Positions 1-64,000 of a stretch of 64,000 nt of DNA are shown piece by piece. The first letter of the stretch is position 1. Each line of letters begins with the position of its first letter. The stretch lies in contig JAHFED010000011.1 of NCBI GenBank assembly GCA_023248635.1, positions 1-64,000 on the forward strand. The letters are read 5' to 3'. A model generated the notes under the pieces. The model saw only the letters and a list, made by a program, of their open reading frames with translations. It did not search any database and had not been told where the DNA came from. This stretch comes from Myxococcales bacterium (GTDB lineage: Bacteria > Myxococcota > UBA727 > VGSZ01). Both the position numbers and the translations under genes were made by a program.

Positions 1-78
1 GGGCGCGCTTCACGCGCATCATCCCGCGTCTTTCCCAGCTCGGAACGCGGTCGAACATCAAGGGGATGCGGGATGATG
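1..78 (+). repeat. Dispersed GC-rich intergenic repeat, copy A (left end cut by window)
   Basis: Right-hand part of a repeat found again at 92-222, 10593-10755 and, inverted, 53887-54021. It contains the shared block GCTTCACGCGCATCATCCCG and ends in GCGGGATGATG (68-78). That end is the exact reverse complement of CATCATCCCGC at 17-27, so the unit can fold into a long stem-loop. All copies lie between genes. No protein function is inferred. Confidence 0.85.
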
Positions 79-91
79 CAGCTGATGCAGA

Positions 92-222
92 CCTCCCCCC
101 GCGCCAGCGGAGCCGGACGCGGGGCCCCACCAACTCCGCGTTTCGCGGGCGCGCTGCACGCGCATCGTCCCGCGTCTCTCCCATCTCGGAACGCGGTCGA
201 ACATCAAGCGGACGCGGGATCA
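92..222 (+). repeat. Dispersed GC-rich intergenic repeat, copy B
   Basis: Nearly full-length copy following copy A in the same orientation. It starts with a C-rich run and the short palindromic core around AGCGGAGCCGG, continues through CACCAACTCCGCG, and ends near GACGCGGGATCA. Relative to copies C and D it carries several substitutions (for example GCTGCACGCGCATCGTCCCG), so it is an older or diverged copy. Short ORFs through it give Arg/Ser-rich peptides and are not believed to be genes. Confidence 0.85.
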
Positions 223-284
223 CGAGCCAGGGCAAGCCTTTTGGTCTTCGGACGCCGCCGAGAGTGAGCACCGCAGGCGGCGAC

Positions 285-320
285 AACGCCGCGATCGGAC
301 ATCAAGGGGATGTGGGATGA
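285..320 (+). repeat. Degenerate end fragment of the same repeat
   Basis: The bases here resemble the terminal part of the repeat (an AACGCGGTCGAACATCAAG-like stretch followed by GGGGATGTGGGATGA). The fragment abuts the stop of the O-antigen-ligase-like gene at 302. Between 223 and 284 I see nothing recognisable. Together with copies A and B it means that 1-301 is repeat-derived spacer without a gene. Confidence 0.5.
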
Positions 321-2770
321 AGTAGTTTCTCGGCAGCGTCGACGCGCTTGTCACCGCCGCCCTTCTGGTTCGAGAGGGGGCCGCTGGCAGCGATGCCGCG
401 CATCTGCCGCAGGGTGAGCGAGGCACTCGCGACGTCGCCGGAGGAGACTTCGAGGCGCACTTTGGCCAGCAGCAACGAGAGATCGGTGGGACGGGCTCCC
501 AGCGCGCTGCGCAGGGCGGAAAGGGCGCCGACCGTGTCCCCGCGCTGACGTCTCAGATCGACCAGCGCGAGGTCGTAGCCCGTGGCCTGGGCCGTGTTGC
601 GCGAGAGGGGGCGCAGCAACAGAAGGGTGACTTCAGCGTCGTCGAAGAGCCTGGCGCTGCGCTGCTCGGCCAAGCGCCACTCCAACAAAGGCCGAGGGTC
701 CCGCGCCGACGCAATCCAGGTCGCCGTTGTCGACAGCGCCGCCGGTGCACCTTCGAGGGCGCTGGAAACGCGAGCGGCCAAGACCGCAGCTTCGCCGTCG
801 TGAGGCGTCGTCAACTGCTGCAAGCGCGTCTTGGCGTCGTCGATGTCACCGGCGGTGAGGGCCAGCTCGATGGTGCGCCGTTGGTGCACATCCGTGGCGT
901 CGGGGAGGCCGGCGGCGTCGGCGGCGCACGCGCGGGCGAGCTCCAAGCGTCCCTCACGCACGAGCACATCGCACAGGGTGGCGACGTCGACGGCGCGCTC
1001 GGGCTGGGGCAGGGCGAGGCGGCGCAGGGCGGGGTCGGCGGTGCGGGCGACGACCTCCTCGAAGATCGCGCGGGGCCCGGTGACGCGCCACACCTCGCGG
1101 TACTCGAGCATCCCTTGCCGAGCATGCTGCAGGGCAAAGAGGGCCCGGGCCGCCTCGAGGTGGGCGGCGTGGAAAGCGGGCCACAACACCATCGCGCGGT
1201 TGGCGAAGCGCAGCGCGGCCTGGGGATCACGTCGTCGACGGGCCTCGATGGCCAGCTGCGTCGCGTAGGTCGCGTCTGAAGGATGGGCGGCCAGGGCCTG
1301 CTCGAGCAGGTCGGCGCGCACCGACGGGGCAGCGGCGGCGACGTCGGCGTCGACGGCGTAGCGCCACCCCCGCACGGCCCGGGGACCCACCACGGCGCCC
1401 CAGGCGACGACGACGACGACGGCGACGACCGCGGCCGCCGGCGGGAGGGACACCAGGGCAGGACGGTGTGCGGCCAGTCGTCCTGCAAGCAGGCCGAGCG
1501 CGATGGCCGCCAGACCAATGCCGGCCGGGGTCTCGAGCACGAAATCAAAGACGTCGCCGACGAGCAGAAACACCAGCGCGGGTACCGCGGCCCACTCTCC
1601 CTGACGATGCAGGGAGCGCGCGACCATGAGGGCGAGCCCGATCACCACGAGCAGGAGCAGGCCGCCGCCGACGATGCCGTGATCGCACAAGCTCTGCAGC
1701 ACGATGTTCTCGGCATGGCTGTAGGTCAGGTTGGCGTCGAGCTCGCCGACCTGGAGCACTGCGGGGAAGGCGACGCCGAAGCCGTTGTTGCCGACGCCGA
1801 CGACGGGCTCGGCGAAGGCCAGGCGCGAGGCTGGTTCCCACAAAAAGGTCTTGAGGCGCTCGGGATGATCGAGGGTCTCGTGTGTCAAGAGGTCCAAGCC
1901 GCGCTCGCCGACGGCAAAGAGGCCGGCGCACACGACGATGGCGCCAGCCAGGGGCGTGAGCATGCGCACCGACCCGCTGGCTCCCGCGGGTGCGCGCACG
2001 ACCGCGGCCAGCGTGACGAGGCCGACCACGAGGGCCGCGATCCCGCCCTTGCTCAGGGTGGCAAAGACCAAGAGCGCGCAGACGACGCCGGCGACGCCGA
2101 ACCAGGTGGCCTCGACGCGGGGACGCAAGGTCAACGCTCGTCCCAAACACAGGAGCGCGAGGGCCCCGCACACGCGTGCGCGGTGGTTGGGATTCACGGG
2201 CACGCCCACGACCTCGAAGAAGCGCGGGATGCCCACCGCGGTCGAAAAGAGCACGGCAGCGCCGACGACGAAGGCACAGACGAGGATCGCCCGGTACACC
2301 CAGATTCGGTCGCGCCGATCCCGCGATTGCTGAGCGACGACGACGACGACGACCAGGGCGATCAGCAACCGCAGCAAGGCCAGCGCAGCTTCGGGGGGAT
2401 CGAAGGCCAGCGCCGGCAGGATCGCTTGGGCGTGCTCGGGCTGCAGCAGCGGTGCGACCCGATCGAGGCGATCGCTCGACTCCGGCGACAGCAGGCTGCG
2501 CAGGGCGTGGGGCAGCGGCGCCAGCGACGCCGTCGTCAAGACCGCACCGATGAGCAGCGGCAGCCCCAGCAGCGATACCCGCACCGCACGTCGACGACGC
2601 ACCCGCTCGACGACGAAGAGCAACAGCACCGCCACCGCTCCGCAAAAGAGAGCGACGTGCACGGAGGCGGGAACCCCAGCGAGCAGCAGGCAGGCCAGCC
2701 CCACGAGCCCGACGGCGCCGACGGCGCTCGCAGCTCGTGGGAGGGCAGGCAGGGAGCGAGGCTGCGGCAC
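302..2770 (-). CDS. O-antigen ligase/polymerase-like membrane protein with C-terminal TPR-like region
   Basis: The protein is 822 residues long from a GTG at 2770. The N-terminal half has about a dozen hydrophobic segments. It carries the Wzy_C/O-antigen-ligase hallmark ENIVLQSLCDHGIVG, in which the polar residues of the large periplasmic loop precede a membrane helix. From roughly residue 480 to the end it is Ala/Leu/Arg-rich helical repeat sequence resembling TPRs. Family knowledge suggests transfer or polymerisation of undecaprenyl-linked glycans at the periplasmic face. It lies 15 bp downstream of the CPBP protease gene, away from the main polysaccharide locus, so its substrate is unknown. 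Several helices are poly-valine encoded by GTC/GAC triplet runs. A general O-linked glycosylase is an alternative reading. Confidence 0.75.
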   Translation of the reverse strand: MPQPRSLPALPRAASAVGAVGLVGLACLLLAGVPASVHVALFCGAVAVLLLFVVERVRRRRAVRVSLLGLPLLIGAVLTTASLAPLPHALRSLLSPESSDRLDRVAPLLQPEHAQAILPALAFDPPEAALALLRLLIALVVVVVVAQQSRDRRDRIWVYRAILVCAFVVGAAVLFSTAVGIPRFFEVVGVPVNPNHRARVCGALALLCLGRALTLRPRVEATWFGVAGVVCALLVFATLSKGGIAALVVGLVTLAAVVRAPAGASGSVRMLTPLAGAIVVCAGLFAVGERGLDLLTHETLDHPERLKTFLWEPASRLAFAEPVVGVGNNGFGVAFPAVLQVGELDANLTYSHAENIVLQSLCDHGIVGGGLLLLVVIGLALMVARSLHRQGEWAAVPALVFLLVGDVFDFVLETPAGIGLAAIALGLLAGRLAAHRPALVSLPPAAAVVAVVVVVAWGAVVGPRAVRGWRYAVDADVAAAAPSVRADLLEQALAAHPSDATYATQLAIEARRRRDPQAALRFANRAMVLWPAFHAAHLEAARALFALQHARQGMLEYREVWRVTGPRAIFEEVVARTADPALRRLALPQPERAVDVATLCDVLVREGRLELARACAADAAGLPDATDVHQRRTIELALTAGDIDDAKTRLQQLTTPHDGEAAVLAARVSSALEGAPAALSTTATWIASARDPRPLLEWRLAEQRSARLFDDAEVTLLLLRPLSRNTAQATGYDLALVDLRRQRGDTVGALSALRSALGARPTDLSLLLAKVRLEVSSGDVASASLTLRQMRGIAASGPLSNQKGGGDKRVDAAEKLLHPTSP

Positions 2771-2785
2771 TCCGAGAACTTGCCG

Positions 2786-3529
2786 CTACTTGCCGAGGAA
2801 GACCATGACCCACACGTCGTAGAGGGCGTGGGTCCAGGCAGCGACAGCAAAGCCGCGGATCTGAAACAAGGCCGCGAACACGACGCCGGCGAAGAAGCGG
2901 AACACAAACGCGCTCATCGTGAAGGGCTCGGTGATGTGGTGGGCCGCGGAGAAAATCAGGCTCGACACGACGACGGCGAGGAAGGCGGCCCCGAAGCGCT
3001 TGATGCCGCCGATTCGATGCGCGGCGTAAAAGAGACCGCCCATCAGGAAGAGACGAAACACGAGCTCTTCGTAAAGGCCCGCCCCCGCCGAGAGCACGAT
3101 CTTGGTGACGAAGCCCGGCGCGCCCCCGCCGGCGGCCAACGAGCCCACCTCGAGCAGACGCGACAGTCCCGTGATCTGGATCATGGTGTTGACGAGGCCG
3201 CCGACCAAGAGCGCGTAGACCGCGCTTTCGAGCAGCATGAGGGGCAGCAAGCGCGGGTGCAGCTCGCCCCGGCGACGCAGATAGGCGACAGCGCCGACGA
3301 AGCCGAACAGCACGACGCCGTTGAAGATGAGGTAGGCAAACATGCTCCCGCCGAGAGCGCGGTGCAGCGCGTCGCTGACGAAGTCGACGCCGTTTCTGGC
3401 GCCGCCCGAGACGAGGATGCCCACCTGGTAGGCGATGAAGAGAGGCAGCACGGCGATGGCGGCGGTCAGGGGCTCACGGCTTTGCTGCAGGTAGGCCCGC
3501 ACGCCGCTCACGGGCTTCAAGGTTGTCAT
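2786..3529 (-). CDS. CPBP family intramembrane glutamic protease
   Basis: The product is 247 residues from ATG 3529 (MTTLKPVSG), preceded by an AGAGG-type ribosome site about 10 bases upstream. An upstream ATG at 3547 is possible, but the longer extension to 3757 looks spurious. There are about eight hydrophobic helices. Motif 1 EExxxR is seen as YEELVFRLF, motif 2 contains AAHHITEP, and the last helix has HALYD. These are the CAAX-protease/bacteriocin-processing (Abi, PF02517) signatures of membrane-embedded glutamate proteases. The substrate is unknown. The gene is divergent from dusB and upstream of the ligase-like gene, with which it probably forms a two-gene unit. Confidence 0.85.
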   Translation of the reverse strand: MTTLKPVSGVRAYLQQSREPLTAAIAVLPLFIAYQVGILVSGGARNGVDFVSDALHRALGGSMFAYLIFNGVVLFGFVGAVAYLRRRGELHPRLLPLMLLESAVYALLVGGLVNTMIQITGLSRLLEVGSLAAGGGAPGFVTKIVLSAGAGLYEELVFRLFLMGGLFYAAHRIGGIKRFGAAFLAVVVSSLIFSAAHHITEPFTMSAFVFRFFAGVVFAALFQIRGFAVAAWTHALYDVWVMVFLGK

Positions 3530-3707
3530 GCGCGCACCACCTCTCATTCGTAGGAAAGAAACACGCACTTCGCGAGCGGCCTTCCCGACCAGACCACTGT
3601 ACTTCCGCTCATCACGTACACACGCTGGTGAGATCAGCTCGTTGCACCCACCGCTCTTCTCTGGGCCGTGTTGCCGAGGATGCTGCAGCGCGACACCAAG
3701 GGTGAGC

Positions 3708-4766
3708 ATGAAAATCGGCTCCTTCACCATCGACCCTCCGGTGTTGCTCGCCCCCATGGCCGGCGTGAGCGAGCAGCCCTTCCGCGTGCTGGCGCTGGAG
3801 ATGGGGGCAGGGCTTGCGACGACAGAGCTGATTTCTTCTTCAGGTATTTTCTATCAAAATCGAAGAACCAAACAATACATGACGTTCGATCGGGGCAAGG
3901 AGCGCCCCTACTCGATGCAACTCTTCGGCGGCGACCCCAAGGTGATGGCTGCGGCCGCGCGTGCGGCCATGGAGCACGGAGCCGACATCGTCGACATCAA
4001 CATGGGCTGTCCCGTCAAGAAGGTCACGGGCACGGGCGCGGGATCGGCGCTCTCCTGCGACCCGCCGCGGGCCGCCGCCATCATCGAGGCGATGCGGGCC
4101 GCCACCGATGATCGCGTTCCCATTACGGTAAAAATACGCGCTGGCTGGGACGATAAGAGCATTAACTGCGTCGAGATGGCCAAGACCCTCGAAGGCGCCG
4201 GCTGCGCTGCTTTGGCCCTGCACGCTCGCACGCGGGCCGCCGGCTACTCGGGGCAGGCCAACTGGTCGCTGATCGCGTCCATCAAGCAGGCCGTGAAGAT
4301 GCCGATCATCGGCAACGGCGACGTCCTCACCTTCGAAGACAGCCAGCGCATGTTCCAAGAGACGGGCTGCGACGCCGTCATGATCGGCCGCGGCGCCCTG
4401 GGAAATCCTTGGATCTTCGAGAGCACCCGCGCGGGCAAGACCCTGCCGCCTCCCACTCCGGAGCAGCGGCTCGCGCTCATCCGCCGCCACCACACGATGC
4501 ACATCGCCTTTCACGAGAGCCTCGACGATGAGGAGTCACGACGACTGCTGCGCACCCCGCCGGCGTTGATGGCCACCAAGACCTTTCGCCAACATCTCGT
4601 GTGGTATTCGCGCGGCCTCGTCGGCGGCAAAGAGTTCCGCAAAGCGGTACTCACCCTCGAAGACCCCAACGCCGTCGTCGACCACCTCGAGCGCTTCTTC
4701 TCCGCCGCCGCAGTATCTGCCCCCGAAGAAGCTGAGGGCGTGAACTACCAACAGGCCTTTGGCTGA
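3708..4766 (+). CDS. dusB: tRNA-dihydrouridine synthase DusB
   Basis: The protein is 352 residues. ATG 3708 is chosen because MKIGSFTIDPPVLLAPMAGV is the normal start of the TIM-barrel and an AAGGG site precedes it; the upstream ORF extension is not conserved-looking. The FMN-dependent enzyme reduces uridine in the tRNA D-loop. It has INMGCPVKKV with catalytic Cys about residue 101, the substrate/FMN motifs TVKIRAGWD and LHARTR, and IGNGDV and IGRGALGNPWIF near the phosphate site. The gene is convergent with prfB, the two stops being only 3 bp apart. Confidence 0.95.
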   Translation: MKIGSFTIDPPVLLAPMAGVSEQPFRVLALEMGAGLATTELISSSGIFYQNRRTKQYMTFDRGKERPYSMQLFGGDPKVMAAAARAAMEHGADIVDINMGCPVKKVTGTGAGSALSCDPPRAAAIIEAMRAATDDRVPITVKIRAGWDDKSINCVEMAKTLEGAGCAALALHARTRAAGYSGQANWSLIASIKQAVKMPIIGNGDVLTFEDSQRMFQETGCDAVMIGRGALGNPWIFESTRAGKTLPPPTPEQRLALIRRHHTMHIAFHESLDDEESRRLLRTPPALMATKTFRQHLVWYSRGLVGGKEFRKAVLTLEDPNAVVDHLERFFSAAAVSAPEEAEGVNYQQAFG

Positions 4767-4769
4767 CGC

Positions 4770-5888
4770 TCAGGTCCGGGCGCGCCGCTCGGCATCTTGG
4801 AAGAGCAAGTAGGACTCGATGAAGCCCTGGATGTCGCCGTCGAGGACGGAGTGCACCTGCGTCGTCTCATGCCCAGAGCGCAGATCCTTGGCGATCTGGT
4901 AGGGCTGCAAGACGTAATTGCGGATCTGGCTGCCGAACGACGACGTCATCTTCTGGGCTTCGAGCTTGTCTTTCTCCATGAGCCGGCGCTTCACTTCCAT
5001 GTCGAACAGCTTCGACTTCAGCATCTTCAGTGCCCGCTCTCGATTCTGGATCTGACTGCGTTCTTGTTCGCAACGGATCTGGATTCCGGTGGGAAGATGG
5101 GTGAGTTGAACGGCGGACTCCGTCTTGTTCACATGCTGGCCGCCGGAGCCGCCCGAGCGCATGGTTTTCCAGTCGCATTCGGCGGGGTTGATGACGATGT
5201 CGATGTCGTCGTCGACTTCGGGGATGACGTCGACCCCACAGAAGCTGGTCTCTCTCTTGCCGGAGAAAGGCGACATGCGCACGAGGCGGTGCACGCCCAG
5301 CTCGGCCTTCAAGAAGCCATAGGCGTATTCACCCTTTACGTAGATCGATGCACTCTTGATTCCGGATGGTTCGGCTGCTTCGATGCTGGATAGCTCGACG
5401 CCGTAGCCGCGCTTTTCTGCGTAGCGCGTGTACATGCGCAGCAGCATCTCGGTGAACTCTTGGGCGTCGGCGCCGCCCTGGCCCACCGAGAGGTTGACGA
5501 AGGCGTTGTTCTTGTCGGTCTCGCCGCTGAGCATGCGGGCCATCTCGAGCTTCTTGACCTCGGAGTCCACCAGACCAATGTCTTTGGCGACGTCGTTGAT
5601 GGTGGCTTCGTCGTCGCCGGCCAGCTCGATGAGCTCGAGGCTGTCAGACACCGAGCGGCGGGCGTTCATGAAGGTCTTGACCTCGCTGTCCATCAGCTGC
5701 CGCAGCTTCTGCAGCTCGGTGGCTTTGGCGGCGTCGTTCCAGAAGTCGGGCGAGCTCATCTTGTCGTCGATGTCGGCGACGCGCAGCTGCTTGTCCTTGA
5801 TGTCGAGTGGACCCTCGAGGGAGTCCAGCCGCGTCGACAGCTCGGTGATGGTGCGCTTGAGCTCGGCTACCAGGTTGGCCACGGTCAT
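4770..5888 (-). CDS. prfB: Peptide chain release factor 2
   Basis: The protein is 372 residues from ATG 5888 (MTVANLVAEL). RF2 releases finished peptides at UGA and UAA. The stop-codon-reading tripeptide SPF lies at about 206-208 and the hydrolysis motif GGQ at about 249-251, within SGGSGGQHVNKTES. The N-terminal part matches the helical RF2 domain. Most bacteria interrupt prfB near codon 26 with an in-frame UGA and a +1 frameshift. Here the equivalent sequence reads straight through (LEGPLDIKDK) without a stop, so the classical autoregulatory frameshift is absent. The long ORF upstream of 5888 on this strand is an artefact. Confidence 0.95.
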   Translation of the reverse strand: MTVANLVAELKRTITELSTRLDSLEGPLDIKDKQLRVADIDDKMSSPDFWNDAAKATELQKLRQLMDSEVKTFMNARRSVSDSLELIELAGDDEATINDVAKDIGLVDSEVKKLEMARMLSGETDKNNAFVNLSVGQGGADAQEFTEMLLRMYTRYAEKRGYGVELSSIEAAEPSGIKSASIYVKGEYAYGFLKAELGVHRLVRMSPFSGKRETSFCGVDVIPEVDDDIDIVINPAECDWKTMRSGGSGGQHVNKTESAVQLTHLPTGIQIRCEQERSQIQNRERALKMLKSKLFDMEVKRRLMEKDKLEAQKMTSSFGSQIRNYVLQPYQIAKDLRSGHETTQVHSVLDGDIQGFIESYLLFQDAERRART

Positions 5889-6014
5889 GACTCCCCTGTC
5901 GTCGACGACGGCGCCGTCGGCAAGTGGGGCCGTGCCTGCGGCGCTCTGCGTGGCAGCGGCGGTCAATGGCGCACCGGCACCGGCACCGAGCCGAATTCTG
6001 CTAAACCAGCCGGC

Positions 6015-6638
6015 GTGAGTGCGCTTCGCCTCTGTGTCGTCGTCGTCATCGCTCTGTGGGGCGTGGGCTGTGCGCACGCGGTCATGATCGAGACCGAGCC
6101 CAAAAACGCCAAGGTCATCGTCGACGGTGAGATGCTGGGCGAGGGGGCTATGACCATCGAAAAGACCGTGTTCTTCGGCGACACCCTCCGGCTCTCGGCG
6201 GAGGCGGAGGGCTACGAGAGCACCACGGTGCTGGTGCCGGCGTCGGAGTGGTACCTGTGGCCCGGGCTGCTGGCGTTGGTTCCGCTCGCCGGCATCCCCA
6301 TCTCCCTGCCTTTTTTGATCGTGCCCATCCTGGGACCCTTCGTGGCGGCGGCCATCGCGGTGAGCTGGGCTGTCGTGACGAGTCCGACCTTGCTCTCGCT
6401 CGGGCTGGTCCGGAAGTACCCAGACAAGGTCAAGCTCAAGCTCAAGCGCCGCGTCACCAACGATCCCACCTTCACCTTGCCCTCGGATCTCTGGCTCGAG
6501 CCCGACGAGCCCACGCCCAATCCGCTGCCCGACGTCGGCGAGGTCGAGCCCACGCCGCCGGACCCCGGCCACGCAGGGGCGCCCAAGGTGCCCCTGAAGA
6601 AAGCCCAGCCCACCGGCGCAAACCCAGTCCCCTACTGA
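6015..6638 (+). CDS. PEGA-domain-like lipoprotein with two hydrophobic segments
   Basis: The product is 207 residues from GTG 6015. The N terminus is a lipoprotein signal (hydrophobic stretch, then ALWGVGC as lipobox), so it is probably anchored to a membrane. The following ETEPKNAKVIVDGEMLGEG resembles the start of a PEGA domain, a small beta module found on surface proteins. A central stretch of about 60 residues is strongly hydrophobic. The C terminus is Pro-rich (TPNPLPDVGEVEPTPPDP). It is divergent from prfB and 27 bp upstream of trpS, so it may share a transcript with the latter. Function unknown. Confidence 0.7.
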   Translation: MSALRLCVVVVIALWGVGCAHAVMIETEPKNAKVIVDGEMLGEGAMTIEKTVFFGDTLRLSAEAEGYESTTVLVPASEWYLWPGLLALVPLAGIPISLPFLIVPILGPFVAAAIAVSWAVVTSPTLLSLGLVRKYPDKVKLKLKRRVTNDPTFTLPSDLWLEPDEPTPNPLPDVGEVEPTPPDPGHAGAPKVPLKKAQPTGANPVPY

Positions 6639-6665
6639 GCCGCCGTCGACGTTGTATGAGGGTGG

Positions 6666-7688
6666 ATGCGCTTCTTGTCTGGCATCCAGCCTTCGGGCAC
6701 TCCTCACCTCGGCAACTATTTCGGCGCGATCTTGCAGCACGTCGAGACCAGCCGGTCGCTCGGCCCCGACGACTCCGCGTTCTTTTTCATCGCCGATTAT
6801 CACGCGCTGACGACGACGCAGGATCCCGAGAAGCTGCGCGCGTTGGTCACCGACGTCGCCGCGACCTACGTGGCCCTCGGGCTCGACGTCGACAAAGCGC
6901 TGCTCTTTCGTCAGTCCGATGTGCCCGAGGTGTGCGAGCTCGCCTGGCTCTTGTCCACCGTGACGGGGATGGGGCTGCTCGAGCGCGCCACCTCGTACAA
7001 AGACAAGGTCAGCAAGGGGCTGGCGTCGTCGGTGGGGCTGTTCACCTATCCCATTCTCATGGCAGCCGACATCGTCGCCTACGACTCGGACGTGGTGCCG
7101 GTGGGTCAAGATCAACAGCAACACGTTGAGATGACCCACGATATGGTGGTTCACTTCAACGCGACCTATCACGCCGAGGCGCTCAAACGCCCCGAGTGGA
7201 AGCTGTCGCCGACACCCCGCGTGTGCGGCACCGACAGCGTGAGCAGCAAGATGTCGAAGTCATACAACAATACGATCTCGATCTTCGCCGACGGAAAGGA
7301 CTTAAAGAAGCAGGTGAACGCGATCGTGACCGATTCGCGTCCGCCTGAGGTTGCCAAGGATCCGCTTTCGCTGGCGGTCTTTCAGCTGCTCGCCCTCTTC
7401 CTCAGCGTCGACGAGCGGGCGGACTGGGAGCAGCGGCTGCGCCAAGGCGGCGTCGGCTACGGCGATCTCAAGAAGGAGATCATGACGAGGATGGACGCCC
7501 GCTTTGGCGAGGCCCGCGCCCGGCGGCAGCACCTGGTGACGACGGCCCAGGGGCAAGAGGAGCTGGAGATCGTCCTGCAGCGCGGCGGCCGCGCGGCCCG
7601 GCGTGTCGCTGCGACCACCCTCGCGCGCTGCTATCGAGCGGTGGGCATGGACAACGCGGCCCGGCGGCTGGGTGGTGCACCGGCCTGA
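6666..7688 (+). CDS. trpS: Tryptophan--tRNA ligase
   Basis: The class I aminoacyl-tRNA synthetase charges tRNA-Trp. It is 340 residues, normal for the bacterial enzyme. The start MRFLSGIQPSG is preceded by a good GAGGGTGG site directly upstream of ATG 6666. The HIGH-equivalent TPHLGN lies at about 12-17, and the KMSKS loop is intact at about 195-199 (SSKMSKSYNN). GQDQQQHVEMT is the typical Trp-AMP pocket sequence. The last 25 residues after the anticodon-binding helices are Arg/Ala-rich. No T-box or trp leader is visible upstream. Confidence 0.97.
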   Translation: MRFLSGIQPSGTPHLGNYFGAILQHVETSRSLGPDDSAFFFIADYHALTTTQDPEKLRALVTDVAATYVALGLDVDKALLFRQSDVPEVCELAWLLSTVTGMGLLERATSYKDKVSKGLASSVGLFTYPILMAADIVAYDSDVVPVGQDQQQHVEMTHDMVVHFNATYHAEALKRPEWKLSPTPRVCGTDSVSSKMSKSYNNTISIFADGKDLKKQVNAIVTDSRPPEVAKDPLSLAVFQLLALFLSVDERADWEQRLRQGGVGYGDLKKEIMTRMDARFGEARARRQHLVTTAQGQEELEIVLQRGGRAARRVAATTLARCYRAVGMDNAARRLGGAPA

Positions 7689-7841
7689 AGTGGGGCGTTT
7701 TTGCGAGGTCCAGTTGTCAGGTGCTTCGCGGACGTGCTCGTCGACAACGATCGTTCCGACGCGATGCGTTGGGCAACAAAAGCCTCATTCTTGAAGCGCA
7801 ATGCTGTTGGATCAGCTTTGACAACGTGATCTCGGACATCT

Positions 7842-7861
7842 AGGAGCCGCCGCGGGCTCCT
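7842..7861 (+). terminator. Possible hairpin between trpS and the Fic-like gene
   Basis: AGGAGCC (7842-7848) and GGCTCCT (7855-7861) form a perfect 7-bp stem with a 6-base loop. It is not followed by a T run, so it is a weak terminator candidate for trpS at best. A TTGACA at 7818-7823 is a possible -35 for the downstream gene, but no convincing -10 follows. The rest of the 7689-7969 gap shows nothing recognisable. Confidence 0.3.
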
Positions 7862-7969
7862 CGTCTTGCGTCGATTCAGATTCGAGAAAGAGGAGCATCC
7901 CAAGGCCCGCGGGACTTGTCGGGGCCCATGACTGCGACTGTCGTCCAATGGACGAGGGAGTTTGGCTCG

Positions 7970-8806
7970 ATGTCCTTCGATTTCGATGATTTCGATGTTC
8001 GCGCGCGCTTCTCGGAACTGGACGACCGCAGCGATGAGCTCCGGCAGCTCCTGCGGGATCTCCCCGACGAACAAGCCGACTTCGACGAGCGCTGCCGCAT
8101 TGCTTATATTTATCATGATTCGGCGCTTGAAGGCGTCGTGTTAACCTATCATGAATTGCGCGCTGCCGTCGATCGCAAGGTCGCGTCGGACTCCTCGCTG
8201 ATCCCGACCTACCAGGAGATCAAGAACCACGCAGACGCTCTCGACGTCGTCGACCAGCACTGCCGCGAGGAGATTGCCAAGAAGCAGCGCGGCAGAAACC
8301 CCAAGGTGACCGCTCAGTTCTTCAACGATCTGCACGTGCTTTTGACCAAGGGCCTCATCCGCAAGAACCCTGGCGCCTTCCGCAAGGACATGCCGCTGCA
8401 CCGCACCTATTTCCACGACATCTTCGAGCCCGCGCAGATCGAGGCCGGCCTCAAAGGCGTCGTCGAATTCGTCGACAACGCCGACTTCCGGGCCCAGCAT
8501 GCGATCAACCAGGCCTGCCTGTTTCACCACGAGTTCATGAAGGTGTTTCCCTACACCGACGGCAGCGGCAAGGTCGGTCGCTTGGTCATGAACTATTTCT
8601 TGGTGCGCGCTGGCTACCTCCCCGCCGTCATCCACGCCTCGGATCGACAGGCCTACTACGAGGCACTGAAAGACGGCCCCGAGGCCCTGCGTCTCATCGT
8701 CATCGGCGCCATGGAGCAGGCCGTCGACGCCGGGGTGCGCCACCTGCGCGACCGTTTGCGCACGCGCTCCGCGGTTCGCGGCCGTGTTCGTTCCTACGCG
8801 GGCTGA
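7970..8806 (+). CDS. Fic/Doc-fold protein with a degenerate catalytic motif
   Basis: The product is 278 residues from ATG 7970, preceded by GAGGGAG with good spacing; a TTG at 7916 or ATG 7928 would be longer. Fic proteins usually transfer AMP or other phosphate groups to proteins. The N-terminal HDSALEGVVLTYHE (about 49-62) resembles the inhibitory helix of class II Fic enzymes ((S/T)xxxEG). NPGAFRKD and the helix QACLFHHEFMKV match the Fic core. The active loop, normally HPFxDGNGRxGR, reads FPYTDGSGKVGR at about 193-204. The catalytic His is Phe, the Asn is Ser and the first Arg is Lys. It is therefore either a non-enzymatic Fic fold or one with altered chemistry. It stands alone and is closed by a strong terminator. 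Confidence 0.85.
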   Translation: MSFDFDDFDVRARFSELDDRSDELRQLLRDLPDEQADFDERCRIAYIYHDSALEGVVLTYHELRAAVDRKVASDSSLIPTYQEIKNHADALDVVDQHCREEIAKKQRGRNPKVTAQFFNDLHVLLTKGLIRKNPGAFRKDMPLHRTYFHDIFEPAQIEAGLKGVVEFVDNADFRAQHAINQACLFHHEFMKVFPYTDGSGKVGRLVMNYFLVRAGYLPAVIHASDRQAYYEALKDGPEALRLIVIGAMEQAVDAGVRHLRDRLRTRSAVRGRVRSYAG

Positions 8807-8823
8807 GCGGGTCTTTTCGTCGG

Positions 8824-8852
8824 AAAAAAAGGGGCGCTTCGCCCCTTTTTTT
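8824..8852. terminator. Bidirectional Rho-independent terminator
   Basis: Seven A's, GGGGCG, loop CTT, CGCCCC, seven T's: a compact perfect stem flanked by A and T runs, 18 bases after the Fic-like stop. It can work on either strand and isolates the Fic-like gene from the TPR gene. Confidence 0.95.
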
Positions 8853-8966
8853 CTGGGCATCGCGCGTCCGACCGTGGGGAGCGTGCCAACCCCTGCCACG
8901 GCGTGCAGAACGCCTTGACAGCGCGTGGTGTCTGACCAACACCGCAAGAGCTTTCGGAGGTTTCAC

Positions 8967-10541
8967 GTGTCCAACGGCCCCGCCTACAACAACAACGTCG
9001 TCAAGCGCGAGTCCGGGGTCACCGCGCTCATCCAAGTCGGCGTGGTCGCCGCACTCGTCGCCGTCGCCGTCTTTGGCTGGTGGAAATTCTCGGGCGAAAA
9101 AAAGCGCGTGGCCGATCTCGCGGTGGCCGCCAAACAAAAGACCGAAGCCGACGACCACATCGCGCTGTTGGCGGCAGAGAAACTGTTTTTCGAGATCGGA
9201 CCCGAGGAGAAGCTCACAAAAGACGACGCCATCTTGGTGTCTCTCGCCGAGATCGAGGCCCAGCTCTACCAGGCCTATGGGCTGGCCAGCGCCAAGACCA
9301 AAGCCGAGCGTTACGTCGGCATGGCCCGCGATCGCGATGTGAAAAAGGCCGAGCGCTACGCGGCCGAAGCCTATCTGCTCCTCGGCGATGGCCGCGCCGC
9401 CGAAGCCGAAGCCATGCTCACCGACATCGTCCAGAACAAGGGGGCACGGCACGCGAAGCTCTTGCACGGGCTCGCTGTGGCAAAGCTCGCCCAGGGCAAG
9501 GCCAAAGACGCCGTCGTCTCCGCCTTCGAGGGCGAAAAACTGTCCACGCAGTTGGTGCGCCTGCCCATCGCCGAGGGCGACGCCTTCCTCGCGCAGGGCA
9601 ATTTCGCCGCTGCCGCCGCCGCCTACAACAAGGCCAAGAAACTGAATCCCGATCACCTGCGCGCCCGCACCGCCATCACCATCGTCGCCGCCGTCTCGCG
9701 CCTGGGCAAGCCTGAGCTCTTGTTGGGTGAGATGGACCGGCTCATGGCCGAGGCCACGCCCGAAGCCCCGCCGCGCGTCCGCGGCTTCATCGAATACGGC
9801 AAGGGCGAGATCTACCTCGTCGACAACAAGGCCACCGAAGCACTGGCCGCCGCCGAAGCTTCGCTGGCCACCGATCCCGGACAGGCCGCCACCTTGGCCC
9901 TCAAGGGCCGCGCGTTGGCCAAGCTGGGCAAAGTCGACGAGGCCAAGGCCGCCTTCGACGCCGCTCTCGTGGCCGCCCCCTCTTCCTTGCCCATCGCCAA
10001 GGCCGCAGCCCTCACCCTCAAGCGGGCGGGCAAGGAGAAAGACGGACTGGCCTTCCTCGAAAAGGTCGTCGCTGCGAACCCCGAAAACGGCATGGCCCAC
10101 GCGGAGCTCGCGCTGGTGCAAGCCGGCGTCGGGCTCGGCAAAGACGCCCTCAAAGAAGCGGAGCTCGCGGTGGCGAAGCTCGGCGGCGCCCACGACCTCG
10201 CCGTCTTCGCCAAAGCCCGTGCGTTGCACGCCGACAAACAGTTGGTGCCCGCCCTCGACACCTACAAAGAAGCCCTCGGCTACCACGCATCTCCCGACTG
10301 GCCCGAACTCTACTTCGCGCTCGGTGACCTGCGCTTCGACGAGAAGAACTGGGACGAAGCCGTCGGCGCGTACGAGAGCGCGATCAAGTTCTGGGACAAG
10401 CAAGGCGGCTCCATCGACGACGTCGCCGACGCCTGGGAACAGATCGGCAAGGCCCACCAGGGCATGGGCGGCAAGAAGGCCAAACAAGCCAAAGAGTTCT
10501 TCGAAAAGGCCGACAACCTCCGCAAGGGCAAGACCAGCTGA
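8967..10541 (+). CDS. Membrane-anchored tetratricopeptide repeat protein
   Basis: The protein is 524 residues from GTG 8967, chosen because GGAGG lies 6 bases upstream. One transmembrane helix at about residues 20-38 follows a short cytoplasmic tail and is followed by a charged Lys-rich region. The rest consists of about ten helical TPR-type repeats with the typical spacing of Ala, Gly and aromatic residues, for example AYNKAKKLNPDHLRARTA. Such proteins act as scaffolds. No partner can be named from the context, since the gene is isolated between a terminator and repeat copy C. A TTGACA at 8915-8920 could be part of its promoter. Confidence 0.85.
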   Translation: MSNGPAYNNNVVKRESGVTALIQVGVVAALVAVAVFGWWKFSGEKKRVADLAVAAKQKTEADDHIALLAAEKLFFEIGPEEKLTKDDAILVSLAEIEAQLYQAYGLASAKTKAERYVGMARDRDVKKAERYAAEAYLLLGDGRAAEAEAMLTDIVQNKGARHAKLLHGLAVAKLAQGKAKDAVVSAFEGEKLSTQLVRLPIAEGDAFLAQGNFAAAAAAYNKAKKLNPDHLRARTAITIVAAVSRLGKPELLLGEMDRLMAEATPEAPPRVRGFIEYGKGEIYLVDNKATEALAAAEASLATDPGQAATLALKGRALAKLGKVDEAKAAFDAALVAAPSSLPIAKAAALTLKRAGKEKDGLAFLEKVVAANPENGMAHAELALVQAGVGLGKDALKEAELAVAKLGGAHDLAVFAKARALHADKQLVPALDTYKEALGYHASPDWPELYFALGDLRFDEKNWDEAVGAYESAIKFWDKQGGSIDDVADAWEQIGKAHQGMGGKKAKQAKEFFEKADNLRKGKTS

Positions 10542-10561
10542 TCCCCGATCGCGCTGAACTT

Positions 10562-10593
10562 CGACGGCGGAGCGGTCTCGTTCACCGCCGTCG
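10562..10593 (+). terminator. Hairpin downstream of the TPR gene
   Basis: CGACGGCGG (10562-10570) pairs perfectly with CCGCCGTCG (10585-10593). An outer pair, ATCCCCGA at 10541-10548 and TCGGGGAT at 10591-10598, could form instead. There is no T run, so termination would be Rho-dependent or weak. Its right arm merges with the start of repeat copy C. Confidence 0.4.
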
Positions 10594-10755
10594 GGGATGC
10601 TCTTCTGGGAGGTCTGGGGCAGCCTCCCCCCGCGCCGGCGGAGCCGGACGCGGGCCCCCCCCACCAACTCCGCGTCCGCGGGCGCGCTTCACGCGCATCA
10701 TCCCGCGTCCTTCCCAGCTCGGAACGCGGTCGAACATCAAGCGGACCCGGGATGA
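10593..10755 (+). repeat. Dispersed GC-rich intergenic repeat, copy C
   Basis: The longest copy. It starts at GGGGATGCTCTTCTGG, shared with copy D, then carries an extra stretch of about 20 bases, the palindromic core CCGGCGGAGCCGG, CACCAACTCCGCG, CATCATCCCGCG, and CAGCTCGGAACGCGGTCGAA, and ends in GGGATGA. It fills most of the gap between the convergent TPR gene and the last gene of the polysaccharide locus. No gene is seen in 10542-10807. Confidence 0.9.
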
Positions 10756-10807
10756 GGCTCTGCTGCTGCTGCGACGTCGCCAGGCAGCGTACGCTCGTTC
10801 CGCGGGA

Positions 10808-11914
10808 TCAGACGCTGGAGCGGTAAATCGACGCCAGCTGGCTTTGCATGCCGATGGTCCCGAAGCGCTCGATCACCGTCTGCCGCGCGCGCTCCCCTCG
10901 GCGGGCGCGCTCCGCTGGGTCTTCCAAGGCCAATACCGCCGCCACCGCGCGCGCAGCGCCGTCCTGCGCATGGAGCAGCGAGCCGTTGTCGCCGTCGACG
11001 ACGACTTCGGCGATGCCTCCTACTGCCGTCACCACCACGGCGCGCGAGGCGGCCATGGCCTCGAGCAGGGCCAAGGGCAGTCCTTCAAAGAGCGAGGTCG
11101 AGAGAAAGACGTCCATGGCCCACAAGAAAGGACGCGGGTCGGGCTGCAGGCCAGCGAAGACGACGACGTCATCGAGACCGAGGCTGCGGCTCTTTGCTTC
11201 GAGCGCGCATCGCAGGGGACCATCGCCGACGAGGACAAAGCGCGCGCGGGGTTGACGCTGGCGCACAGCGGCGGCGACGTCGAGCCAACGATCGAGGGCC
11301 TTTTGGGTGCGGTGCACCGACAGGGTGCCCACCACGAAGGCGTCGTCGTCGAAGCCCAGCTCGCGTCGGCAACGACGTGCAGCCGCGTCGTCGAAGGCGA
11401 AGTGGGCTCCGGGGATCCCGTTGCGCACCACCACGGGCGTGGGCCCGCCGCGCATCCGCAGCTCGATCGATCGGGCCACCTCAACGGAGCAGGCAATCAC
11501 GGCTTTTTGCAACGGCCATGTCGACTGCGCCAGCGCGACGGTCAGCGGGTGGTAGCGCTCGAGCACGTTGTGCTCGGTGTAGACGCAAGGCGTGCGGGTC
11601 AGCGCGCAGGCGACACGAGCCACGACGCCGGCGATGGGCAGGTGGGCGTGGACAACGTCGGGACGCCGTCGGCGCAGCAAGCTGACCAGCTTGTCGGTGG
11701 CGGCCACAATGCCGGCGCTGCTGCGGGCCTCGATGAGCGTGACGTCGGCGCCGGCCTCGCGCAGAGCGGGGATCAGCGCGTCTTTCCAGGGGAGAAAGGA
11801 GACGACGTCGTGGTGCATGCCGAGGGAGTGCGCCACGCGGGCGCCATCGACGAGCAGGCTCTCCGCACCGCCGAGGCCCAGGGACTTGATGACGTGCAAC
11901 ACCCGCAGCCTCAT
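10808..11914 (-). CDS. Family 4 glycosyltransferase (last gene of the polysaccharide locus)
   Basis: The protein is 368 residues with a GT-B fold. The N-terminal VLHVIKSLGLGGAE is the usual glycine loop of GT4 enzymes and VHAHLP the typical strand. The donor-binding motif EGLPLALLEAMA gives the E-x7-E pair near residue 285. It transfers a sugar from a nucleotide sugar to the growing lipid-linked glycan; neither sugar can be named. Its ATG overlaps the stop of the upstream glycosyltransferase by 4 bases, implying translational coupling. Confidence 0.9.
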   Translation of the reverse strand: MRLRVLHVIKSLGLGGAESLLVDGARVAHSLGMHHDVVSFLPWKDALIPALREAGADVTLIEARSSAGIVAATDKLVSLLRRRRPDVVHAHLPIAGVVARVACALTRTPCVYTEHNVLERYHPLTVALAQSTWPLQKAVIACSVEVARSIELRMRGGPTPVVVRNGIPGAHFAFDDAAARRCRRELGFDDDAFVVGTLSVHRTQKALDRWLDVAAAVRQRQPRARFVLVGDGPLRCALEAKSRSLGLDDVVVFAGLQPDPRPFLWAMDVFLSTSLFEGLPLALLEAMAASRAVVVTAVGGIAEVVVDGDNGSLLHAQDGAARAVAAVLALEDPAERARRGERARQTVIERFGTIGMQSQLASIYRSSV

Positions 11915-13086
11915 CGACGTCGCCCTCGCAGCAGCCGCTGGTAGGTGGCCGCCACCTTTTGAAACACCAGGCGCTCATCGAATTTCCTCTCCGCCAGAGC
12001 CCGTGCTTCGCCGCCGAAGCGGCGGGCGCGGTCTGGATCGGCGACGATGCTGCCAATGGCCGCGGCCAAACAAGCCGGGTCGCGCCAAGGCACGAGCAAG
12101 CCGGTGACGCCGTCGACGACCACCTCGCGGCAGCCGCGGATGTTGGTGGCGACCACTGGGCGTTGCATCGCGGCAGCTTCCATAGGCGCGCGGGGAAAAC
12201 CCTCGCGGTGACTGGGCAACACGAAGACATCCATGGCTGCATAGAAGCGGGGCATGTCCTGGCGCAAACCCGCAAAGACGCAGACGTCGTCGACGCCACG
12301 GCCAAAGAGCGCGCGTGCCCGGGGCAGCGTGAGCGCATCGCTCTTTTCGACGTCGGTGGGGCCGATCACCAACAGCCGCCAGCGGCGTCCGGAATGCTGC
12401 ACCCGCAGCAGTTGCATTGCTGCAAAGAGATCGAGGATGCCCTTCTCTTCAACCAAGCGGCCGACGAAGCCGACGACGACGTCTTCGGTTCCGAGCCCCA
12501 GGTCTTTTCTGACTTCCTCGACATCGTCGACCGTGACCGTGCTGGGCGAGAAGCGTTGCAGATCAATGCCGTTGCCGAGCAGCTCGAGCTTCGACGAGGG
12601 CGCGATGTGCTCCGCGATGGCGGTGCGGATGTCCTCGGGATTCTGGCTGAGAATGTGGTCGCTGTTGGCCGCCGCCACCTGCTCGAGGAGGATGTAAAAA
12701 CGCCGCGCCCAGGGCCGCATGTGATCGTGAAAATAGAAGCCATGCAGCGTGTTGACGACGACGGGAACGCCGACGAGCCCCGCCGCCAACTGTCCGAGCA
12801 GCCCCGGTTTCGGGTTGTGGGTGTGCACGATGTCGAAGCGCTCCCGTTGAAACACCCGGCGCAAGTCGAGCAGCGCCTCGGCGTCGCGCGCCGGCGCAAA
12901 GCTGCGGGTCATCTTGACAGCGATGTGGCGGATGCCCTGTTGCTCGAGGAAGGGCACGTCTGGCCCGGCGTTCGAGATCGCGGTGACGTCGTAGCCCTGC
13001 GCCTGCAGGAACTTCAGCTGGCCCAGCAGGAGGTAGCGCAGCGAGAGATCGATCGTGCACACATGGGCTACGCGAGGGCGGCTCAT
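11911..13086 (-). CDS. Family 4 glycosyltransferase
   Basis: The protein is 391 residues from ATG 13086 (MSRPRVAHVCTIDLSLRYLL). It resembles the EpsD/PglA-type group: the long N-terminal domain contains VHTHNPKPGLLGQLAA and VVVNTLHGFYFHD, and the C-terminal domain has LPSHREGFPRAPMEAAAM with the donor-site Glu residues. PglA-like enzymes add the second sugar to bacillosamine-PP-undecaprenol, which fits its place after the EpsC-L-M-N genes; that assignment is inference. It overlaps both neighbours by 4 bases. Confidence 0.9.
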   Translation of the reverse strand: MSRPRVAHVCTIDLSLRYLLLGQLKFLQAQGYDVTAISNAGPDVPFLEQQGIRHIAVKMTRSFAPARDAEALLDLRRVFQRERFDIVHTHNPKPGLLGQLAAGLVGVPVVVNTLHGFYFHDHMRPWARRFYILLEQVAAANSDHILSQNPEDIRTAIAEHIAPSSKLELLGNGIDLQRFSPSTVTVDDVEEVRKDLGLGTEDVVVGFVGRLVEEKGILDLFAAMQLLRVQHSGRRWRLLVIGPTDVEKSDALTLPRARALFGRGVDDVCVFAGLRQDMPRFYAAMDVFVLPSHREGFPRAPMEAAAMQRPVVATNIRGCREVVVDGVTGLLVPWRDPACLAAAIGSIVADPDRARRFGGEARALAERKFDERLVFQKVAATYQRLLRGRRR

Positions 13087-13535
13087 GGAGTCTTCATGTT
13101 CAGGGCGCTGGCGCGGCCAGGCGTGTGGCCGCCGTCGGCATAGACGACGTTGAAGGCGGCCAGGTTCTCTGTGCGCGCTTCCAAAAAAGGCGCGCCCTCG
13201 AGCTCCAGCCACGAGTGTCCGCAAGGTGTCCCGTCTGCGCCCGCGCGGACGCCCAGCACGAAGCGCACGGGCAGTCCAGCGGCGCGCAGCGCGAGTGTGC
13301 GGGCCAGCGTTCGCGTCAGGCAGGTGCCACCGCCGCCGGGAAAGATCCCCAGCAGGCCCTCGACGCCCCTGACAACCTCAGCGGCGACGTCGGCGTCGAC
13401 GACGACGTCCGAGGCGGTGGGGACCCGACCAAGCGCGCGGGGCAAAGCCACGAAGCGCGCCACGCCGGGAGCGAGGGTCCGGCCCACCAGCAGAGGCACC
13501 GCGATGCGCAAGGCGTCTCTCAGGGCGATCCTCAT
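13083..13535 (-). CDS. Lasso-peptide B2-type transglutaminase-fold protease
   Basis: The product is 150 residues from ATG 13535, overlapping the aminotransferase stop. The fold matches the Transglut_core3/lasso B2 family of leader peptidases. The catalytic Cys lies in GGTCLTRTLARTLALRAAG (about residue 72) and the His in CGHSWLELEG (about 107), with an acidic residue following. The usual N-terminal helical part (MRIALRDALRIAVPLLVGR) is also present. In lasso systems B2 cuts the leader after B1 (PqqD-like) has presented it. A PqqD-like gene and a kinase lie 3 kb upstream in the same transcript. No lasso cyclase gene is near. I infer a proteolytic role on a ribosomal peptide. Confidence 0.8.
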   Translation of the reverse strand: MRIALRDALRIAVPLLVGRTLAPGVARFVALPRALGRVPTASDVVVDADVAAEVVRGVEGLLGIFPGGGGTCLTRTLARTLALRAAGLPVRFVLGVRAGADGTPCGHSWLELEGAPFLEARTENLAAFNVVYADGGHTPGRASALNMKTP

Positions 13536-14677
13536 CGGCGGCAGGCGCGGACGACGTCGATGATCTCGTCCAACTCCGCGTCCTTGAGGTTGCTGCCCGA
13601 AGGAAGGCACAGGCCACGGGCGAAAAGATCTTCGGCGACGGCGCCGCCGACGACGCGGGCCTGGTGGGCTCCGGCCCTGAACACCGGCTGCAGGTGCATC
13701 GGCTTCCACACGGGACGGGCCTCGATGTCTCTGGCCACGAGCGCTGCGCGCACGTCCTCGCGGGAGGCACCGAAAGCCTCTTCGTCGACGACGACGCAGG
13801 TGAGCCAGCGGGTCGATTGCCCTCCTTTGCCGCCGGTGGCCTCAGGCATGAAGGTGATGCCCGGCAGGTCGGCAAAGGCCTGCTGGTAGCGCGTGAAGAC
13901 CCGGCGGCGGGCGGCGACGCGCTCGTCGAGCACGCGCAGCTGGCCGCGCCCAATGGCCGCGCACACATTGCTCAGGCGATAATTGAATCCGATCTCGCTG
14001 TGCTCATAATGCGGTGCTGGATCGCGGGCCTGCGTCGCCAAGAAGCGCGCCCTGTCGACGAGAGATTTGTCGTCCGACACCAACATGCCGCCGCCGGAAG
14101 TAGTGATGATCTTGTTTCCATTGAAGGAAAAAACCGCCAGCTTGCCAAAGGTGCCGCACTTGCAGCCATCGAAGGTGGCGCCCAACGCCTCGGCTGCGTC
14201 TTCGACGATGGGAACCTCGTAGCGCGCGCAGGCGGCCTTGATGGGTCCCCAGTCGGCGCTCTGGCCGTAGATGTCGACGACGACGGCGGCCTTGGGCAGC
14301 TTCCCCCTCTTTGCCGAGCGCTCGAGCTCTTCGGCGAGCAGCACGGGATCCAGATTCCAGGTGGCGCGTTCGGCGTCGACGAAGACCGGGCGCGCGCCCT
14401 GGTAGGCAATGGGGTTGGCGCTGGCTGAAAAGGTGAGCGACGAGCAGATGACTTCGTCGTCGGGGCCGACGTCAAGCAGGCGCAAGGCCAGGTGCAAGGC
14501 CGCGGTACCCGATGACAAGGCCGCCGCGTGGCCGATGCCGACGTAAGACGCGAGCTCCCGCTCGAAGGCGTCGACGTGGGGCCCCAAGGGCGCGACCCAG
14601 TTGGTCGCGAAGGCCTCGCGCACGAGCCCCTCTTCGTCAGGGCCGATGTGGGGAGAGGAGAGGTAGATGCGCGGCAC
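13532..14677 (-). CDS. epsN: DegT/DnrJ/EryC1 sugar aminotransferase, EpsN/PglE type
   Basis: The PLP enzyme is 381 residues from GTG 14677 with AAGGA a few bases upstream. It resembles Bacillus EpsN closely as I recall that sequence: IYLSSPHI, NWVAPLGPHVDAFE, DIYGQSADW, FSFNGNKIITTSGGGML (PLP Lys about 189), RPVWKPMHLQPVF and LCLPSGSN. These enzymes aminate the 4-keto sugar made by an EpsC/PglF dehydratase on the way to bacillosamine. It may also have to do the LegC step of nonulosonate synthesis, for which no separate gene is seen. Confidence 0.92.
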   Translation of the reverse strand: MPRIYLSSPHIGPDEEGLVREAFATNWVAPLGPHVDAFERELASYVGIGHAAALSSGTAALHLALRLLDVGPDDEVICSSLTFSASANPIAYQGARPVFVDAERATWNLDPVLLAEELERSAKRGKLPKAAVVVDIYGQSADWGPIKAACARYEVPIVEDAAEALGATFDGCKCGTFGKLAVFSFNGNKIITTSGGGMLVSDDKSLVDRARFLATQARDPAPHYEHSEIGFNYRLSNVCAAIGRGQLRVLDERVAARRRVFTRYQQAFADLPGITFMPEATGGKGGQSTRWLTCVVVDEEAFGASREDVRAALVARDIEARPVWKPMHLQPVFRAGAHQARVVGGAVAEDLFARGLCLPSGSNLKDAELDEIIDVVRACRR

Positions 14678-14688
14678 GTGGTCCTTGA

Positions 14689-15279
14689 TCAGCGAGCGGG
14701 AACGCCTTTGACGATGACGTCGTCGGCGATGTCGTCGACGACAACCGCACCCGCACCCACCACGGCCCAGCGCCCGATCCTCTTGCCGGGGATCACAGAG
14801 ACCCCCACACCCAAGAAGGCGCCGTCGTCGACGACGACATTGCCCGCGAGGTGGCTGCCTGGGCCCAGGTGCACGAACTCCCCCAGCACACAATCGTGAT
14901 CGACGGAGGCACCAGTGTTCACGATCGCGTGCGCCCCGACGACGGCGTCGGGTTGCACCACGGCGCCCGCGAACACCACGGCCCCCGGCAGGATCTTCGC
15001 CGTCGGCGCCACCCAGGCAAGGGGGTGCACCAGCGAGACAAAGCGGTAGGCGAACAGCTCAGCTGCCACCTGTTGGCGGACACGATTGCCGCCGATGGCC
15101 ACGACGACGTCATCGCTGGCCCCGAGCTCGCTGAGGGCCTGCACGCAGTGTCCCAAGATCAGCGATCCGACGCGGGCGACGTCTGCGTCATAAACACCGC
15201 CAACGCGCCCCCCGCTGGCCTCGATGAGAGCGATGATGACCTTGGCGTGGCCGCCGGCGCCGACGACGCAGACGCTCAC
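14689..15279 (-). CDS. epsM: Sugar O/N-acetyltransferase, EpsM/PglD (NeuD) family
   Basis: The protein is 196 residues. The N-terminal Rossmann-like part starts with VVGAGGHAKVI, which binds the UDP-sugar. The rest is a left-handed beta helix of hexapeptide repeats. The catalytic His lies in NTGASVDHDC (about residue 128), as in PglD. It N-acetylates the 4-amino group to give UDP-diNAc-bacillosamine. It overlaps the phosphoglycosyl transferase by 4 bases and precedes the aminotransferase by 11. Confidence 0.92.
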   Translation of the reverse strand: MSVCVVGAGGHAKVIIALIEASGGRVGGVYDADVARVGSLILGHCVQALSELGASDDVVVAIGGNRVRQQVAAELFAYRFVSLVHPLAWVAPTAKILPGAVVFAGAVVQPDAVVGAHAIVNTGASVDHDCVLGEFVHLGPGSHLAGNVVVDDGAFLGVGVSVIPGKRIGRWAVVGAGAVVVDDIADDVIVKGVPAR

Positions 15280-15926
15280 GCCTGGCTCCCCATGAACTCG
15301 GGCATGGTGACGTGACCCGCGGCGCTGATGCCATCGCTCCTGACGACCTGCAGCGCCGTCTTTGCGAGGATGCCGACGTCGACGGCGAAGGAGACGTGGT
15401 CGACGTACCAGGTGTCGAAAGCGAGCTTCTCGTCCCAGCTCAGGGTGTTGCGGCCGTGCACCTGCGCTTGGCCAGTGATGCCCGGTTTGACGTCGTGGCG
15501 CCGGGCCTGCTCGGGGGAATAGCGGGCGAGGTATTGCATCAGCAGTGGGCGCGGACCGACCAGACTCATGCTGCCTTCGACGACGTTCCAGAGCTGCGGC
15601 AGCTCGTCGATGGAGAGCTTGCGCAACACTGTCCCCAGGGTCGTCAGGCGTTGCTCATCGGGCAGCAGCGCGCCGCCAGCGTCGGTCGCGGTGGTCATCG
15701 TTCTCATCTTGACGACTTGAAAAGGCCGGCCATGCAAGCCGGGGCGCTGTTGGCGAAAGAGCACCGGCGCCCCGATGGTGACCCGCACAGCAAGGGCGGC
15801 AGCAGCAATGACGGGAGCGGCCATCACGATCGCAGGGACGGCGACGGCGAGGTCGAGGGCGCGTTTGCCAAAGAGGCTGTAGGCCGACACCTCCTCGAGA
15901 TAGCACCGGCGACGACGAGACGTCAT
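15276..15926 (-). CDS. epsL: Initiating phosphoglycosyl transferase, EpsL/PglC family
   Basis: The protein is 216 residues: the small monotopic class with one N-terminal re-entrant hydrophobic segment (about 24-48). The catalytic Asp-Glu pair lies in [15 protein letters not shown] (D107, E108), followed by MSLVGPRPL. It transfers a phospho-sugar, probably phospho-bacillosamine, to undecaprenyl phosphate, starting the repeat unit at the cytoplasmic membrane. Its start overlaps the end of the kinase-like gene by 4 bases, so initiation of the glycan and the peptide-modifying genes are co-expressed. Confidence 0.93.
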
Positions 15927-16789
15927 TTGCGCCGTGGCTCAGGCACCGGCCCTTTCACTCCCAGCACGGACTCGACGGCAGCAGCAATGCACCGCGGCTC
16001 GACGAGGGCGTCACCGCCGATCCGAAGAGCGCAGCCGGGGAGCCTCGCCAGCTTCCCCAGACAATGGAGATGCTCAGCGCCGAGCGGCAGTCCCGGCCAG
16101 GCCACCATCGCGCTTCCGTGCAGGAGCAGAGGCAGGACCAACGAGGGCGACATCCCCTCGGCCGTGGTGAGCGGCGCCTGGTGAATGGAAGGGAACACCA
16201 AGCGGCCGACCACGACGACCGCCCCAGCGCCGCCTGCGTCGTCGACACCCACGACAGCTTTGCCCGCCGACGAAAGGCCGGGCAGCACGCTCGCGCGCAG
16301 CTCTGGGAACATCTCCAGGGTCGCCACGCCGACGTGGAGGGGGCGCAAGAGCCCCCGCGCCACCACATCCTGCCCGCGGCACTGAACGAAGACGACGTCG
16401 TCGGTGAGGAGGTGCTGCCGTGCGGCCAGCGCTAGCGTCGTCGTCGTCTTGCCTGCACCGCTCTCGCCGACGATCAGCGTCGCCGAGCCCGTGTCATCGG
16501 TGACGAGACCGGCATGCACGTGGAACCAACCGTCGTGTCGCTCGATCAGGGCGCGGGCGACCACGAGCAGCACGCTGTCTGCGAGGTGGGCCGTGTCCGC
16601 GCCATCGTCGACGAGGCAAAGCGAGATGCTGCCGTCGCGGTCGACATCGGCCCTGGCTCGTCCGACGATGACGACGACCCAGCCGCCCGGCTCGCTGTGG
16701 ATCTGAAGAGCGCCCTGGCGGAACACCGCTGGCCCCGCGGGCGCGAGAGCGGGCCCTCGGCGGCGCACGATGCTCATCGTCGCCGGCAT
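15923..16789 (-). CDS. HPr-kinase-related kinase (HprK-rel type) next to PqqD
   Basis: The protein is 288 residues from ATG 16789, which overlaps the PqqD stop as TGATG. The P-loop is IVGESGAGKTTTTLAL (about 106-121), followed by LLTDDVVFV, whose paired Asp matches the HprK/PEP-carboxykinase fold. It lacks the HprK N-terminal domain. Relatives are found beside PqqD-like proteins and, in some lasso clusters, phosphorylate the peptide. Here the peptide or protein target is unknown; the candidate precursor at 32807-32947 is one possibility. The gene is sandwiched between PqqD and the initiating glycosyl transferase. Confidence 0.8.
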   Translation of the reverse strand: MPATMSIVRRRGPALAPAGPAVFRQGALQIHSEPGGWVVVIVGRARADVDRDGSISLCLVDDGADTAHLADSVLLVVARALIERHDGWFHVHAGLVTDDTGSATLIVGESGAGKTTTTLALAARQHLLTDDVVFVQCRGQDVVARGLLRPLHVGVATLEMFPELRASVLPGLSSAGKAVVGVDDAGGAGAVVVVGRLVFPSIHQAPLTTAEGMSPSLVLPLLLHGSAMVAWPGLPLGAEHLHCLGKLARLPGCALRIGGDALVEPRCIAAAVESVLGVKGPVPEPRRK

Positions 16790-17073
16790 CAGTCGGCCGT
16801 CAGGATGTCTTCGGCAACGAGACGACCGACGAAGGCTTCGACATCGAGACGGGCCGTGGCCTCGTCGACAGCGAAGCGCGCCAACAGCGCCTGCACCAAC
16901 GCATTGTCGTCGAGGCGAGCATCGGAGTCGTAGAGGTGCCACAGCAGCACACCAGTTCTCGACAACGGGTAATAGCAACGCTTCTCGAGGTGCACGACGA
17001 CGCCCGTCCCGTCGGGGAGCTCGGTGAGCAACGCATCCTCGCGCCGTCGGTGCCGCATTCCGTGGTCTAGCAT
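16789..17073 (-). CDS. PqqD-like RiPP recognition element protein
   Basis: The product is 94 residues from ATG 17073; ATG 17091 or 17058 are alternatives. The pattern matches the PqqD/lasso-B1 winged-helix fold: short strands (VVVHLEKRCYYPLSRTG), then LLWHLYDSD and the helices LVQALLARF and DVEAFVGRLVAEDIL. Such proteins bind the leader of a ribosomal peptide and hand it to tailoring enzymes. It overlaps the kinase and is translated together with it, and probably with the upstream deacetylase. Confidence 0.82.
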   Translation of the reverse strand: MLDHGMRHRRREDALLTELPDGTGVVVHLEKRCYYPLSRTGVLLWHLYDSDARLDDNALVQALLARFAVDEATARLDVEAFVGRLVAEDILTAD

Positions 17074-17078
17074 GCCGC

Positions 17079-17777
17079 TCAGCGACGCCATTGCCGCACC
17101 CGGTCGCCCAGCCACTCGCGCGGCACCCAGGGCAGACGAAGCAAGAGCTCCAGAGGCATCCCGCCGCGAACCACGGAAACACGCGGCACCCGCCACGGTC
17201 GGCGAGGGTCGATGACGCCGCCGCCGCCGGTGACGATGAGCTCATGGTGTCGCCGCGCGATGCGTTCGACGCGGGCCGAGCGCTTCGCCTGCGGATAGCA
17301 AAAGCTCGAGGGCTCGCGACCCGTGGCCTGCCGGAGGCGACGAGCAGCGCCGACGATGTCGCCATCGATGCCGTCGTCGTCAATCAAGCGCAGGTTCCGG
17401 TGCGTCATCGTGTGCGACCCGAGCTCGAGGCCGTCGTCACTCATGGTCCGCAGCTGCGACCAAGAGCAAGGCGCGAGGTGGCGAGCGGTCGACAGGGGCG
17501 AGCAGTGGGTACCGTCGACGAAACCCGTCGGCACAAAGAGGGTCGCCGCCAGGCCACGCGCCCACAGCAGCGGCCACACGACCTCGGCGAAGTTGGCGAA
17601 GGCGTCGTCGAAGGTCAGGGCGATCCCCTTTCCGCTGCGCGCAACCTCGAGGAGCGGTCGGACGTGACCCGCACTCGCGAGCAGGTCCAGGTGGCGCGTG
17701 AACGAGGGGCGATCGAGGTCGACGGGCCCGCCGATGCCCGCATCGACGAGGTGGTAGCAAAGCACGCGACCACCCAT
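17079..17777 (-). CDS. Polysaccharide deacetylase (NodB-homology, carbohydrate esterase 4)
   Basis: The protein is 232 residues. The NodB motifs are visible: LTFDDAF (Asp57-Asp58) for catalysis and metal binding, and SHTMTH (His122, His126) for the metal, with CYHLV at the N terminus and FCYPQAK later. There is no signal peptide, so it is probably cytoplasmic, perhaps deacetylating a lipid-linked or nucleotide-linked sugar. It starts 4 bases after the epsC stop and overlaps or nearly overlaps the PqqD-like gene. Confidence 0.88.
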   Translation of the reverse strand: MGGRVLCYHLVDAGIGGPVDLDRPSFTRHLDLLASAGHVRPLLEVARSGKGIALTFDDAFANFAEVVWPLLWARGLAATLFVPTGFVDGTHCSPLSTARHLAPCSWSQLRTMSDDGLELGSHTMTHRNLRLIDDDGIDGDIVGAARRLRQATGREPSSFCYPQAKRSARVERIARRHHELIVTGGGGVIDPRRPWRVPRVSVVRGGMPLELLLRLPWVPREWLGDRVRQWRR

Positions 17778-17781
17778 CAGG

Positions 17782-19746
17782 TCAGACCGTGACGGGCGAC
17801 AGCGACGGCGTCACCGCAGTCGGCGCCGTCGCCATGGGCGGGTGCAGCAGCAGGGACTCGGGGATCAGGGAAGCGAGGCCCTGGCGCACAGCTGCGGCGT
17901 CATCGTCGATGGCGGCACTCAGCAGCGCGGCGACGGCGGGCTCCAAGGCCGCGGCGTCGATGCCAACAATGTGGCCGACGAAGATCTTCGGATGCCTGGT
18001 CCTTTTGGCGTCCTCGCCTTCGGTGCCGAGCTCTTCGTAGAGTTTTTCGCCGGGGCGGACCCCGGAAAAGACGATGTCGACGTCGTCGTAGGGTCGCAAC
18101 CCGGAGAGGCGGATCATGTCTTTGGCGAGCTCCAGGATCTTCACGGGCTCGCCCATGTCGAGCATGAAGATCTCGCCACCTTCGCCCAGAGCGCCCGCTT
18201 GCAGCACGAGCTGGGCGGCCTCGGGAATGGTCATGAAAAAGCGAACCATGTCGGGGTGCGTGACCGTGACCGGACCGCCCTGCACGATCTGCTCGCGAAA
18301 GATCGGGATCACCGAGCCGGCGCTCCCAAGGACGTTGCCGAAGCGCACTGCGAGAAAGCGCGTGGTCGGGAAGCGCCGGTGCAGGCTCTGCACGACGAGC
18401 TCGGCCACGCGTTTGCTTGCTCCCATGATCGAGGTCGGACGCACGGCCTTGTCGGTGGAGATGAGCACGAAGGCGCGACAGCCATTCCGGCCGGCGGCCT
18501 CGGCGACGGTGCGGGTGCCGACGACGTTGTTCTTGATCGCTTCGCCGGGGTTCTTCTCCATCATCGGCACGTGCTTGTGCGCAGCGGCGTGAAAGACGAC
18601 GTCGGGGCGGTGCTGGGCGAAGACGACGTCGACGCGCTCGGCATCACCAACGTCAGCGACCACGGGGACGATCTGCAGACCCGCGTGTTTGGCAACCAGC
18701 TCACGATCAATCTCGAACAGGGCTCCTTCGGCGCGTTCGAGCAACAGCAAGCGGCGGGGTCCAAAGCGAGCCACCTGACGGGCCAACTCGGAGCCGATGG
18801 AGCCCCCCGCCCCAGTGACGACGACGGTCTTGCCGGTGAGGAAGGCCCCCACCAGCTCACGATCCAGCTGAATGGGCTCGCGTCCGAGCAGGTCTTCGAT
18901 CTCGACGTTACGGATGCGGTTGACGCTGATCGTACCGGCGAGCAGCTCGTGGATGGCAGGGATGACGCGAGCTTTCACTGGAATGGACTCACACACTCCA
19001 AGGATGCGGCGAAAGTCCTCGCGACCGGCCTTGGCGATGGTGATGACGACGTGGTCGACGCCGAGCTCGCGAACCAGACGCGGCAGGTCGGCGGTGGTGC
19101 CGAGCACTTTGACGCCGTGAATGACCGAGCCAAGCTTCTCGCGATCGTCGTCGACGAAGCCCTTGATGAGCATCTCGCTCGCCCCACGACCGACGAGCTC
19201 ACGAGCGGCGAGCACTCCGGCCTTGCCCGCCCCAATGAGCAGCACAGCCTTTCGCCTTTTGTTGCTCTGGCCTTCTTGACGCTCGAAGCGCTCGTACACG
19301 ACGCGACGCACCACGCGCAAGGCGAGGACGGAGCCGAAGCCGAGCACGGTGTCCATGAAGATCACCGACAGCGGCATGCGATAGAGATCCATCGTCGTCG
19401 GCAGCACCAACCGGATGACGATGAGCGGGGCCAGGGTGTAGAGGGCGGCGCGCGCGAAGCCGGAGATTTCGGCGAGACCCACATAGCGCCAGATGTAGGA
19501 GTAGACGCCGGCGGCCAAGAGCGTGAGCAGCTGCAGGGCCAACACGAAGGGCAGCTGGGTCAGCGCGCGCTCGGACCAGACGCGCGGCAGCACGAACTCG
19601 AAGCGGAAGAGATAGGCAAGAGCCAGGGCCAGAGCCAACACCGCGACGTCGAGGACGAGGTGCATGGGCCGGCGCAGGAAGATGCGCCACCAGGGTCCGG
19701 GGGGTGCCATGGGGAGTTCGTGCTGGCTGGGCGCAGCGAAGTTCAT
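17782..19746 (-). CDS. epsC: Membrane UDP-sugar 4,6-dehydratase, EpsC/PglF/WbpM family
   Basis: The protein is 654 residues from ATG 19746. Four or five N-terminal helices are followed by a CoA-binding-like Rossmann domain (LLIGAGKAGVLAARELV) and a catalytic SDR domain (VVTGAGGSIGSELARQV). The active site reads ISTDKAVRPTSIMGASKRVAE, in which Met replaces the SDR Tyr, as in PglF/WbpM. It converts UDP-GlcNAc to the 4-keto-6-deoxy sugar, the first step for bacillosamine. It ends just before the deacetylase and starts 53 bases after legB. Confidence 0.93.
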   Translation of the reverse strand: MNFAAPSQHELPMAPPGPWWRIFLRRPMHLVLDVAVLALALALAYLFRFEFVLPRVWSERALTQLPFVLALQLLTLLAAGVYSYIWRYVGLAEISGFARAALYTLAPLIVIRLVLPTTMDLYRMPLSVIFMDTVLGFGSVLALRVVRRVVYERFERQEGQSNKRRKAVLLIGAGKAGVLAARELVGRGASEMLIKGFVDDDREKLGSVIHGVKVLGTTADLPRLVRELGVDHVVITIAKAGREDFRRILGVCESIPVKARVIPAIHELLAGTISVNRIRNVEIEDLLGREPIQLDRELVGAFLTGKTVVVTGAGGSIGSELARQVARFGPRRLLLLERAEGALFEIDRELVAKHAGLQIVPVVADVGDAERVDVVFAQHRPDVVFHAAAHKHVPMMEKNPGEAIKNNVVGTRTVAEAAGRNGCRAFVLISTDKAVRPTSIMGASKRVAELVVQSLHRRFPTTRFLAVRFGNVLGSAGSVIPIFREQIVQGGPVTVTHPDMVRFFMTIPEAAQLVLQAGALGEGGEIFMLDMGEPVKILELAKDMIRLSGLRPYDDVDIVFSGVRPGEKLYEELGTEGEDAKRTRHPKIFVGHIVGIDAAALEPAVAALLSAAIDDDAAAVRQGLASLIPESLLLHPPMATAPTAVTPSLSPVTV

Positions 19747-19798
19747 GCAGCTTCGAGATCCCCCATCACGCGCGCGCCTGCAAGATTCGGCGCTGCCG

Positions 19799-20785
19799 TC
19801 ACACGGTGTAGCGATCGGGGCGGTAGAGCCCCGCGTTTGCGCGCAGCCAGGCAACGGTGCGCTGTAGACCCTCTTCCAAGCCGATGGCCGGCGCCCACCC
19901 AAGCAGGCGCTTCGCTTTCTCATTGCTCGCCAAGAGCCGCGCGACCTCGCTTTTGTCGGGCCGCAGGCGAACTTGCTCCTCCTCGGCGACGAGCTCTTTC
20001 CCGAGGATCCGGCCCACCAACCTCAAGAGATCGCCGATGGAGATCTCGCGGCCGCTGCCCAGGTTGATGGTCTCACCGACCGCCGCTGCTGACGACGACG
20101 CCGCGATGAAGCCGTCGACGGTGTTGGCTACGAAATTCAAGTCGCGGGTGGGACGCAGGCTCCCCAGCTTGATGCGTTCGCCCACCAGGGCCTGCGCCAC
20201 GATGGCCGGCAACACGGCACGTGCCGATTGTCGCGGCCCGAAGGTGTTGAAGGGACGAACCGTCACCACCGGCACACCAAACGACAGGTGAAAGGCTTCG
20301 GCCATCTTGTCCGCGCCGATCTTCGACGCCGCATAGGGCGACTGCGCCTGCAGCGGATGCTCCTCGTCGATGGGGACGCTGCGCGCGCTGCCGTAGACCT
20401 CGCTCGTCGAGGTGTGAACGACACGTGCGCAGCCCGCCTCCTGCGCTGCGGCCAAGATGTTCATGGTGCCTTCGATGTTGGTCCGCGCGTAGGCAAAGGG
20501 TGCTTGGTAGGAGTAGGGAATCGCGATCAAGGCCGCGAGATGAAACACGACCTCGACGTTCTTCACCGCTGCGCGCACGCAGTCGCGGTCGACGACGTCG
20601 CCGGCCACGACTTCCAGGGCCTCTTTGTGCGCGGAGTGGTCGAGCCAACCCCAGGCGCCGAGCGCGTTGTAATGCACCATCGCCCGCACCTGAGCACCTT
20701 CCTGCACGAGTCGTTCGCACAGGTGTGAGCCGATGAAGCCGCCGGCCCCAGTGACGAGCACGCGTTTTCCCATCATCGGATGCAT
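19799..20785 (-). CDS. legB: NAD-dependent 4,6-dehydratase, LegB type
   Basis: The protein is 328 residues from ATG 20785, with GAGGA upstream. It is an extended SDR: VLVTGAGGFIGSHLCERLV, then HYNALGAWGWLDHS, which is typical of LegB, and YAASKIGADKM with the catalytic Tyr and Lys. LegB makes the 4-keto-6-deoxy intermediate of legionaminic acid, in Campylobacter from a GDP-linked sugar. It is soluble, unlike epsC, and ends the nonulosonate block. Confidence 0.9.
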   Translation of the reverse strand: MHPMMGKRVLVTGAGGFIGSHLCERLVQEGAQVRAMVHYNALGAWGWLDHSAHKEALEVVAGDVVDRDCVRAAVKNVEVVFHLAALIAIPYSYQAPFAYARTNIEGTMNILAAAQEAGCARVVHTSTSEVYGSARSVPIDEEHPLQAQSPYAASKIGADKMAEAFHLSFGVPVVTVRPFNTFGPRQSARAVLPAIVAQALVGERIKLGSLRPTRDLNFVANTVDGFIAASSSAAAVGETINLGSGREISIGDLLRLVGRILGKELVAEEEQVRLRPDKSEVARLLASNEKAKRLLGWAPAIGLEEGLQRTVAWLRANAGLYRPDRYTV

Positions 20786-20807
20786 GACTGTCCTCGTTCT
20801 TGGCCGC

Positions 20808-21731
20808 TCATGTTGCTCGCTGCTCCCAGGTTGAAGCTCCGGCTGCACGCTCGGCGGCGGCGATGAGATGCAAGACGTCTACGGCGCTGCCCAGGCGGCA
20901 CAACCAACGCTCGTCGCCGTCGACGACGGCTTGTAATTGGCGCTCAAACAACGCGTCGCGCGGGACCTCGAGCTGCTCAATCTGACCGTCGATGGTGAGA
21001 GTGTGCGCGATCAGGTCGGCCTCGATGGTCATGTCTTCGGCATGCACCACCAGCGAGCGCCGGGGCGACCGGTCCACAAGATCCAGGTGCACGACAACGT
21101 TCGGGCAGCGCTCGGTCTGCAGCAGCAGGGAAGCGACGTCGTCGCAAGCGACTTCGAGGTCCGTTACCTGACCCAAGAGGGCCGCCACTCGACGCCAACG
21201 AGCACCCACCAGCTGCACGAGGTCGAGCTCATGGGAGAGATCGCGGAGCGCGCCGCCTTCACCCGCGCGGGCCGAATAGGTCGAGCGATAGTCGCGATCC
21301 GGCCGCCACATCGACAAATGCTGTCCGACCGTGGCCTGGATTGAAAACAGACGGCGCTGCGCCGTGCGCTCGACCAGAGCTTGAACCGCCGGGTGAAATC
21401 TCAGGCAGTACCCAACGTAGGCCTTCGTCGTCATCGTCATCGTCAGCGGCAGCGCCAGCGGCTCGGCGAAGAGCGGTTTCTCGATGAGGAGCTTGGCGCT
21501 GGGCCACCGCGCCAAGACCGACGTCAGGGTCCCATGGTGTTTGCCGGTCTCATTCGCAATGACGACGACGTCAGCGGCAAAGATGGCCGCCGCATCCAAT
21601 GAGGCGAAGCGCAGGCCGTCGATGTCGAGGCGGGCGGTGACCATGGCGACCTCGGCCCCCAACGTGGCAGCGACGCGCGCGTGGCGCATACCGATCGAAC
21701 CACCCCCAATCACGAGCAAGTGAAGGCTCAT
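20808..21731 (-). CDS. ptmF: Gfo/Idh/MocA oxidoreductase, PtmF-like
   Basis: The protein is 307 residues. It has the NAD-binding GGGSIGMRHARVA, the middle EKPL motif (LLIEKPLF) and RDLSHELDLVQ near the active site. In Campylobacter PtmF works with PtmA to supply the amino sugar for the GDP-dependent legionaminic acid route. It overlaps the cytidylyltransferase by 4 bases. The gene name is based on family and on the neighbouring legF, ptmE, legG and legI. Confidence 0.8.
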   Translation of the reverse strand: MSLHLLVIGGGSIGMRHARVAATLGAEVAMVTARLDIDGLRFASLDAAAIFAADVVVIANETGKHHGTLTSVLARWPSAKLLIEKPLFAEPLALPLTMTMTTKAYVGYCLRFHPAVQALVERTAQRRLFSIQATVGQHLSMWRPDRDYRSTYSARAGEGGALRDLSHELDLVQLVGARWRRVAALLGQVTDLEVACDDVASLLLQTERCPNVVVHLDLVDRSPRRSLVVHAEDMTIEADLIAHTLTIDGQIEQLEVPRDALFERQLQAVVDGDERWLCRLGSAVDVLHLIAAAERAAGASTWEQRAT

Positions 21732-22426
21732 GCGCGCTCTTTGAGCAAGAGCTCGACAATGCGCAGATCCACTTCGTCGTCGATGTCGAAGGCCGATCGG
21801 TGATCCATGACATAGACGGCGGTGGTCCCGAGAAAGACGGTGTCGGCGACGTCGAGGGCATCGCGCTGCCAGACATAGATGGAGGCATTCATGTCGTAAC
21901 AAAGCGGGGCGTCCTGGCGACGGACCACGGGGTGTTGAAGCTTCTTTGAGAGGCGGGCGATGCCGCTTTCGTCGACCTCCACGAGGTTGAAATAGGGCGA
22001 ACGCCGCGCCAGGACCACGGAGAAGAGATTCGAGGCGCCCCGCGCTTTGAGCAAGGCGACGCTGTTGCGCACATCGTCTGGCGTTCGCAGGGGCGCGGTG
22101 GCATCGAGGTCGACGCAGACGTCGAAACGCAGTCCTAGGCGCCCTTCGATGGTTTCCACGCAGTGTCGGATGGCTGGCACCTTGGCGGCAGTGTCAGTGG
22201 CCAACGCAGCGGGGCGTTCCACAAGATGTCGCACGCCGCATTGGGCGGCCACGGCCAGGATGGCAGGGCTGTCACTTGACACCGCGACGTCGTCGAAAAT
22301 GCCGCTCTCGAAGGCATGCGCGAGGGTGTGAGCGATCAAGGGTTTGCCCAGCAGCTCACGCAGATTCTTGTCTTTGACGCCCTTGCTGCCCCCGCGCGCG
22401 CAGACCGTGCAGATCTTCCTCGTCAC
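21728..22426 (-). CDS. legF: CMP-nonulosonate (legionaminate) cytidylyltransferase
   Basis: The protein is 232 residues from GTG 22426, which overlaps the ptmE stop (GTGA). CTVCARGGSKGVKDKNLREL is the nucleotide-binding start of the NeuA/PtmB family; DLDATAPLRTPDD and SPYFNLVEVD follow. It activates the nine-carbon sugar with CTP for the transferase. No esterase domain is fused. A sialyltransferase-like gene lies at 43697. Confidence 0.9.
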   Translation of the reverse strand: MTRKICTVCARGGSKGVKDKNLRELLGKPLIAHTLAHAFESGIFDDVAVSSDSPAILAVAAQCGVRHLVERPAALATDTAAKVPAIRHCVETIEGRLGLRFDVCVDLDATAPLRTPDDVRNSVALLKARGASNLFSVVLARRSPYFNLVEVDESGIARLSKKLQHPVVRRQDAPLCYDMNASIYVWQRDALDVADTVFLGTTAVYVMDHRSAFDIDDEVDLRIVELLLKERA

Positions 22427-23460
22427 GGTTCGCCCCGCGCCCGTTTGAGCTCGTCTGGCCGACCGACGTCGATCCAATCGCCCAGAATGCGAAAGGCCCC
22501 CACGCGTTCACGGCGGCTGATGCAGTCGCCCAACACCGTGGTCATCGGCGTGTCGACGCCAGGCTGAACGCGGGCGACCACCTCGGGGGACAAGCAATAG
22601 ATGCCGGCGCTGGTCCACCACGCTGTCGTTGGCTTCTCGCTGAGATCGACGACGCAGTCCTCGTGCAGTTCGACGACACCGAAGGGAACCGTGTGTGTGT
22701 ACTGCGTGACGGCGACAGTGGCCTGATGGAGGCCTCGATCGTGGAAGCCCAGCATGTCGCCGACGTGAAGTTGCGTGAGGAGGTCGCCGTTGAGCACCAG
22801 CAGCGGGTGCTGCGGTGCCGTCGGCAGCATCGACAGAGCCCCTGCAGTGCCCAAAGGCTGGTGCTCGCGCAGGTACTGGATCTGACAGCCGAGGGCCGCG
22901 CCCGTTCCGAAATGCCGTTCAATCACGTCGCCCATGTAGCCGATGCTCAGAAAGATGCGGCGGATGCCAAAGCCGACGAGGTGCAGGACCATGCGCTCGA
23001 GGATCGGTCGACCCGCAACGCGCAGCATGGGCTTGGGGATCGAGTCGGTGATCGGACGCAGGCGCACGCCGCGACCGCCGGCCATGATGACGGCCCAGGT
23101 CGGGCGCTCCACCGAGCCCAGCAGCTCGCGCAGGAGGTGCACCCCGCTCAGGCGTCCCTCTTCATCGAGTACCGGCACCTGCGCGATGCTGCGCGCCTGC
23201 ATCAGGTCGAGGACTTCAGGGCGGCTTGCGGACGTCGACGACGCTGTAAAGGCCTTTTCGATGTGCGGCAGCAATGGCTGATCGAGACCTTTGCCTGCAA
23301 GGATGGCGCGTCGCACGTCGCCATCGGTGAGGGTCCCGCACAGGCGCCCGCCAACCTCGACGACGAAGGCGATGCCGATGGCGCCGCGGTCCAGCGTTTC
23401 GAGCGCGTCGCGCAACGAGCCGCTGACGTCGACGCTCGCGGCTCGAAGATCGAAGCTCAT
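22423..23460 (-). CDS. ptmE: Nucleotidyltransferase with CBS pair, PtmE type
   Basis: The protein is 345 residues. The first 115 or so form two CBS motifs (GTLTDGDVRRAIL, IAQVPVLDEEGRL). Then comes a sugar-phosphate nucleotidyltransferase: VIMAGGRGVRLRPITDSIPK and later VLNGDLLTQL. PtmE makes the GDP-activated glucosamine sugar used by LegB in Campylobacter. It starts in the stop of legG and ends in the start of legF. Confidence 0.9.
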   Translation of the reverse strand: MSFDLRAASVDVSGSLRDALETLDRGAIGIAFVVEVGGRLCGTLTDGDVRRAILAGKGLDQPLLPHIEKAFTASSTSASRPEVLDLMQARSIAQVPVLDEEGRLSGVHLLRELLGSVERPTWAVIMAGGRGVRLRPITDSIPKPMLRVAGRPILERMVLHLVGFGIRRIFLSIGYMGDVIERHFGTGAALGCQIQYLREHQPLGTAGALSMLPTAPQHPLLVLNGDLLTQLHVGDMLGFHDRGLHQATVAVTQYTHTVPFGVVELHEDCVVDLSEKPTTAWWTSAGIYCLSPEVVARVQPGVDTPMTTVLGDCISRRERVGAFRILGDWIDVGRPDELKRARGEP

Positions 23461-24599
23461 GGAGCAACTCCGCTGCCAAAAAAACGCTTCGACGGCGGCG
23501 ACGGCGGCTGCCAGGCGGCCAGCACCGCAAGGATGCGCTGGGCGCTGGAGCCCTCGCCCTGGGCGGATTCCACGTGCAGTCGGGCCTTGGTCTCAGGCAG
23601 CACTGCCAGGCGCAGCGCGTTGGTGATGGTGGTGGCGTCGGCGTCGACGTCGATGACGCTGGCCCCACGCCGCCGGCCGCGTTGCCGATTTCCGACATTC
23701 ACCGCGGGCAGCCCGACGGCGGGGGCCTCCAACAAGGCGCTGGAGCTGTTGCCCAACATGGCGTCGGCGATGCGCATCAGCCCCCAGTATCGACGTTCGC
23801 CGAGCGCTTCGGCGACGATGCGACGTGGTGCCTGCGCCGCGGCGAGCAGCACGGCGCGCGTCGTGGCGCCCCCCGGGTCCGAGTTGGGCAGCGTGATCAC
23901 ATAGGTGGCAGGGACGGCGTCCATGGCAGCGACGACGGCTTCGGCTTCGACGCGGGGATCGATGCCGAGGGTGGCTGGATGCAGTGTGACGATGACGACG
24001 GGGGGCTTCAGAGGCAGGCCCAAGCTGAGCTCCAGCTCGGCCCGATCGCTGAGATCGCTGCGCTGCAGGTTGTCCAGGCCCGGGGCGCCGACGACGTGAA
24101 TGTGCGCTGGGTCTTCGCCCATGGCGCGCACACGGGCGGCGTGATCGAAGTGCGACACCAGGTGCAAGTGGCTCATCTTGGTGATTGCGTGGCGCAGGGC
24201 GTTGTCGAAGGCGCCTTCGGTCTCTTCGCCGCCGTGCAGGTGAACGATCGGAATGCGCTCCAACGTCGACGCCAACGCCGCCCCCGCGGTCTCCAGGCGA
24301 TCACCGACCAGCAGCAGGGCCTCGGGACGACGCTGGGCCAACGCGCGACCCACCAGGGCGAGTGCGCCGCCAGCTTGATCGACCCCGCTCATGTCGGCGC
24401 TGCTGAGCCAATCGAGGTGCTCGTCGACGACAAAGCCTGCTTCGACGACGTCCTTCACGGTCGCGCCAAAATCGGCGCTCTCGTGCATGCCGCCCGACCA
24501 GAGCGAGAGGGCGAAGCGCGCGTCGTCGCGCAGGGCCACGCAAGTGGAGCGCAGAATGCCCCAGTCCTGTCTCCCCGTTGTGAGCACGGCGATGCGCAT
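23457..24599 (-). CDS. legG: Hydrolysing NDP-sugar 2-epimerase, LegG/NeuC type
   Basis: The protein is 380 residues from ATG 24599, where TGATG joins it to legI. MRIAVLTTGRQDWGILRS, GDRLETAGAALAS, IVHLHGGEETEGAFDNALRH and GNSSSALLEAP are the UDP-GlcNAc 2-epimerase signatures. It epimerises C2 and removes the nucleotide, giving the mannose-configured sugar that LegI condenses with PEP. Confidence 0.92.
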   Translation of the reverse strand: MRIAVLTTGRQDWGILRSTCVALRDDARFALSLWSGGMHESADFGATVKDVVEAGFVVDEHLDWLSSADMSGVDQAGGALALVGRALAQRRPEALLLVGDRLETAGAALASTLERIPIVHLHGGEETEGAFDNALRHAITKMSHLHLVSHFDHAARVRAMGEDPAHIHVVGAPGLDNLQRSDLSDRAELELSLGLPLKPPVVIVTLHPATLGIDPRVEAEAVVAAMDAVPATYVITLPNSDPGGATTRAVLLAAAQAPRRIVAEALGERRYWGLMRIADAMLGNSSSALLEAPAVGLPAVNVGNRQRGRRRGASVIDVDADATTITNALRLAVLPETKARLHVESAQGEGSSAQRILAVLAAWQPPSPPSKRFFGSGVAP

Positions 24600-25642
24600 C
24601 AGCGGAGATCCTCCCAAGCAATGAGGCGGCCGGCGTCGACGTCGCGGGCCACGACTCGGCCGACGACGTCACGCCAACGCGTGGGCTCGATGCCGGTTGC
24701 TGGGCGCAAGGCCTCGATGTTGGCCGCCACCACGACGTCACCGGCGCGCAGCTTGGCAGTCCAAAACAAACTGCGGCGAGCGACCCGACGCACCTCGAGC
24801 TCCGCCGGCCGCGGGCGCTTGTCCCCGTCACCCAGCGCAGCCTCGACGCCGCGCAGGGCGACGATCAGCCTCTTCATCTCTTCGGGCTCAAGCGAAGCAC
24901 GGTGATCGGGACCCGCCATCGAGCGCGAAAGGGTCAGGTGTTTCTCATAGAGTTCGGCACCGGCAGCCACCGCCGCCAGGCCCATGTCGACGCCGAGCGT
25001 GTGATCGGAGAAGCCCACGGGACACTGAAAGGCCGCGCGCATCGACGCCATCGCCCGCAAGTTGCAGTCACTCGCAGCGGCTGGATAGCTCGACACACAA
25101 TGAAAGAGTGCCAACGGCGCCCCAGCGGCAACCACGAGATCCCGAGCGGCAGCGACGTCGTCGAGCGAGGCCATCCCCGTCGACAAGAGCAGCGGCACAC
25201 CCGCGCCCGCGACGTGGGCCAACAAGAGGTGGTTGGTCAATTCGCCGGACCCGAGCTTGAGAGCGCCAACGCCAAGCCGAAGCAGCAGGTCGGCACTCTC
25301 CGCGTCGAAGGGGGTGGAGAGAAAAAGGATGCGTCTGTCGCTGGCCCGCGCCATCAAGCGTGGCCAAGCGTCGTCGGGCAGTGACAAGTTTTCGAGCATT
25401 TCCTGCTGCGAGCCTTGGCCAGTGGCCTGTTGCTGATAGGGCGCCTTCTCCGCCGACGACGACACCAAACGCGCCGCGCGAAACGTCTGGAACTTCACAC
25501 AGTCGGCCCCCGCGTCGGCGGCGGCGTCGACGAGACGCTCTGCCAGGGCGACGTCGCCGTTGTGGTTCACGCCGGCCTCGGCGATGACGAAGCAGGGCGC
25601 GGCTCCCCCAATCGACCGCCCAGCGACGATGACGTGGCTCAT
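24599..25642 (-). CDS. legI: Legionaminate (nonulosonate) synthase
   Basis: The protein is 347 residues from ATG 25642, with its start in the stop of the upstream acyltransferase. The NeuB TIM barrel shows FVIAEAGVNHNGD, VKFQTFRA, LKLGSGELTN and VGFSDHTLG; a C-terminal antifreeze-like SAF domain has RSLFWTAKLRAGDVVV. It condenses PEP with the six-carbon sugar. The family cannot on its own separate legionaminate from sialate or pseudaminate; the ptm neighbours favour legionaminate. Confidence 0.92.
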   Translation of the reverse strand: MSHVIVAGRSIGGAAPCFVIAEAGVNHNGDVALAERLVDAAADAGADCVKFQTFRAARLVSSSAEKAPYQQQATGQGSQQEMLENLSLPDDAWPRLMARASDRRILFLSTPFDAESADLLLRLGVGALKLGSGELTNHLLLAHVAGAGVPLLLSTGMASLDDVAAARDLVVAAGAPLALFHCVSSYPAAASDCNLRAMASMRAAFQCPVGFSDHTLGVDMGLAAVAAGAELYEKHLTLSRSMAGPDHRASLEPEEMKRLIVALRGVEAALGDGDKRPRPAELEVRRVARRSLFWTAKLRAGDVVVAANIEALRPATGIEPTRWRDVVGRVVARDVDAGRLIAWEDLR

Positions 25643-26328
25643 GGGCTGGCCTGCGGCGACGAGGGCACCCGCTCGAAGAAGTGCGCTCTCACGCTGCGAT
25701 GGGTGGGTTTCACGACGACGTTCGGACCGCTGCCGAAGACCAACGACGACGACGGAATCGCGCCGCCCTTCACGTTGCATTGGGGACCGAGCCAGACGTT
25801 GTCGCCGATGGTCGTTGGGCCGCTCACCGTGGCGCCGTTGAAGAGCACGACGCCTTCACCCAACGACGGATACTCGAGGTCGATGGAGCCGCCGATGTTG
25901 ACGTTTTGGTAGACGAAGAGGTGGTTCCCCAGGGCCTTCGCGCGTCCGATCACGGTGCCGACGGGATGCTGAAAGCAGAAGATCTCGGGCATGCCGACCT
26001 CGAAGAAGACGTCGAGACCGTGCAGTGCCTTGTTCAACGCGTAGCTTTTGACAGCGAGTCGACGATCGCCGCTGGCGATGTGGATGGTGTTGCCGACGAA
26101 CCAAAGGAACGAGGCGTATTGGTCGGTGTGCAGATGATCGAAGGTGGCCTGCAACCCGTCGAAGTAGCCCCGGCGGCGCACGTTGAGGAAACAGTGCTCC
26201 AAGCGCTCGAGGGCGACGCCGACGTGGGGGCGCAGCTCGGCAGGTGTGACCTCGCGGTCGGGAAAGAAGTTCGTGAGCTGTCGCGCGAGATAGGTGGCGA
26301 TGTCGTCGGTGGTCAGCGTGTTCTTCAT
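25639..26328 (-). CDS. Left-handed beta-helix acyltransferase, serine-acetyltransferase-like
   Basis: The protein is 229 residues from ATG 26328, overlapping the HisF-like stop by 4 bases. An N-terminal helical region is followed by hexapeptide repeats (IGRAKALGNHLFVYQNVNIGG, SGPTTIGDNVWLGPQ) with the CysE-like HPVGTVIG. It probably acylates a sugar. Its place inside the nonulosonate block suggests an O- or N-acetylation of that sugar, perhaps replacing LegH, but the substrate cannot be read from the sequence. Confidence 0.75.
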   Translation of the reverse strand: MKNTLTTDDIATYLARQLTNFFPDREVTPAELRPHVGVALERLEHCFLNVRRRGYFDGLQATFDHLHTDQYASFLWFVGNTIHIASGDRRLAVKSYALNKALHGLDVFFEVGMPEIFCFQHPVGTVIGRAKALGNHLFVYQNVNIGGSIDLEYPSLGEGVVLFNGATVSGPTTIGDNVWLGPQCNVKGGAIPSSSLVFGSGPNVVVKPTHRSVRAHFFERVPSSPQASP

Positions 26329-27110
26329 CCCCGCCACCCAGGCTCCCAGGTCGCCAGCGGGATGCCCCGGCTCACGATGTGGTCACGGGCCTCGCGCAGG
26401 CCGCCGCCGAGGAAATTGAAGATGTTGGCCGTGCAAGCCGCCGTTCCGAGCGGGTCTTCGAGCCACGCTGCGAGATGTTCGAAATTGCCAACGCCCCCAG
26501 ACGCGATCACCGGAATGGACGTCGTCGCCGCCACCCGTCTCAACACTTCGAGGTCGTATCCTTGGCCGGTGCCGTCGCGATCCATCGACGTGAGCAAGAT
26601 CTCGCCAGCTCCCAGCTCGACGGCGCGGGCCACGGCTGTCTCGACGCTGTGCCCGGTGCCGCGCGCGCCCTGCTGCGAATACACCTCCGTCGACGTCGTT
26701 GTGCGCTTGTAGTCGATGCTGGCCACGATGCACTGGCTCCCATAGGTGGCGACGAGCTCACGCACGAGCTCTGATTCTTCGTACAGCGGCGTGTTCACCA
26801 ACAGCTTGTCGGCGCCGTTGCGCAAGAGCAGCGCGGCATCATCGAGCGAGCGGATGCCGCCGCCGACGGTGAGGGGGACAAAGACCCCAGCACAAAGCGC
26901 AGCGACGTCGGCGGCGAAGTCGTGCATGTGGCCGGGCTCGCGTGACACGTTGAGAACCACCAGCTCGTCGATGGCGTCGGCGATGACGGCGAAATTGTAG
27001 TTCTTCTCGAGCCAGCCGAGGTTGCCGGCCTTGGACACGCGGAAATTGCGACTCAGCCAGAAGGCCCCCTTCTGCCAGAGCAAGGCGAAGATGAGCCGAC
27101 GCTTCAGCAC
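26325..27110 (-). CDS. HisF-like subunit of a sugar amidotransferase
   Basis: The protein is 261 residues from GTG 27110. The (beta-alpha)8 barrel of imidazole-glycerol-phosphate synthase is recognisable (VPLTVGGGIRSLDDAA, IVASIDYKR, VIASGGVGNFEH). The strand-1 catalytic Asp of true HisF (CLDV) is missing: here it reads IFALLWQKG. It therefore probably only channels ammonia from the HisH-like partner to the PP-loop protein, as in the WbpG/PseA systems that make acetamidino groups. It overlaps the HisH-like gene by 7 bases. Confidence 0.88.
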   Translation of the reverse strand: MLKRRLIFALLWQKGAFWLSRNFRVSKAGNLGWLEKNYNFAVIADAIDELVVLNVSREPGHMHDFAADVAALCAGVFVPLTVGGGIRSLDDAALLLRNGADKLLVNTPLYEESELVRELVATYGSQCIVASIDYKRTTTSTEVYSQQGARGTGHSVETAVARAVELGAGEILLTSMDRDGTGQGYDLEVLRRVAATTSIPVIASGGVGNFEHLAAWLEDPLGTAACTANIFNFLGGGLREARDHIVSRGIPLATWEPGWRG

Positions 27111-27724
27111 GCAGCCGCCAACTGCAAAAAAGATTGAATCAACTTCAGGCCGTTCGACTGGCTCTTCTCGGGATGGAACTGCACACCCATGACATTGCCG
27201 CGCTTCACCACCGCCGCGAACTCGCCCCCGTAATCGCACCAGCCCGCCACGTCGTCGTCGTCGCTGCACACCATGCGGTAGCTGTGAACGAAGTAGAAAT
27301 CAGCGGAGGCACCCAGACCGCCGCAAAGAGCGCGTCCCTGCTCGGTGAAGCGCGTCGCGTTGAAGCCGACGTGAGGCACAGGCCTGTCAACAACATCCAG
27401 GCGCTCCACCCGTGCATCGATGAAGCCGAGGCCCGCAGCGACGCCGTCTTCGCTCCCTTCTCGCGCCAAGAGCTGCATGCCCAAGCAGATGCCCAGCAGC
27501 GGCAGGCCGTCGTCGACAAGGCCGTGCAGGACCTCTCGCAGCCCGCGCTCCTCGATGTGTTGCATCGCGCGAAAGAAGGAGCCGACACCCGGCAAAATCA
27601 AGCCATCACAGCCCGCGAGCAGGGCTGCGTCGTCGGTGATGCGGACTTCGGCCTTGAAGAGCTCAAGCGCGCTTTGCACCGAACGCAGATTGCCCATGCC
27701 GTAGTCGACGACGCCGACAATCAT
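27104..27724 (-). CDS. HisH-like glutamine amidotransferase subunit
   Basis: The protein is 206 residues. The class I glutaminase triad is intact: nucleophile Cys in GICLGMQLL, and His-Glu in GVQFHPEKSQ. PGVGSF and the start VVDYGMGNLRS are as in HisH. It releases ammonia from glutamine for the PP-loop protein encoded just upstream, with the HisF-like barrel as conduit. It overlaps both. Confidence 0.92.
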   Translation of the reverse strand: MIVGVVDYGMGNLRSVQSALELFKAEVRITDDAALLAGCDGLILPGVGSFFRAMQHIEERGLREVLHGLVDDGLPLLGICLGMQLLAREGSEDGVAAGLGFIDARVERLDVVDRPVPHVGFNATRFTEQGRALCGGLGASADFYFVHSYRMVCSDDDDVAGWCDYGGEFAAVVKRGNVMGVQFHPEKSQSNGLKLIQSFLQLAAAC

Positions 27725-28893
27725 TCGATCTTGAAGTTCGGCTTCCAGATGCCATCTTCTTTCTTTAAAATATTCTTGTTTGCGTGCTGGTCCAACACGG
27801 CATCGAACTCCTCCCGCGTCATCTCAAAATACCTCAAATACTGCACAATGAAGTCTTCGGGCAAAGGCTGCCAGTCATAGACTTTCACGAGCTCGATGGC
27901 CTGTTTGCGGGTCATCGCGCCGCGGCGAATATCGATGCCCGCGTCTTGACTGCAACGTGCCCAGCCGAATTTCAGGTAGGCCAGATACATGTGGAGGTCG
28001 AAGAGGCACGTGTCGGTTTGGGCGAAGTTCGTATAGGTCCCGGACGACGCATCCTCGCGCTCCTGCAGCCCGCATTTCTCCTTGGCGATCAGATAGTGAT
28101 GATAGGGATCCCAGTCTTCGAAATACGACCAGTGCGAGGCCTGGGGGTTCAGCTTCTCGATGGCGTCCATCGTCGGGAAGCGCCACCAGTACAGATCGGC
28201 TTCGCTGTGGTTAGTTCCGATCTTCTTGAGCTCTTCCATGGGATCATGACCACTCAGATATACGCGAATTGCATAGGCCATGGAGTAGGACCATTGATTC
28301 TTCGTCTCCGTACTTCCACCGTACTCAATTTCACCGTCTTCACCATACATAATAAACGGAATATCTAAGGCGAGGGCGATGCGCAGCACGCAGACCTGCA
28401 AGTTGATCTGCCAACCGAAGAGCGGACGTCCCTGTTCGATGAAACCAATGCGGTTCAGCTTTTGGGTGATGACGGGGTTCGGCGTGACCTGGATGTGATC
28501 GAACCCGCTCGCCTTGAAACGCTCCAGGTTCTCGTTTCCCAGCCGCAGGGCCAGCGGCACAGTGACAGTGATGGCCAGGGGGTGCATGCCGAGCTTGTGC
28601 TTGAGCTCATGCGACACGTAGCTGCCATCTTTGCCCCCGCTGACACCAACGAGCACGTCGAAGCCGTCGGTCTTGCGCACCCGGTCGCACAGGGCTTCGA
28701 GCTTCTTCCAGCGGCCCTCCCAGTCGACGAGGGTCTTTTTTTCTTCCCCCCAGACGCAGGCGTTGCACCAGCCGCGGTGGTCGAACTCGATGCGCGGGCG
28801 CGTCGACGACATCACGCAGTTTCGGCAAAAGACGAGCTCCCCCTCGTGGCGCTTCGTCGACGACGGCAGGTCGATCAGCTTGTGTGTCACCAT
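27721..28893 (-). CDS. N-acetyl sugar amidotransferase, WbpG/PseA/LegX-like
   Basis: The protein is 390 residues from ATG 28893. The N terminus has two Cys pairs (FCRNC, WCNAC), probably a metal site. The ATP-pyrophosphatase PP-loop is VGVSGGKDGSYVS, and later motifs include YGEDGEIEYGGS and FEDWDPYHHYLIAKEKCGL. The family converts an acetamido into an acetamidino group using ammonia from HisH/HisF partners. With legI nearby the product may be an acetamidino legionaminate. It has lower GC than its neighbours. Confidence 0.88.
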   Translation of the reverse strand: MVTHKLIDLPSSTKRHEGELVFCRNCVMSSTRPRIEFDHRGWCNACVWGEEKKTLVDWEGRWKKLEALCDRVRKTDGFDVLVGVSGGKDGSYVSHELKHKLGMHPLAITVTVPLALRLGNENLERFKASGFDHIQVTPNPVITQKLNRIGFIEQGRPLFGWQINLQVCVLRIALALDIPFIMYGEDGEIEYGGSTETKNQWSYSMAYAIRVYLSGHDPMEELKKIGTNHSEADLYWWRFPTMDAIEKLNPQASHWSYFEDWDPYHHYLIAKEKCGLQEREDASSGTYTNFAQTDTCLFDLHMYLAYLKFGWARCSQDAGIDIRRGAMTRKQAIELVKVYDWQPLPEDFIVQYLRYFEMTREEFDAVLDQHANKNILKKEDGIWKPNFKIE

Positions 28894-29717
28894 GCCGTCC
28901 ACCCTCCATCCACCATGAGATTCTGGCCGGTCACGTAGGCCGAGAGGTCGCTGGCGAGGTAGGCCACAGCCCCCTTCAAATCCTCTTCTGTGGCCATCCT
29001 CTTCATCGGCGTCCGGTCGACGTAGCGAGCATGGAAGGGCTCGGGCGTTTGGCGCCAGACCCCGCCGGGAGAGATGGCGTTGACGCGCACAGTCGGCGCC
29101 AGCGTCGTTGCTAACCAGCGCATCAACTGGAGCAAGGCTCCCTTCGACGCTGCGTAGGCCGCGGGATTTCCGAGCGCCGTACCGTCGTAGAGGCGCCAGT
29201 CGGGCCCGACGACACCGTAGATGCTGCCGACGAACACGACCGAGCCGTGACCGCTCGAGGAGAGTGCAGGCAGCGCCGCTTGGACGAGCACGAAGGCCGA
29301 GCTCACATTGACATCGAGGGCCTTCTGCCAGGCCGGCAGCCTCTGTTCGGCGAACGGCACCGACCAACCGCTGAGCTGCGAGGTACCGACCAGCGCAGCA
29401 CAGTGAATGAGGACGTCGAGCCGGGCGAAGCGATCGAGCACCGGTTGCACCGCTCGGCCGACGTGCTCCACATCGGCGAGATCGACATCGACGCCCAGGT
29501 GCTCGCCCCCGTGCGCCCGATGCAGAAGCGCCGCTGCAGGCGCGGCTCGTCCCGGCAGATCGAGCACGGCCACATGGGCACCCAGCTCGACGACGCTCTC
29601 CGCCACCGCGGCCCCGATGTGTCCAGCTCCACCGGTGATGGCGACGACGCGGCCATCGAGGCGCATGAGCTCGGCAAGGGTGCGACGGCCAGCTGCGGCT
29701 GCGATGGGCTCGATCAT
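28887..29717 (-). CDS. ptmA: Short-chain dehydrogenase, PtmA-like
   Basis: The protein is 276 residues from ATG 29717, with CAGGA a few bases upstream. It is a classical SDR: VVAITGGAGHIGAAVAE, IHCAALVG, then the Ser and YAASKGALLQ with the Tyr-Lys pair, and DGGWTAW at the C-terminus. PtmA pairs with PtmF in the Campylobacter legionaminate route. It is the first gene of the nonulosonate block; the 162-bp gap to the divergent acyltransferase should hold its promoter. Confidence 0.82.
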   Translation of the reverse strand: MIEPIAAAAGRRTLAELMRLDGRVVAITGGAGHIGAAVAESVVELGAHVAVLDLPGRAAPAAALLHRAHGGEHLGVDVDLADVEHVGRAVQPVLDRFARLDVLIHCAALVGTSQLSGWSVPFAEQRLPAWQKALDVNVSSAFVLVQAALPALSSSGHGSVVFVGSIYGVVGPDWRLYDGTALGNPAAYAASKGALLQLMRWLATTLAPTVRVNAISPGGVWRQTPEPFHARYVDRTPMKRMATEEDLKGAVAYLASDLSAYVTGQNLMVDGGWTAW

Positions 29718-29879
29718 GGATTCCTGGCGGCGAGCGGGTCTTTCCTTCACTGGATAGCGCAACGCTCAGCCCCGCGGTTTGGCATGCCTGCCGCACGTGC
29801 CGGGGGCTCGGGAGGCAGCAACGGCGCCCCCGCGCGCTCGCGGGTGGCCACCGGTGGTGTTCAGTGCGAGAAGGAAGAC

Positions 29880-31847
29880 GTGGACGACGCCAGCACGCGC
29901 CCTGATTTTCGCCTCGATGTTCAGGGTCTCCGCGCCATCGCCATCGTCTTGGTCGTCGGCTACCACGCCGGTTTCGAGAGGGTGTTCCAGGCCTTCGGCT
30001 TCAGCGTCTTCGGCGGAGGCTACGTCGGCGTCGACGCTTTCTTCGTCGTGTCCGGCTTTCTCATCACCCGCGTGTTGTTGCGGGAGCTGCGTACGACCGG
30101 GAGCCTCTCCTTGTCGAAGTTCTACAGGCGTCGCGCCCGTCGTCTCTTGCCCCTGTCGATCATCACGCTTGTCTTCACTCTACTGACTGCATTCATCGCG
30201 CTGCCGGCGTTCGAGTGGCACATCCTTGCAAAAGATGCGGCCGGTTCGGCGCTCTTTCTAGCGAATGCGAACTACGCCATTCAGACCACAGACTATCTTG
30301 CTGGCGATGCGGTCCGGAGTCCATTTCTTCACTTTTGGTCACTAAGCTTAGAGGAGCAGTTCTATCTTGTCTGGCCAGCCATCATCCTGGTCGGACGCCG
30401 CAGACCCTGGGGAATTCTCAGCCTCGCTGTTGGGATCGCTGCCGCCTCCCTCATCGTGTCCATCTGGATGACGTCGTCGGGTTCTCCATGGGCTTTCTTC
30501 GGGCTTAACAGCCGCGCCTGGGAGCTGTCGGCGGGTGCGCTCTTGGCCGTGTTGGAGCAGCGCCTGCGCTGGGCGCCCCAGTTTGCTTCTGTGCTTCGCG
30601 CTGTCGGTCTCGCCCTGCTGCTGGGTGCCGTGACCTTCTTTACCGAGTCGACGCCCTTCCCGGGCCCCGCCGCACTCGTGCCCGTGGTGGGGACTGCGCT
30701 TTTCATCGCTGCCGGTCCGTCGGCGTTGCTGTCGCGGCGACCCTTCCAATTCGTCGGCGGGCTTTCGTACTCCTGGTACCTCACGCACTGGCCTTGCCTG
30801 GTCTTGGCCGGACCACTGCTCGACTTCCCCAACAATTCACCGCTGTGGGTGCGCGTGGGCGCCGTCGCCGTCTCCTTCGGGGCCGCCTGGCTCTTGCATT
30901 CCTTCGTCGAGGCGCGCGCATTGCAATCGAGCCTGCTCCTACGTCCTCGCCCAGCAATGGCATTGGCCGTGGGCGGCATGGTCGCAGTCGGCGTCGTCGC
31001 TGGCCCCGCCTTGGTGGTGGCCGGCAAACGCAGCCACGCCGACGACGTCAAGACGCCCGATGGGGCTCGCTTCGACCGCGTTGCAAACGTCAAGTCTTGC
31101 TCCCAGGATTTCTACGACACCGAGGCGACGGCCTGTGTGCTGGGCGACCCCTCGGTATCAACGACGGTTGCCCTCGTCGGCGATTCCCACGCTGAGCATC
31201 TCGTGCCGGCCTTCGAGAAATTGGCTGGCGAGCGTCATTGGCGCCTCTTGGTGTTCACGAAGTCGGCCTGCCTGCCCTTCGCCGCCCCCCGCTACCTTCC
31301 CCGCTTGCGCCGGGCTTATGCAGAATGCGACGCCTGGCGCGATAACGTCGTGGCTCGAATCTACGTCGAACACGTTTCATTCGTGTTTCTCACCTCCGCA
31401 CTTTCGACCGCAAATTCAGTTCTGGATTCCGCCGGAAATCTCGCGACCCCAGAGATGCTTCCATCCATCTGGTCTCGCGGAATTTATGAGACAATAAAAT
31501 CCCTGCCGATCAGCACCATTGCGTACTACATTGAAGACATTCCAACGCCATCAACGGATGTGCCCGTCTGCTTGGCGGACCATGTCGACGGCAGGGCGTG
31601 CGCGATCTTGCGGCCCAATCCGCGGGCAGCCCCCTTCGCCGCCGCCCTGGTTGCGGGAATGGCCGAAGCCGGCCGAGAAGGGGCCTTCGTCGTCAGTTTG
31701 TCGAGCGCGGTGTGCCCCAAGTTTCCCTGCTCCGTCCGCGACGACGACGGCGTCATCCGCTTTCGCGATGGCAACCACATGACGGCCACCTACGCTGCGC
31801 GACTGGCGCCGGCGTTGACAGCCGCCTTGGGTCTCCCCGACCCCTGA
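29880..31847 (+). CDS. OafA-type membrane acyltransferase with C-terminal SGNH domain
   Basis: The protein is 655 residues from GTG 29880, with AAGGAAG just upstream. The first 380 residues form an acyltransferase-3 domain of about ten helices: the conserved His in VLVVGYHAG, VDAFFVVSGFLITR, FYRRRARRLLP and FWSLSLEEQFYLVWP. The C-terminal SGNH hydrolase fold has GDSHAEH and DGNHMTATY with the Asp-His pair. It O-acetylates surface sugars. It is the only plus-strand gene in the 43-kb locus and overlaps the convergent nucleotidyltransferase gene by 58 bp. Confidence 0.93.
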   Translation: MDDASTRPDFRLDVQGLRAIAIVLVVGYHAGFERVFQAFGFSVFGGGYVGVDAFFVVSGFLITRVLLRELRTTGSLSLSKFYRRRARRLLPLSIITLVFTLLTAFIALPAFEWHILAKDAAGSALFLANANYAIQTTDYLAGDAVRSPFLHFWSLSLEEQFYLVWPAIILVGRRRPWGILSLAVGIAAASLIVSIWMTSSGSPWAFFGLNSRAWELSAGALLAVLEQRLRWAPQFASVLRAVGLALLLGAVTFFTESTPFPGPAALVPVVGTALFIAAGPSALLSRRPFQFVGGLSYSWYLTHWPCLVLAGPLLDFPNNSPLWVRVGAVAVSFGAAWLLHSFVEARALQSSLLLRPRPAMALAVGGMVAVGVVAGPALVVAGKRSHADDVKTPDGARFDRVANVKSCSQDFYDTEATACVLGDPSVSTTVALVGDSHAEHLVPAFEKLAGERHWRLLVFTKSACLPFAAPRYLPRLRRAYAECDAWRDNVVARIYVEHVSFVFLTSALSTANSVLDSAGNLATPEMLPSIWSRGIYETIKSLPISTIAYYIEDIPTPSTDVPVCLADHVDGRACAILRPNPRAAPFAAALVAGMAEAGREGAFVVSLSSAVCPKFPCSVRDDDGVIRFRDGNHMTATYAARLAPALTAALGLPDP

Positions 31848-32767
31848 GCGGTGGCACCGAAAGCCCGAGCTGTGATGCGGCGCCAGCGGCTGAGGTGGGC
31901 CACCGTGAGGCGGTGGCCATCAACGAGATCGCCGGTGAATCTCAAGTGCTTCGACGTCGGCACCAGCACCCGCAGGACGCCGGCTGGATCGCGGCGGACA
32001 AAGCGCGCGCTCCGAGCGAGCACTGCAGCGAGACCCCAGGCCGCCTGCGCCGCCGGGGAAGGATCGAGAAAGAAGCCAGCGAGCCAGCCGTCGGCGCCAT
32101 CGGGCACGTCGCTGCCGCGGGCCACCCGCAGACTCAAACCCACCCCATCTGGGCGCCCACGAAGGGCGGCCAGTTCTGGGGCGCGCTCGACGAGGCGGCG
32201 CACATCGTTCACATGACGGCGCCAATAGCGCAGGTCGCCGAAGTGGTGCACGGCGACGTGGGCTGCCACCTGTTCGAGCAGGTGCAAGGCACAGGGAACG
32301 CGCACCGTGGTTCCCAGCACCTCCACGTCGACGCCGGCGCTGTAGCAGGCATCGAAGGCCCCGGCGTCGCCCGCGGCATGGCTTTGAAGGTGCAATTCGA
32401 CGAGCACGCCGTGGGGCGAGAGTAGCACCGGCAGTTGGTGCGTCGGGGCGTCGAGGGAGGGGTCGCCAGCGTGGGTCGTGGACGGTGGCCCCGCGGGTGA
32501 TCGAAAGCCCGCGGCGACGAGGGCGTCGAAGGCGGCGCGGACCTGGTCGGGGCGGACCCAAAGATCGAGATCGTCAAGGTGCCGCTCTTCGGGACGCACG
32601 ACGCCGCTGACCAGCAGCGCGCCTCCTTTGATCGGCAGCGAGGGGATGAAGGTGGAACGAAGAAGACCCGTGGCGCGCACTAGCGTTGCGATCACCAAGG
32701 CGTTGCGCGCAGCAGTCTGGCGCTCGGCGTTTCCCAAGAGGGGTGGCGTGGCGTCGTCGATGCTCAT
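31790..32767 (-). CDS. NTP_transf_5-type nucleotidyltransferase
   Basis: The protein is 325 residues from ATG 32767. LPIKGGALL (about 44-52) and ERHLDDLDLWVRPDQ (Asp65, Asp66, Asp68) are the lysine/glycine and metal-binding aspartate motifs of the uncharacterised PF14907 nucleotidyltransferases. This family is often found beside PqqD, HprK-like and lasso-type genes. It lies 39 bp downstream of the candidate precursor ORF and shares its strand. Its 3' end runs 58 bp into the acyltransferase gene on the other strand. Confidence 0.78.
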   Translation of the reverse strand: MSIDDATPPLLGNAERQTAARNALVIATLVRATGLLRSTFIPSLPIKGGALLVSGVVRPEERHLDDLDLWVRPDQVRAAFDALVAAGFRSPAGPPSTTHAGDPSLDAPTHQLPVLLSPHGVLVELHLQSHAAGDAGAFDACYSAGVDVEVLGTTVRVPCALHLLEQVAAHVAVHHFGDLRYWRRHVNDVRRLVERAPELAALRGRPDGVGLSLRVARGSDVPDGADGWLAGFFLDPSPAAQAAWGLAAVLARSARFVRRDPAGVLRVLVPTSKHLRFTGDLVDGHRLTVAHLSRWRRITARAFGATAQGSGRPKAAVNAGASRAA

Positions 32768-32806
32768 CCGCGCCGTCGTCGAAGGCAGAGGCCGGAACCA
32801 AAAGCT

Positions 32807-32947
32807 TCAGTCACCGAAATCGACCGTCCCGCCGTCTGGATTCACCGTGCCAGAAAAGAGAGTCACGGCAGCAATCGGCGTCGCAGGCCCCAACACAGGC
32901 GGTTCGTAGGGTTGGTTCTCGCGCGGTTCATCAGAGCTAGAAATCAT
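32807..32947 (-). CDS. Candidate lasso-like RiPP precursor peptide
   Basis: The ORF encodes 46 residues from ATG 32947, preceded by GAGG with 6-base spacing; an in-frame ATG at 32959 would give 50. The leader has YEPPVL, which fits the lasso-leader pattern YxxPxL, and a Thr exactly ten residues after that Leu (AAVTLF), the usual position two residues before the cut. Cleavage after TL would leave the 16-residue core FSGTVNPDGGTVDFGD, with Asp at core position 8. The usual leader Gly is Thr. The gene sits directly upstream of the NTP_transf_5 gene. Peptide fate and product are inference; no cyclase is seen in the window. Confidence 0.6.
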   Translation of the reverse strand: MISSSDEPRENQPYEPPVLGPATPIAAVTLFSGTVNPDGGTVDFGD

Positions 32948-33000
32948 CGCAAACCTCATTGCTCACAGACACTGTAGATAGCCTAGCTAGATTGAGTTTT

Positions 33001-33060
33001 GATATTCAAGACACTGCCGCGTCTTGAAGCTCGATATTCAAGACGCTGGCGCGTCTTGAA
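33001..33060. repeat. Two tandem palindromic hairpins
   Basis: A 28-bp unit (33001-33028 and 33033-33060) occurs twice, separated by GCTC, with two mismatches. Each unit is itself an inverted repeat: TTCAAGAC/GTCTTGAA with an 8-base loop, and TTCAAGACGC/GCGTCTTGAA with a 4-base loop. It lies between the propeller lipoprotein stop and the candidate precursor and could terminate the former or regulate the latter. The stretch 32948-33060 is clearly AT-richer than the surroundings. Confidence 0.85.
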
Positions 33061-33078
33061 ACTCAAGATTGCAGGCGA

Positions 33079-35928
33079 TCAGTCCGCCAGCACTGTTGCT
33101 GTCCCCGTGCGCACCGCGCTGGAGGAAGTCACCGGGGAGTCGACGAAGGATCCGCCGATGGTCGTCAACTCACCTGCGACGGCGACGCTCGTGACCGAAT
33201 TGTTGTTCACCGATGCGCCGAAGCTAAGGGTGCCCGTGCCGCGCATACCCAACACGCCATAGCGCTTGGCACCAAGGCCAGCGCCAAAGGAGGTGAATGC
33301 CCCACCGACGTGAATGTTGTTCCCAGCGACGTCGCACGCCGAGATCGCCCCGTTCGGGGCCGTCGAGAAGGCCCTCACTCCGGCGGTGGTTACGACCGCA
33401 AGATTGGTCCGGGAAAGGCCAGCAATGGTGGTGAAAGACCCGCCGGCGACGAAGAAGTCTCGACCTGGATCCACGCAACTCACGCGGCCATTGGTGGTGA
33501 GGTTTTGCGCCAACGATGCCGCCGCCGGCGCCGGAGTCAGCACGCCCAGGTTCGTGGCACCGAGCAGGCTGGCGAAGTCGCCACCGACAGCGACGTTGCC
33601 ATCGGCCAACACGGCCACGCTGCGTACGACTTCGTTAGCGGCGGCGTTGATGTCGGCGACCCAGGCCCCGACGACGGCACCGGTCGCATCGGTCACGCCG
33701 AGTCCGCCGCGGGCGCTGCCGTTGATGTTGGAGAAGGCCCCGCCCAGATAAACGCGGCCGGCGGCGTCGACGGCAATGGCGTGCACGCCAACTTCCGTGC
33801 CGGCTCGGGTGATGGTGGCAGTCCACGCCCCGTCGACGACGCCCGTGGTCGCGTCGACAGCAACGACGTCAGAGATAGCAGCCCCACCTACGGTGGTGAA
33901 GGTCCCGCCGATGTAGACCCGGGATCCGCGCACGGCGAGCGCGCGCCCTATGCCGGTGGCTCCCAGGTTCGGGTTCCATGCGCCCGCCTGGCCGCTGGTC
34001 AGGCTGTAGGCGGCGGCGCCGTTGCGGTTCACACCACCCGCGGAGTCAAAGCTGCCGCCGACGAACGCCACGCCACCTGCGACGGCGATGGCAGCCACGG
34101 AGTTCTTGGTCGTGTTCGTCGTATTGTTGGGACCAACGGCGGCAGCGAAGGGCAGGAGGGTGCCAGCAGCGTTGACGACGGCGAGCCGGGCGCGTGCGGT
34201 ATCGCCACCAAAAGCCGTGAATTGGCCGCCGACGTAGATGTTGCTGGCGGCGTCCACGGCGAGAGCATCCACTGTCCCCGTCGTGGCTCCGGGGTTTGGC
34301 GCCTGGAGGGCACCGGTCACGCCGTCGACGACGCCGAAGCGGCTGCGGCTGGCTCCGACGAGGTTGGTGAAGGCGCCACCGATGACAACGTTGGCACCGT
34401 TGACGGCGACTGCGTTCACGGCGGAAGTCGCCGCGGGCGCCCACGCCAACAACGCACCGGTGGTCGCATTCAGGGCGGCCAGCCGGTTGCGCGTGGAGCC
34501 ATTCATCGTCGTAAAAATACCACCCAAGTACAGCGTATTACCACTGAGGGCCAAGGTGAAGACCGAGGAGTTCGCGATCGGCTGGGTCCACGTGAAGGCC
34601 GCGCCCGTTGCCGTGTCCGTGGCAGCGATGCCGTTGGCAGCCGCCCCTCCCACCGTCGTGAACGCCCCGCCCAGGTAGAGCGTTCCTGGCGACCCGGCCG
34701 CACCCACCAAAGCGCGCACCTCTCCGTTGGCGTCGGCGACCCACGCATCGATGCTGCCGGTGGCGGCCGATAGCGCCAAGACGTTCGCCCGGGCGGGACT
34801 GGCCAGGGCAATAATGCCCCCGACGAACAGCTTGCCATCCACCAAGGCCAGCGCGCGCACGGCGGTGCCGGTGATTGCGGGCGGAACGAAGGCGGAATCC
34901 AAGCTGCCGTTCGACAGGATGTGCGCGACGAAAGAGCGCGCAGTGCCACCGACGCTGGTGAAGGTTCCTCCAATGAAGACCCCACCACTGCCGTCCGCGA
35001 CCGCGGCGTTGACGTTGCCAGGTTCGACGGCGGCGGAGGGGAGCCTCGGACTGCCCGGTGACCCCGCCGCAGCATCGTTGAGCAACGCCAGCGATCCCGT
35101 CCGCGGACCGACGTAGGTGAAGCCGCCAGCGACGTAGACGACGCCGTTGCCCTCGGCGGCAGCGAGGACACTTTGGTTCGCGTCGGCACTCTCGGCGGTC
35201 CAAAAATCAGTGGCGATGGTGGCGCTGCCGCATTCACCCGCCGACGCACAGCGGCGTCCGACGATGCGGCCCGTGAACTTGAAGCGCCCGCCCGGGTTGC
35301 GGAATTTCCAGCGGACGGTGTCGGCCGCGCCGGCCACCGCCGAGCCTGGGGCTCCAGGGCTTGGCAACAACAGCCCGTAACGAAACATGCCGAGACTGGT
35401 GTTCAGCGCGGCGCCACCGACATTGATATTGGGCGAGGCAACATCGCTGTTGCAAATCGTGTTGTTTGCGCTCGGAACGTCGAGGTTCGTTATTGTCAAA
35501 AACTCCACATGTGCGGCGGATACGCCCGTGGGGAAAAAAGCCCGAACCGTAACGTCCAGATCAAAGCTGTCGACGCCGGCGCCGCAGCCACCTGCCACAG
35601 CGACGGGCGCGGTCGACGGCGCGATGCAGGCCCCAACGCCGTTGCACTCCACCGCGAACTCGGCGGTGTCCGCCGCCGTCGCTGTCCCCCGCGTGCCGTT
35701 CTTGTCCTCCGTCACTGGGGCCAAGGTCACGGCCTGCTCCAACCGGCCCGGCGCCTCGACGAGGTTACCCGCGGCATCATGGAAGCCGAGGTGAACTTCG
35801 CCGCTGGCGGGGTCGACGAAGCCCTCAAAGGTACCAAGCTCTTCGAGCCCTTCGCCGATGCCTGCTGGGCGGGCGCAGCCGACGATCATCAGAACGAACA
35901 GGGGTGAAACGCGACGGGACATGCGCAC
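33079..35928 (-). CDS. Surface lipoprotein with about 14 propeller-like repeats
   Basis: The protein is 949 residues. The N terminus is a lipoprotein signal (LFVLMIVGC, Cys about 18), so it is probably on the outer membrane. After some 220 residues rich in paired Cys, the rest consists of about 14 units of 45-55 residues, each with a core like VYLGGAFTTVGG (also IYVGGQFTAFGG, VFIGGTFTSVGG). This resembles delta-60/Kelch-like beta-propeller repeats and may form two seven-bladed propellers. Myxobacteria encode many such proteins. A role in matrix or capsule binding is possible from its place, but unproven. Confidence 0.85.
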   Translation of the reverse strand: MRMSRRVSPLFVLMIVGCARPAGIGEGLEELGTFEGFVDPASGEVHLGFHDAAGNLVEAPGRLEQAVTLAPVTEDKNGTRGTATAADTAEFAVECNGVGACIAPSTAPVAVAGGCGAGVDSFDLDVTVRAFFPTGVSAAHVEFLTITNLDVPSANNTICNSDVASPNINVGGAALNTSLGMFRYGLLLPSPGAPGSAVAGAADTVRWKFRNPGGRFKFTGRIVGRRCASAGECGSATIATDFWTAESADANQSVLAAAEGNGVVYVAGGFTYVGPRTGSLALLNDAAAGSPGSPRLPSAAVEPGNVNAAVADGSGGVFIGGTFTSVGGTARSFVAHILSNGSLDSAFVPPAITGTAVRALALVDGKLFVGGIIALASPARANVLALSAATGSIDAWVADANGEVRALVGAAGSPGTLYLGGAFTTVGGAAANGIAATDTATGAAFTWTQPIANSSVFTLALSGNTLYLGGIFTTMNGSTRNRLAALNATTGALLAWAPAATSAVNAVAVNGANVVIGGAFTNLVGASRSRFGVVDGVTGALQAPNPGATTGTVDALAVDAASNIYVGGQFTAFGGDTARARLAVVNAAGTLLPFAAAVGPNNTTNTTKNSVAAIAVAGGVAFVGGSFDSAGGVNRNGAAAYSLTSGQAGAWNPNLGATGIGRALAVRGSRVYIGGTFTTVGGAAISDVVAVDATTGVVDGAWTATITRAGTEVGVHAIAVDAAGRVYLGGAFSNINGSARGGLGVTDATGAVVGAWVADINAAANEVVRSVAVLADGNVAVGGDFASLLGATNLGVLTPAPAAASLAQNLTTNGRVSCVDPGRDFFVAGGSFTTIAGLSRTNLAVVTTAGVRAFSTAPNGAISACDVAGNNIHVGGAFTSFGAGLGAKRYGVLGMRGTGTLSFGASVNNNSVTSVAVAGELTTIGGSFVDSPVTSSSAVRTGTATVLAD

Positions 35929-35931
35929 ATC

Positions 35932-37224
35932 CTACGTGGTGGAGAGGGGGATGCCAGTGACGTACGGGATTGGCTCGCCTTGTCGTCGTCGCACTGCGGC
36001 ATCGACGGCAGTGGCGGCGAGGACGAGGGCGGGCAGGCGCAAGGGCAGAGTTCGGCGCGCTTCAGCCGGGGTATGCAACAGAAAGAGCCAATACCCAACG
36101 ACGAGGACCAGCAGGGGACGGTATCGCGGATCGCGCCTCACCACCCACCCGCCCACACATGCCAGAGCGAGCAGCCCACCCAGACCCACGACCAAAAGGG
36201 GCCAGCCGGCCGAAAGCCCCTTGCGGTTGTAGCCGAGGCTGATCCAGAGACGCGGTGCGCGCCGGGGCAGCAACGCTGCAACCTGCCAGGGATGGGCGCG
36301 GATCCAACTCACCGCCTCTCGCTCCAAGGCTTGGTTGACGGAGCGAACCAGTGGCTCGGGCCCAAACGCCGCGATTCGTCTGCGGCACTCGATGGCGTTT
36401 GCGGCGATGACTGAGGAGCCGAGCTCCGCCTCGCAAACGTTGAGATAGAGACTCGTGCCCAAGCCTCCAACTGTCAGCGGTATGAAGCGACCAAAAACGT
36501 CGGCGTTCCGGCCGCTCCACAACACAAACGGCAAAGTAAATACACAGATCGCGACGCACCATGTGCGAATCGTCGGAGCATAAACTCTGACTACCGGCGG
36601 AAACAACATCAACACCGGCACGGCAAGCACAGTATAAGGACGAGCCAAGGTTGCCAGGGAAAGCAGCAAGCCAAAGCAGCCAGCTTTTTGCCATGGGTTC
36701 AGCGCCAAGAAGGGAACAAGCACACAGGCCGCCACCAGGGTCAGATGCAGGTGATCGGCACGTATTTGAGCCGCAATATGAGCAACGAACGGATATCCAG
36801 CCGCAACAACAACGCCGAAGATATATCCAGTTTTTTGAACCACTCGAAACAACAACGACTCATAACAGCATAAGGCAACAATGAGCAGCACCCAGTGAGC
36901 AAAGAAGACAACGGTAAGACTTCGATCGAACGCCAAATACAGCACCGCAATGAAGCCTTGATACAGCGGTGGATACAACGCCGTGGGATACGACCCATCG
37001 TCCGGACATGCAGCGCCGTCGCGGTCGCAAGCCCATGACCGCACCTCGGGGTCAGGCATGAGCGCATAGGGTAATGACAAGCCCTGTCCGTTCGCGAGCC
37101 GCCAACCAGCTTCTTCGTAGCGCACGTTGTCATAGAAAACCGCCAACGGCGTCGGCAGAAACAACAGAAACCAGGCCGTCTGACAAACAAGAAGAAGAGC
37201 AATCGTGAAGCATCGGTGCCTCAC
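35932..37224 (-). CDS. Polytopic membrane protein, GT39/ArnT-like glycosyltransferase
   Basis: The protein is 430 residues from GTG 37224, with GAGGAAGAA just upstream and overlapping the previous stop (GTGA). About ten hydrophobic helices. The first periplasmic loop has YDNVRYEEAGWRLANGQGLS, where the Asp and the Tyr/Ala/Gly pattern fit GT-C enzymes of the PMT/ArnT group. These use polyprenyl-phosphate sugars at the outer face of the membrane. It may add a side-branch sugar. The start of the lipoprotein gene 3 bases after its stop implies loose coupling. Confidence 0.72.
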   Translation of the reverse strand: MRHRCFTIALLLVCQTAWFLLFLPTPLAVFYDNVRYEEAGWRLANGQGLSLPYALMPDPEVRSWACDRDGAACPDDGSYPTALYPPLYQGFIAVLYLAFDRSLTVVFFAHWVLLIVALCCYESLLFRVVQKTGYIFGVVVAAGYPFVAHIAAQIRADHLHLTLVAACVLVPFLALNPWQKAGCFGLLLSLATLARPYTVLAVPVLMLFPPVVRVYAPTIRTWCVAICVFTLPFVLWSGRNADVFGRFIPLTVGGLGTSLYLNVCEAELGSSVIAANAIECRRRIAAFGPEPLVRSVNQALEREAVSWIRAHPWQVAALLPRRAPRLWISLGYNRKGLSAGWPLLVVGLGGLLALACVGGWVVRRDPRYRPLLVLVVGYWLFLLHTPAEARRTLPLRLPALVLAATAVDAAVRRRQGEPIPYVTGIPLSTT

Positions 37225-38411
37225 TTCTTCCTCTTTTTCTGAGGTGCGATCGGGCGAGATACCGCCAGACCAAGAAGCAAGAGTGCAAACACGAAAACCA
37301 CAATTTTTTGCCGGGCCAGGATGCCGAGGTTCGCGTAATACATCCCATAAAGCATCGTGAGTGCGATCGTCACGCACACCGCCAAACGGACGAACCTGGA
37401 GACCCGGCCCCGCACCACGAGAGCCCGCAGCCGGGGGAGGGCGCGCAAGATGAGCCCCGTGAACAGCAGAGTCTCGAGCGAAGCCACCAGGACCAATGGG
37501 TTTCGAATTTCCCAAACGAACGGACGAAAAAAGATATTTATAGGTGCCATCATCAGCGCACCAGCACCAGACAGCTGTCCAATCGCACTGCGGCCAGTCG
37601 CCGTCTTGCCCGACCGCGCATCAACATAGGATTGAATGGCTTGTGGATCATCGACATCGAGACTGAAGCTCTGCAGGGCAGCCCCGGCCACGACGGCGAC
37701 GACAACGAAGAGGGTCGCCGTGCGCAAGGTCCTGGCGGCGGTCCATCTCTTTGGATCCAACAACTCGGCTGCGACGATGGCGCTGGCCAGCAGCACCGCA
37801 ATGTGGGGGCGAATGAGCAGCGCCAATCCGAGACCGGCGGCGACCTGGCAGGCCTGGGCGAATCCCCGACGGACGACGACGCCATGAAAGAGCAGCCCGG
37901 CTGCGAGCAAGACGACGGCGTCCTTGCCGATGCCCGAGGGCCAAAAGGCGATGGAAGGCCACAGGAGCAAGACCTGGAGCGTCGAACGAAGATCTCGACC
38001 CGGAAAAGCCCGCAGCAAGGCGTCGCCGAGGTGGAGGACGCCGATCAGCGCGAAGATCGCGAACACAAAAAACGCTGCCGGCATCGATCCTGCGGTGAGG
38101 GTCACCACGACTCCCGAGAGCCGCACAATGAAAGCCGTCCCCCAATACGACGTAGAATCGTACATTGGAAAATGCAATGACATCAGTCGTTCCGAGACGA
38201 TGAGCCCCGTGCGGTAGTATCCCAAACCGTCGCCATTTCCGTAGTAGTAATAGACCGTTATTCGCAGCAAGCAGGTGACGGCCCGGAGGGCGACGGCCAA
38301 CACGGCCAGCCGACGCAGCCACATCGGCCAATGACGAGGGGCGAAGCGCCAGGCGCAGACGAGCGCGGCAGCCACGAACACGCCGTGGATGAGCCAATCG
38401 AGCAGCTCCAT
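37221..38411 (-). CDS. Polytopic membrane protein, candidate Wzy-type polymerase
   Basis: The protein is 396 residues from ATG 38411, with GGAG upstream. It has 10-11 predicted helices and a loop with DSTSYWGTAF, then WPSIAFWPSGIGKDA, which I recall from uncharacterised membrane proteins of polysaccharide clusters. Size and topology fit a Wzy polymerase, which every Wza/Wzc locus needs and no other gene here supplies. Wzy proteins have almost no sequence signature, so this is inference. The tail is Lys-rich. Confidence 0.55.
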   Translation of the reverse strand: MELLDWLIHGVFVAAALVCAWRFAPRHWPMWLRRLAVLAVALRAVTCLLRITVYYYYGNGDGLGYYRTGLIVSERLMSLHFPMYDSTSYWGTAFIVRLSGVVVTLTAGSMPAAFFVFAIFALIGVLHLGDALLRAFPGRDLRSTLQVLLLWPSIAFWPSGIGKDAVVLLAAGLLFHGVVVRRGFAQACQVAAGLGLALLIRPHIAVLLASAIVAAELLDPKRWTAARTLRTATLFVVVAVVAGAALQSFSLDVDDPQAIQSYVDARSGKTATGRSAIGQLSGAGALMMAPINIFFRPFVWEIRNPLVLVASLETLLFTGLILRALPRLRALVVRGRVSRFVRLAVCVTIALTMLYGMYYANLGILARQKIVVFVFALLLLGLAVSRPIAPQKKRKK

Positions 38412-38442
38412 CAGCCCCAGCTCCAAAAGCGGTCGGGTGCTC

Positions 38443-39576
38443 TCATCGAGCGCTCCGGAGCACGTGCTCGTAGAAGCGCTCGTAGGCGGGTCCGACCTGC
38501 AAGATGGAGAAGGTGCCGTCGACGAAGCGCCGGCCAGTCTGCCCAAGTGCGCGACGGAGCTGCGGGTCATCGACGAGAGCGAACACCGCCCGCGCCAGTT
38601 CGGCTTCGTCACCGGCGGGCACCAGCAGACCGGTCTCGCCATCGCGAATCACCTCGGCAACGCCGCCGACGCCCATCGCCACGATGGGGCGCTCCAGATG
38701 ACTCGCCTCGATCAACGACGCGGGAATGCCCTCGGTGTCGCTGGTGGATACGACGACGTCGGCGGCGTCGATGATCGGCCCGACGCGATCGACGGCGCCG
38801 ATGAGCCGAACCACCTCCGTGAGGCCGAGGGCCTCCACCTGCTCCTGCAACTGTCGACGCAGCGGCCCTTCACCCACCAGCCAAGCGCGCACCGTCCGCC
38901 CGGAAGCGTGAGCCGCGTGAACCAGTCGCACGAAACGGTCCGCTCGCTTTTGTGGGGCCAGGGCGCCCAAAAAGAGCAGGACCACAGCGCCGTCGGGTAC
39001 GTCAAAGCGCACCCGGACACCGACGCGATCGAGGTGCTGCCGAAGCGGCCCAAGATCGACGCCGTTTTCGATGAGCACGTGAGGGACAGCCAGTCCGTAG
39101 AACGACTCGACCTGATCCAGCGTGCGACGGCTGACGCCGACGACGCCGTCGACCTGCTGCATCAAGTTGCGGAAGAGCGCGCGCTTCACGCGCCCACGTA
39201 CCCAAAAATGTGGGCTGTCGATGTTGCGGTACACGAGCCTCCAACTCGGGCGCAGCGCTCGCAGCGCCGCTCCGTACTTCACCGCCCGTGCGCCGTTGAC
39301 CTGCACGACATCGGGTCGTCGCCGCCGGAGCTCGGAGCCCAAGCGGCTCAACAAACGAGGATGGACGACGCGCTCCAACGGCGAAGCCTCGTCGCCTCCG
39401 AGCACGAGGTCACCGTCGTCCAACGCCAAACAGCAACCGGAGTGCGGATACAAATACAGCACAGAAGCGCGATGTCCCTCTGCGCGCAGAAAAGCGGTCA
39501 ATTGCGCCGCGAAGATCTCGGCCCCGCGACGCTGTGGTTTCTGTACCACTTGAACAATACTGAGAGAGTCGTTCAA
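38443..39576 (-). CDS. Family 4 glycosyltransferase
   Basis: The product is about 377 residues if TTG 39576 is used, 8 bases after the upstream stop; a TTG at 39642 would overlap the upstream gene by 59 bases. No ATG is available near the start. The N-terminal strand IVQVVQKPQRRGAE and the C-terminal STSDTEGIPASLIEASHL (E-x7-E) are GT4 signatures; LFLGALAPQKRAD is the inter-domain strand. Acceptor and donor are unknown. Confidence 0.85.
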   Translation of the reverse strand: MNDSLSIVQVVQKPQRRGAEIFAAQLTAFLRAEGHRASVLYLYPHSGCCLALDDGDLVLGGDEASPLERVVHPRLLSRLGSELRRRRPDVVQVNGARAVKYGAALRALRPSWRLVYRNIDSPHFWVRGRVKRALFRNLMQQVDGVVGVSRRTLDQVESFYGLAVPHVLIENGVDLGPLRQHLDRVGVRVRFDVPDGAVVLLFLGALAPQKRADRFVRLVHAAHASGRTVRAWLVGEGPLRRQLQEQVEALGLTEVVRLIGAVDRVGPIIDAADVVVSTSDTEGIPASLIEASHLERPIVAMGVGGVAEVIRDGETGLLVPAGDEAELARAVFALVDDPQLRRALGQTGRRFVDGTFSILQVGPAYERFYEHVLRSAR

Positions 39577-39583
39577 GATATCA

Positions 39584-41383
39584 TCAGTACTGCAGCGCTG
39601 CGGGGCACGTCTCTCGATGAATCTTAAAAAAGAGCTGGCCAATCTTCTCGACTGGAACCATCAAGACATTACGACCCGCGAAGGAAGCCCCGGTGAACGC
39701 ATCTCGCCCCAGACCTCCCTCCTCATAGTCAATTTTCAAGCTAATGTATCCGTCCGGTGCCGATTCCAACAATGTTTGAATGCTGGTTCCAGCCCGCACC
39801 AAGTGTTGCGCCTCGACCTCCACCAAGAGAATGGGGCGCGCCGACGACGTCGACAACCAACGCTTCAACCCTTTCAGAACGCGCACCTCGCCACCTTCGA
39901 CGTCAATCTTCATGGCATCGACCCCCACCAGCCCCTGCCCGATGGCGAAGTCCTCAAAGCTGAGGGTCGGAACTCTGACGCCGTCGCCATCGCCTGCCGA
40001 TTCCTCTGCCAGGTAAGAGAGGGCGGGGTCTGCAACAGCCTTAAAGACTGCTTGGCCCGTCTTATCCGACAGGGCCGCAGGAACGATAGTGACATTTGTC
40101 CACCGATTCACATCTGCCATTTCGGCAAGTCGAGTCAGCATTCGTCCATCCGGCTCTAGGGCAAACACTCGACCATTTCTCCCAACGCGGGCCGCCGCCA
40201 TGTGTGTAAACCACCCTCGATTGGCGCCAACATCCACAAAGACAGAACCCGGCTCGAGCAACCGCGCCAAAATCGCTGTTTCCAGCGGTTCGTCGAAGTA
40301 GGGCGCCAGCAAACGCGTGTCCCGCGCTCCGACAACGAAGCTCCCCCAACGTGTCCGAGCGAGCACGCGCTCAGAACCGAGGGTCGCGGAGCGACGAAGG
40401 TATCCACGCGCCACCCGAGGGAGCACCCGACCCAAGCGCGCGGCCGCAGCCACGGCTTTGTCGGCATAGCTCAGGCGAGAGTCAGGCCCCCCATGTCTCA
40501 GTGGCACCCACGACTGCGCCTGACGTCGCGGGATGGGCGCGAGCTGTACGATCGGGTCTTGGGGCCGGTCCGACGGGGATCTCAGCAGCGCCATCCCCAG
40601 ACGCAGGCTCTCGACCGAAACCGTTTGACGCCGGTCCGCGAGAAAGGACGAAAACGCTGCTCGAACTGCGGCGCCCCTACAGCCGAGCCCGGCCTCAAAG
40701 CGCGCGATGCGTCGGAGGCGAAACGCGCGCGCCCCGGGGTGCGCCTGAAAGAAGTCCGCATGATCACTGAGGAGCAGATGCGAAAACGCCAGGCGAGCCG
40801 CCGTCGAATGCAACTCCCTTGGATGCTCGGTGCCGATGAAGTTGTAGTCGTGCTGATCGATGAACGAGGGCGCGAGGTGTCGCCCGACGCGAATCCACCA
40901 CTCGACGTCCTCGCAGGCCGTATATCTTTCGTCGAGTGGTTTCCAGGCAGTCCGCTCAATGGAAATACAGCCAAGATGAGGCGTAAACGTCGTCATCTCC
41001 TTCAGCGCGACGAGATCGCGGGGCTCCTTCGATTGCTGGCACACGACCACCGTGGCGCCGTGCCGGTGCCCCTCCATCGCATGAGCCAAGCGGGCGAAAC
41101 CAAAGGTGTCGTCGCTGTCGCAGAACGCGAGGTGACGCCCGACGGCCGCGGCCGCCCCAAGATTGCGCGCGCCTGCCGGACCGCGCGCAACGTCGCTGCG
41201 CAGCAGAAGAATGCGCTCGTCCCTCGGGATGCAGGCCGGTTCGACGCTGCCGTCGTCAACGACGATCAATTCGAAATCGTCGACGGACTGCGCGAGCACC
41301 GAGCCCACAGCGCGTGCAAGACCGACGGCGTCGTCCTTCACGGGAATGACGATGGAGAAGGAGGGGGCGCGCCGCGGACTCAA
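39584..41383 (-). CDS. Fusion of family 2 glycosyltransferase and FkbM methyltransferase
   Basis: The protein is 599 residues. Residues 1-250 are a GT2 domain: FSIVIPVKDDAVGLARAVGS, LIVVDDGS, and FCDSDDTF for the DxD metal site. Residues about 370-590 form an FkbM-type SAM methyltransferase: VFVDVGANRGWFTHMAA, LEPDGRM and DAMKIDVEGGEVRVLKGL. The link is a basic helical region. One protein could thus add a sugar and O-methylate it, perhaps capping the chain. It overlaps the pyruvyltransferase-like gene by 4 bases. Confidence 0.9.
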   Translation of the reverse strand: MSPRRAPSFSIVIPVKDDAVGLARAVGSVLAQSVDDFELIVVDDGSVEPACIPRDERILLLRSDVARGPAGARNLGAAAAVGRHLAFCDSDDTFGFARLAHAMEGHRHGATVVVCQQSKEPRDLVALKEMTTFTPHLGCISIERTAWKPLDERYTACEDVEWWIRVGRHLAPSFIDQHDYNFIGTEHPRELHSTAARLAFSHLLLSDHADFFQAHPGARAFRLRRIARFEAGLGCRGAAVRAAFSSFLADRRQTVSVESLRLGMALLRSPSDRPQDPIVQLAPIPRRQAQSWVPLRHGGPDSRLSYADKAVAAAARLGRVLPRVARGYLRRSATLGSERVLARTRWGSFVVGARDTRLLAPYFDEPLETAILARLLEPGSVFVDVGANRGWFTHMAAARVGRNGRVFALEPDGRMLTRLAEMADVNRWTNVTIVPAALSDKTGQAVFKAVADPALSYLAEESAGDGDGVRVPTLSFEDFAIGQGLVGVDAMKIDVEGGEVRVLKGLKRWLSTSSARPILLVEVEAQHLVRAGTSIQTLLESAPDGYISLKIDYEEGGLGRDAFTGASFAGRNVLMVPVEKIGQLFFKIHRETCPAALQY

Positions 41384-42561
41384 CCGCGCCCCGACAGTTG
41401 CAGCAGTGATTCCTGGCGAGCAGCGGTGACGACGCCTGCCAGTTGCGCAGGGGACAGGAGGCGCGCTTGGCGGACACGATCCTGCAGGACCACCGCAGCG
41501 TTGTCCTGGTCGACCCGAACGACGTCGACGGGATATCCAAGTCTCGTGAGCGTTTCGACGGCGCGATCGTCCCGTCGTTCGGAAAGCACGACGACGGGTG
41601 TGCCTGCCACCAAGCCCAGCACCGCCGTGTGGAAGCGCGCGGTGATGATCAAGCGATACGACGCGAGATCGTCGACGTAGTGGGACGCGTCAGCGATCAC
41701 CGGCTGACGCCGAAGGCCTGAGTTGACGACCTGAGCTTCGAGAACGATTTGGTCTTGGGCGTGGTCGCTGCTGATCGCTGTGACCGGTTCGCCCGAGCCA
41801 GTCGCCACATCGATCAACGATGACAGGCGTGGGCCCGCCTCGCGCACGACCCCCGGCGTGAGCGACACCCCGACACCAGCGCGCGGGCCCCTGTGCGCGG
41901 AGCTCGACTCGACCCACCAGACGAAGTCGGCGGCGATCTCGATGCGTCCCGGAGCAACGCCCAAACCCACCAGCGCGGCTTTGGAGGACGCTCCGCGCAC
42001 GGCGATCCGCGGTAAGGCTGCATAGACGTGGCCGAGCGCAGCCCGCAGCGCAGGGTTCGTGACGGTGACAGACTGGCAGATCGGTCGCACGTCGATGCCA
42101 GCCAGATGCAGCGCACGCACCTCGACAAGCAGGTGCACGAGGGAATCGTGATCGGTGACAGCGCCGGCCCCGGCGACCAGGACCGTCGAAGCGTTGCGCA
42201 GCGTCGCCCAACGCCGCCGATAGCCTGGCAACAAGGGCTTCACCCCGCGCAGCCACGGCCGCATCGAAGCCAGCAGCGAAGCAGATGCCGCCGTCGGCGT
42301 CACGAATCGTGTGCATTCACCGGGCGGCGGAATCGGTGGCAGCAGCGTCGGAAGACACGCGATGAAACGCGCAGCCCAGTCGATGGCGCGGACAGGATCT
42401 GAGCGGCTGCTCAGCCAATCCAGCGAGAACGCGGAGAGCGCCATGGGGCGATCCAGGGCGATGACAACGTCGTTTCGCCGGGCATGCTCAATCAGATGCC
42501 GGCTGAGGGCGAGATTGCCGAGGTTGGACGTCCTCAGCTTGGTGACGACGACGACGGTCAA
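41380..42561 (-). CDS. Polysaccharide pyruvyl transferase-like protein
   Basis: The protein is 393 residues. The start is taken as TTG 42561, which overlaps the stop of the upstream gene as TTGA; no ATG or GTG is better placed. LITARFHTAVLGLVAGTPVVVLS is the core signature of PF04230 (here residues RFHTAVLGLVAG), and the N-terminal half begins LRTSNLGNLALS. The family adds pyruvyl ketals to hexoses, giving negative charge. The motif is well kept, so an active enzyme is likely. Confidence 0.82.
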   Translation of the reverse strand: MTVVVVTKLRTSNLGNLALSRHLIEHARRNDVVIALDRPMALSAFSLDWLSSRSDPVRAIDWAARFIACLPTLLPPIPPPGECTRFVTPTAASASLLASMRPWLRGVKPLLPGYRRRWATLRNASTVLVAGAGAVTDHDSLVHLLVEVRALHLAGIDVRPICQSVTVTNPALRAALGHVYAALPRIAVRGASSKAALVGLGVAPGRIEIAADFVWWVESSSAHRGPRAGVGVSLTPGVVREAGPRLSSLIDVATGSGEPVTAISSDHAQDQIVLEAQVVNSGLRRQPVIADASHYVDDLASYRLIITARFHTAVLGLVAGTPVVVLSERRDDRAVETLTRLGYPVDVVRVDQDNAAVVLQDRVRQARLLSPAQLAGVVTAARQESLLQLSGRG

Positions 42562-43712
42562 AGTGACCGCCGGCGCGCGGAGGACCCGGTGAGCTCGACA
42601 TAGAGGCGATCGTGCGCGGCAGCGACGCCGTCGATGGCAAAGTGCGCCGACGCCTGTTGGGCAGCGCGGCCCAGGCGGGTGCGCTTCGCAGGGTCCACCA
42701 CGAGCCTGCCCAGTGCCACAGCCCAGGCCTGAGGATCGTCGACGACCAGCTCGGCGCATTCTTTGGTCGCGGTCGTCGCCTCGCGGTGCACTTCGATATC
42801 GCTGGCCACGATGGGTAGCCCACTGGCCATGGCCTCAACCAACGCCCCAGGAAAGCCCTCATAGGCAGAGGGAAAGGCGAAGATGTCGGCGGCGCCGAGG
42901 ATCTTGTCGACGTCGAAGCGCGTGCCCAGGAAGTGAACGCGCGATCCGATGCCGAGCCGCTCCGCCGTCCGGGAAAGCGACGTACGTTCCGGTCCGTCGC
43001 CGACGAAGACCAAGATGCTCGAAGGCGAGAGCCTCGCCAGCGCCTCGATCAAGAGTACCTGGCGCTTGCGAGCGAGCAGCCTGGCGACGTTCACAATGAC
43101 CGTGATGTCGTCCGGCCAACCCAGCGCGGCGCGCTGCTGTCGACGATCCGTGGGGTCGACGGCGTAACGCGCGAGGTCGCGCCCCCGGTGAATCACGCGG
43201 ATGGCATCCAGGTCGAGACCAAGAGCTCCGGCGTTGCTTCGCGCCACCGCCCGCGAGTTCGATGTAAACACGTCGACGCAACGGGCCGTCGCCCGATCGA
43301 GGAGCAGCACGCGCGCAAGTCCCGCCGCCGCCACCGCCGACGACCCGCGCCAGCGCGCGATCCCGTAGCTGTCGTTCACGAAGGTGTTCACCAAGCGGCT
43401 CCGCTGGTTGCCCGCAAGGGCAAGTCGGCTGGCGACGTCGGACTTAAAGAGCAGCGAATGCACGACGTCCGGCGATCGCCGTCGGGTGAGGGCGCGCAGA
43501 GGCCGAACCGCCCGCCACATCGACTTCCGCGGGACGTCGAGATCGACTACCGGGATTCCGCAACAACGCAACTCCGGCCCAAGCGGTTCGTCCCCAAAGA
43601 GGGTCACGACGCAGACGTCGACGGCGCGCAACTTCTTTGCAATCTCGACGACGGAGCGCTCGGTGCCTCCGACCGCGAGCGTGTCGATCACGTACATCAC
43701 GCTGGGCCGCAT
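42558..43712 (-). CDS. Family 4 glycosyltransferase
   Basis: The protein is 384 residues from ATG 43712 (MRPSVMYVIDTLAVGGTE); the start lies 16 bases inside the previous gene. GT-B fold: IDTLAVGGTERSVVE at the N terminus, VNVARLLARKRQ between domains, FVGDGPERTSL, and SAYEGFPGALVEAMASG with the two donor-site Glu. Its closest look-alikes are EpsF/WbnE-type GT4 enzymes. Donor and acceptor unknown. Confidence 0.9.
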   Translation of the reverse strand: MRPSVMYVIDTLAVGGTERSVVEIAKKLRAVDVCVVTLFGDEPLGPELRCCGIPVVDLDVPRKSMWRAVRPLRALTRRRSPDVVHSLLFKSDVASRLALAGNQRSRLVNTFVNDSYGIARWRGSSAVAAAGLARVLLLDRATARCVDVFTSNSRAVARSNAGALGLDLDAIRVIHRGRDLARYAVDPTDRRQQRAALGWPDDITVIVNVARLLARKRQVLLIEALARLSPSSILVFVGDGPERTSLSRTAERLGIGSRVHFLGTRFDVDKILGAADIFAFPSAYEGFPGALVEAMASGLPIVASDIEVHREATTATKECAELVVDDPQAWAVALGRLVVDPAKRTRLGRAAQQASAHFAIDGVAAAHDRLYVELTGSSARRRSL

Positions 43713-44662
43713 GCATCCATCGGCTCGAGCTCGACCACCGTGAGATTCAGGCGCGCCAAGCGCTCGACGTCCTGAAAATCGCAAGGGTGGTGCGTCCACG
43801 ACGTCTCGTGCGGAATCAACGCGACGATCTGCTCACGAGTCCAGCCAAGGAGCAAGGCGGAGAAGAGCGCCGTCGATTGCACGCCCACGACCCGCGATGC
43901 CGCCAGCTGCCCAGACAAGACCATCGTTTCGAAGGAACCCGAAGGCTGCAGTATCTCGACATCGGCACAGCGACGGACGGCTTCGAGGCTCGTCATCTCC
44001 CGTGGGTGCGGCAGATAGCCGAGTCGACCGTATCGGCGCAGCGCCTCGCTGACGCAGGCCATGTAGCCGTCGAGGGACAGCTGGCTGGCATCGATCTTCG
44101 ATCCAATGAAGACGGTGTCGACCCGAACAGGCGCTTTGGTCGAAGCAGGGACGCGGCGCCGAAGTCCGTCGAGAGGCAAGGCGCTGACCGTGTCCTTCGC
44201 CCCAAACGTGAGGGCATGAAAAATCGTCTCGAAGTGAGCGCCGCGGGGAAAGCGTCGACAATTTCCGGCGTGGCGCTCACGGGCCACAGTGATGGTGGCA
44301 GCGCCGTCGTCGAGAAGGACAACGGCGCGCGGGCGCAAGAGCCGCGCAAGGGCTTCACCGGGAGCATCGTAGGCACCAAGGCAAAGGCGGTCTGGACGGT
44401 GGGCGCACGGATCGAGCAATACCCGCAGCAGTGGTGCCGCCCAGCGAACGATGCCGCGACGAACGGAGCGCATCTTGCCTTGAAGCCAAACCACCTGATC
44501 GAAGCAAGCTCTCAGCGACGCGACCACGCTGCGCATCCGCTCGTGATCGATCACGAAGAGAATGTGATGCCCCGCCGACGCCGACGCCGACGCCGCTGCC
44601 GCCAGCACCTGGAAGCCAGCGCTGCAAAAGTAGACGGTGCGGATGTGATGCTGTGACATCAT
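43697..44662 (-). CDS. Sialyltransferase-like protein (GT52/GT38-type motifs)
   Basis: The protein is 321 residues from ATG 44662. The bacterial sialyltransferase motifs appear in order: (D/E)(D/E)G as VVLLDDGAAT (118-120), HP as LGYLPHPRE (219-220) and a Ser-Thr pair in VVGVQSTAL (263-264), with FIGSK before the HP motif. These motifs bind CMP-linked nonulosonates. With legF in the same locus, it is a good candidate for the legionaminate transferase. The middle is otherwise divergent, so the exact CAZy family is uncertain. Confidence 0.72.
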   Translation of the reverse strand: MMSQHHIRTVYFCSAGFQVLAAAASASASAGHHILFVIDHERMRSVVASLRACFDQVVWLQGKMRSVRRGIVRWAAPLLRVLLDPCAHRPDRLCLGAYDAPGEALARLLRPRAVVLLDDGAATITVARERHAGNCRRFPRGAHFETIFHALTFGAKDTVSALPLDGLRRRVPASTKAPVRVDTVFIGSKIDASQLSLDGYMACVSEALRRYGRLGYLPHPREMTSLEAVRRCADVEILQPSGSFETMVLSGQLAASRVVGVQSTALFSALLLGWTREQIVALIPHETSWTHHPCDFQDVERLARLNLTVVELEPMDACGPA

Positions 44663-44703
44663 ACAGTTGAGACTCGAGAGACACCGGCCATTTGCAGGCA
44701 TCT

Positions 44704-46542
44704 CTATGCGGCGCTGGCGGTCAACTCTTCCCTCGAGAAATGCTTGCAACGCACGCGCAGCTCGCTCCAGCTACCGACGTCGACAATGCGGCCCCGCTCG
44801 ACGACATAGATGCGATCGAAGTCGCGGGTTGTCGTCAAGCGGTGGGCCACGGACACAACGGAGCAGCTCGACAGATTGGCACGCAATGCAGCAAAGAGTG
44901 CCGTCTCCGTCGCTCCATCAAGAGCATTCGTGGCCTCATCCAGAACAAGAAAGCGGGGCTGCCGGTAGAGTGCCCTCGCGATGCCGAGACGCTGTCGTTG
45001 TCCCCCCGACAGGCGCACCCCCCGCTCACCAATGAGCGTTCCATAGCCGTTCGGCAAGTCCGCAACAAAATCATGTATTTGAGCTATTTGGCACACTTTT
45101 TCAACGCGCGATTTATCTATAGCATCGCGCGCCACACCGAATGCAACATTAACGCAGATACTGTCATCCAACAGAAAAATCTGTTGTGGCACATAGGCCG
45201 CGTTTTTCTGCCAACCCCAACGCTCACTCGGCGGCACAGGCTGTCCATCGACAGCAAGGCAACCAGAGTGCGGACTCAGCAAGCCCAAGAGCAGGTCTAC
45301 CAGAGTGCTTTTCCCCGCCCCGGTCGGTCCGACGAACGCAACCCACTCGCCCCGACCGACGACGACGGAGATGTCCTGCAGCGTCGCACGCGCGGTATTT
45401 TGGTACGCAAACGATGCAGCGATGAGCTCTACCTTGTCGACAAAGTCGCGTTGAGCGACGGCGCACATTGGCACCTCGCTGCCGAGCTTCCCAGCCAGAT
45501 CGCGGTGGAGAACATCGAGGGCACCGAGATTGAAACGGAGCTGGGTCAGACCACCAAACACGGTCTGAAGTGCAGGCAGGATGCGGTAGGCCGAAAATGC
45601 ATAGAGGCCAAGCACAGGCAAAACCTGCTGGACGGCCCGGCCGGTGCCGAGCCAGTAGAGCACCATAATCAGCACACCTGAAAAGGCAATCGATTCGATG
45701 GCAAACTTGGGTAACTGTGCAACAATTGTGTTAGTTGCTTGTCCCACCGCATAGCGATGCGACAACACCGAAAACTCATTGATCGCAACGGGCTCAAGGC
45801 CATACAATTGCAGTTCCTTGACGCCGCCAAGAGCTTCCTGGGCAATCTTGTAGCGGCGCTGGTTCAGGTCCACCCGCTCGAGCCCCCGCTGCGCCACGGA
45901 CCGTCTGACCACGGCGAAGAGCGCGCCATAAATTCCCCCGAAGATCACGATGACTCCAGCGGCCATGACCGGGTCAATGACGAAGAGAGCTGCAGAGACG
46001 GCGATGACGACGACGAGGCGAGCACTCAGTTGTACGCCTTGGACGATGACACCGATGACGACGGAGCTGACTTCTGCGAGAACATTCTTGCCAAGGTCGG
46101 CCGAATTTTGGGTCAGGAAAAATTCATACGGCTGTCGCAAATAGGCAGAAAGAAGTCGCACAGCTATCGTGTGGTTTCTCATCCAAGAAAACCGCAGGAG
46201 CGCCCAGGTCGTCGCAGCGCTGACGATGTTTCCGACGGTCACAAGGCACAATACAGCGACACCGACGGCGAGAAAAAACGTCTCTTTATCCTCAAAACCA
46301 AAGGTCGTGAAAGCCCATTGCAGCTTCTGGTTGCGGTCCACCAGAGTCGGATCTGCCAAGAGGCCCAGGAAGGGCACGATCGACGCCACTCCGGCCGTCT
46401 CGAACAAAGCCATCATCACGACGGCGGGCATGAGCTTTCCGAGCTGTCGACGCTCCCGAGGGGTTAGGATGTCCCACACCTTGCGCGGCCATGGGACGTC
46501 GGCTCCGTCCTTCGTCGCAGCGGCGACGGCTCCTTCGCTCAC
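44704..46542 (-). CDS. ABC exporter, PglK-like lipid-linked oligosaccharide flippase
   Basis: The protein is 612 residues: six N-terminal helices fused to one ATPase domain. The start of the membrane part (LFETAGVASIVPFLGLLADP) is typical of PglK. Walker A is GPTGAGKST, signature LSGGQRQR, Walker B FLVLDEATNALD (Asn where most have Ser). PglK flips undecaprenyl-PP oligosaccharides. No Wzx-type flippase is present, so it may serve this role for the whole locus. It overlaps the tyrosine-kinase gene by 4 bases. Confidence 0.9.
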   Translation of the reverse strand: MSEGAVAAATKDGADVPWPRKVWDILTPRERRQLGKLMPAVVMMALFETAGVASIVPFLGLLADPTLVDRNQKLQWAFTTFGFEDKETFFLAVGVAVLCLVTVGNIVSAATTWALLRFSWMRNHTIAVRLLSAYLRQPYEFFLTQNSADLGKNVLAEVSSVVIGVIVQGVQLSARLVVVIAVSAALFVIDPVMAAGVIVIFGGIYGALFAVVRRSVAQRGLERVDLNQRRYKIAQEALGGVKELQLYGLEPVAINEFSVLSHRYAVGQATNTIVAQLPKFAIESIAFSGVLIMVLYWLGTGRAVQQVLPVLGLYAFSAYRILPALQTVFGGLTQLRFNLGALDVLHRDLAGKLGSEVPMCAVAQRDFVDKVELIAASFAYQNTARATLQDISVVVGRGEWVAFVGPTGAGKSTLVDLLLGLLSPHSGCLAVDGQPVPPSERWGWQKNAAYVPQQIFLLDDSICVNVAFGVARDAIDKSRVEKVCQIAQIHDFVADLPNGYGTLIGERGVRLSGGQRQRLGIARALYRQPRFLVLDEATNALDGATETALFAALRANLSSCSVVSVAHRLTTTRDFDRIYVVERGRIVDVGSWSELRVRCKHFSREELTASAA

Positions 46543-48776
46543 TCAGCCGCTCGTGCTGGTGCTTTTTCGGCGTCATCACCGTAGTATCCACCGTATTTAT
46601 GATAATATGCATAGTAGACACCGCTGTAGCGCTTTGCGGTGACATCTACATCATTCAAGATGACGCCGAAGAGCCGTGCATTCGCGTCCTTCAAGGCGCG
46701 CACCGCATGCTTCACCGATTGCTTCGACGTCTTCTGACACTTGACGACGACGACGACGCCGTCGACCAATGTCCCGAGGATGGCTGGATCGGTGACGGGT
46801 CCAAGAGGAGGGGCGTCGAAGATCACACGGTCGTAGCGTTTCGACAGCTCGACAACGAGCGCGCGGAATTTCTCCGACAACAGGATCTCCGACGGGTTGG
46901 GCGGACGCGCTCCGCACGCGAGGATGTCCAGGTTCGGCACCTCGGTGCGCTGAACCGCCTGCTCGATGGTGGTCTCGCCCAGCAGCACCGTGGAGATGCC
47001 GAGGTCGCCATCGATGCCGAAGACGCGGTGCAGGCGCGGCTTGCGCATGTCGGTGTCGACGATGAGCGTCCGGCTCCCGGCCTGGGCCATGGTGATCGCC
47101 GTCGTCACCGCCGTGGTCGACTTGCCCTCCTGCGGTGACGGCGACGTCACGACCAAGGTGCGCAGGGGGCGGTCGGGGCTCATGAACATGAGATTGGTGC
47201 GGATGAAACGGGCGCATTCGGCGACGGCGCTGTGCGGATTCTTCAGCAGGAACAAGTCGCGCTCGCGAATGACCTGCAACTCGCCGCGCGCGCTGCCCTT
47301 GTCGCCGTCGATGGCAATCAAAGGCAACATGCCAAGGAAGGGGACGTCGACGAGACGCTCCAGGTCCTCTTGGCTCTTGATGGTCGAGTCCGCGACCTCG
47401 AGCAGCAAGGCGATGGCGATGCCGATGATCAATCCGCCGATGAGCGCCGACAACAGTGCTTGCTGCAGGTTCGGCTTGAACGGCGCCTTTGGTTGGATGG
47501 CGCGGTCGAGGATGCGCACGTTGTTGAAGGGCTGCGTGCCTGTCAGCCCGGCCTCCTTGATGCGGCTCGTCACCATGTCGAAGAGCTTGGCGTCGGTGTC
47601 TCGTTCACGCTTCATTCTCTCGTAGTCGATCAACAGTTTGTTCAGCCGCGCTTCCTTCGCGCGCTCTTCGGCGAGTGCTGCCTTGAGGCCGTCGATGCTG
47701 GTCTGGCGCGAGTTCTTTACGCGCTCCATCGACGTCAGCAGCGCTTGCACTTCGCGCTCGAGATCGACCTGCAGCGTCGCCTTTTGCTCGGCGATGAGCT
47801 TCATCTTTGGGTGGTCGGGCAGATAGCGCGCCGACAGCTCCATCTCTTGCCCGCGGACCTCGATCAAGCGCGTCTTCAGCTCGTTGACGACGCCGGCGTT
47901 TTGGATCTCGGGCAAGGTATCGATAAGTGAAGCGTCGGCCCTCACCTGCTCCAGCGCCTGCACGTTCAGCACCTCGCGGATGCGACCGGCTTCTTCAGTG
48001 GCGAGCTGCCCATTGAAAGCCGAGAGCCGCTGCGTGACCTCGTCGAGCTGGCTTTGGATGCTGGCGTTCAACACGTTGTTGTCGGCCATGAATTTCAAGA
48101 GGCCGTCTTCAGACGCGCTCAGCTTGGACCGCAGGTCTTCGTGCTGCTTCTTCAGCCAGTCCGACGCGTCCCGCGTGTTGTCGACGCGCTTGTCGAGGTT
48201 GGCGTCGAGATAAGCAGCAGCAACGGCGTTGGCGAGATCCGCGGTGAAACGAGGATCTTCATCGACGACGGCGATGCGGACGACGTTGGAGTCCTTGTCC
48301 GGCTCGATCGTGTATTTGCCGAGCACAAGGTCGGCGGGATCGAGGGTTTCGAGACGCTTGGCGCGGGCCGCGGGATCCGAGATGTCGCCCAAGCCGTTGC
48401 GCTTGTCGTCGTAGAGCAAGTTGAGAGCGTCGGCGGCGCTGCCGGCGACGGAGCGTGACCTCATCACCTCAAATTCGGTCTGAAAGAAGTTGCCGGGGGT
48501 CCAACCGCGGGCGCTGACCTCGTAGACGTCCTGCACGCCGGTCAGCACTTGGGGCGTGCGCAAGTCGATGATGATGCTCACCGCCGACTTGAACAGCTTG
48601 GGCTGCCGAGAGGTGTACAGCCCTGCTGACACCGTGGCGATGACGACCGAGAGCAGCACCAGCCACCAGCGCCGCAGCACCGCCCGCGGGTAGCGTTGCC
48701 AATCGATGGCCATCTCGGCGGACGAGGGGGCGTCGTCGAGACCGAGGTCGTCGGGCAGCACGGAATCCGGGATCAA
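46539..48776 (-). CDS. Wzc-type polysaccharide co-polymerase and tyrosine kinase
   Basis: The protein is 745 residues from TTG 48776, overlapping the exporter stop (TTGA). A Wzz domain flanked by helices at about 35-55 and near 440 encloses a long coiled coil. The BY-kinase domain has Walker A SPQEGKSTTAVTT, A' LIVDTDMRKPRLH and B RVIFDAPPLGPVTD. The last 30 residues contain eight Tyr (YYAYYHKYGGYY), the autophosphorylation cluster. It controls chain length and export together with the Wza-like protein encoded just upstream. Confidence 0.95.
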   Translation of the reverse strand: MIPDSVLPDDLGLDDAPSSAEMAIDWQRYPRAVLRRWWLVLLSVVIATVSAGLYTSRQPKLFKSAVSIIIDLRTPQVLTGVQDVYEVSARGWTPGNFFQTEFEVMRSRSVAGSAADALNLLYDDKRNGLGDISDPAARAKRLETLDPADLVLGKYTIEPDKDSNVVRIAVVDEDPRFTADLANAVAAAYLDANLDKRVDNTRDASDWLKKQHEDLRSKLSASEDGLLKFMADNNVLNASIQSQLDEVTQRLSAFNGQLATEEAGRIREVLNVQALEQVRADASLIDTLPEIQNAGVVNELKTRLIEVRGQEMELSARYLPDHPKMKLIAEQKATLQVDLEREVQALLTSMERVKNSRQTSIDGLKAALAEERAKEARLNKLLIDYERMKRERDTDAKLFDMVTSRIKEAGLTGTQPFNNVRILDRAIQPKAPFKPNLQQALLSALIGGLIIGIAIALLLEVADSTIKSQEDLERLVDVPFLGMLPLIAIDGDKGSARGELQVIRERDLFLLKNPHSAVAECARFIRTNLMFMSPDRPLRTLVVTSPSPQEGKSTTAVTTAITMAQAGSRTLIVDTDMRKPRLHRVFGIDGDLGISTVLLGETTIEQAVQRTEVPNLDILACGARPPNPSEILLSEKFRALVVELSKRYDRVIFDAPPLGPVTDPAILGTLVDGVVVVVKCQKTSKQSVKHAVRALKDANARLFGVILNDVDVTAKRYSGVYYAYYHKYGGYYGDDAEKAPARAAE

Positions 48777-49417
48777 AAGAGGGTCTCGGGAACAAAGAGG
48801 ATGTCACCGGGCTGCAGCTCGACATCGGGGGCCTGTCCCCTGCCGATGGCGGCGACGTCGACAGCGACGCGGACTTGCTTGCCTTGGTGCTCGCGGGTGA
48901 GCAGGGCGCGGGAGCCGTCGGCCACCTTGGTCGTTCCTCCCGCGCGGGCGATGGCCTCGATGACCGTCATGCGGCCAGCATCGATGGGGACCGGGCCAGG
49001 CTTGCCGACGGAGCCAAGCACGAACACCTTCTGCGAGTTGCGCTCCTTGATGAAGAGGCTGACTTCGGCGCTCTTGAGATAGCGCGCGTTGTAGGCGTCG
49101 GTGATGGTGGCACTCAGCTGGTCTGGTGTGTGGCCGGCGGCGGAGACGGGGCCAATGAGCGGAAGACGAATGGTCCCGTTTTCCGAGATCTGGTGGATCC
49201 CCGTCAGATCGGGCTCATTAAAGACGCGCACTTCGACGACGTCGCCGGGGCCCAGCAGCTCGGTCTGGCCCAAATCGGGGGGCGGGAGATCGGTGGCCGG
49301 CGGCAGCCCGCAGGTCGCAGCGCTGGCCAAGGCGCAGAGCAGGCCCAAGCAGGCTCCGCCCATTCCGGTCCCAGGGCCAGAAACACGAGGAAAATCCCGC
49401 CCGTATCTGATCCTCAT
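48773..49417 (-). CDS. Wza-type polysaccharide export lipoprotein
   Basis: The protein is about 214 residues from ATG 49417 (GGAG upstream; ATG 49426 and 49363 also possible). The signal ends in ASAATC, a likely lipobox. Then LLGPGDVVEVRVFNEPDLTG is the poly_export domain and VFVLGSVGKPGPVPIDAGRMTVIEAIARAGG the SLBB domain. It forms the outer-membrane export channel with the Wzc partner. It is shorter than E. coli Wza and lacks its third SLBB domain. Confidence 0.92.
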   Translation of the reverse strand: MRIRYGRDFPRVSGPGTGMGGACLGLLCALASAATCGLPPATDLPPPDLGQTELLGPGDVVEVRVFNEPDLTGIHQISENGTIRLPLIGPVSAAGHTPDQLSATITDAYNARYLKSAEVSLFIKERNSQKVFVLGSVGKPGPVPIDAGRMTVIEAIARAGGTTKVADGSRALLTREHQGKQVRVAVDVAAIGRGQAPDVELQPGDILFVPETLF

Positions 49418-49560
49418 TCTCTCCATCGGCCTGGCCCGGCCCGAGTGCTTCCTGTTGTGTGCCGTTGGTACGGCCCTTGTGCCGTTGGCAAGGCTCAGAG
49501 GCTGTGAGGCGCCCGTCGACGCCAGACCCCCAGGTCGGTGTCCAGGCTCGTCGACAGCGT

Positions 49561-50847
49561 TCAGAGGCTCCACAGGGTGCGCCCTTGGGCGTGCGCAGGC
49601 GCCACGATCGACTTGACGTCGACGATGACGCCGCCCTGCCGAACGCCCGCCAACAGCCCCGCTCCGCGCTGCACGAAGGCCTGGTGCCCCACAGCGACGA
49701 CGGCGCCGGCGAGGCTCTGGAGCTCGTCGGCGGCCACCACCTCGATGCCGTATTCGTGACGGGCCTCATCGGCATCGACGCAGGGATCGTGCACCAGCGG
49801 CACCACGCCGAAGCTCTGCAACTCGGCCACGATGTCGGGGACCCGCGAGTTGCGCAGATCGGGCACGTTTTCCTTGAAGGTCAAGCCGAAGACGCCGACG
49901 CGGGCGCCCTTGACCGGGATGTCGGCGTTGACGAGGAGCTTCACCAGCTTTTGGGCAATGAAGGCGCCCATGCCGTCGTTGATGCGCCGACCCGCAAGAA
50001 TGACCTGGGGGTGGTAGCCGAGCTGCTCCGCCATCGTCGTCAGGTAGTAGGGGTCGACGCCGATGCAGTGGCCGCCCACGAGGCCCGGGGTGAACTTGAG
50101 GAAGTTCCATTTGGTGCCGGCCGCCTCGAGGACGTCGCGGGTGCGGATGCCCTTCTTGTCGAAGATCAGCGCCAGCTCATTCATGAGGGCGATGTTGAGA
50201 TCGCGCTGCGTGTTCTCGATGACCTTGGCCGCTTCGGCGACCTGGATGGTGGGCGCCCGGTGCACGCCCGCCTCAACGATGGCGCCATAGGCGGCGGCGA
50301 CGCGGTCGAGGGTCGGTGCGTCTTCACCCGACACCACCTTGGTGATGCGCTCGAGGGTGTGCTCCTTGTCACCGGGGTTGATGCGCTCGGGGCTGTAGCC
50401 GAGCTTGAAGCCGGCGCCGCGCTTTTTGCCGCTGTGCTTTTCGATCACGGGTCCGCAGACGTCTTCGGTGACGCCCGGGTAAACCGTGGACTCGAAGACG
50501 ACGACGACGTCGCTGCATCTCGACTCGGCGATGGCCTTGCCCACCGTCTCGCTGGCGCGCACCAGCGGCGAAAGGTCCGGGCGCTTGTTGGCATCGACGG
50601 GCGTGGGGACAGCGACGACGAAGAAGCTGACGTCTCTGAGGTCGTCGAGCTGATCGGTGATGCGCAACCCGGCGGCGCGCAGATCCTCGGCGCTGGTCTC
50701 GCCGTTGCGGTCGACGCCGGCGCGCAGATCGGCCACGCGGCGCGCGTTGACGTCGAAGCCAACGGTGCCGGGCAGCTTGCGGGCAAACGCGAGCGCGACG
50801 GGCAGCCCCACGTAGCCAAGACCCAATACGGCAACCACCTCCTTCAT
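49561..50847 (-). CDS. Nucleotide-sugar 6-dehydrogenase (TviB/WbpO-like)
   Basis: The protein is 428 residues from ATG 50847 with AGGTGA upstream. VAVLGLGYVGLPVALAFA binds NAD, ESTVYPGVTE and LGYSPERINPGD follow, and the catalytic Cys is in GLVGGHCIGVDPYYL. The family oxidises UDP-N-acetylhexosamines to uronic acids. WbpO and TviB are the nearest groups by these motifs, so UDP-GalNAcA or UDP-GlcNAcA is likely. It adds an acidic sugar to the glycan precursors. Confidence 0.92.
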   Translation of the reverse strand: MKEVVAVLGLGYVGLPVALAFARKLPGTVGFDVNARRVADLRAGVDRNGETSAEDLRAAGLRITDQLDDLRDVSFFVVAVPTPVDANKRPDLSPLVRASETVGKAIAESRCSDVVVVFESTVYPGVTEDVCGPVIEKHSGKKRGAGFKLGYSPERINPGDKEHTLERITKVVSGEDAPTLDRVAAAYGAIVEAGVHRAPTIQVAEAAKVIENTQRDLNIALMNELALIFDKKGIRTRDVLEAAGTKWNFLKFTPGLVGGHCIGVDPYYLTTMAEQLGYHPQVILAGRRINDGMGAFIAQKLVKLLVNADIPVKGARVGVFGLTFKENVPDLRNSRVPDIVAELQSFGVVPLVHDPCVDADEARHEYGIEVVAADELQSLAGAVVAVGHQAFVQRGAGLLAGVRQGGVIVDVKSIVAPAHAQGRTLWSL

Positions 50848-50949
50848 CGAATCACCTGCCCCGTCCTGCTTCGTTGTGTCGTCGTGCTTGGGATCTTCTT
50901 GCACATCGCGGCTCTGACGTGACGGCGTCAAGTGCGATGGCTTGCGCCC

Positions 50950-51885
50950 TCAAAAGAGCTCCAGGTCGCCCAGCTGCAGACCCCAGGCGGCACGCTGCCG
51001 AAAGTCCCTGTTTGGGACCCGACTCGTCAAGGGCCGGGCCACGAAACGAGGGCCAACGCGGGGCAGCGGAACGAAGCCGGCGCCGACGAGGGCCAGGGAG
51101 GTGCGCGAGGCCCAGGGACACACAGCGACGGCATAGTCAGCGTCGAGGGCGCCGACCAGATCGCCGACACAGCGGGCGGCGGCGGCGACACTGCGCCGGT
51201 CACCTTGGTGCAGCACTTCGCAAATCATGGCCTCCCAGAAGCGGCCCCGTCGCCGTCGTCGACCAATGGCCAGCGCGGTGCCATCCGCCACGACCCGGTA
51301 GTCGAGGCCTGGTGCATCGGCGTAGCGCCACACCAAGAAAGGGCGAGAGACAGGCGTGTGCAGACGGCGGTCCACCAAGGCCACCGGCAGGGACACATCG
51401 CGGAGCAAGGCTGCGCTCAACGCCGATGAACGACGACGACGCCATCCAGACCAGCAGGTCCAAACCGTGATGCGGCCAAGGTCGCGCCAGCCCATCTTGA
51501 GATAACCCGCCCCGCTCTTGGCATTGGGCGTGTTGAAGACGACGTCGACGCCGTCGTCAGCGAGCTCCTTGCACAACTGCAGGGTCAGCTTCTTGAACAG
51601 GCCACGGCCCTGGTGAGCGGGGTGGGTGACGGTGTCGACGGCGCGAACCGCTTTCACGGCGCCGCCCTCGTCGACGAGGTCCCAGCGCAAGAAGGCGCGC
51701 ATCGCCACCAAGCCGTCGCCCCCGTCGGCGACGAGGACCGGCGAAGTGCCGAAGGGGTTTGCCTCGTGCTTCCAACGCCACACCTCGGCGCTGCGCTCCT
51801 GGGTGCCGAGTCCGAGTCCGAGCCTCATCAGCGCCACGATGGCGGAAACATCGGCGGGCTGTGCACGGCGGACGACGACGCTCAC
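50950..51885 (-). CDS. GNAT family N-acetyltransferase with C-terminal extension
   Basis: The protein is 311 residues from GTG 51885, overlapping the NusG-like stop (GTGA). The first 150 residues form a GNAT fold; HPAHQGRGLFKKL is the acetyl-CoA loop (Q/R-x-x-G-x-G). The C-terminal half repeats some GNAT-like features (CVGDLVGALDADYAVAVCP) and may be a second, degenerate domain. The family is common in exopolysaccharide loci. Substrate unknown, probably an amino sugar. Confidence 0.8.
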   Translation of the reverse strand: MSVVVRRAQPADVSAIVALMRLGLGLGTQERSAEVWRWKHEANPFGTSPVLVADGGDGLVAMRAFLRWDLVDEGGAVKAVRAVDTVTHPAHQGRGLFKKLTLQLCKELADDGVDVVFNTPNAKSGAGYLKMGWRDLGRITVWTCWSGWRRRRSSALSAALLRDVSLPVALVDRRLHTPVSRPFLVWRYADAPGLDYRVVADGTALAIGRRRRRGRFWEAMICEVLHQGDRRSVAAAARCVGDLVGALDADYAVAVCPWASRTSLALVGAGFVPLPRVGPRFVARPLTSRVPNRDFRQRAAWGLQLGDLELF

Positions 51886-52406
51886 CAAACGCCCGCGTCC
51901 TCGAGCACGTCGTCGGCGCTGAGCACCGTCCTCACGCCACGCCCGAGCAAACGAATGGAAACGACCAGTCGACGTTGCCCATCGCTGCCCTTCTCGACAA
52001 CGCCCCGCACGCCCTTCAAAGGCCCGACGACGACGACGACGGCCATTCCCGGCACCAGCTTCTCGACGGGATCGAGGGCCCGCTCCTGCGCCAAGAGCAG
52101 CTGCAGCGAGTGCACCTCCTCATCGGAAACGGCAGGAGCGACGTCGACGCGGTGAGGCCGGCGCCCGACGACGTCGTAAACGTGCCTGACCTTCAGCAGG
52201 GCCACGCGCTTCTCCGGCGTCATTTCGCTGCGCACGAGCACGTAGCCGGGAAAGAGCGGCACCTCGACGGTCTGGATGCGATCGCTCCAAGGACGGCGAT
52301 CGAGGCGCACCGGCAAGAAGACGTCGTCGACGACGTGCACCAAGCCGTCAGCAGCGGCGCGCTCGCTGCGAGCGTGGACGGCGACGGCGTACCATTTGGC
52401 GGCCAT
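51882..52406 (-). CDS. NusG/RfaH-like transcription elongation factor
   Basis: The protein is 174 residues from ATG 52406. The NGN domain starts KWYAVAVHARSERAAADGL and has VPLFPGYVLVR; a KOW motif follows (VPGMAVVVVVGPLKGVRGVVEK). Specialised NusG paralogues (RfaH, UpxY, TaA) load onto RNA polymerase and prevent early termination in long polysaccharide operons. Its position as second gene of this 43-kb unit fits that role. No clear ops/JUMPstart element could be picked out upstream. Confidence 0.88.
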   Translation of the reverse strand: MAAKWYAVAVHARSERAAADGLVHVVDDVFLPVRLDRRPWSDRIQTVEVPLFPGYVLVRSEMTPEKRVALLKVRHVYDVVGRRPHRVDVAPAVSDEEVHSLQLLLAQERALDPVEKLVPGMAVVVVVGPLKGVRGVVEKGSDGQRRLVVSIRLLGRGVRTVLSADDVLEDAGVW

Positions 52407-52408
52407 CG

Positions 52409-53692
52409 TCAGTACCGCAGGCTCGCCAGCACCAGGGTCTCGTTGCGGGCGTAGTTGAGGCTGGTCGGGACGCCGGCGGACGAGATGTCGCTGGCGTTGG
52501 TGATCCGCCAGTTCGTGGTGTTCGAGATGCCGACGCTCAGCCAGTCGAAGAAGAAGTAGCTGGCGTTCAGGGCGGCGTCCAGATGGCCATCCAAGCGGCC
52601 GACGACGGTGTCTGTGAGATCCTCGCTGGATTGTTCGGCCCCGAACTCGAGAATGGAATACCCAGCTGTGGCACTCAGCGAAAACCGGCCGAACAATGTT
52701 TGGGTAAATCCGCCGTAGATCCGGCTGTTTCCGATGTATTGATACAGTGCAATTGGATCGAAGCTGCGCTGAAAGCCACCGGAGACCCCCGTCATCGGCG
52801 ACGGCGCCCACTGCAGCTCCACCTGGCCAACGAGACCAAAGACATCCGCCGAGCTCAGAGCACCAGCTGGATCAAAAGACATTGGGTTGGAATATCCCAG
52901 AGACGCCGATCCAGCGACCTTCGGAAGGAAGTTCCCTTTGATGCCGAGGTTCACGCTCAGGGGCAATGCAAAGCCCTGGGTGGCCGTAAAAGGGTAGTTC
53001 TGGAACGAGCCATTCAGCGTCAAAAACACACCGGTTTTCGGCAGAAATCGATAGTCCGCCCGCAGCTGCAGATTATGGCTCACGGTATCCAGCTCCCCCT
53101 GGTCGATGATGCCGCCTCGATTTTCGAAATCAACATACTTTAGAAAGCCAAATAAATAGCCAAGACGCAGCTGTAGCGTGCCGCCGCCGGGCGTCCATCC
53201 GATGCCGGTGCGCAGCTGGTTGTTGAGGCGGGTCAGCAGCGAGCCGATGACGACGACGCCCGGATCGCTGTGCCAGGACAGGGTGTCGCCGACGGCGAAG
53301 CTGAACATGCCCCCACGGTTCACCTCCAAGTCCGCGGAAACATTGGACTGGTACAGGAGAAAATTCCGGGTCTCAACGTCGATCAGACCGGGGAGGAAAC
53401 CGTAGTCGAGCTCGCCCTTGCCCGAAAAGGACAGCAGCGATCCTGGCGCCTTGATGTCGAAAAAGGGGCGGATGCGGGCGGTGACGTCGCCGGCGAAGCG
53501 GTCTGTGGCCAGCGGGGTCGTGTAGGGATTCGTGTCGAAGCCAGCGCCGGTGTCGAGGCCCAGGTGCAAGCGAGAACGCCCGTCCTCTGAGAGCGGCACA
53601 CCGCCGTCGTTCTGCGCCTTCACGCCGCCTGCCGACTGCGCCGCCGCCGGCACGGCGATCAAGGCTGCAATCATGGCGGCGAAGCGGGTCAC
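52409..53692 (-). CDS. Outer-membrane beta-barrel protein of the export locus
   Basis: The protein is 427 residues from GTG 53692, with a signal peptide (TRFAAMIAALIAVPAAAQ). The remainder alternates short amphipathic strands with turns, ends in aromatic LASLRY, and resembles the BBP2 family of outer-membrane barrels seen in exopolysaccharide loci. It probably helps secretion or anchors the polymer. It is the first gene of the long unit and is followed by the NusG-like gene 2 bases later. Confidence 0.8.
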   Translation of the reverse strand: MTRFAAMIAALIAVPAAAQSAGGVKAQNDGGVPLSEDGRSRLHLGLDTGAGFDTNPYTTPLATDRFAGDVTARIRPFFDIKAPGSLLSFSGKGELDYGFLPGLIDVETRNFLLYQSNVSADLEVNRGGMFSFAVGDTLSWHSDPGVVVIGSLLTRLNNQLRTGIGWTPGGGTLQLRLGYLFGFLKYVDFENRGGIIDQGELDTVSHNLQLRADYRFLPKTGVFLTLNGSFQNYPFTATQGFALPLSVNLGIKGNFLPKVAGSASLGYSNPMSFDPAGALSSADVFGLVGQVELQWAPSPMTGVSGGFQRSFDPIALYQYIGNSRIYGGFTQTLFGRFSLSATAGYSILEFGAEQSSEDLTDTVVGRLDGHLDAALNASYFFFDWLSVGISNTTNWRITNASDISSAGVPTSLNYARNETLVLASLRY

Positions 53693-53834
53693 GACGGAAA
53701 TTCACTCCCCAGGCCAGGCCAGACTAAGCAGGACGCAATGCAGCTGCAAGCTTCCGGATTGGTGTTGTCAACTCTGCGGCCCGTTCATGATCTCCCTGCC
53801 GCGGCGTTGCTCAGCCCCGTCACGCTTCCTAGGA

Positions 53835-53853
53835 GAGAATAAGAATCGTTCTC
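53835..53853. promoter_or_regulatory. Fur-box-like palindrome upstream of the polysaccharide locus
   Basis: GAGAATAAGAATCGTTCTC matches 14 of 19 positions of the classical Fur consensus and is partly palindromic. It lies about 145 bp before the GTG of the barrel gene. A TTGACA on the minus strand at 53771-53766 could be a -35, without a clear -10. Iron control is only a suggestion. Confidence 0.3.
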
Positions 53854-53886
53854 AAAATCGAGCCCGCCACCCACCCCTGGCCCTTT

Positions 53887-54021
53887 ATCCCGCATCCCCT
53901 TGATGTTCGACCGCGTTCCGAGCTGGGAAAGACGCGGGATGATGCGCGTGAAGCGCCCGCGGAACGCGGAGTTGGTGGGGGGCCCCGCGTCCGGCTCCGC
54001 CGGCGCCAGAAGAGCATCCCC
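53887..54021 (-). repeat. Dispersed GC-rich intergenic repeat, copy D (inverted)
   Basis: On the minus strand it begins at GGGGATGCTCTTCTGG (right end), then the core CCGGCGGAGCCGG, CACCAACTCCGCG, CATCATCCCGCG and CAGCTCGGAACGCGGTCGAA, ending near ATGCGGGAT. It is close to copies A and C. With the Fur-like site it fills most of the gene-free gap 53693-54186 and separates the polysaccharide locus from the ExbB/ExbD operon. Confidence 0.9.
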
Positions 54022-54136
54022 ATTAGGGAGGGGCCCAGCTAAACTGGCCAGAAAAATGTGTCAATCATTATATTGCAAGGGAGATCTATTTGAGGGCGGG
54101 GAGATGATTTCTGAGATCTCTGCGCAAACCACAGAC

Positions 54137-54164
54137 GAAAACAGCGCCCCGTGCGGCGCTGTTT
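54137..54164 (-). terminator. Rho-independent terminator of the ExbB/ExbD operon
   Basis: AACAGCGCC (54140-54148) and GGCGCTGTT (54155-54163) form a perfect 9-bp stem with a 6-base loop. On the minus strand it is followed by TTTT, 23 bases after the stop of the last ExbD gene. Confidence 0.85.
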
Positions 54165-54186
54165 ATCTGCCTGGGCCGGGGTCGAG

Positions 54187-54786
54187 CTACTTCGCCTTTG
54201 CCTTGGCGGCGGCGGTCTCGGCATCATCAATGGCGACCTTGCGGGCGTCGCCAACGGCGAGGCGAATGCGACCGAAGCCCGCTTGCTCACAGGTGTACAG
54301 CACGCGCTTCAACAGCTTGAAATCCGTGCCTTTGTCGGCTTGCACGTTCACCGTCGTCGTCGGGTCCTCTTCGGGGTTCTCGAACTCGCGCTTGGCGACC
54401 ATCTCGAACTTTTGCCGTTGCTCGACCAGCTTCTCTTCCAGCTCAGCAATACGCCAGTTCGGATCAGCAGGATCGATGTTGTTCAAATCCGTGAGGATGA
54501 CGCCTTCGAAGTAGAGCTGGTTCTTGTTGCTGATCGCGACGATGGGAACCCGGGTAACGACGTCGCCGTTTTCGGCGGACGGCATCTTGATGTCCTTCGA
54601 CAGGAACAGCATCTCGCCACTGCTGTTGAAGTTCATCACCAGAAAGATCACGAGCACCATCATCATGTCAACCATGGCGGTCACATTGATGATGACATCG
54701 CCGCCCTTGCGGCCGCCGACCTTGCTCAGCAGCTTCATCTCATGGAAGCGATGGCTCTGTCGGTGGTGGCGAAGCTTGACTGCCAT
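54187..54786 (-). CDS. ExbD/TolR family biopolymer transporter subunit
   Basis: The protein is 199 residues from ATG 54786 with AGGAG about 8 bases upstream. One N-terminal helix, IINVTAMVDMMMVLVIFLVM, contains the Asp that takes part in proton flow (VDMM). A periplasmic domain follows, longer than in TolR, with a Glu/Lys-rich helix (EEKLVEQRQKFEM) and the final TCEQAGFGRIRLAV typical of ExbD. The last 20 residues are Ala/Lys-rich. Works with the ExbB-like protein encoded upstream. Confidence 0.9.
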   Translation of the reverse strand: MAVKLRHHRQSHRFHEMKLLSKVGGRKGGDVIINVTAMVDMMMVLVIFLVMNFNSSGEMLFLSKDIKMPSAENGDVVTRVPIVAISNKNQLYFEGVILTDLNNIDPADPNWRIAELEEKLVEQRQKFEMVAKREFENPEEDPTTTVNVQADKGTDFKLLKRVLYTCEQAGFGRIRLAVGDARKVAIDDAETAAAKAKAK

Positions 54787-54863
54787 GACGCGTTCTCCTG
54801 CCCTTGCACTGACAACCAGCGCACTGCTGACCAATGACGTTTATCGTTCAGTCTGTTGCGTTA

Positions 54864-55340
54864 TCACTGGCCTACAGGCGTCAACGTAATCTGCTTCATA
54901 TTGTTACCGGTGGAGAGATCGATCAGCTTTGTAATGTGCTCATATCGAACGCCATCTTCGGACTGGATCTTCACTTCTTCTCGCTCCTGTCGAGCGTCCT
55001 TCAGTCTCTTGAGCTCGATGTTGACGGCGTTGAAATCGAAGCCATCGGCGGTGGCCGGGAAGGTGCGTGCCTCCTGGCCCTCCTCTTGGATGCTCAGCAT
55101 CTCTTTGCCCGCCAGAATCATGATTGCTTTGGGCTTGTTGGGATCTGGTTCCTCAGGCTGGGCTTCGGCGCCGCCGGAGGCGTTTTGCACCTCGAGCATC
55201 GCGATCTGCGTCCACACCGCGGTCATCATGAGAAAGGTCATGATGGTCATCAGCATGTCGATGTAGGGGACCAGGTTGATGGTGGCGTCAAGACTCTTCT
55301 TGCCACCTTTGCCTGTTGGTTCTGCTGCTGCGCCACCCAT
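54864..55340 (-). CDS. ExbD/TolR family biopolymer transporter subunit
   Basis: The protein is 158 residues from ATG 55340 (a TTG at 55346 is possible). The N-terminal helix INLVPYIDMLMTIMTFLMM holds the conserved Asp. The periplasmic part is shorter than its neighbour and ends KLIDLSTGNNMKQITLTPV. The two ExbD-like proteins differ clearly and may form a mixed complex with one ExbB-like pentamer, a common arrangement in Myxococcota. Confidence 0.92.
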   Translation of the reverse strand: MGGAAAEPTGKGGKKSLDATINLVPYIDMLMTIMTFLMMTAVWTQIAMLEVQNASGGAEAQPEEPDPNKPKAIMILAGKEMLSIQEEGQEARTFPATADGFDFNAVNIELKRLKDARQEREEVKIQSEDGVRYEHITKLIDLSTGNNMKQITLTPVGQ

Positions 55341-55457
55341 GGCCAATCACCCGGAGTTTGATGGTGCTTCGCCCCGCGGCGAAGAAGTTCGGTTTCAGAC
55401 GCAAGAATCAGAGGGAAGCGCCGCCGCCGGCATCGACGTCGACGGCGCTGTGGGTGC

Positions 55458-56123
55458 TCAGGTCGCGGGTTCTTCGACGGCGGCGACGTTCAGCTTGTCT
55501 TTGTTGCGCATCACGAGGTTGACGGTGGAGGCGACGGCAGAGTTGACGTCGTCGGAGAGGGCCTGGGTGCGGCCCTGGAGCAGGGAGAAGCTGATGAGCA
55601 TCGGCACAGCGACGGCGAGGCCGAAGAAGGTGCAGTTCATCGCTTCGCCGATGCCCTGCGAGAGCATGGTCGACTTGTCGGCGGCTGAGACGCTGGCGAC
55701 GGCCTTGAACACACCGATCATGCCGTTCACCGTTCCGATGAGCCCGACCAGCGTCGCCGCGTTCGAGATCATGGACAGGTAGCCGGTGCGCTTCTCGAGG
55801 TAGGGCAGCTCGTGCATGGCGGCTTCGTCCATGGCGGCCTGCACTTCTTCTTCGCCGTGGCGGACCTCGAGCAGGCCTGCCTTCAGGATGCGCGTGAGGG
55901 GAGATTGGGGCTGATCGCTGAGGAAGCGGATGCCCCCCATGACGTCGCCGCGGAAGATGCGCTCACGCAGGCCAGCAAGGACGGCGTCCTTGTTGAGGCG
56001 CGTGCGGAAAAAGAGCACGACCAGGCGCTCGATGATGATGGCCAGGCCGAAGGCGCCGATGCCGAAAATCGGGACGGCCCAGAGACCGGCTTCTTGAACG
56101 CGGTGGGCAAAGTTCTCGAACAT
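55458..56123 (-). CDS. MotA/TolQ/ExbB family proton channel
   Basis: The protein is 221 residues from ATG 56123, with AGGAG 7 bases upstream. Three helices: about 13-35 (AVPIFGIGAFGLAIIIERLV), then LSMISNAATLVGLIGTVNGMIGVF and GEAMNCTFFGLAVAVPMLISF, the last two lining the channel. Together with the two ExbD-like proteins it makes a proton-driven motor that energises an outer-membrane or cell-envelope partner. It is first in the operon. Confidence 0.93.
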   Translation of the reverse strand: MFENFAHRVQEAGLWAVPIFGIGAFGLAIIIERLVVLFFRTRLNKDAVLAGLRERIFRGDVMGGIRFLSDQPQSPLTRILKAGLLEVRHGEEEVQAAMDEAAMHELPYLEKRTGYLSMISNAATLVGLIGTVNGMIGVFKAVASVSAADKSTMLSQGIGEAMNCTFFGLAVAVPMLISFSLLQGRTQALSDDVNSAVASTVNLVMRNKDKLNVAAVEEPAT

Positions 56124-56447
56124 CGCTTGACTCCTCTTTGTCCTGATCGGCTTCGCCCTTGGGGGACACGCTGCCGGGTCTTCAATCTCTTGTCGCAATC
56201 GCTCTCGAACGCATACGTCTGGTCCGGGACCTCGAATCCGAGCACTTACACCGCCACGTCGCGGATTCGCAATCGGCTTCGCCAGATCCCGGCTTCGAGT
56301 GGGACGGTCACTTGACTGACCACCCGAGGCAACAAAAGCGTTTCGGCGGCCGCCGTTGCGGGTACGACAACGGATCCCTGCCCTGGGTTCCCGCTGGGGT
56401 CTGCACCATCAACACATTGAAATTTCACAGTAATTTTCGATCCGCTC
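56124..56447. other. Gene-free region upstream of the ExbB operon
   Basis: This 324-bp gap lies between the ExbB-like start and the stop of the acyltransferase gene. It should hold the ExbB promoter, but no clear -35/-10 pair is visible. On the minus strand a 60-codon GTG-started frame (56246-56428) exists without a ribosome site; I do not count it as a gene. The bases near 56420-56450 are locally AT-rich (GAAAATTACTGTGAAATTTC on the minus strand). Confidence 0.6.
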
Positions 56448-57836
56448 TCAGACGGAGGCGGGTTCCAGCTGCTCCACCCGCGCTGCCACGGCGTCGAACT
56501 CGCGGCAAAAAGCGTCGCGCTCTCGGATGACGTCTCCGATGATCCGTCCCCGCAACCCCAGCTGCACGAAGGTCACGAGCTGATGGGCGGCAAAGAAACG
56601 TCGGCGAAAGAAGTGCCGGGTCGTCATGCCGGCGCCAGGGGCGACCAGCGCTACCAAGAGCGCAGACGGCGGCGAAACCCACAGGCCGACGGCGGCGACG
56701 ACGGCGACGAACCACAGGGGAAAAAACACCATGCCGGCCAAGACCTTGACGGTGGCGCCGACGTCGCGGCCCGGTTTGCCGATCAGAAAGAGCAGGTGCA
56801 CCGCTTCAAAGGGCAGAACCCAAAAGACGGCGCCAAACAGAGCCACAGGCAAAGCGAAGGCGGCGGCGGCGGCGTTGCGCAGCGCGAAGAGCAGGAGCTT
56901 GAGTGGATTCCGTCGGGCCTGCACCGTGCCGTCGGCGACGTCGTGGGGGCGCAACCCCAACTTGCCCAGGCGCGAGAGCCACTCCGACAGGCGCGAGCGC
57001 ATCCCCTCGAGCAGCACCGGGTCGTGCTGGCGCAAGAGGGCGACGCCTGCGGCCAGGTTCTTGAGCCGTCGGCTGCGCTCGGGATCATCCTGGCGCCAGA
57101 TGGCGTCGACGGCGTCGAGGAGGGGGAGATCCTCCCAGGCCTCGAGGTTCACAGTGACCTCGCGCAGGGCGCGGGCGATGGCCTCGGTCAGCTGCTTCAC
57201 CGCCTGCCGCTCGGCCTCCTCGCCATCGCCGGCCGAGGCACAGAAGGGCGCGACGCGCAGGGGCGCACCGACCTCGACGGCGGCGGTGGATCGAAAGCGC
57301 AGCTTGTCCGCGTACGACAAGCCCACCGGGACGACGACGACGTCGGCGCCCTTGCTGGCGGCCGAGAGGGCCATGCGGGCCGCACCGGTCTTCAGCGGCT
57401 GCACCGAGGGCTCATCGTGGGAGATCCCCTCGGGGAAGATCAAGACGCAGGAGCCGTCGACGAGGGCGTTTTCGACGGCGCGGAAGGTGTCGGCGTTCTG
57501 CTTCGTGTCGGCGCCGTCCTTGGACCGGTACACGGGCAGGCAGTCGAGAGCTTTCACGAAGAGAGAGACGCCGGGCATGGTGAAGAGGGGGGCCTTGGCG
57601 AGCATTCGCACCCGCCGCCTCGCGACCTGCAACACGGTGTTTTGCACCACCATCGGATCCAGCAGGCCGTTTGGGTGGTTGGCCACCAGCAGCACCGGTC
57701 CCGTGGCCGGCAGCAGCACCCTGGCGTCGTCGACACCCCTGCCCGCCTGCGCTGGCGCCTCGAGCACCCGACGGCGATAAAAGACGTCGACGGCGGACCC
57801 GGTGATGAACGCGACGGCGCTGCCCATGAGACCCAT
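56448..57836 (-). CDS. PlsC-type glycerol-phosphate acyltransferase
   Basis: The protein is 462 residues from ATG 57836 (ATG 57827 also possible). The acyltransferase motifs are NHPNGLLD (HX4D), then VYRSKDG, IFPEGISHDEP and VVPVGLSY. The C-terminal 220 residues contain three or four hydrophobic helices (VLPFEAVHLLFLIG, VAVVAAVGLWVS). This arrangement resembles the GPAT/DHAPAT-like family. It should acylate a lysophospholipid or glycerol phosphate at the cytoplasmic membrane. Confidence 0.88.
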   Translation of the reverse strand: MGLMGSAVAFITGSAVDVFYRRRVLEAPAQAGRGVDDARVLLPATGPVLLVANHPNGLLDPMVVQNTVLQVARRRVRMLAKAPLFTMPGVSLFVKALDCLPVYRSKDGADTKQNADTFRAVENALVDGSCVLIFPEGISHDEPSVQPLKTGAARMALSAASKGADVVVVPVGLSYADKLRFRSTAAVEVGAPLRVAPFCASAGDGEEAERQAVKQLTEAIARALREVTVNLEAWEDLPLLDAVDAIWRQDDPERSRRLKNLAAGVALLRQHDPVLLEGMRSRLSEWLSRLGKLGLRPHDVADGTVQARRNPLKLLLFALRNAAAAAFALPVALFGAVFWVLPFEAVHLLFLIGKPGRDVGATVKVLAGMVFFPLWFVAVVAAVGLWVSPPSALLVALVAPGAGMTTRHFFRRRFFAAHQLVTFVQLGLRGRIIGDVIRERDAFCREFDAVAARVEQLEPASV

Positions 57837-57962
57837 CGGGCGCCACCGTAGCCCATCGCTGGTCGGCTTGACGCCGGTGACGGAGACGGCGGAGCCTGCA
57901 CACCCTTGCTCCGTCGCAGGGGCGCGGCATTCACCGGCCACAGCACGATTTCGGAGGTCTCG

Positions 57963-58499
57963 ATGGCCCAGCAAGCAATGACCGCCTTCGCCCAGGCAGC
58001 CCTCGCTGTGAGCGATCTCGTGGCGGCCAAGTTCTCGAGCACGCGCTTCGGCGGCGCCGTCCCCCGCGTCGTCAAGGTGCAGCCGCCCAACGTCCCCTCT
58101 ACCGGCGGCGGCAAACAGGCCCGCGAGAGCATCATCTTGATGCCCGAGAGCGGCGACACCGCCCAAGCGCTGACGGCGGGCTTCATCGACGTCGGACTGC
58201 GGGGCGTTGAGCTGCGCACCTTCGCCGCCCTCGACGCCACCTACCAACAACGCCACAAGACCCGACTCGACGTCCCCCAGCGCGACTACGACGCCTTCGT
58301 GGCCGAGCTGCAGAAGTTCCTGGGCGGCGAGGGCTACGTCGTCAAGATGCTCGACGTCGACGACCTCGAAGCCAAAGCCAACAAAGCCAACGCCGCCTCC
58401 AAAAACGCCGCGGAACAGTCGGGGAGCAAGCTGCCCCTGATCTTGTGCAGCGTCGTCGTCGTCGTCGCCATCGTCGTCGTCGTCGTCCTGCTCAAGTAG
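57963..58499 (+). CDS. Small protein with C-terminal membrane anchor, function unknown
   Basis: The product is 178 residues from ATG 57963, with GGAGG 7 bases upstream. The body is soluble and mixed (LMPESGDTAQALTAGF, FVAELQKFLGGEGYVVKML). The last 22 residues are an almost pure Val/Ile helix, so it is probably tail-anchored. That helix is encoded by two (CGT)n runs at about 58451-58487. Its end overlaps the stop of the convergent MoxR gene by 8 bp. No family recognised. Confidence 0.75.
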   Translation: MAQQAMTAFAQAALAVSDLVAAKFSSTRFGGAVPRVVKVQPPNVPSTGGGKQARESIILMPESGDTAQALTAGFIDVGLRGVELRTFAALDATYQQRHKTRLDVPQRDYDAFVAELQKFLGGEGYVVKMLDVDDLEAKANKANAASKNAAEQSGSKLPLILCSVVVVVAIVVVVVLLK

Positions 58500-59439
58500 G
58501 CGCGCGGGTGAGCTCGACGCGGCGGGCCATGACCAGCAGCTCGTCTTCGCGGTGCTTCAGCAACACGCCCAGCGTCTCTCTGAGGGTCGCTTCGTCGACG
58601 ACGCCGCGGCCCAGGGCTTGGAGCGCGCGCACCCAGTCCAGGGTCTCACTGATCGACGGCGCCTTCTTCAGATCGAGCTGGCGGATCCGGCCCACCGCCG
58701 TCGTCGCGTGTAGGGCGAGTCGCTCGTCGATGTCGGGCAAGCGCGCCTTGAGGATGGCCAATTCGCGCGCGGCATCGGGAAAGGCCAACGCCAGGTGCAA
58801 GCAGCGCCGACGAAGGGGTTCGCTGAGCTCGCGCGCAGCGTTGCTCGTGAGCACCACCAGCGGCCACGCTTTGGCCTTCACCACGCCCAGCTCAGGAATG
58901 CTCACCTGCATCTCGCCGAGCAGCTCGAGCAGCAGGGCCTCGAGCTCGGGGTCGGCCTTGTCGATCTCGTCGATGAGGAGCACGCAAGGCTCCTCGCTGC
59001 GCAGCGCTTGCAGCAGGGGACGTTCGATCAAAAAGGCCGGCGAGAAGAAGGCGGAGTGGTGGGCCTGCAGCCGGCCGACGGCGGCGTCGAGGCTGCCATC
59101 GTCACCGGCAGCGGCGGGGCCGACGACGTCGTTGACGCGGTCCCGCAGCAACTGGGTGTAGAGCAGCTGCTTGCCGTAGTCCCACTCGTAGAGCGCGCGG
59201 CTCTCGTCGAGGCCCTCGTAGCACTGGAGGCGCAGCAGCTTTCGTCTTGTGGCCAGAGAAAGGGCCCGCGCCAGCTCGGTCTTGCCGACGCCGGCCGGTC
59301 CCTCGACGAGGATGGGACGCTCGAGTCGGTCCGACAAGAACGCCACCACCGCCGTCGCAGCGTCGGGCAAATAGCCAACCGCGGTGAGCAGCGCTCGCGC
59401 GTCGTCGACGTCGGCGAAGCGATGGGCGACCTGGCTCAC
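58492..59439 (-). CDS. MoxR-like AAA+ ATPase
   Basis: The protein is 315 residues from GTG 59439, overlapping the response regulator stop (GTGA). Walker A is ILVEGPAGVGKTELARAL, Walker B VLLIDEIDKADPE, sensor VVLTSNAARELSEPLRRR. MoxR proteins usually act as chaperones with a VWA-domain partner; none is in the window. Its translational coupling to the response regulator is unusual and suggests a joint task. Confidence 0.9.
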   Translation of the reverse strand: MSQVAHRFADVDDARALLTAVGYLPDAATAVVAFLSDRLERPILVEGPAGVGKTELARALSLATRRKLLRLQCYEGLDESRALYEWDYGKQLLYTQLLRDRVNDVVGPAAAGDDGSLDAAVGRLQAHHSAFFSPAFLIERPLLQALRSEEPCVLLIDEIDKADPELEALLLELLGEMQVSIPELGVVKAKAWPLVVLTSNAARELSEPLRRRCLHLALAFPDAARELAILKARLPDIDERLALHATTAVGRIRQLDLKKAPSISETLDWVRALQALGRGVVDEATLRETLGVLLKHREDELLVMARRVELTRAPT

Positions 59440-61055
59440 GGGGCGATGACGCCTTTGCGAAAGAGATCGCGCACCACACTGTCGATGAGCACAGGGTCGA
59501 CGACGCCGGCGGTGACGACGTCGCGGGGGGTTCCGCCGGTGCTGAGCGCATCGAGAATGGCAAAGCTCGCCGGCGGCGCCGATGCCCGGTAGATGGCCAA
59601 CAATTCCGGCCGCACCCGCAGCGCTTGGCCGCTCAGCACGATTCCCTTGCGCAATTGGTCGAGCATGCGCTCGAGCTCGCCGCACAGCTCATCGAGCACC
59701 TGAGGGAGCGGCGTCTTGGGTCCGGTCGTGACCGGAGCTGTCACGGGTGCGCGTACGAAGGTGAAGGGGCCGTCGTCGACGAGCAGCAAGGCGCGCAGCG
59801 CATCGCGCTGGCGCAAGGTGGCGGTACCCATGGAGCATTGGGCTTCGACGACGTCGCCGTCTTTGAAGCCGACCAGAAAGCGCTGCGACGCCGGCCGCAT
59901 CGCGAGGCGACCTGTGAGCTGCAAGCGCTCCATCAAGCGCAGCATGGTCTGGGGGCCGATGCCGGCCAGCGTGCCGTCGACGCGGGCCGAACCGCTTTGC
60001 AGTTGCACCTCGAGCTGCCGCAGGGGCCGCACGGCCAGAGCAACGGCAGCCACGACGACCTCGGGCCTGGACGATTTCTCGAGGTAGCCGTCGGCGCCGC
60101 CGTTGGCGCTCTCGAGCTTGCGCACCAGCTCGCCGTGGTGTGAGAGGAGCAGGAAGGGGGTCTCCCGCAGGCGCGCGTTGCTTCGCACCAGCCCCAGCAA
60201 ATCCCAGCCGGTGACCCGCGGCATCATGATGTCGGACAAGATCACATCGGGGGGATGCGCCTTGGCCGCCGCCATGCCCGCTTCGCCGTCGTCGGCGACT
60301 TCGACGTCGAAGCCCTTGCCCTTCAGGAGGATCTGGTACAGGCGCGAGAGATCGGGATCGTCCTCGACAATCAGGCAGCGCGGTTGGCGCAGCGCCGACA
60401 GCTCGGCGGTGGTGGTCGAGGCCACCACCAGGTCGGCGCCTTCGACGTCGAGATCGATGACCTCGAGCGCTTCGCCGACGACGACCTTGGGATCGCGGGC
60501 TTCCTCGAAGGCAAAGAACACCGGGGCCTCGAGCGCGACCAAGAGGGCCAGCGCCTCTCCCCCGCTTTTGCCACCGGCTCGAGCCAGGTACACGGAACCG
60601 TTGTCGACGACGACGTCGCCGCCGGGGCTGCCTTCGACGCCGACGCGAAGCACGCCGCTGGCCTTCTGCAGCGCCAGTTGGGCGAGGGCGCGCACCACCG
60701 GGCGCTCGCTGGGCAGCGGGGCCCCGAGGATGTTCTCAATGCTGCCCAGGGTCGACGGCGACACGACCCGTGCGACCCCCTGGCGGAGAAACACCACCGC
60801 CTCCGCCGGACGCAGGTGGGCCACCACGATGACGGGCCGCGTCGCCGACGTCGCCACCAGTCCGACCTCCTGCTGATCGGGCACGCGCGGCAGGACGATC
60901 ACGTCGGGGAGAAAGACCCGCTGCAACAGCAGCGCGTGTCGGAGATCTCCAGCCACCAGCGTGTGCGGGCGCTTGGTCGACCAGCGCTCGAGATCGGGAT
61001 CGAGCACGGGACCGACGACGACCACCCGCCGCGTTTTGGCAGGCGCAGCGCTCAT
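59436..61055 (-). CDS. Response regulator with receiver domain inside effector regions
   Basis: The protein is 539 residues. Residues 1-210 contain a first region with an effector-like fold (VVVDNGSVYLARAGGKSGGEAL). A receiver follows at about 227-345: CLIVEDDPDLSRLYQ, phospho-acceptor Asp in ILSDIMMPRVTGWD, and Lys in YLEKSSRPE. The C-terminal part resembles the DUF4388/PATAN domain (FKDGDVVEAQCSMGTATLRQRDAL). Such proteins are common in myxobacteria, where they adjust motility or development. No histidine kinase is adjacent. Confidence 0.85.
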   Translation of the reverse strand: MSAAPAKTRRVVVVGPVLDPDLERWSTKRPHTLVAGDLRHALLLQRVFLPDVIVLPRVPDQQEVGLVATSATRPVIVVAHLRPAEAVVFLRQGVARVVSPSTLGSIENILGAPLPSERPVVRALAQLALQKASGVLRVGVEGSPGGDVVVDNGSVYLARAGGKSGGEALALLVALEAPVFFAFEEARDPKVVVGEALEVIDLDVEGADLVVASTTTAELSALRQPRCLIVEDDPDLSRLYQILLKGKGFDVEVADDGEAGMAAAKAHPPDVILSDIMMPRVTGWDLLGLVRSNARLRETPFLLLSHHGELVRKLESANGGADGYLEKSSRPEVVVAAVALAVRPLRQLEVQLQSGSARVDGTLAGIGPQTMLRLMERLQLTGRLAMRPASQRFLVGFKDGDVVEAQCSMGTATLRQRDALRALLLVDDGPFTFVRAPVTAPVTTGPKTPLPQVLDELCGELERMLDQLRKGIVLSGQALRVRPELLAIYRASAPPASFAILDALSTGGTPRDVVTAGVVDPVLIDSVVRDLFRKGVIAP

Positions 61056-61122
61056 GACTGGCGTCTCATCATCGTCGAAGCGGTAGCACAGCCCCTGGGC
61101 GTCGAGAACGTGCGCCGCGGGA

Positions 61123-62262
61123 TCAACGCGCTTGCAAAATGGCGCGGGCGACGCGGTCGGCGAAACGCACGCCCTGGGCGCTCAGGTGCAAGCGGGAACC
61201 GCGCTCGACGACGTCACCCCTCTCCACCGACCGGGACAAGGCCGCAGTCACCCCAGGCGTGAGCGAGGTGCAATGAAGCTCAGCCAGGGCGACGACGTCG
61301 ACCCCGGCCTCTTGATCCCGCAGGCCAAAAGCCAGGGCTTCGCGCAGCGCGTGGGCCGGCTCGAGGCGTTCGACGTCGACGTCGGCGTCGCAATCGAGCT
61401 GCCAGGCCCCGAGGCGGCCACGGTTGTGTCGGCGTCGCACGCTGCCGTCGGCGAGCACGGCGAAGGAGTGGGCTCCGGGTCCCAGACCGAGGTAGTCGCC
61501 GCGCTGCCAGTAGAGGCGGTTGTGGCGCGATGCCTTGCCGGGCCGCGCGTAGGACGAGACCTCGTATTGCTCGAAACCCTGCTGGGCGCACAAGCGCTGC
61601 ACCTGCTCGTAGGCCTGCGCCTGTACGTCGTCGTCGACCGCGGCCCTCTTGTATTGAGCGATCAACTGCACCAGCGGCGTCCCGGCTTCGACGGTCAGCA
61701 GGTAGGCCGACACGTGGCCGACCCCAGCCGCGGCGGCCTTGGCGATGTCGTCGTGCAAGCGCTGAGGACCCTCGCCCGGCACGCCCACGATCAAATCGAC
61801 GCCGACGTCGACGCCGCTGGCCACCAAGGCTGCGATGGCTCGAGCGCCGCCCGCGCCGTCGTGGGCCCGTCCGAGGTAGCGGAGCACGTCGTCGTCGAAG
61901 CTCTGCAGACCCACGCTCACGCGCGTGAAGCCTGCGGCCGGCAATCCCCCAGCGACGTCGTCGTCGATGTCTTCGGGGTTGACCTCCAGCGAGAGCTCGG
62001 CTCCCGCCTCGACCCCGCGCGCTTGGATCAGACCGAGCAGGCGAGCAAGCTCCGCAGGCGACAACGACGACGGCGTCCCTCCGCCCAGTGACACCGTTTG
62101 CACCGGCCAGGCGATCTCGGTGTGGCGGCGCGAGAGCTCGGCTGCGACGGCGTCGACGAAGCCTGTGGTGTCTGCACCTACCTCGATGGCGAAGTCGCAG
62201 TAGGGACAGCGTCGTCGGCAGAAGGGCACGTGTACATAAACGCCCCGCGCGCGGGCGCTCAT
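61123..62262 (-). CDS. hemW: Radical SAM heme chaperone HemW
   Basis: The protein is 379 residues from ATG 62262; a GTG at 62277 has a better ribosome site (AAGG). The 4Fe-4S motif CxxxCxxC reads CRRRCPYC (C15, C19, C22), preceded by VYVHVPF as in HemW. SLGGGTPSSLSP, SLEVNPEDID, VSVGLQSFDDDVLR and GLGPGAHSF follow. It delivers heme to membrane respiratory proteins. It follows the isochorismatase-like gene and probably shares its transcript. Confidence 0.93.
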   Translation of the reverse strand: MSARARGVYVHVPFCRRRCPYCDFAIEVGADTTGFVDAVAAELSRRHTEIAWPVQTVSLGGGTPSSLSPAELARLLGLIQARGVEAGAELSLEVNPEDIDDDVAGGLPAAGFTRVSVGLQSFDDDVLRYLGRAHDGAGGARAIAALVASGVDVGVDLIVGVPGEGPQRLHDDIAKAAAAGVGHVSAYLLTVEAGTPLVQLIAQYKRAAVDDDVQAQAYEQVQRLCAQQGFEQYEVSSYARPGKASRHNRLYWQRGDYLGLGPGAHSFAVLADGSVRRRHNRGRLGAWQLDCDADVDVERLEPAHALREALAFGLRDQEAGVDVVALAELHCTSLTPGVTAALSRSVERGDVVERGSRLHLSAQGVRFADRVARAILQAR

Positions 62263-62304
62263 GCGGAAGTGCCCCACTGTGGCGCCTTCATCGCGGCCTC
62301 GTCT

Positions 62305-62871
62305 TCACGGAGGCACCACGACGCTGGGATGGGTGACTTCGGTGGTGCGCGCGCGTTTCCACGCCCGAGGCCAGTGCTCGCGAAGCAGGGCGAGGGCGGC
62401 GGCGTGGGCGGCCGCGTCGCGGGCGAACACGCAGGGATCGGGAACGACCACCTCGTAGCCTCGGGCGAGGGCGTCGGCGGCGGTCAGCAGCACGGCGGTG
62501 TGGGTCTCGAGCCCGACGAGCGTGACCCGTCGAATGCGCCGGTGCTGCAGCTGCGCGTCGAGGTCGGTGGCAAAGAACGCCGACGGCGCTGGCTTTTTGA
62601 GGACCCGTTCGTCGGAGCGGGGTGTCAGCTCCTGGATGACCACCGACGACGTCTCATCGTGGGCAAAGACCACCATGCGTCCGCGCTCGCGGAAGTACCG
62701 CAGCTCGCCCTGCACAAAGCGCACGATCCCCGTCGCTCCTTCGAGAGCTGCGCTGCCGCGGAAGCGATCGAGGGTCATGTCGAGCACGAGCAGCGCCCGA
62801 TCCGACTCACCCGGTGAGCTGGGTCTTCCCGCCCCCGCAGCTTCGTCGTCGCTCCCTTGGTCTTCATTCAT
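62305..62871 (-). CDS. Isochorismatase-fold protein lacking the catalytic cysteine
   Basis: The protein is 188 residues from ATG 62871 with AGGCAGGAC directly upstream. The cysteine-hydrolase fold is clear: LLVLDMTLDRF with the Asp, VLKKPAPSAFFATDL with the Lys, and GLETHTAVLLTAADALARGY. In active members the loop has Cys (ETHxCV); here the codon is GCC, Ala. The triad is therefore broken and the protein is probably not a hydrolase. A binding or regulatory role, possibly with HemW, is conceivable. Confidence 0.85.
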   Translation of the reverse strand: MNEDQGSDDEAAGAGRPSSPGESDRALLVLDMTLDRFRGSAALEGATGIVRFVQGELRYFRERGRMVVFAHDETSSVVIQELTPRSDERVLKKPAPSAFFATDLDAQLQHRRIRRVTLVGLETHTAVLLTAADALARGYEVVVPDPCVFARDAAAHAAALALLREHWPRAWKRARTTEVTHPSVVVPP

Positions 62872-63207
62872 GTCCTGCCTCGCTCCGGATCTATCTGCAG
62901 GATCTGCGAGACGAGCCCGCATCTGGAACATCAGAGCAACGAAGCGACTGCGAAGAGGCCTCGCTCTGGCTCCGGCGTCGCTGGCTCGCGGCGCAGAAAT
63001 AGACCCCTGGTCTGAAGCGTTGATGCCCGATCCCGCGGTGTCAACGGTCCCAAGCGCCACACCGGCGCAGACCCGGACCGCCGTCGCAACGTTGGGGAAC
63101 TGCGGGCATCCCACGGATGTTCTGGTCCGTGCGGTGCTTACGTCTTTCACAGAGTCGATGTTCCAGACCTGGCGCATCTCAAGTGTCTCGAGCCTGGGAG
63201 GTGGGTC
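62872..63207. other. Gene-free divergent promoter region
   Basis: The 336-bp gap lies between the divergent isochorismatase-like and sigma-factor genes. It must contain promoters for both. I see no credible small ORF, repeat or hairpin in it, nor a clear -35/-10 pair on either strand. Only the strong GGGAGG before 63208 stands out. Confidence 0.6.
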
Positions 63208-64000
63208 ATGAGCGAGAAGTCCGCGTCGTCGGTTGCGCCTGAGAGCCGACAGCAAGTGAGCCAACACCCCCTGCGCGCACGACGCCGTCCTGGGCCGCCG
63301 GGTGCGGATGCGCCGGCCGCCATCGAAGGCGGGCTCGAGGATGCCGCGCGCGTGCTCGAGCTGGTCGAGTCGGGTGTGTTGCCCGGTGAAGGTCCGCCAC
63401 CTTTGCCGATCGCGGTCGACCTCAACGGCAAGCCGCGCCGGCGTTTGACGGCCGAAGACGAAGCAGCGCTCGGGTATCGGATCCAGACCTGGGGCGACGT
63501 CGACGCCCGCAACGCGCTGGTGTTGGCCAACCTCGGGCTCGTGCACCTCGTCGCCAACCAGATGCGCCGCTCCGGGCTGCGCTACGAAGACCTCGTGCAG
63601 GAGGGCACGCTGGGGCTCTTGCGGGCCACAGAGACCTTCGAGCCCGATCGCGGCGTGCGCTTCTCGACCTATTGCGTCTATTGGATCCGCGCGAAGATCC
63701 AGCGCCTGCTGCAGCGCCTCGATCGTGACGACACGCCCTCGATCGCGGGGGCCGAGATGGAGACCCTCGCCGGAGGCCGTCGTCGTCGTCCCCGTGCCCG
63801 CGCTGTGAGCCTCGAAACTCCGTTGGGCTCGGGGGCAGATGGAGACGAGCGCAGCGTCGGCGACCTGATCACCGACGGCGGCGAAGACCCCGAAGACGTC
63901 ACCCTGCGCTTCGAGCGTGACCGCGCCGTCGAGCAGGCCTTGAACGACATCGCCCGCGAGATCGGCGATCCGCGCTTGTTGACCATCATCGAAAAGCGCC
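63208..64000 (+). CDS. Sigma-70 family RNA polymerase sigma factor (3' end beyond window)
   Basis: The reading frame is open from ATG 63208, with GGGAGG 6 bases upstream, to the window end: 264 codons, incomplete. A 60-residue basic/Pro-rich N terminus is followed by region 1.2-like VDLNGKPRRRLTAEDEAAL and region 2: NALVLANLGLVHLVANQM, RYEDLVQEGTLGLLRATETF and FSTYCVYWIRAKIQRLL. Region 3 follows after an Arg-rich linker. The size and the lack of region 1.1 fit a group 3 (RpoH/stationary-like) factor rather than the housekeeping one. Confidence 0.92.
   Translation, partial: MSEKSASSVAPESRQQVSQHPLRARRRPGPPGADAPAAIEGGLEDAARVLELVESGVLPGEGPPPLPIAVDLNGKPRRRLTAEDEAALGYRIQTWGDVDARNALVLANLGLVHLVANQMRRSGLRYEDLVQEGTLGLLRATETFEPDRGVRFSTYCVYWIRAKIQRLLQRLDRDDTPSIAGAEMETLAGGRRRRPRARAVSLETPLGSGADGDERSVGDLITDGGEDPEDVTLRFERDRAVEQALNDIAREIGDPRLLTIIEKR

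Follow-up and report, generated by a model that had tools for sequence, protein, structure and literature searches.

In May 2026 a class of cyclase-less RiPPs was described from capsule loci of Bacillota, the linear polyphosphorylated peptides (LPP; Popov et al. 2026, PMC13381572). LPP genes encode an RRE, an HprK kinase whose target is Ser3 and an NTP transferase, and LPP precursors carry the motif YxxPxVLxHQxIxFETxxS. No role has been assigned to such linear phosphorylated RiPPs of capsule loci (PMC13381572). Lasso leaders, for their part, carry YxxPxL at positions -17 to -12 and a key residue at -2 (PMC10368454). The kinases LppK (PMC13381572) and BsfK of Bradymonas (PMC10368454) both phosphorylate Ser3, with BsfK taking Thr as well, and the hexose on phosphoserine in pseudomycoidin depends on PsmN, a related NTP transferase (PMC9266682). 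Among the discrete lasso-type RREs without a cyclase counted by RRE-Finder, about 300 occur with radical SAM enzymes (PMC7470986).

The stretch analysed here (the window: 64,000 nucleotides of a Myxococcales genome, contig JAHFED010000011.1) holds a locus for polysaccharide synthesis and export with a legionaminic-acid-type sugar. The pathway for that sugar occupies 19799-28893 and comprises LegB, PseF-like, NeuC, NeuB and HisH/HisF-like proteins and a putative sugar amidotransferase. Within this setting the original prediction placed a 46-codon ORF with a lasso-type leader and several partner enzymes:

32807..32947, minus strand: precursor peptide ORF, 46 aa, a leader with YEPPVL, then T29, then LFSGTVNPDGGTVDFGD
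31790..32767, minus strand: NTP_transf_5 nucleotidyltransferase-like protein (PF14907, E 4e-21; DxD-type motif HLDDLDLWV)
16789..17031, minus strand: PqqD-like discrete RRE (B1) (PF05402, E 4.5e-13)
15923..16777, minus strand: HprK-like kinase with the H-K-D-D signature (FHVHA, GESGAGKTT, LLTDD)
13083..13535, minus strand: B2-like leader peptidase (Transglut_core3; PF13471, E 5.5e-13), retaining Cys in TCL and His in GHSWL

The ORF is present as described and translates to MISSSDEPRENQPYEPPVLGPATPIAAVTLFSGTVNPDGGTVDFGD (46 aa; an alternative in-frame ATG at 32959 gives a 50-aa version). The other particulars stand as well: YEPPVL is there with T29 the tenth residue past L19, a GAGG ribosome-binding site lies 6 nt ahead of the ATG at 32947, and 39 bp separate the ORF from the NTP_transf_5 gene downstream. 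The PqqD-like, HprK-like and B2-like genes do share its strand, but lie 15-19 kb further downstream.

Relatives supply the evidence that supports reading this ORF as encoding a real, conserved peptide of the precursor type, with a leader of lasso type and ties to PqqD, B2, HprK and NTP_transf_5. A first search of related genomes matched a short ORF in G053 (E 9.5e-4 for that one genome); a G002 match from the same search lay in an anti-coding frame and was discarded as chance. Fifteen copies are found in four Anaeromyxobacteraceae genomes, two in G053, one in G071 and five to eight each in G082 and G083, and a scan of genome contigs returned just two loci, both in uncultured Anaeromyxobacter MAGs. 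A profile of 12 Anaeromyxobacteraceae peptides alone picks out the window ORF as the single clear match among 1087 window ORFs (E 1.2e-5); it scores 21.1 bits, whereas the highest of 20,000 shuffles reaches 11.5. The bare pattern Y..P.[LIM]-X9-T likewise occurs once among the 1087 window ORFs of at least 25 aa. Its 12 matches among some 4200 short ORFs from other loci comprise seven family members, two PqqD-linked ORFs and three that appear to be chance; given such chance matches, the leader motif by itself is weak evidence, and the family profile is strong evidence. On alignment the relatives share Y-x-P-P-x-[IL]-X9-T-L-F-[ST]-G with GG further along, and Y, P, P, T, L, F, G and GG are invariant across the aligned peptides. 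Purifying selection acts over the motif in the 15 Anaeromyxobacteraceae copies (pN 0.085, pS 0.445), which are therefore translated and constrained. The window peptide belongs to this TLF[ST]G family by its profile match and by the lipoprotein domain that adjoins it (below), and no description of such a peptide/lipoprotein family was found in the literature searched. Gene calls in the relatives came from a simple codon-usage script, and since four of the five peptide genomes are of one family, the co-occurrences reported here are not five independent events.

The original prediction called for a conservation search of this kind, and held that loss of the leader motif from relatives keeping NTP_transf_5 and PqqD would count against it. 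In the fragmented genome G001 the motif was not found; the Anaeromyxobacteraceae relatives that carry both enzymes contradict such loss, for in them the motif is kept. G001, of the same genus as the window genome, has a similar locus that retains NTP_transf_5, PqqD and HprK. Neither peptide nor B2 was found in this genome, the contigs of which are short and stop close by.

The original prediction missed the partner, the gene 131 bp upstream of the peptide ORF. That gene and the gap between it and the peptide are as follows:

33079..35922, minus strand: partner surface lipoprotein, with lipobox MIVGC, an N-terminal domain of ~200 aa, then delta-60/DUF5122-type beta-propeller repeats
33005..33060, no strand assigned: two 24-nt palindromes in the lipoprotein-peptide gap, TTCAAGACGC..GCGTCTTGAA, folding z -7.2

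A profile of six Anaeromyxobacteraceae lipoprotein domains recovers the N-terminal domain of the window protein (E 2.8e-16, against 0.02 for the best among 3000 shuffles). In those relatives the lipoproteins have in common an N-terminal domain of ~190 aa past the lipobox, followed by varied repeat domains (Vgb-like propellers, apparent RCC1-type repeats and others). A gene for this domain adjoins 15 of 16 peptides, that is, 14 of the 15 Anaeromyxobacteraceae copies and the window peptide, and the order lipoprotein then peptide in G071 is that of the window. Of 195 phylum genomes, six have the domain, namely all five peptide genomes and G096; in the latter (C1:7892027-7892515) it forms part of a protein of 2014 aa, next to which neither a peptide nor RiPP enzymes were seen. 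A structural model of the domain is all-beta, with a mean pLDDT of 43.5 from three sequences that makes it too poor for a fold search. The idea that the peptide core mimics the lipoprotein's first hairpin (TFTGEVDxxxGTF) was rejected, its profile score ranking 3063 among 20,000 shuffles. The palindromes, of which the window has no other copy, form a strong hairpin that resembles a terminator or attenuator and lacks a T run, and a scan of the gap for intrinsic terminators found these and no consensus terminator; given this strong hairpin, a transcript shared by lipoprotein and peptide may or may not exist.

So constant a neighbour raises the possibility that the peptide serves the lipoprotein as a small accessory (a chaperone, regulator or translational leader) and that B1, B2, HprK and NTP_transf_5 have another target, particularly as just some of the peptide genes adjoin the enzymes. 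We consider this unlikely. The conserved part of the peptide is precisely the RRE-binding motif together with the cleavage/phosphorylation site, B1 and B2 are found in five of five peptide genomes, and no PqqD was found in the Anaeromyxobacteraceae genomes tested that are without the peptide (G030, G048, G078 and G079).

By alignment the catalytic residues of the enzymes are intact: B2 retains its Cys and His, the kinase its P-loop, His and DD, and NTP_transf_5 its DxD. The B2-like protein scores 38.1 bits against NF033537 (NCBIfam lasso_biosyn_B2), above the cut-off of 33. Apart from the PqqD and B2 of the window, the 6.5 Mb genome has no PqqD and no strong Transglut_core3. In G082 (L138) the genes for lipoprotein, peptide, lipoprotein, radical SAM, a B2-PqqD fusion, NTP_transf_5 and HprK lie on a single strand; the same gene set is present in G071 (L137) and is split over two contigs in G083. 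All four window enzymes find their best matches in these peptide operons, with G001 closer for PqqD and NTP_transf_5, and match them better than AsnB-type lasso clusters, including the one of the window's own family. The kinase clade is confined to seven of 195 phylum genomes, namely the five peptide genomes, G001 and G046. The family is thus conserved and associated both with its lipoprotein and with four types of enzyme. Lasso-type clusters that do contain AsnB, along with PqqD, B2, HprK and short peptides, are seen at L144 (G053 C64, 736-4667) and L149 (G003 C15, 3415-13703), where the short peptides are MEEKKLDAATKQEPAPRPWVTPSFERLPLGEALSGSGAGADDSAFGYS and RRYSKPELRRHGGLLEVTRAQGTG.

The one enzyme of the Anaeromyxobacteraceae operons absent from the window genome, at least as that clade, is the radical SAM protein, which is found in every Anaeromyxobacteraceae carrier. 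Its absence would suit a scheme in which the product is a radical-SAM RiPP, the window genome has lost the enzyme or has another in its place, and the window peptide is a relic. We consider this scheme highly unlikely: B1, B2, kinase and NTP_transf_5 are all intact with their catalytic residues, and so is the peptide motif.

As for a true lasso peptide, in which B1/B2 would cleave ahead of Phe1 and a cyclase encoded away from the cluster would join Phe1 to Asp8, the window peptide has the leader for it, its spacing from YxxPxL to Thr(-2) being identical to that of lasso leaders (PMC10368454); B1 and B2 proteins are present, and the window genome has six Asn_synthase matches outside this contig. 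What it lacks is a macrolactam cyclase with the cluster and a conserved Asp/Glu acceptor at core positions 7-9. The original prediction proposed a lasso core with Asp8; the relatives (FTGSGPDGGG, FTGSGPSSGG, FSGQSSQTNAGG) do not conserve Asp/Glu at 7-9, so that this part of it is not supported, and Phe1 would itself be unusual. No Asn_synthase match lies on the window contig, no Asn_synthase-type cyclase was seen in the Anaeromyxobacteraceae peptide operons, and no full cyclase of this type is encoded in G082 or G083, both 98% complete and each with five to eight peptide copies. Two carrier genomes without a lasso cyclase therefore argue that the peptide is not a lasso peptide, and we give that possibility very little probability. 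That the ORF is a chance one with a coincidental motif is harder still to credit, for against its GC3, which is below that of the adjoining genes (0.60 vs 0.70-0.79) and counts against coding, and the peptide not found in G001, stand a profile score far beyond 20,000 shuffles and every other window ORF, and a conserved lipoprotein partner.

The best reading is a peptide that is never tied into a lasso, a linear, phosphorylated and possibly glycosylated RiPP. More fully, the ORF is likely to be the precursor of a linear RiPP that is matured by PqqD, HprK, NTP_transf_5 and B2 and acts with the lipoprotein at the cell surface. To judge from homologues, PqqD (B1; 16789-17031) would bind the YEPPVL leader and hand the peptide to the HprK-like kinase, which would phosphorylate the conserved Ser of T-L-F-S. 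By analogy with LPP, T-L-F-[ST]-G would put Ser/Thr where HprK-type kinases act (T-x-x-S), and the acceptance of Thr by BsfK (PMC10368454) suits the Thr of most Anaeromyxobacteraceae peptides. NTP_transf_5 (31790-32767) is predicted next to attach a sugar or nucleotide to the phosphate, and B2 to cleave the leader at, or directly past, the invariant Thr; no macrolactam would form. Both cleavage and phosphorylation of the peptide would thus probably be the work of enzymes taken over from lasso-peptide pathways. The product might then, more speculatively, be exported and act at the surface with the paired beta-propeller lipoprotein, in or on the exopolysaccharide layer. A tentative candidate for its export, which could equally serve the polysaccharide only, is the following gene, 39% identical over 217 aa to the exporter adjoining an Anaeromyxobacter operon:

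44704..46542, minus strand: MsbA-like ABC exporter of the polysaccharide locus (PF00664 and PF00005)

Counted against this explanation are G001, without peptide or B2, the missing radical SAM, the 15-19 kb to the enzymes and the low GC3. A bolder and rather doubtful extension is that a phosphate-linked peptide-sugar is a linker or tag coupling modular beta-propeller lipoproteins to exopolysaccharide, each peptide being paired with its own lipoprotein while one central B1/B2/kinase/NTP_transf_5 set matures all of them; if true, lasso-type RiPP machinery would here have a role that is structural and not antibiotic. Beyond such proposals, a surface lipoprotein beside nearly every peptide copy, in two distant Myxococcota lineages, is a partner that could reveal the role of linear phosphopeptides, and the peptide family supplies a small, testable gene set. 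These observations further suggest that, outside Bacillota, B1 and B2 of the lasso type work as a pair with no cyclase.

In the HPr-rel-A system (NCBIfam TIGR04352/TIGR04353) an HprK-related kinase accompanies a PqqD-like protein, as here, although the window proteins fall under the curated cut-offs (15.4 of 200 and 17.4 of 35 bits). The discrete lasso-type RREs without a cyclase of RRE-Finder (PMC7470986) are lasso-type PqqD proteins without peptidase or cyclase, and that work just counted them, describing neither precursor nor partner. Phosphorylated lasso peptides (Bsf of Bradymonas, PMC10368454; paeninodin; pseudomycoidin, PMC9266682) likewise employ PqqD, B2, an HprK kinase and a nucleotidyltransferase, and space YxxPxL and residue -2 as the window peptide does; the macrolactam cyclase and the conserved acceptor Asp found in them are both missing from the window system. 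In LPP the likeness extends to the cyclase-less state, the capsule or polysaccharide locus, the discrete RRE, HprK kinase and NTP transferase, and the equal spacing of a YxxPx[VL] leader and a T-x-x-S phosphosite. Against the LPP motif the window peptide fits at Y1, P4, L6, I12, T16 and S19 and departs at L7, H9, Q10, F14 and E15. LPP has an SpI-type peptidase, whereas no SpI-like leader peptidase is among the window genes scanned and a B2 cysteine protease is there instead. What look like SpI-type LPP relatives outside Bacillota do occur in other clusters: L147 (G083 C70, 2291-11147) has three radical SAM genes, PqqD, an ABC exporter, NTP_transf_5, a peptide with a WSKPEL leader and an S24/S26-like peptidase fused to a GNAT domain, and in G053 an S24/S26-like peptidase adjoins PqqD (L148, G053 C93; also listed, L145, 6358-7122). 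The window family differs further from LPP in belonging to Myxococcota, in its paired beta-propeller lipoprotein, in its other core sequence and in Anaeromyxobacter relatives with multicopy precursors and radical SAM. The window system is accordingly filed as LPP-like in its working, and not as a member of LPP.
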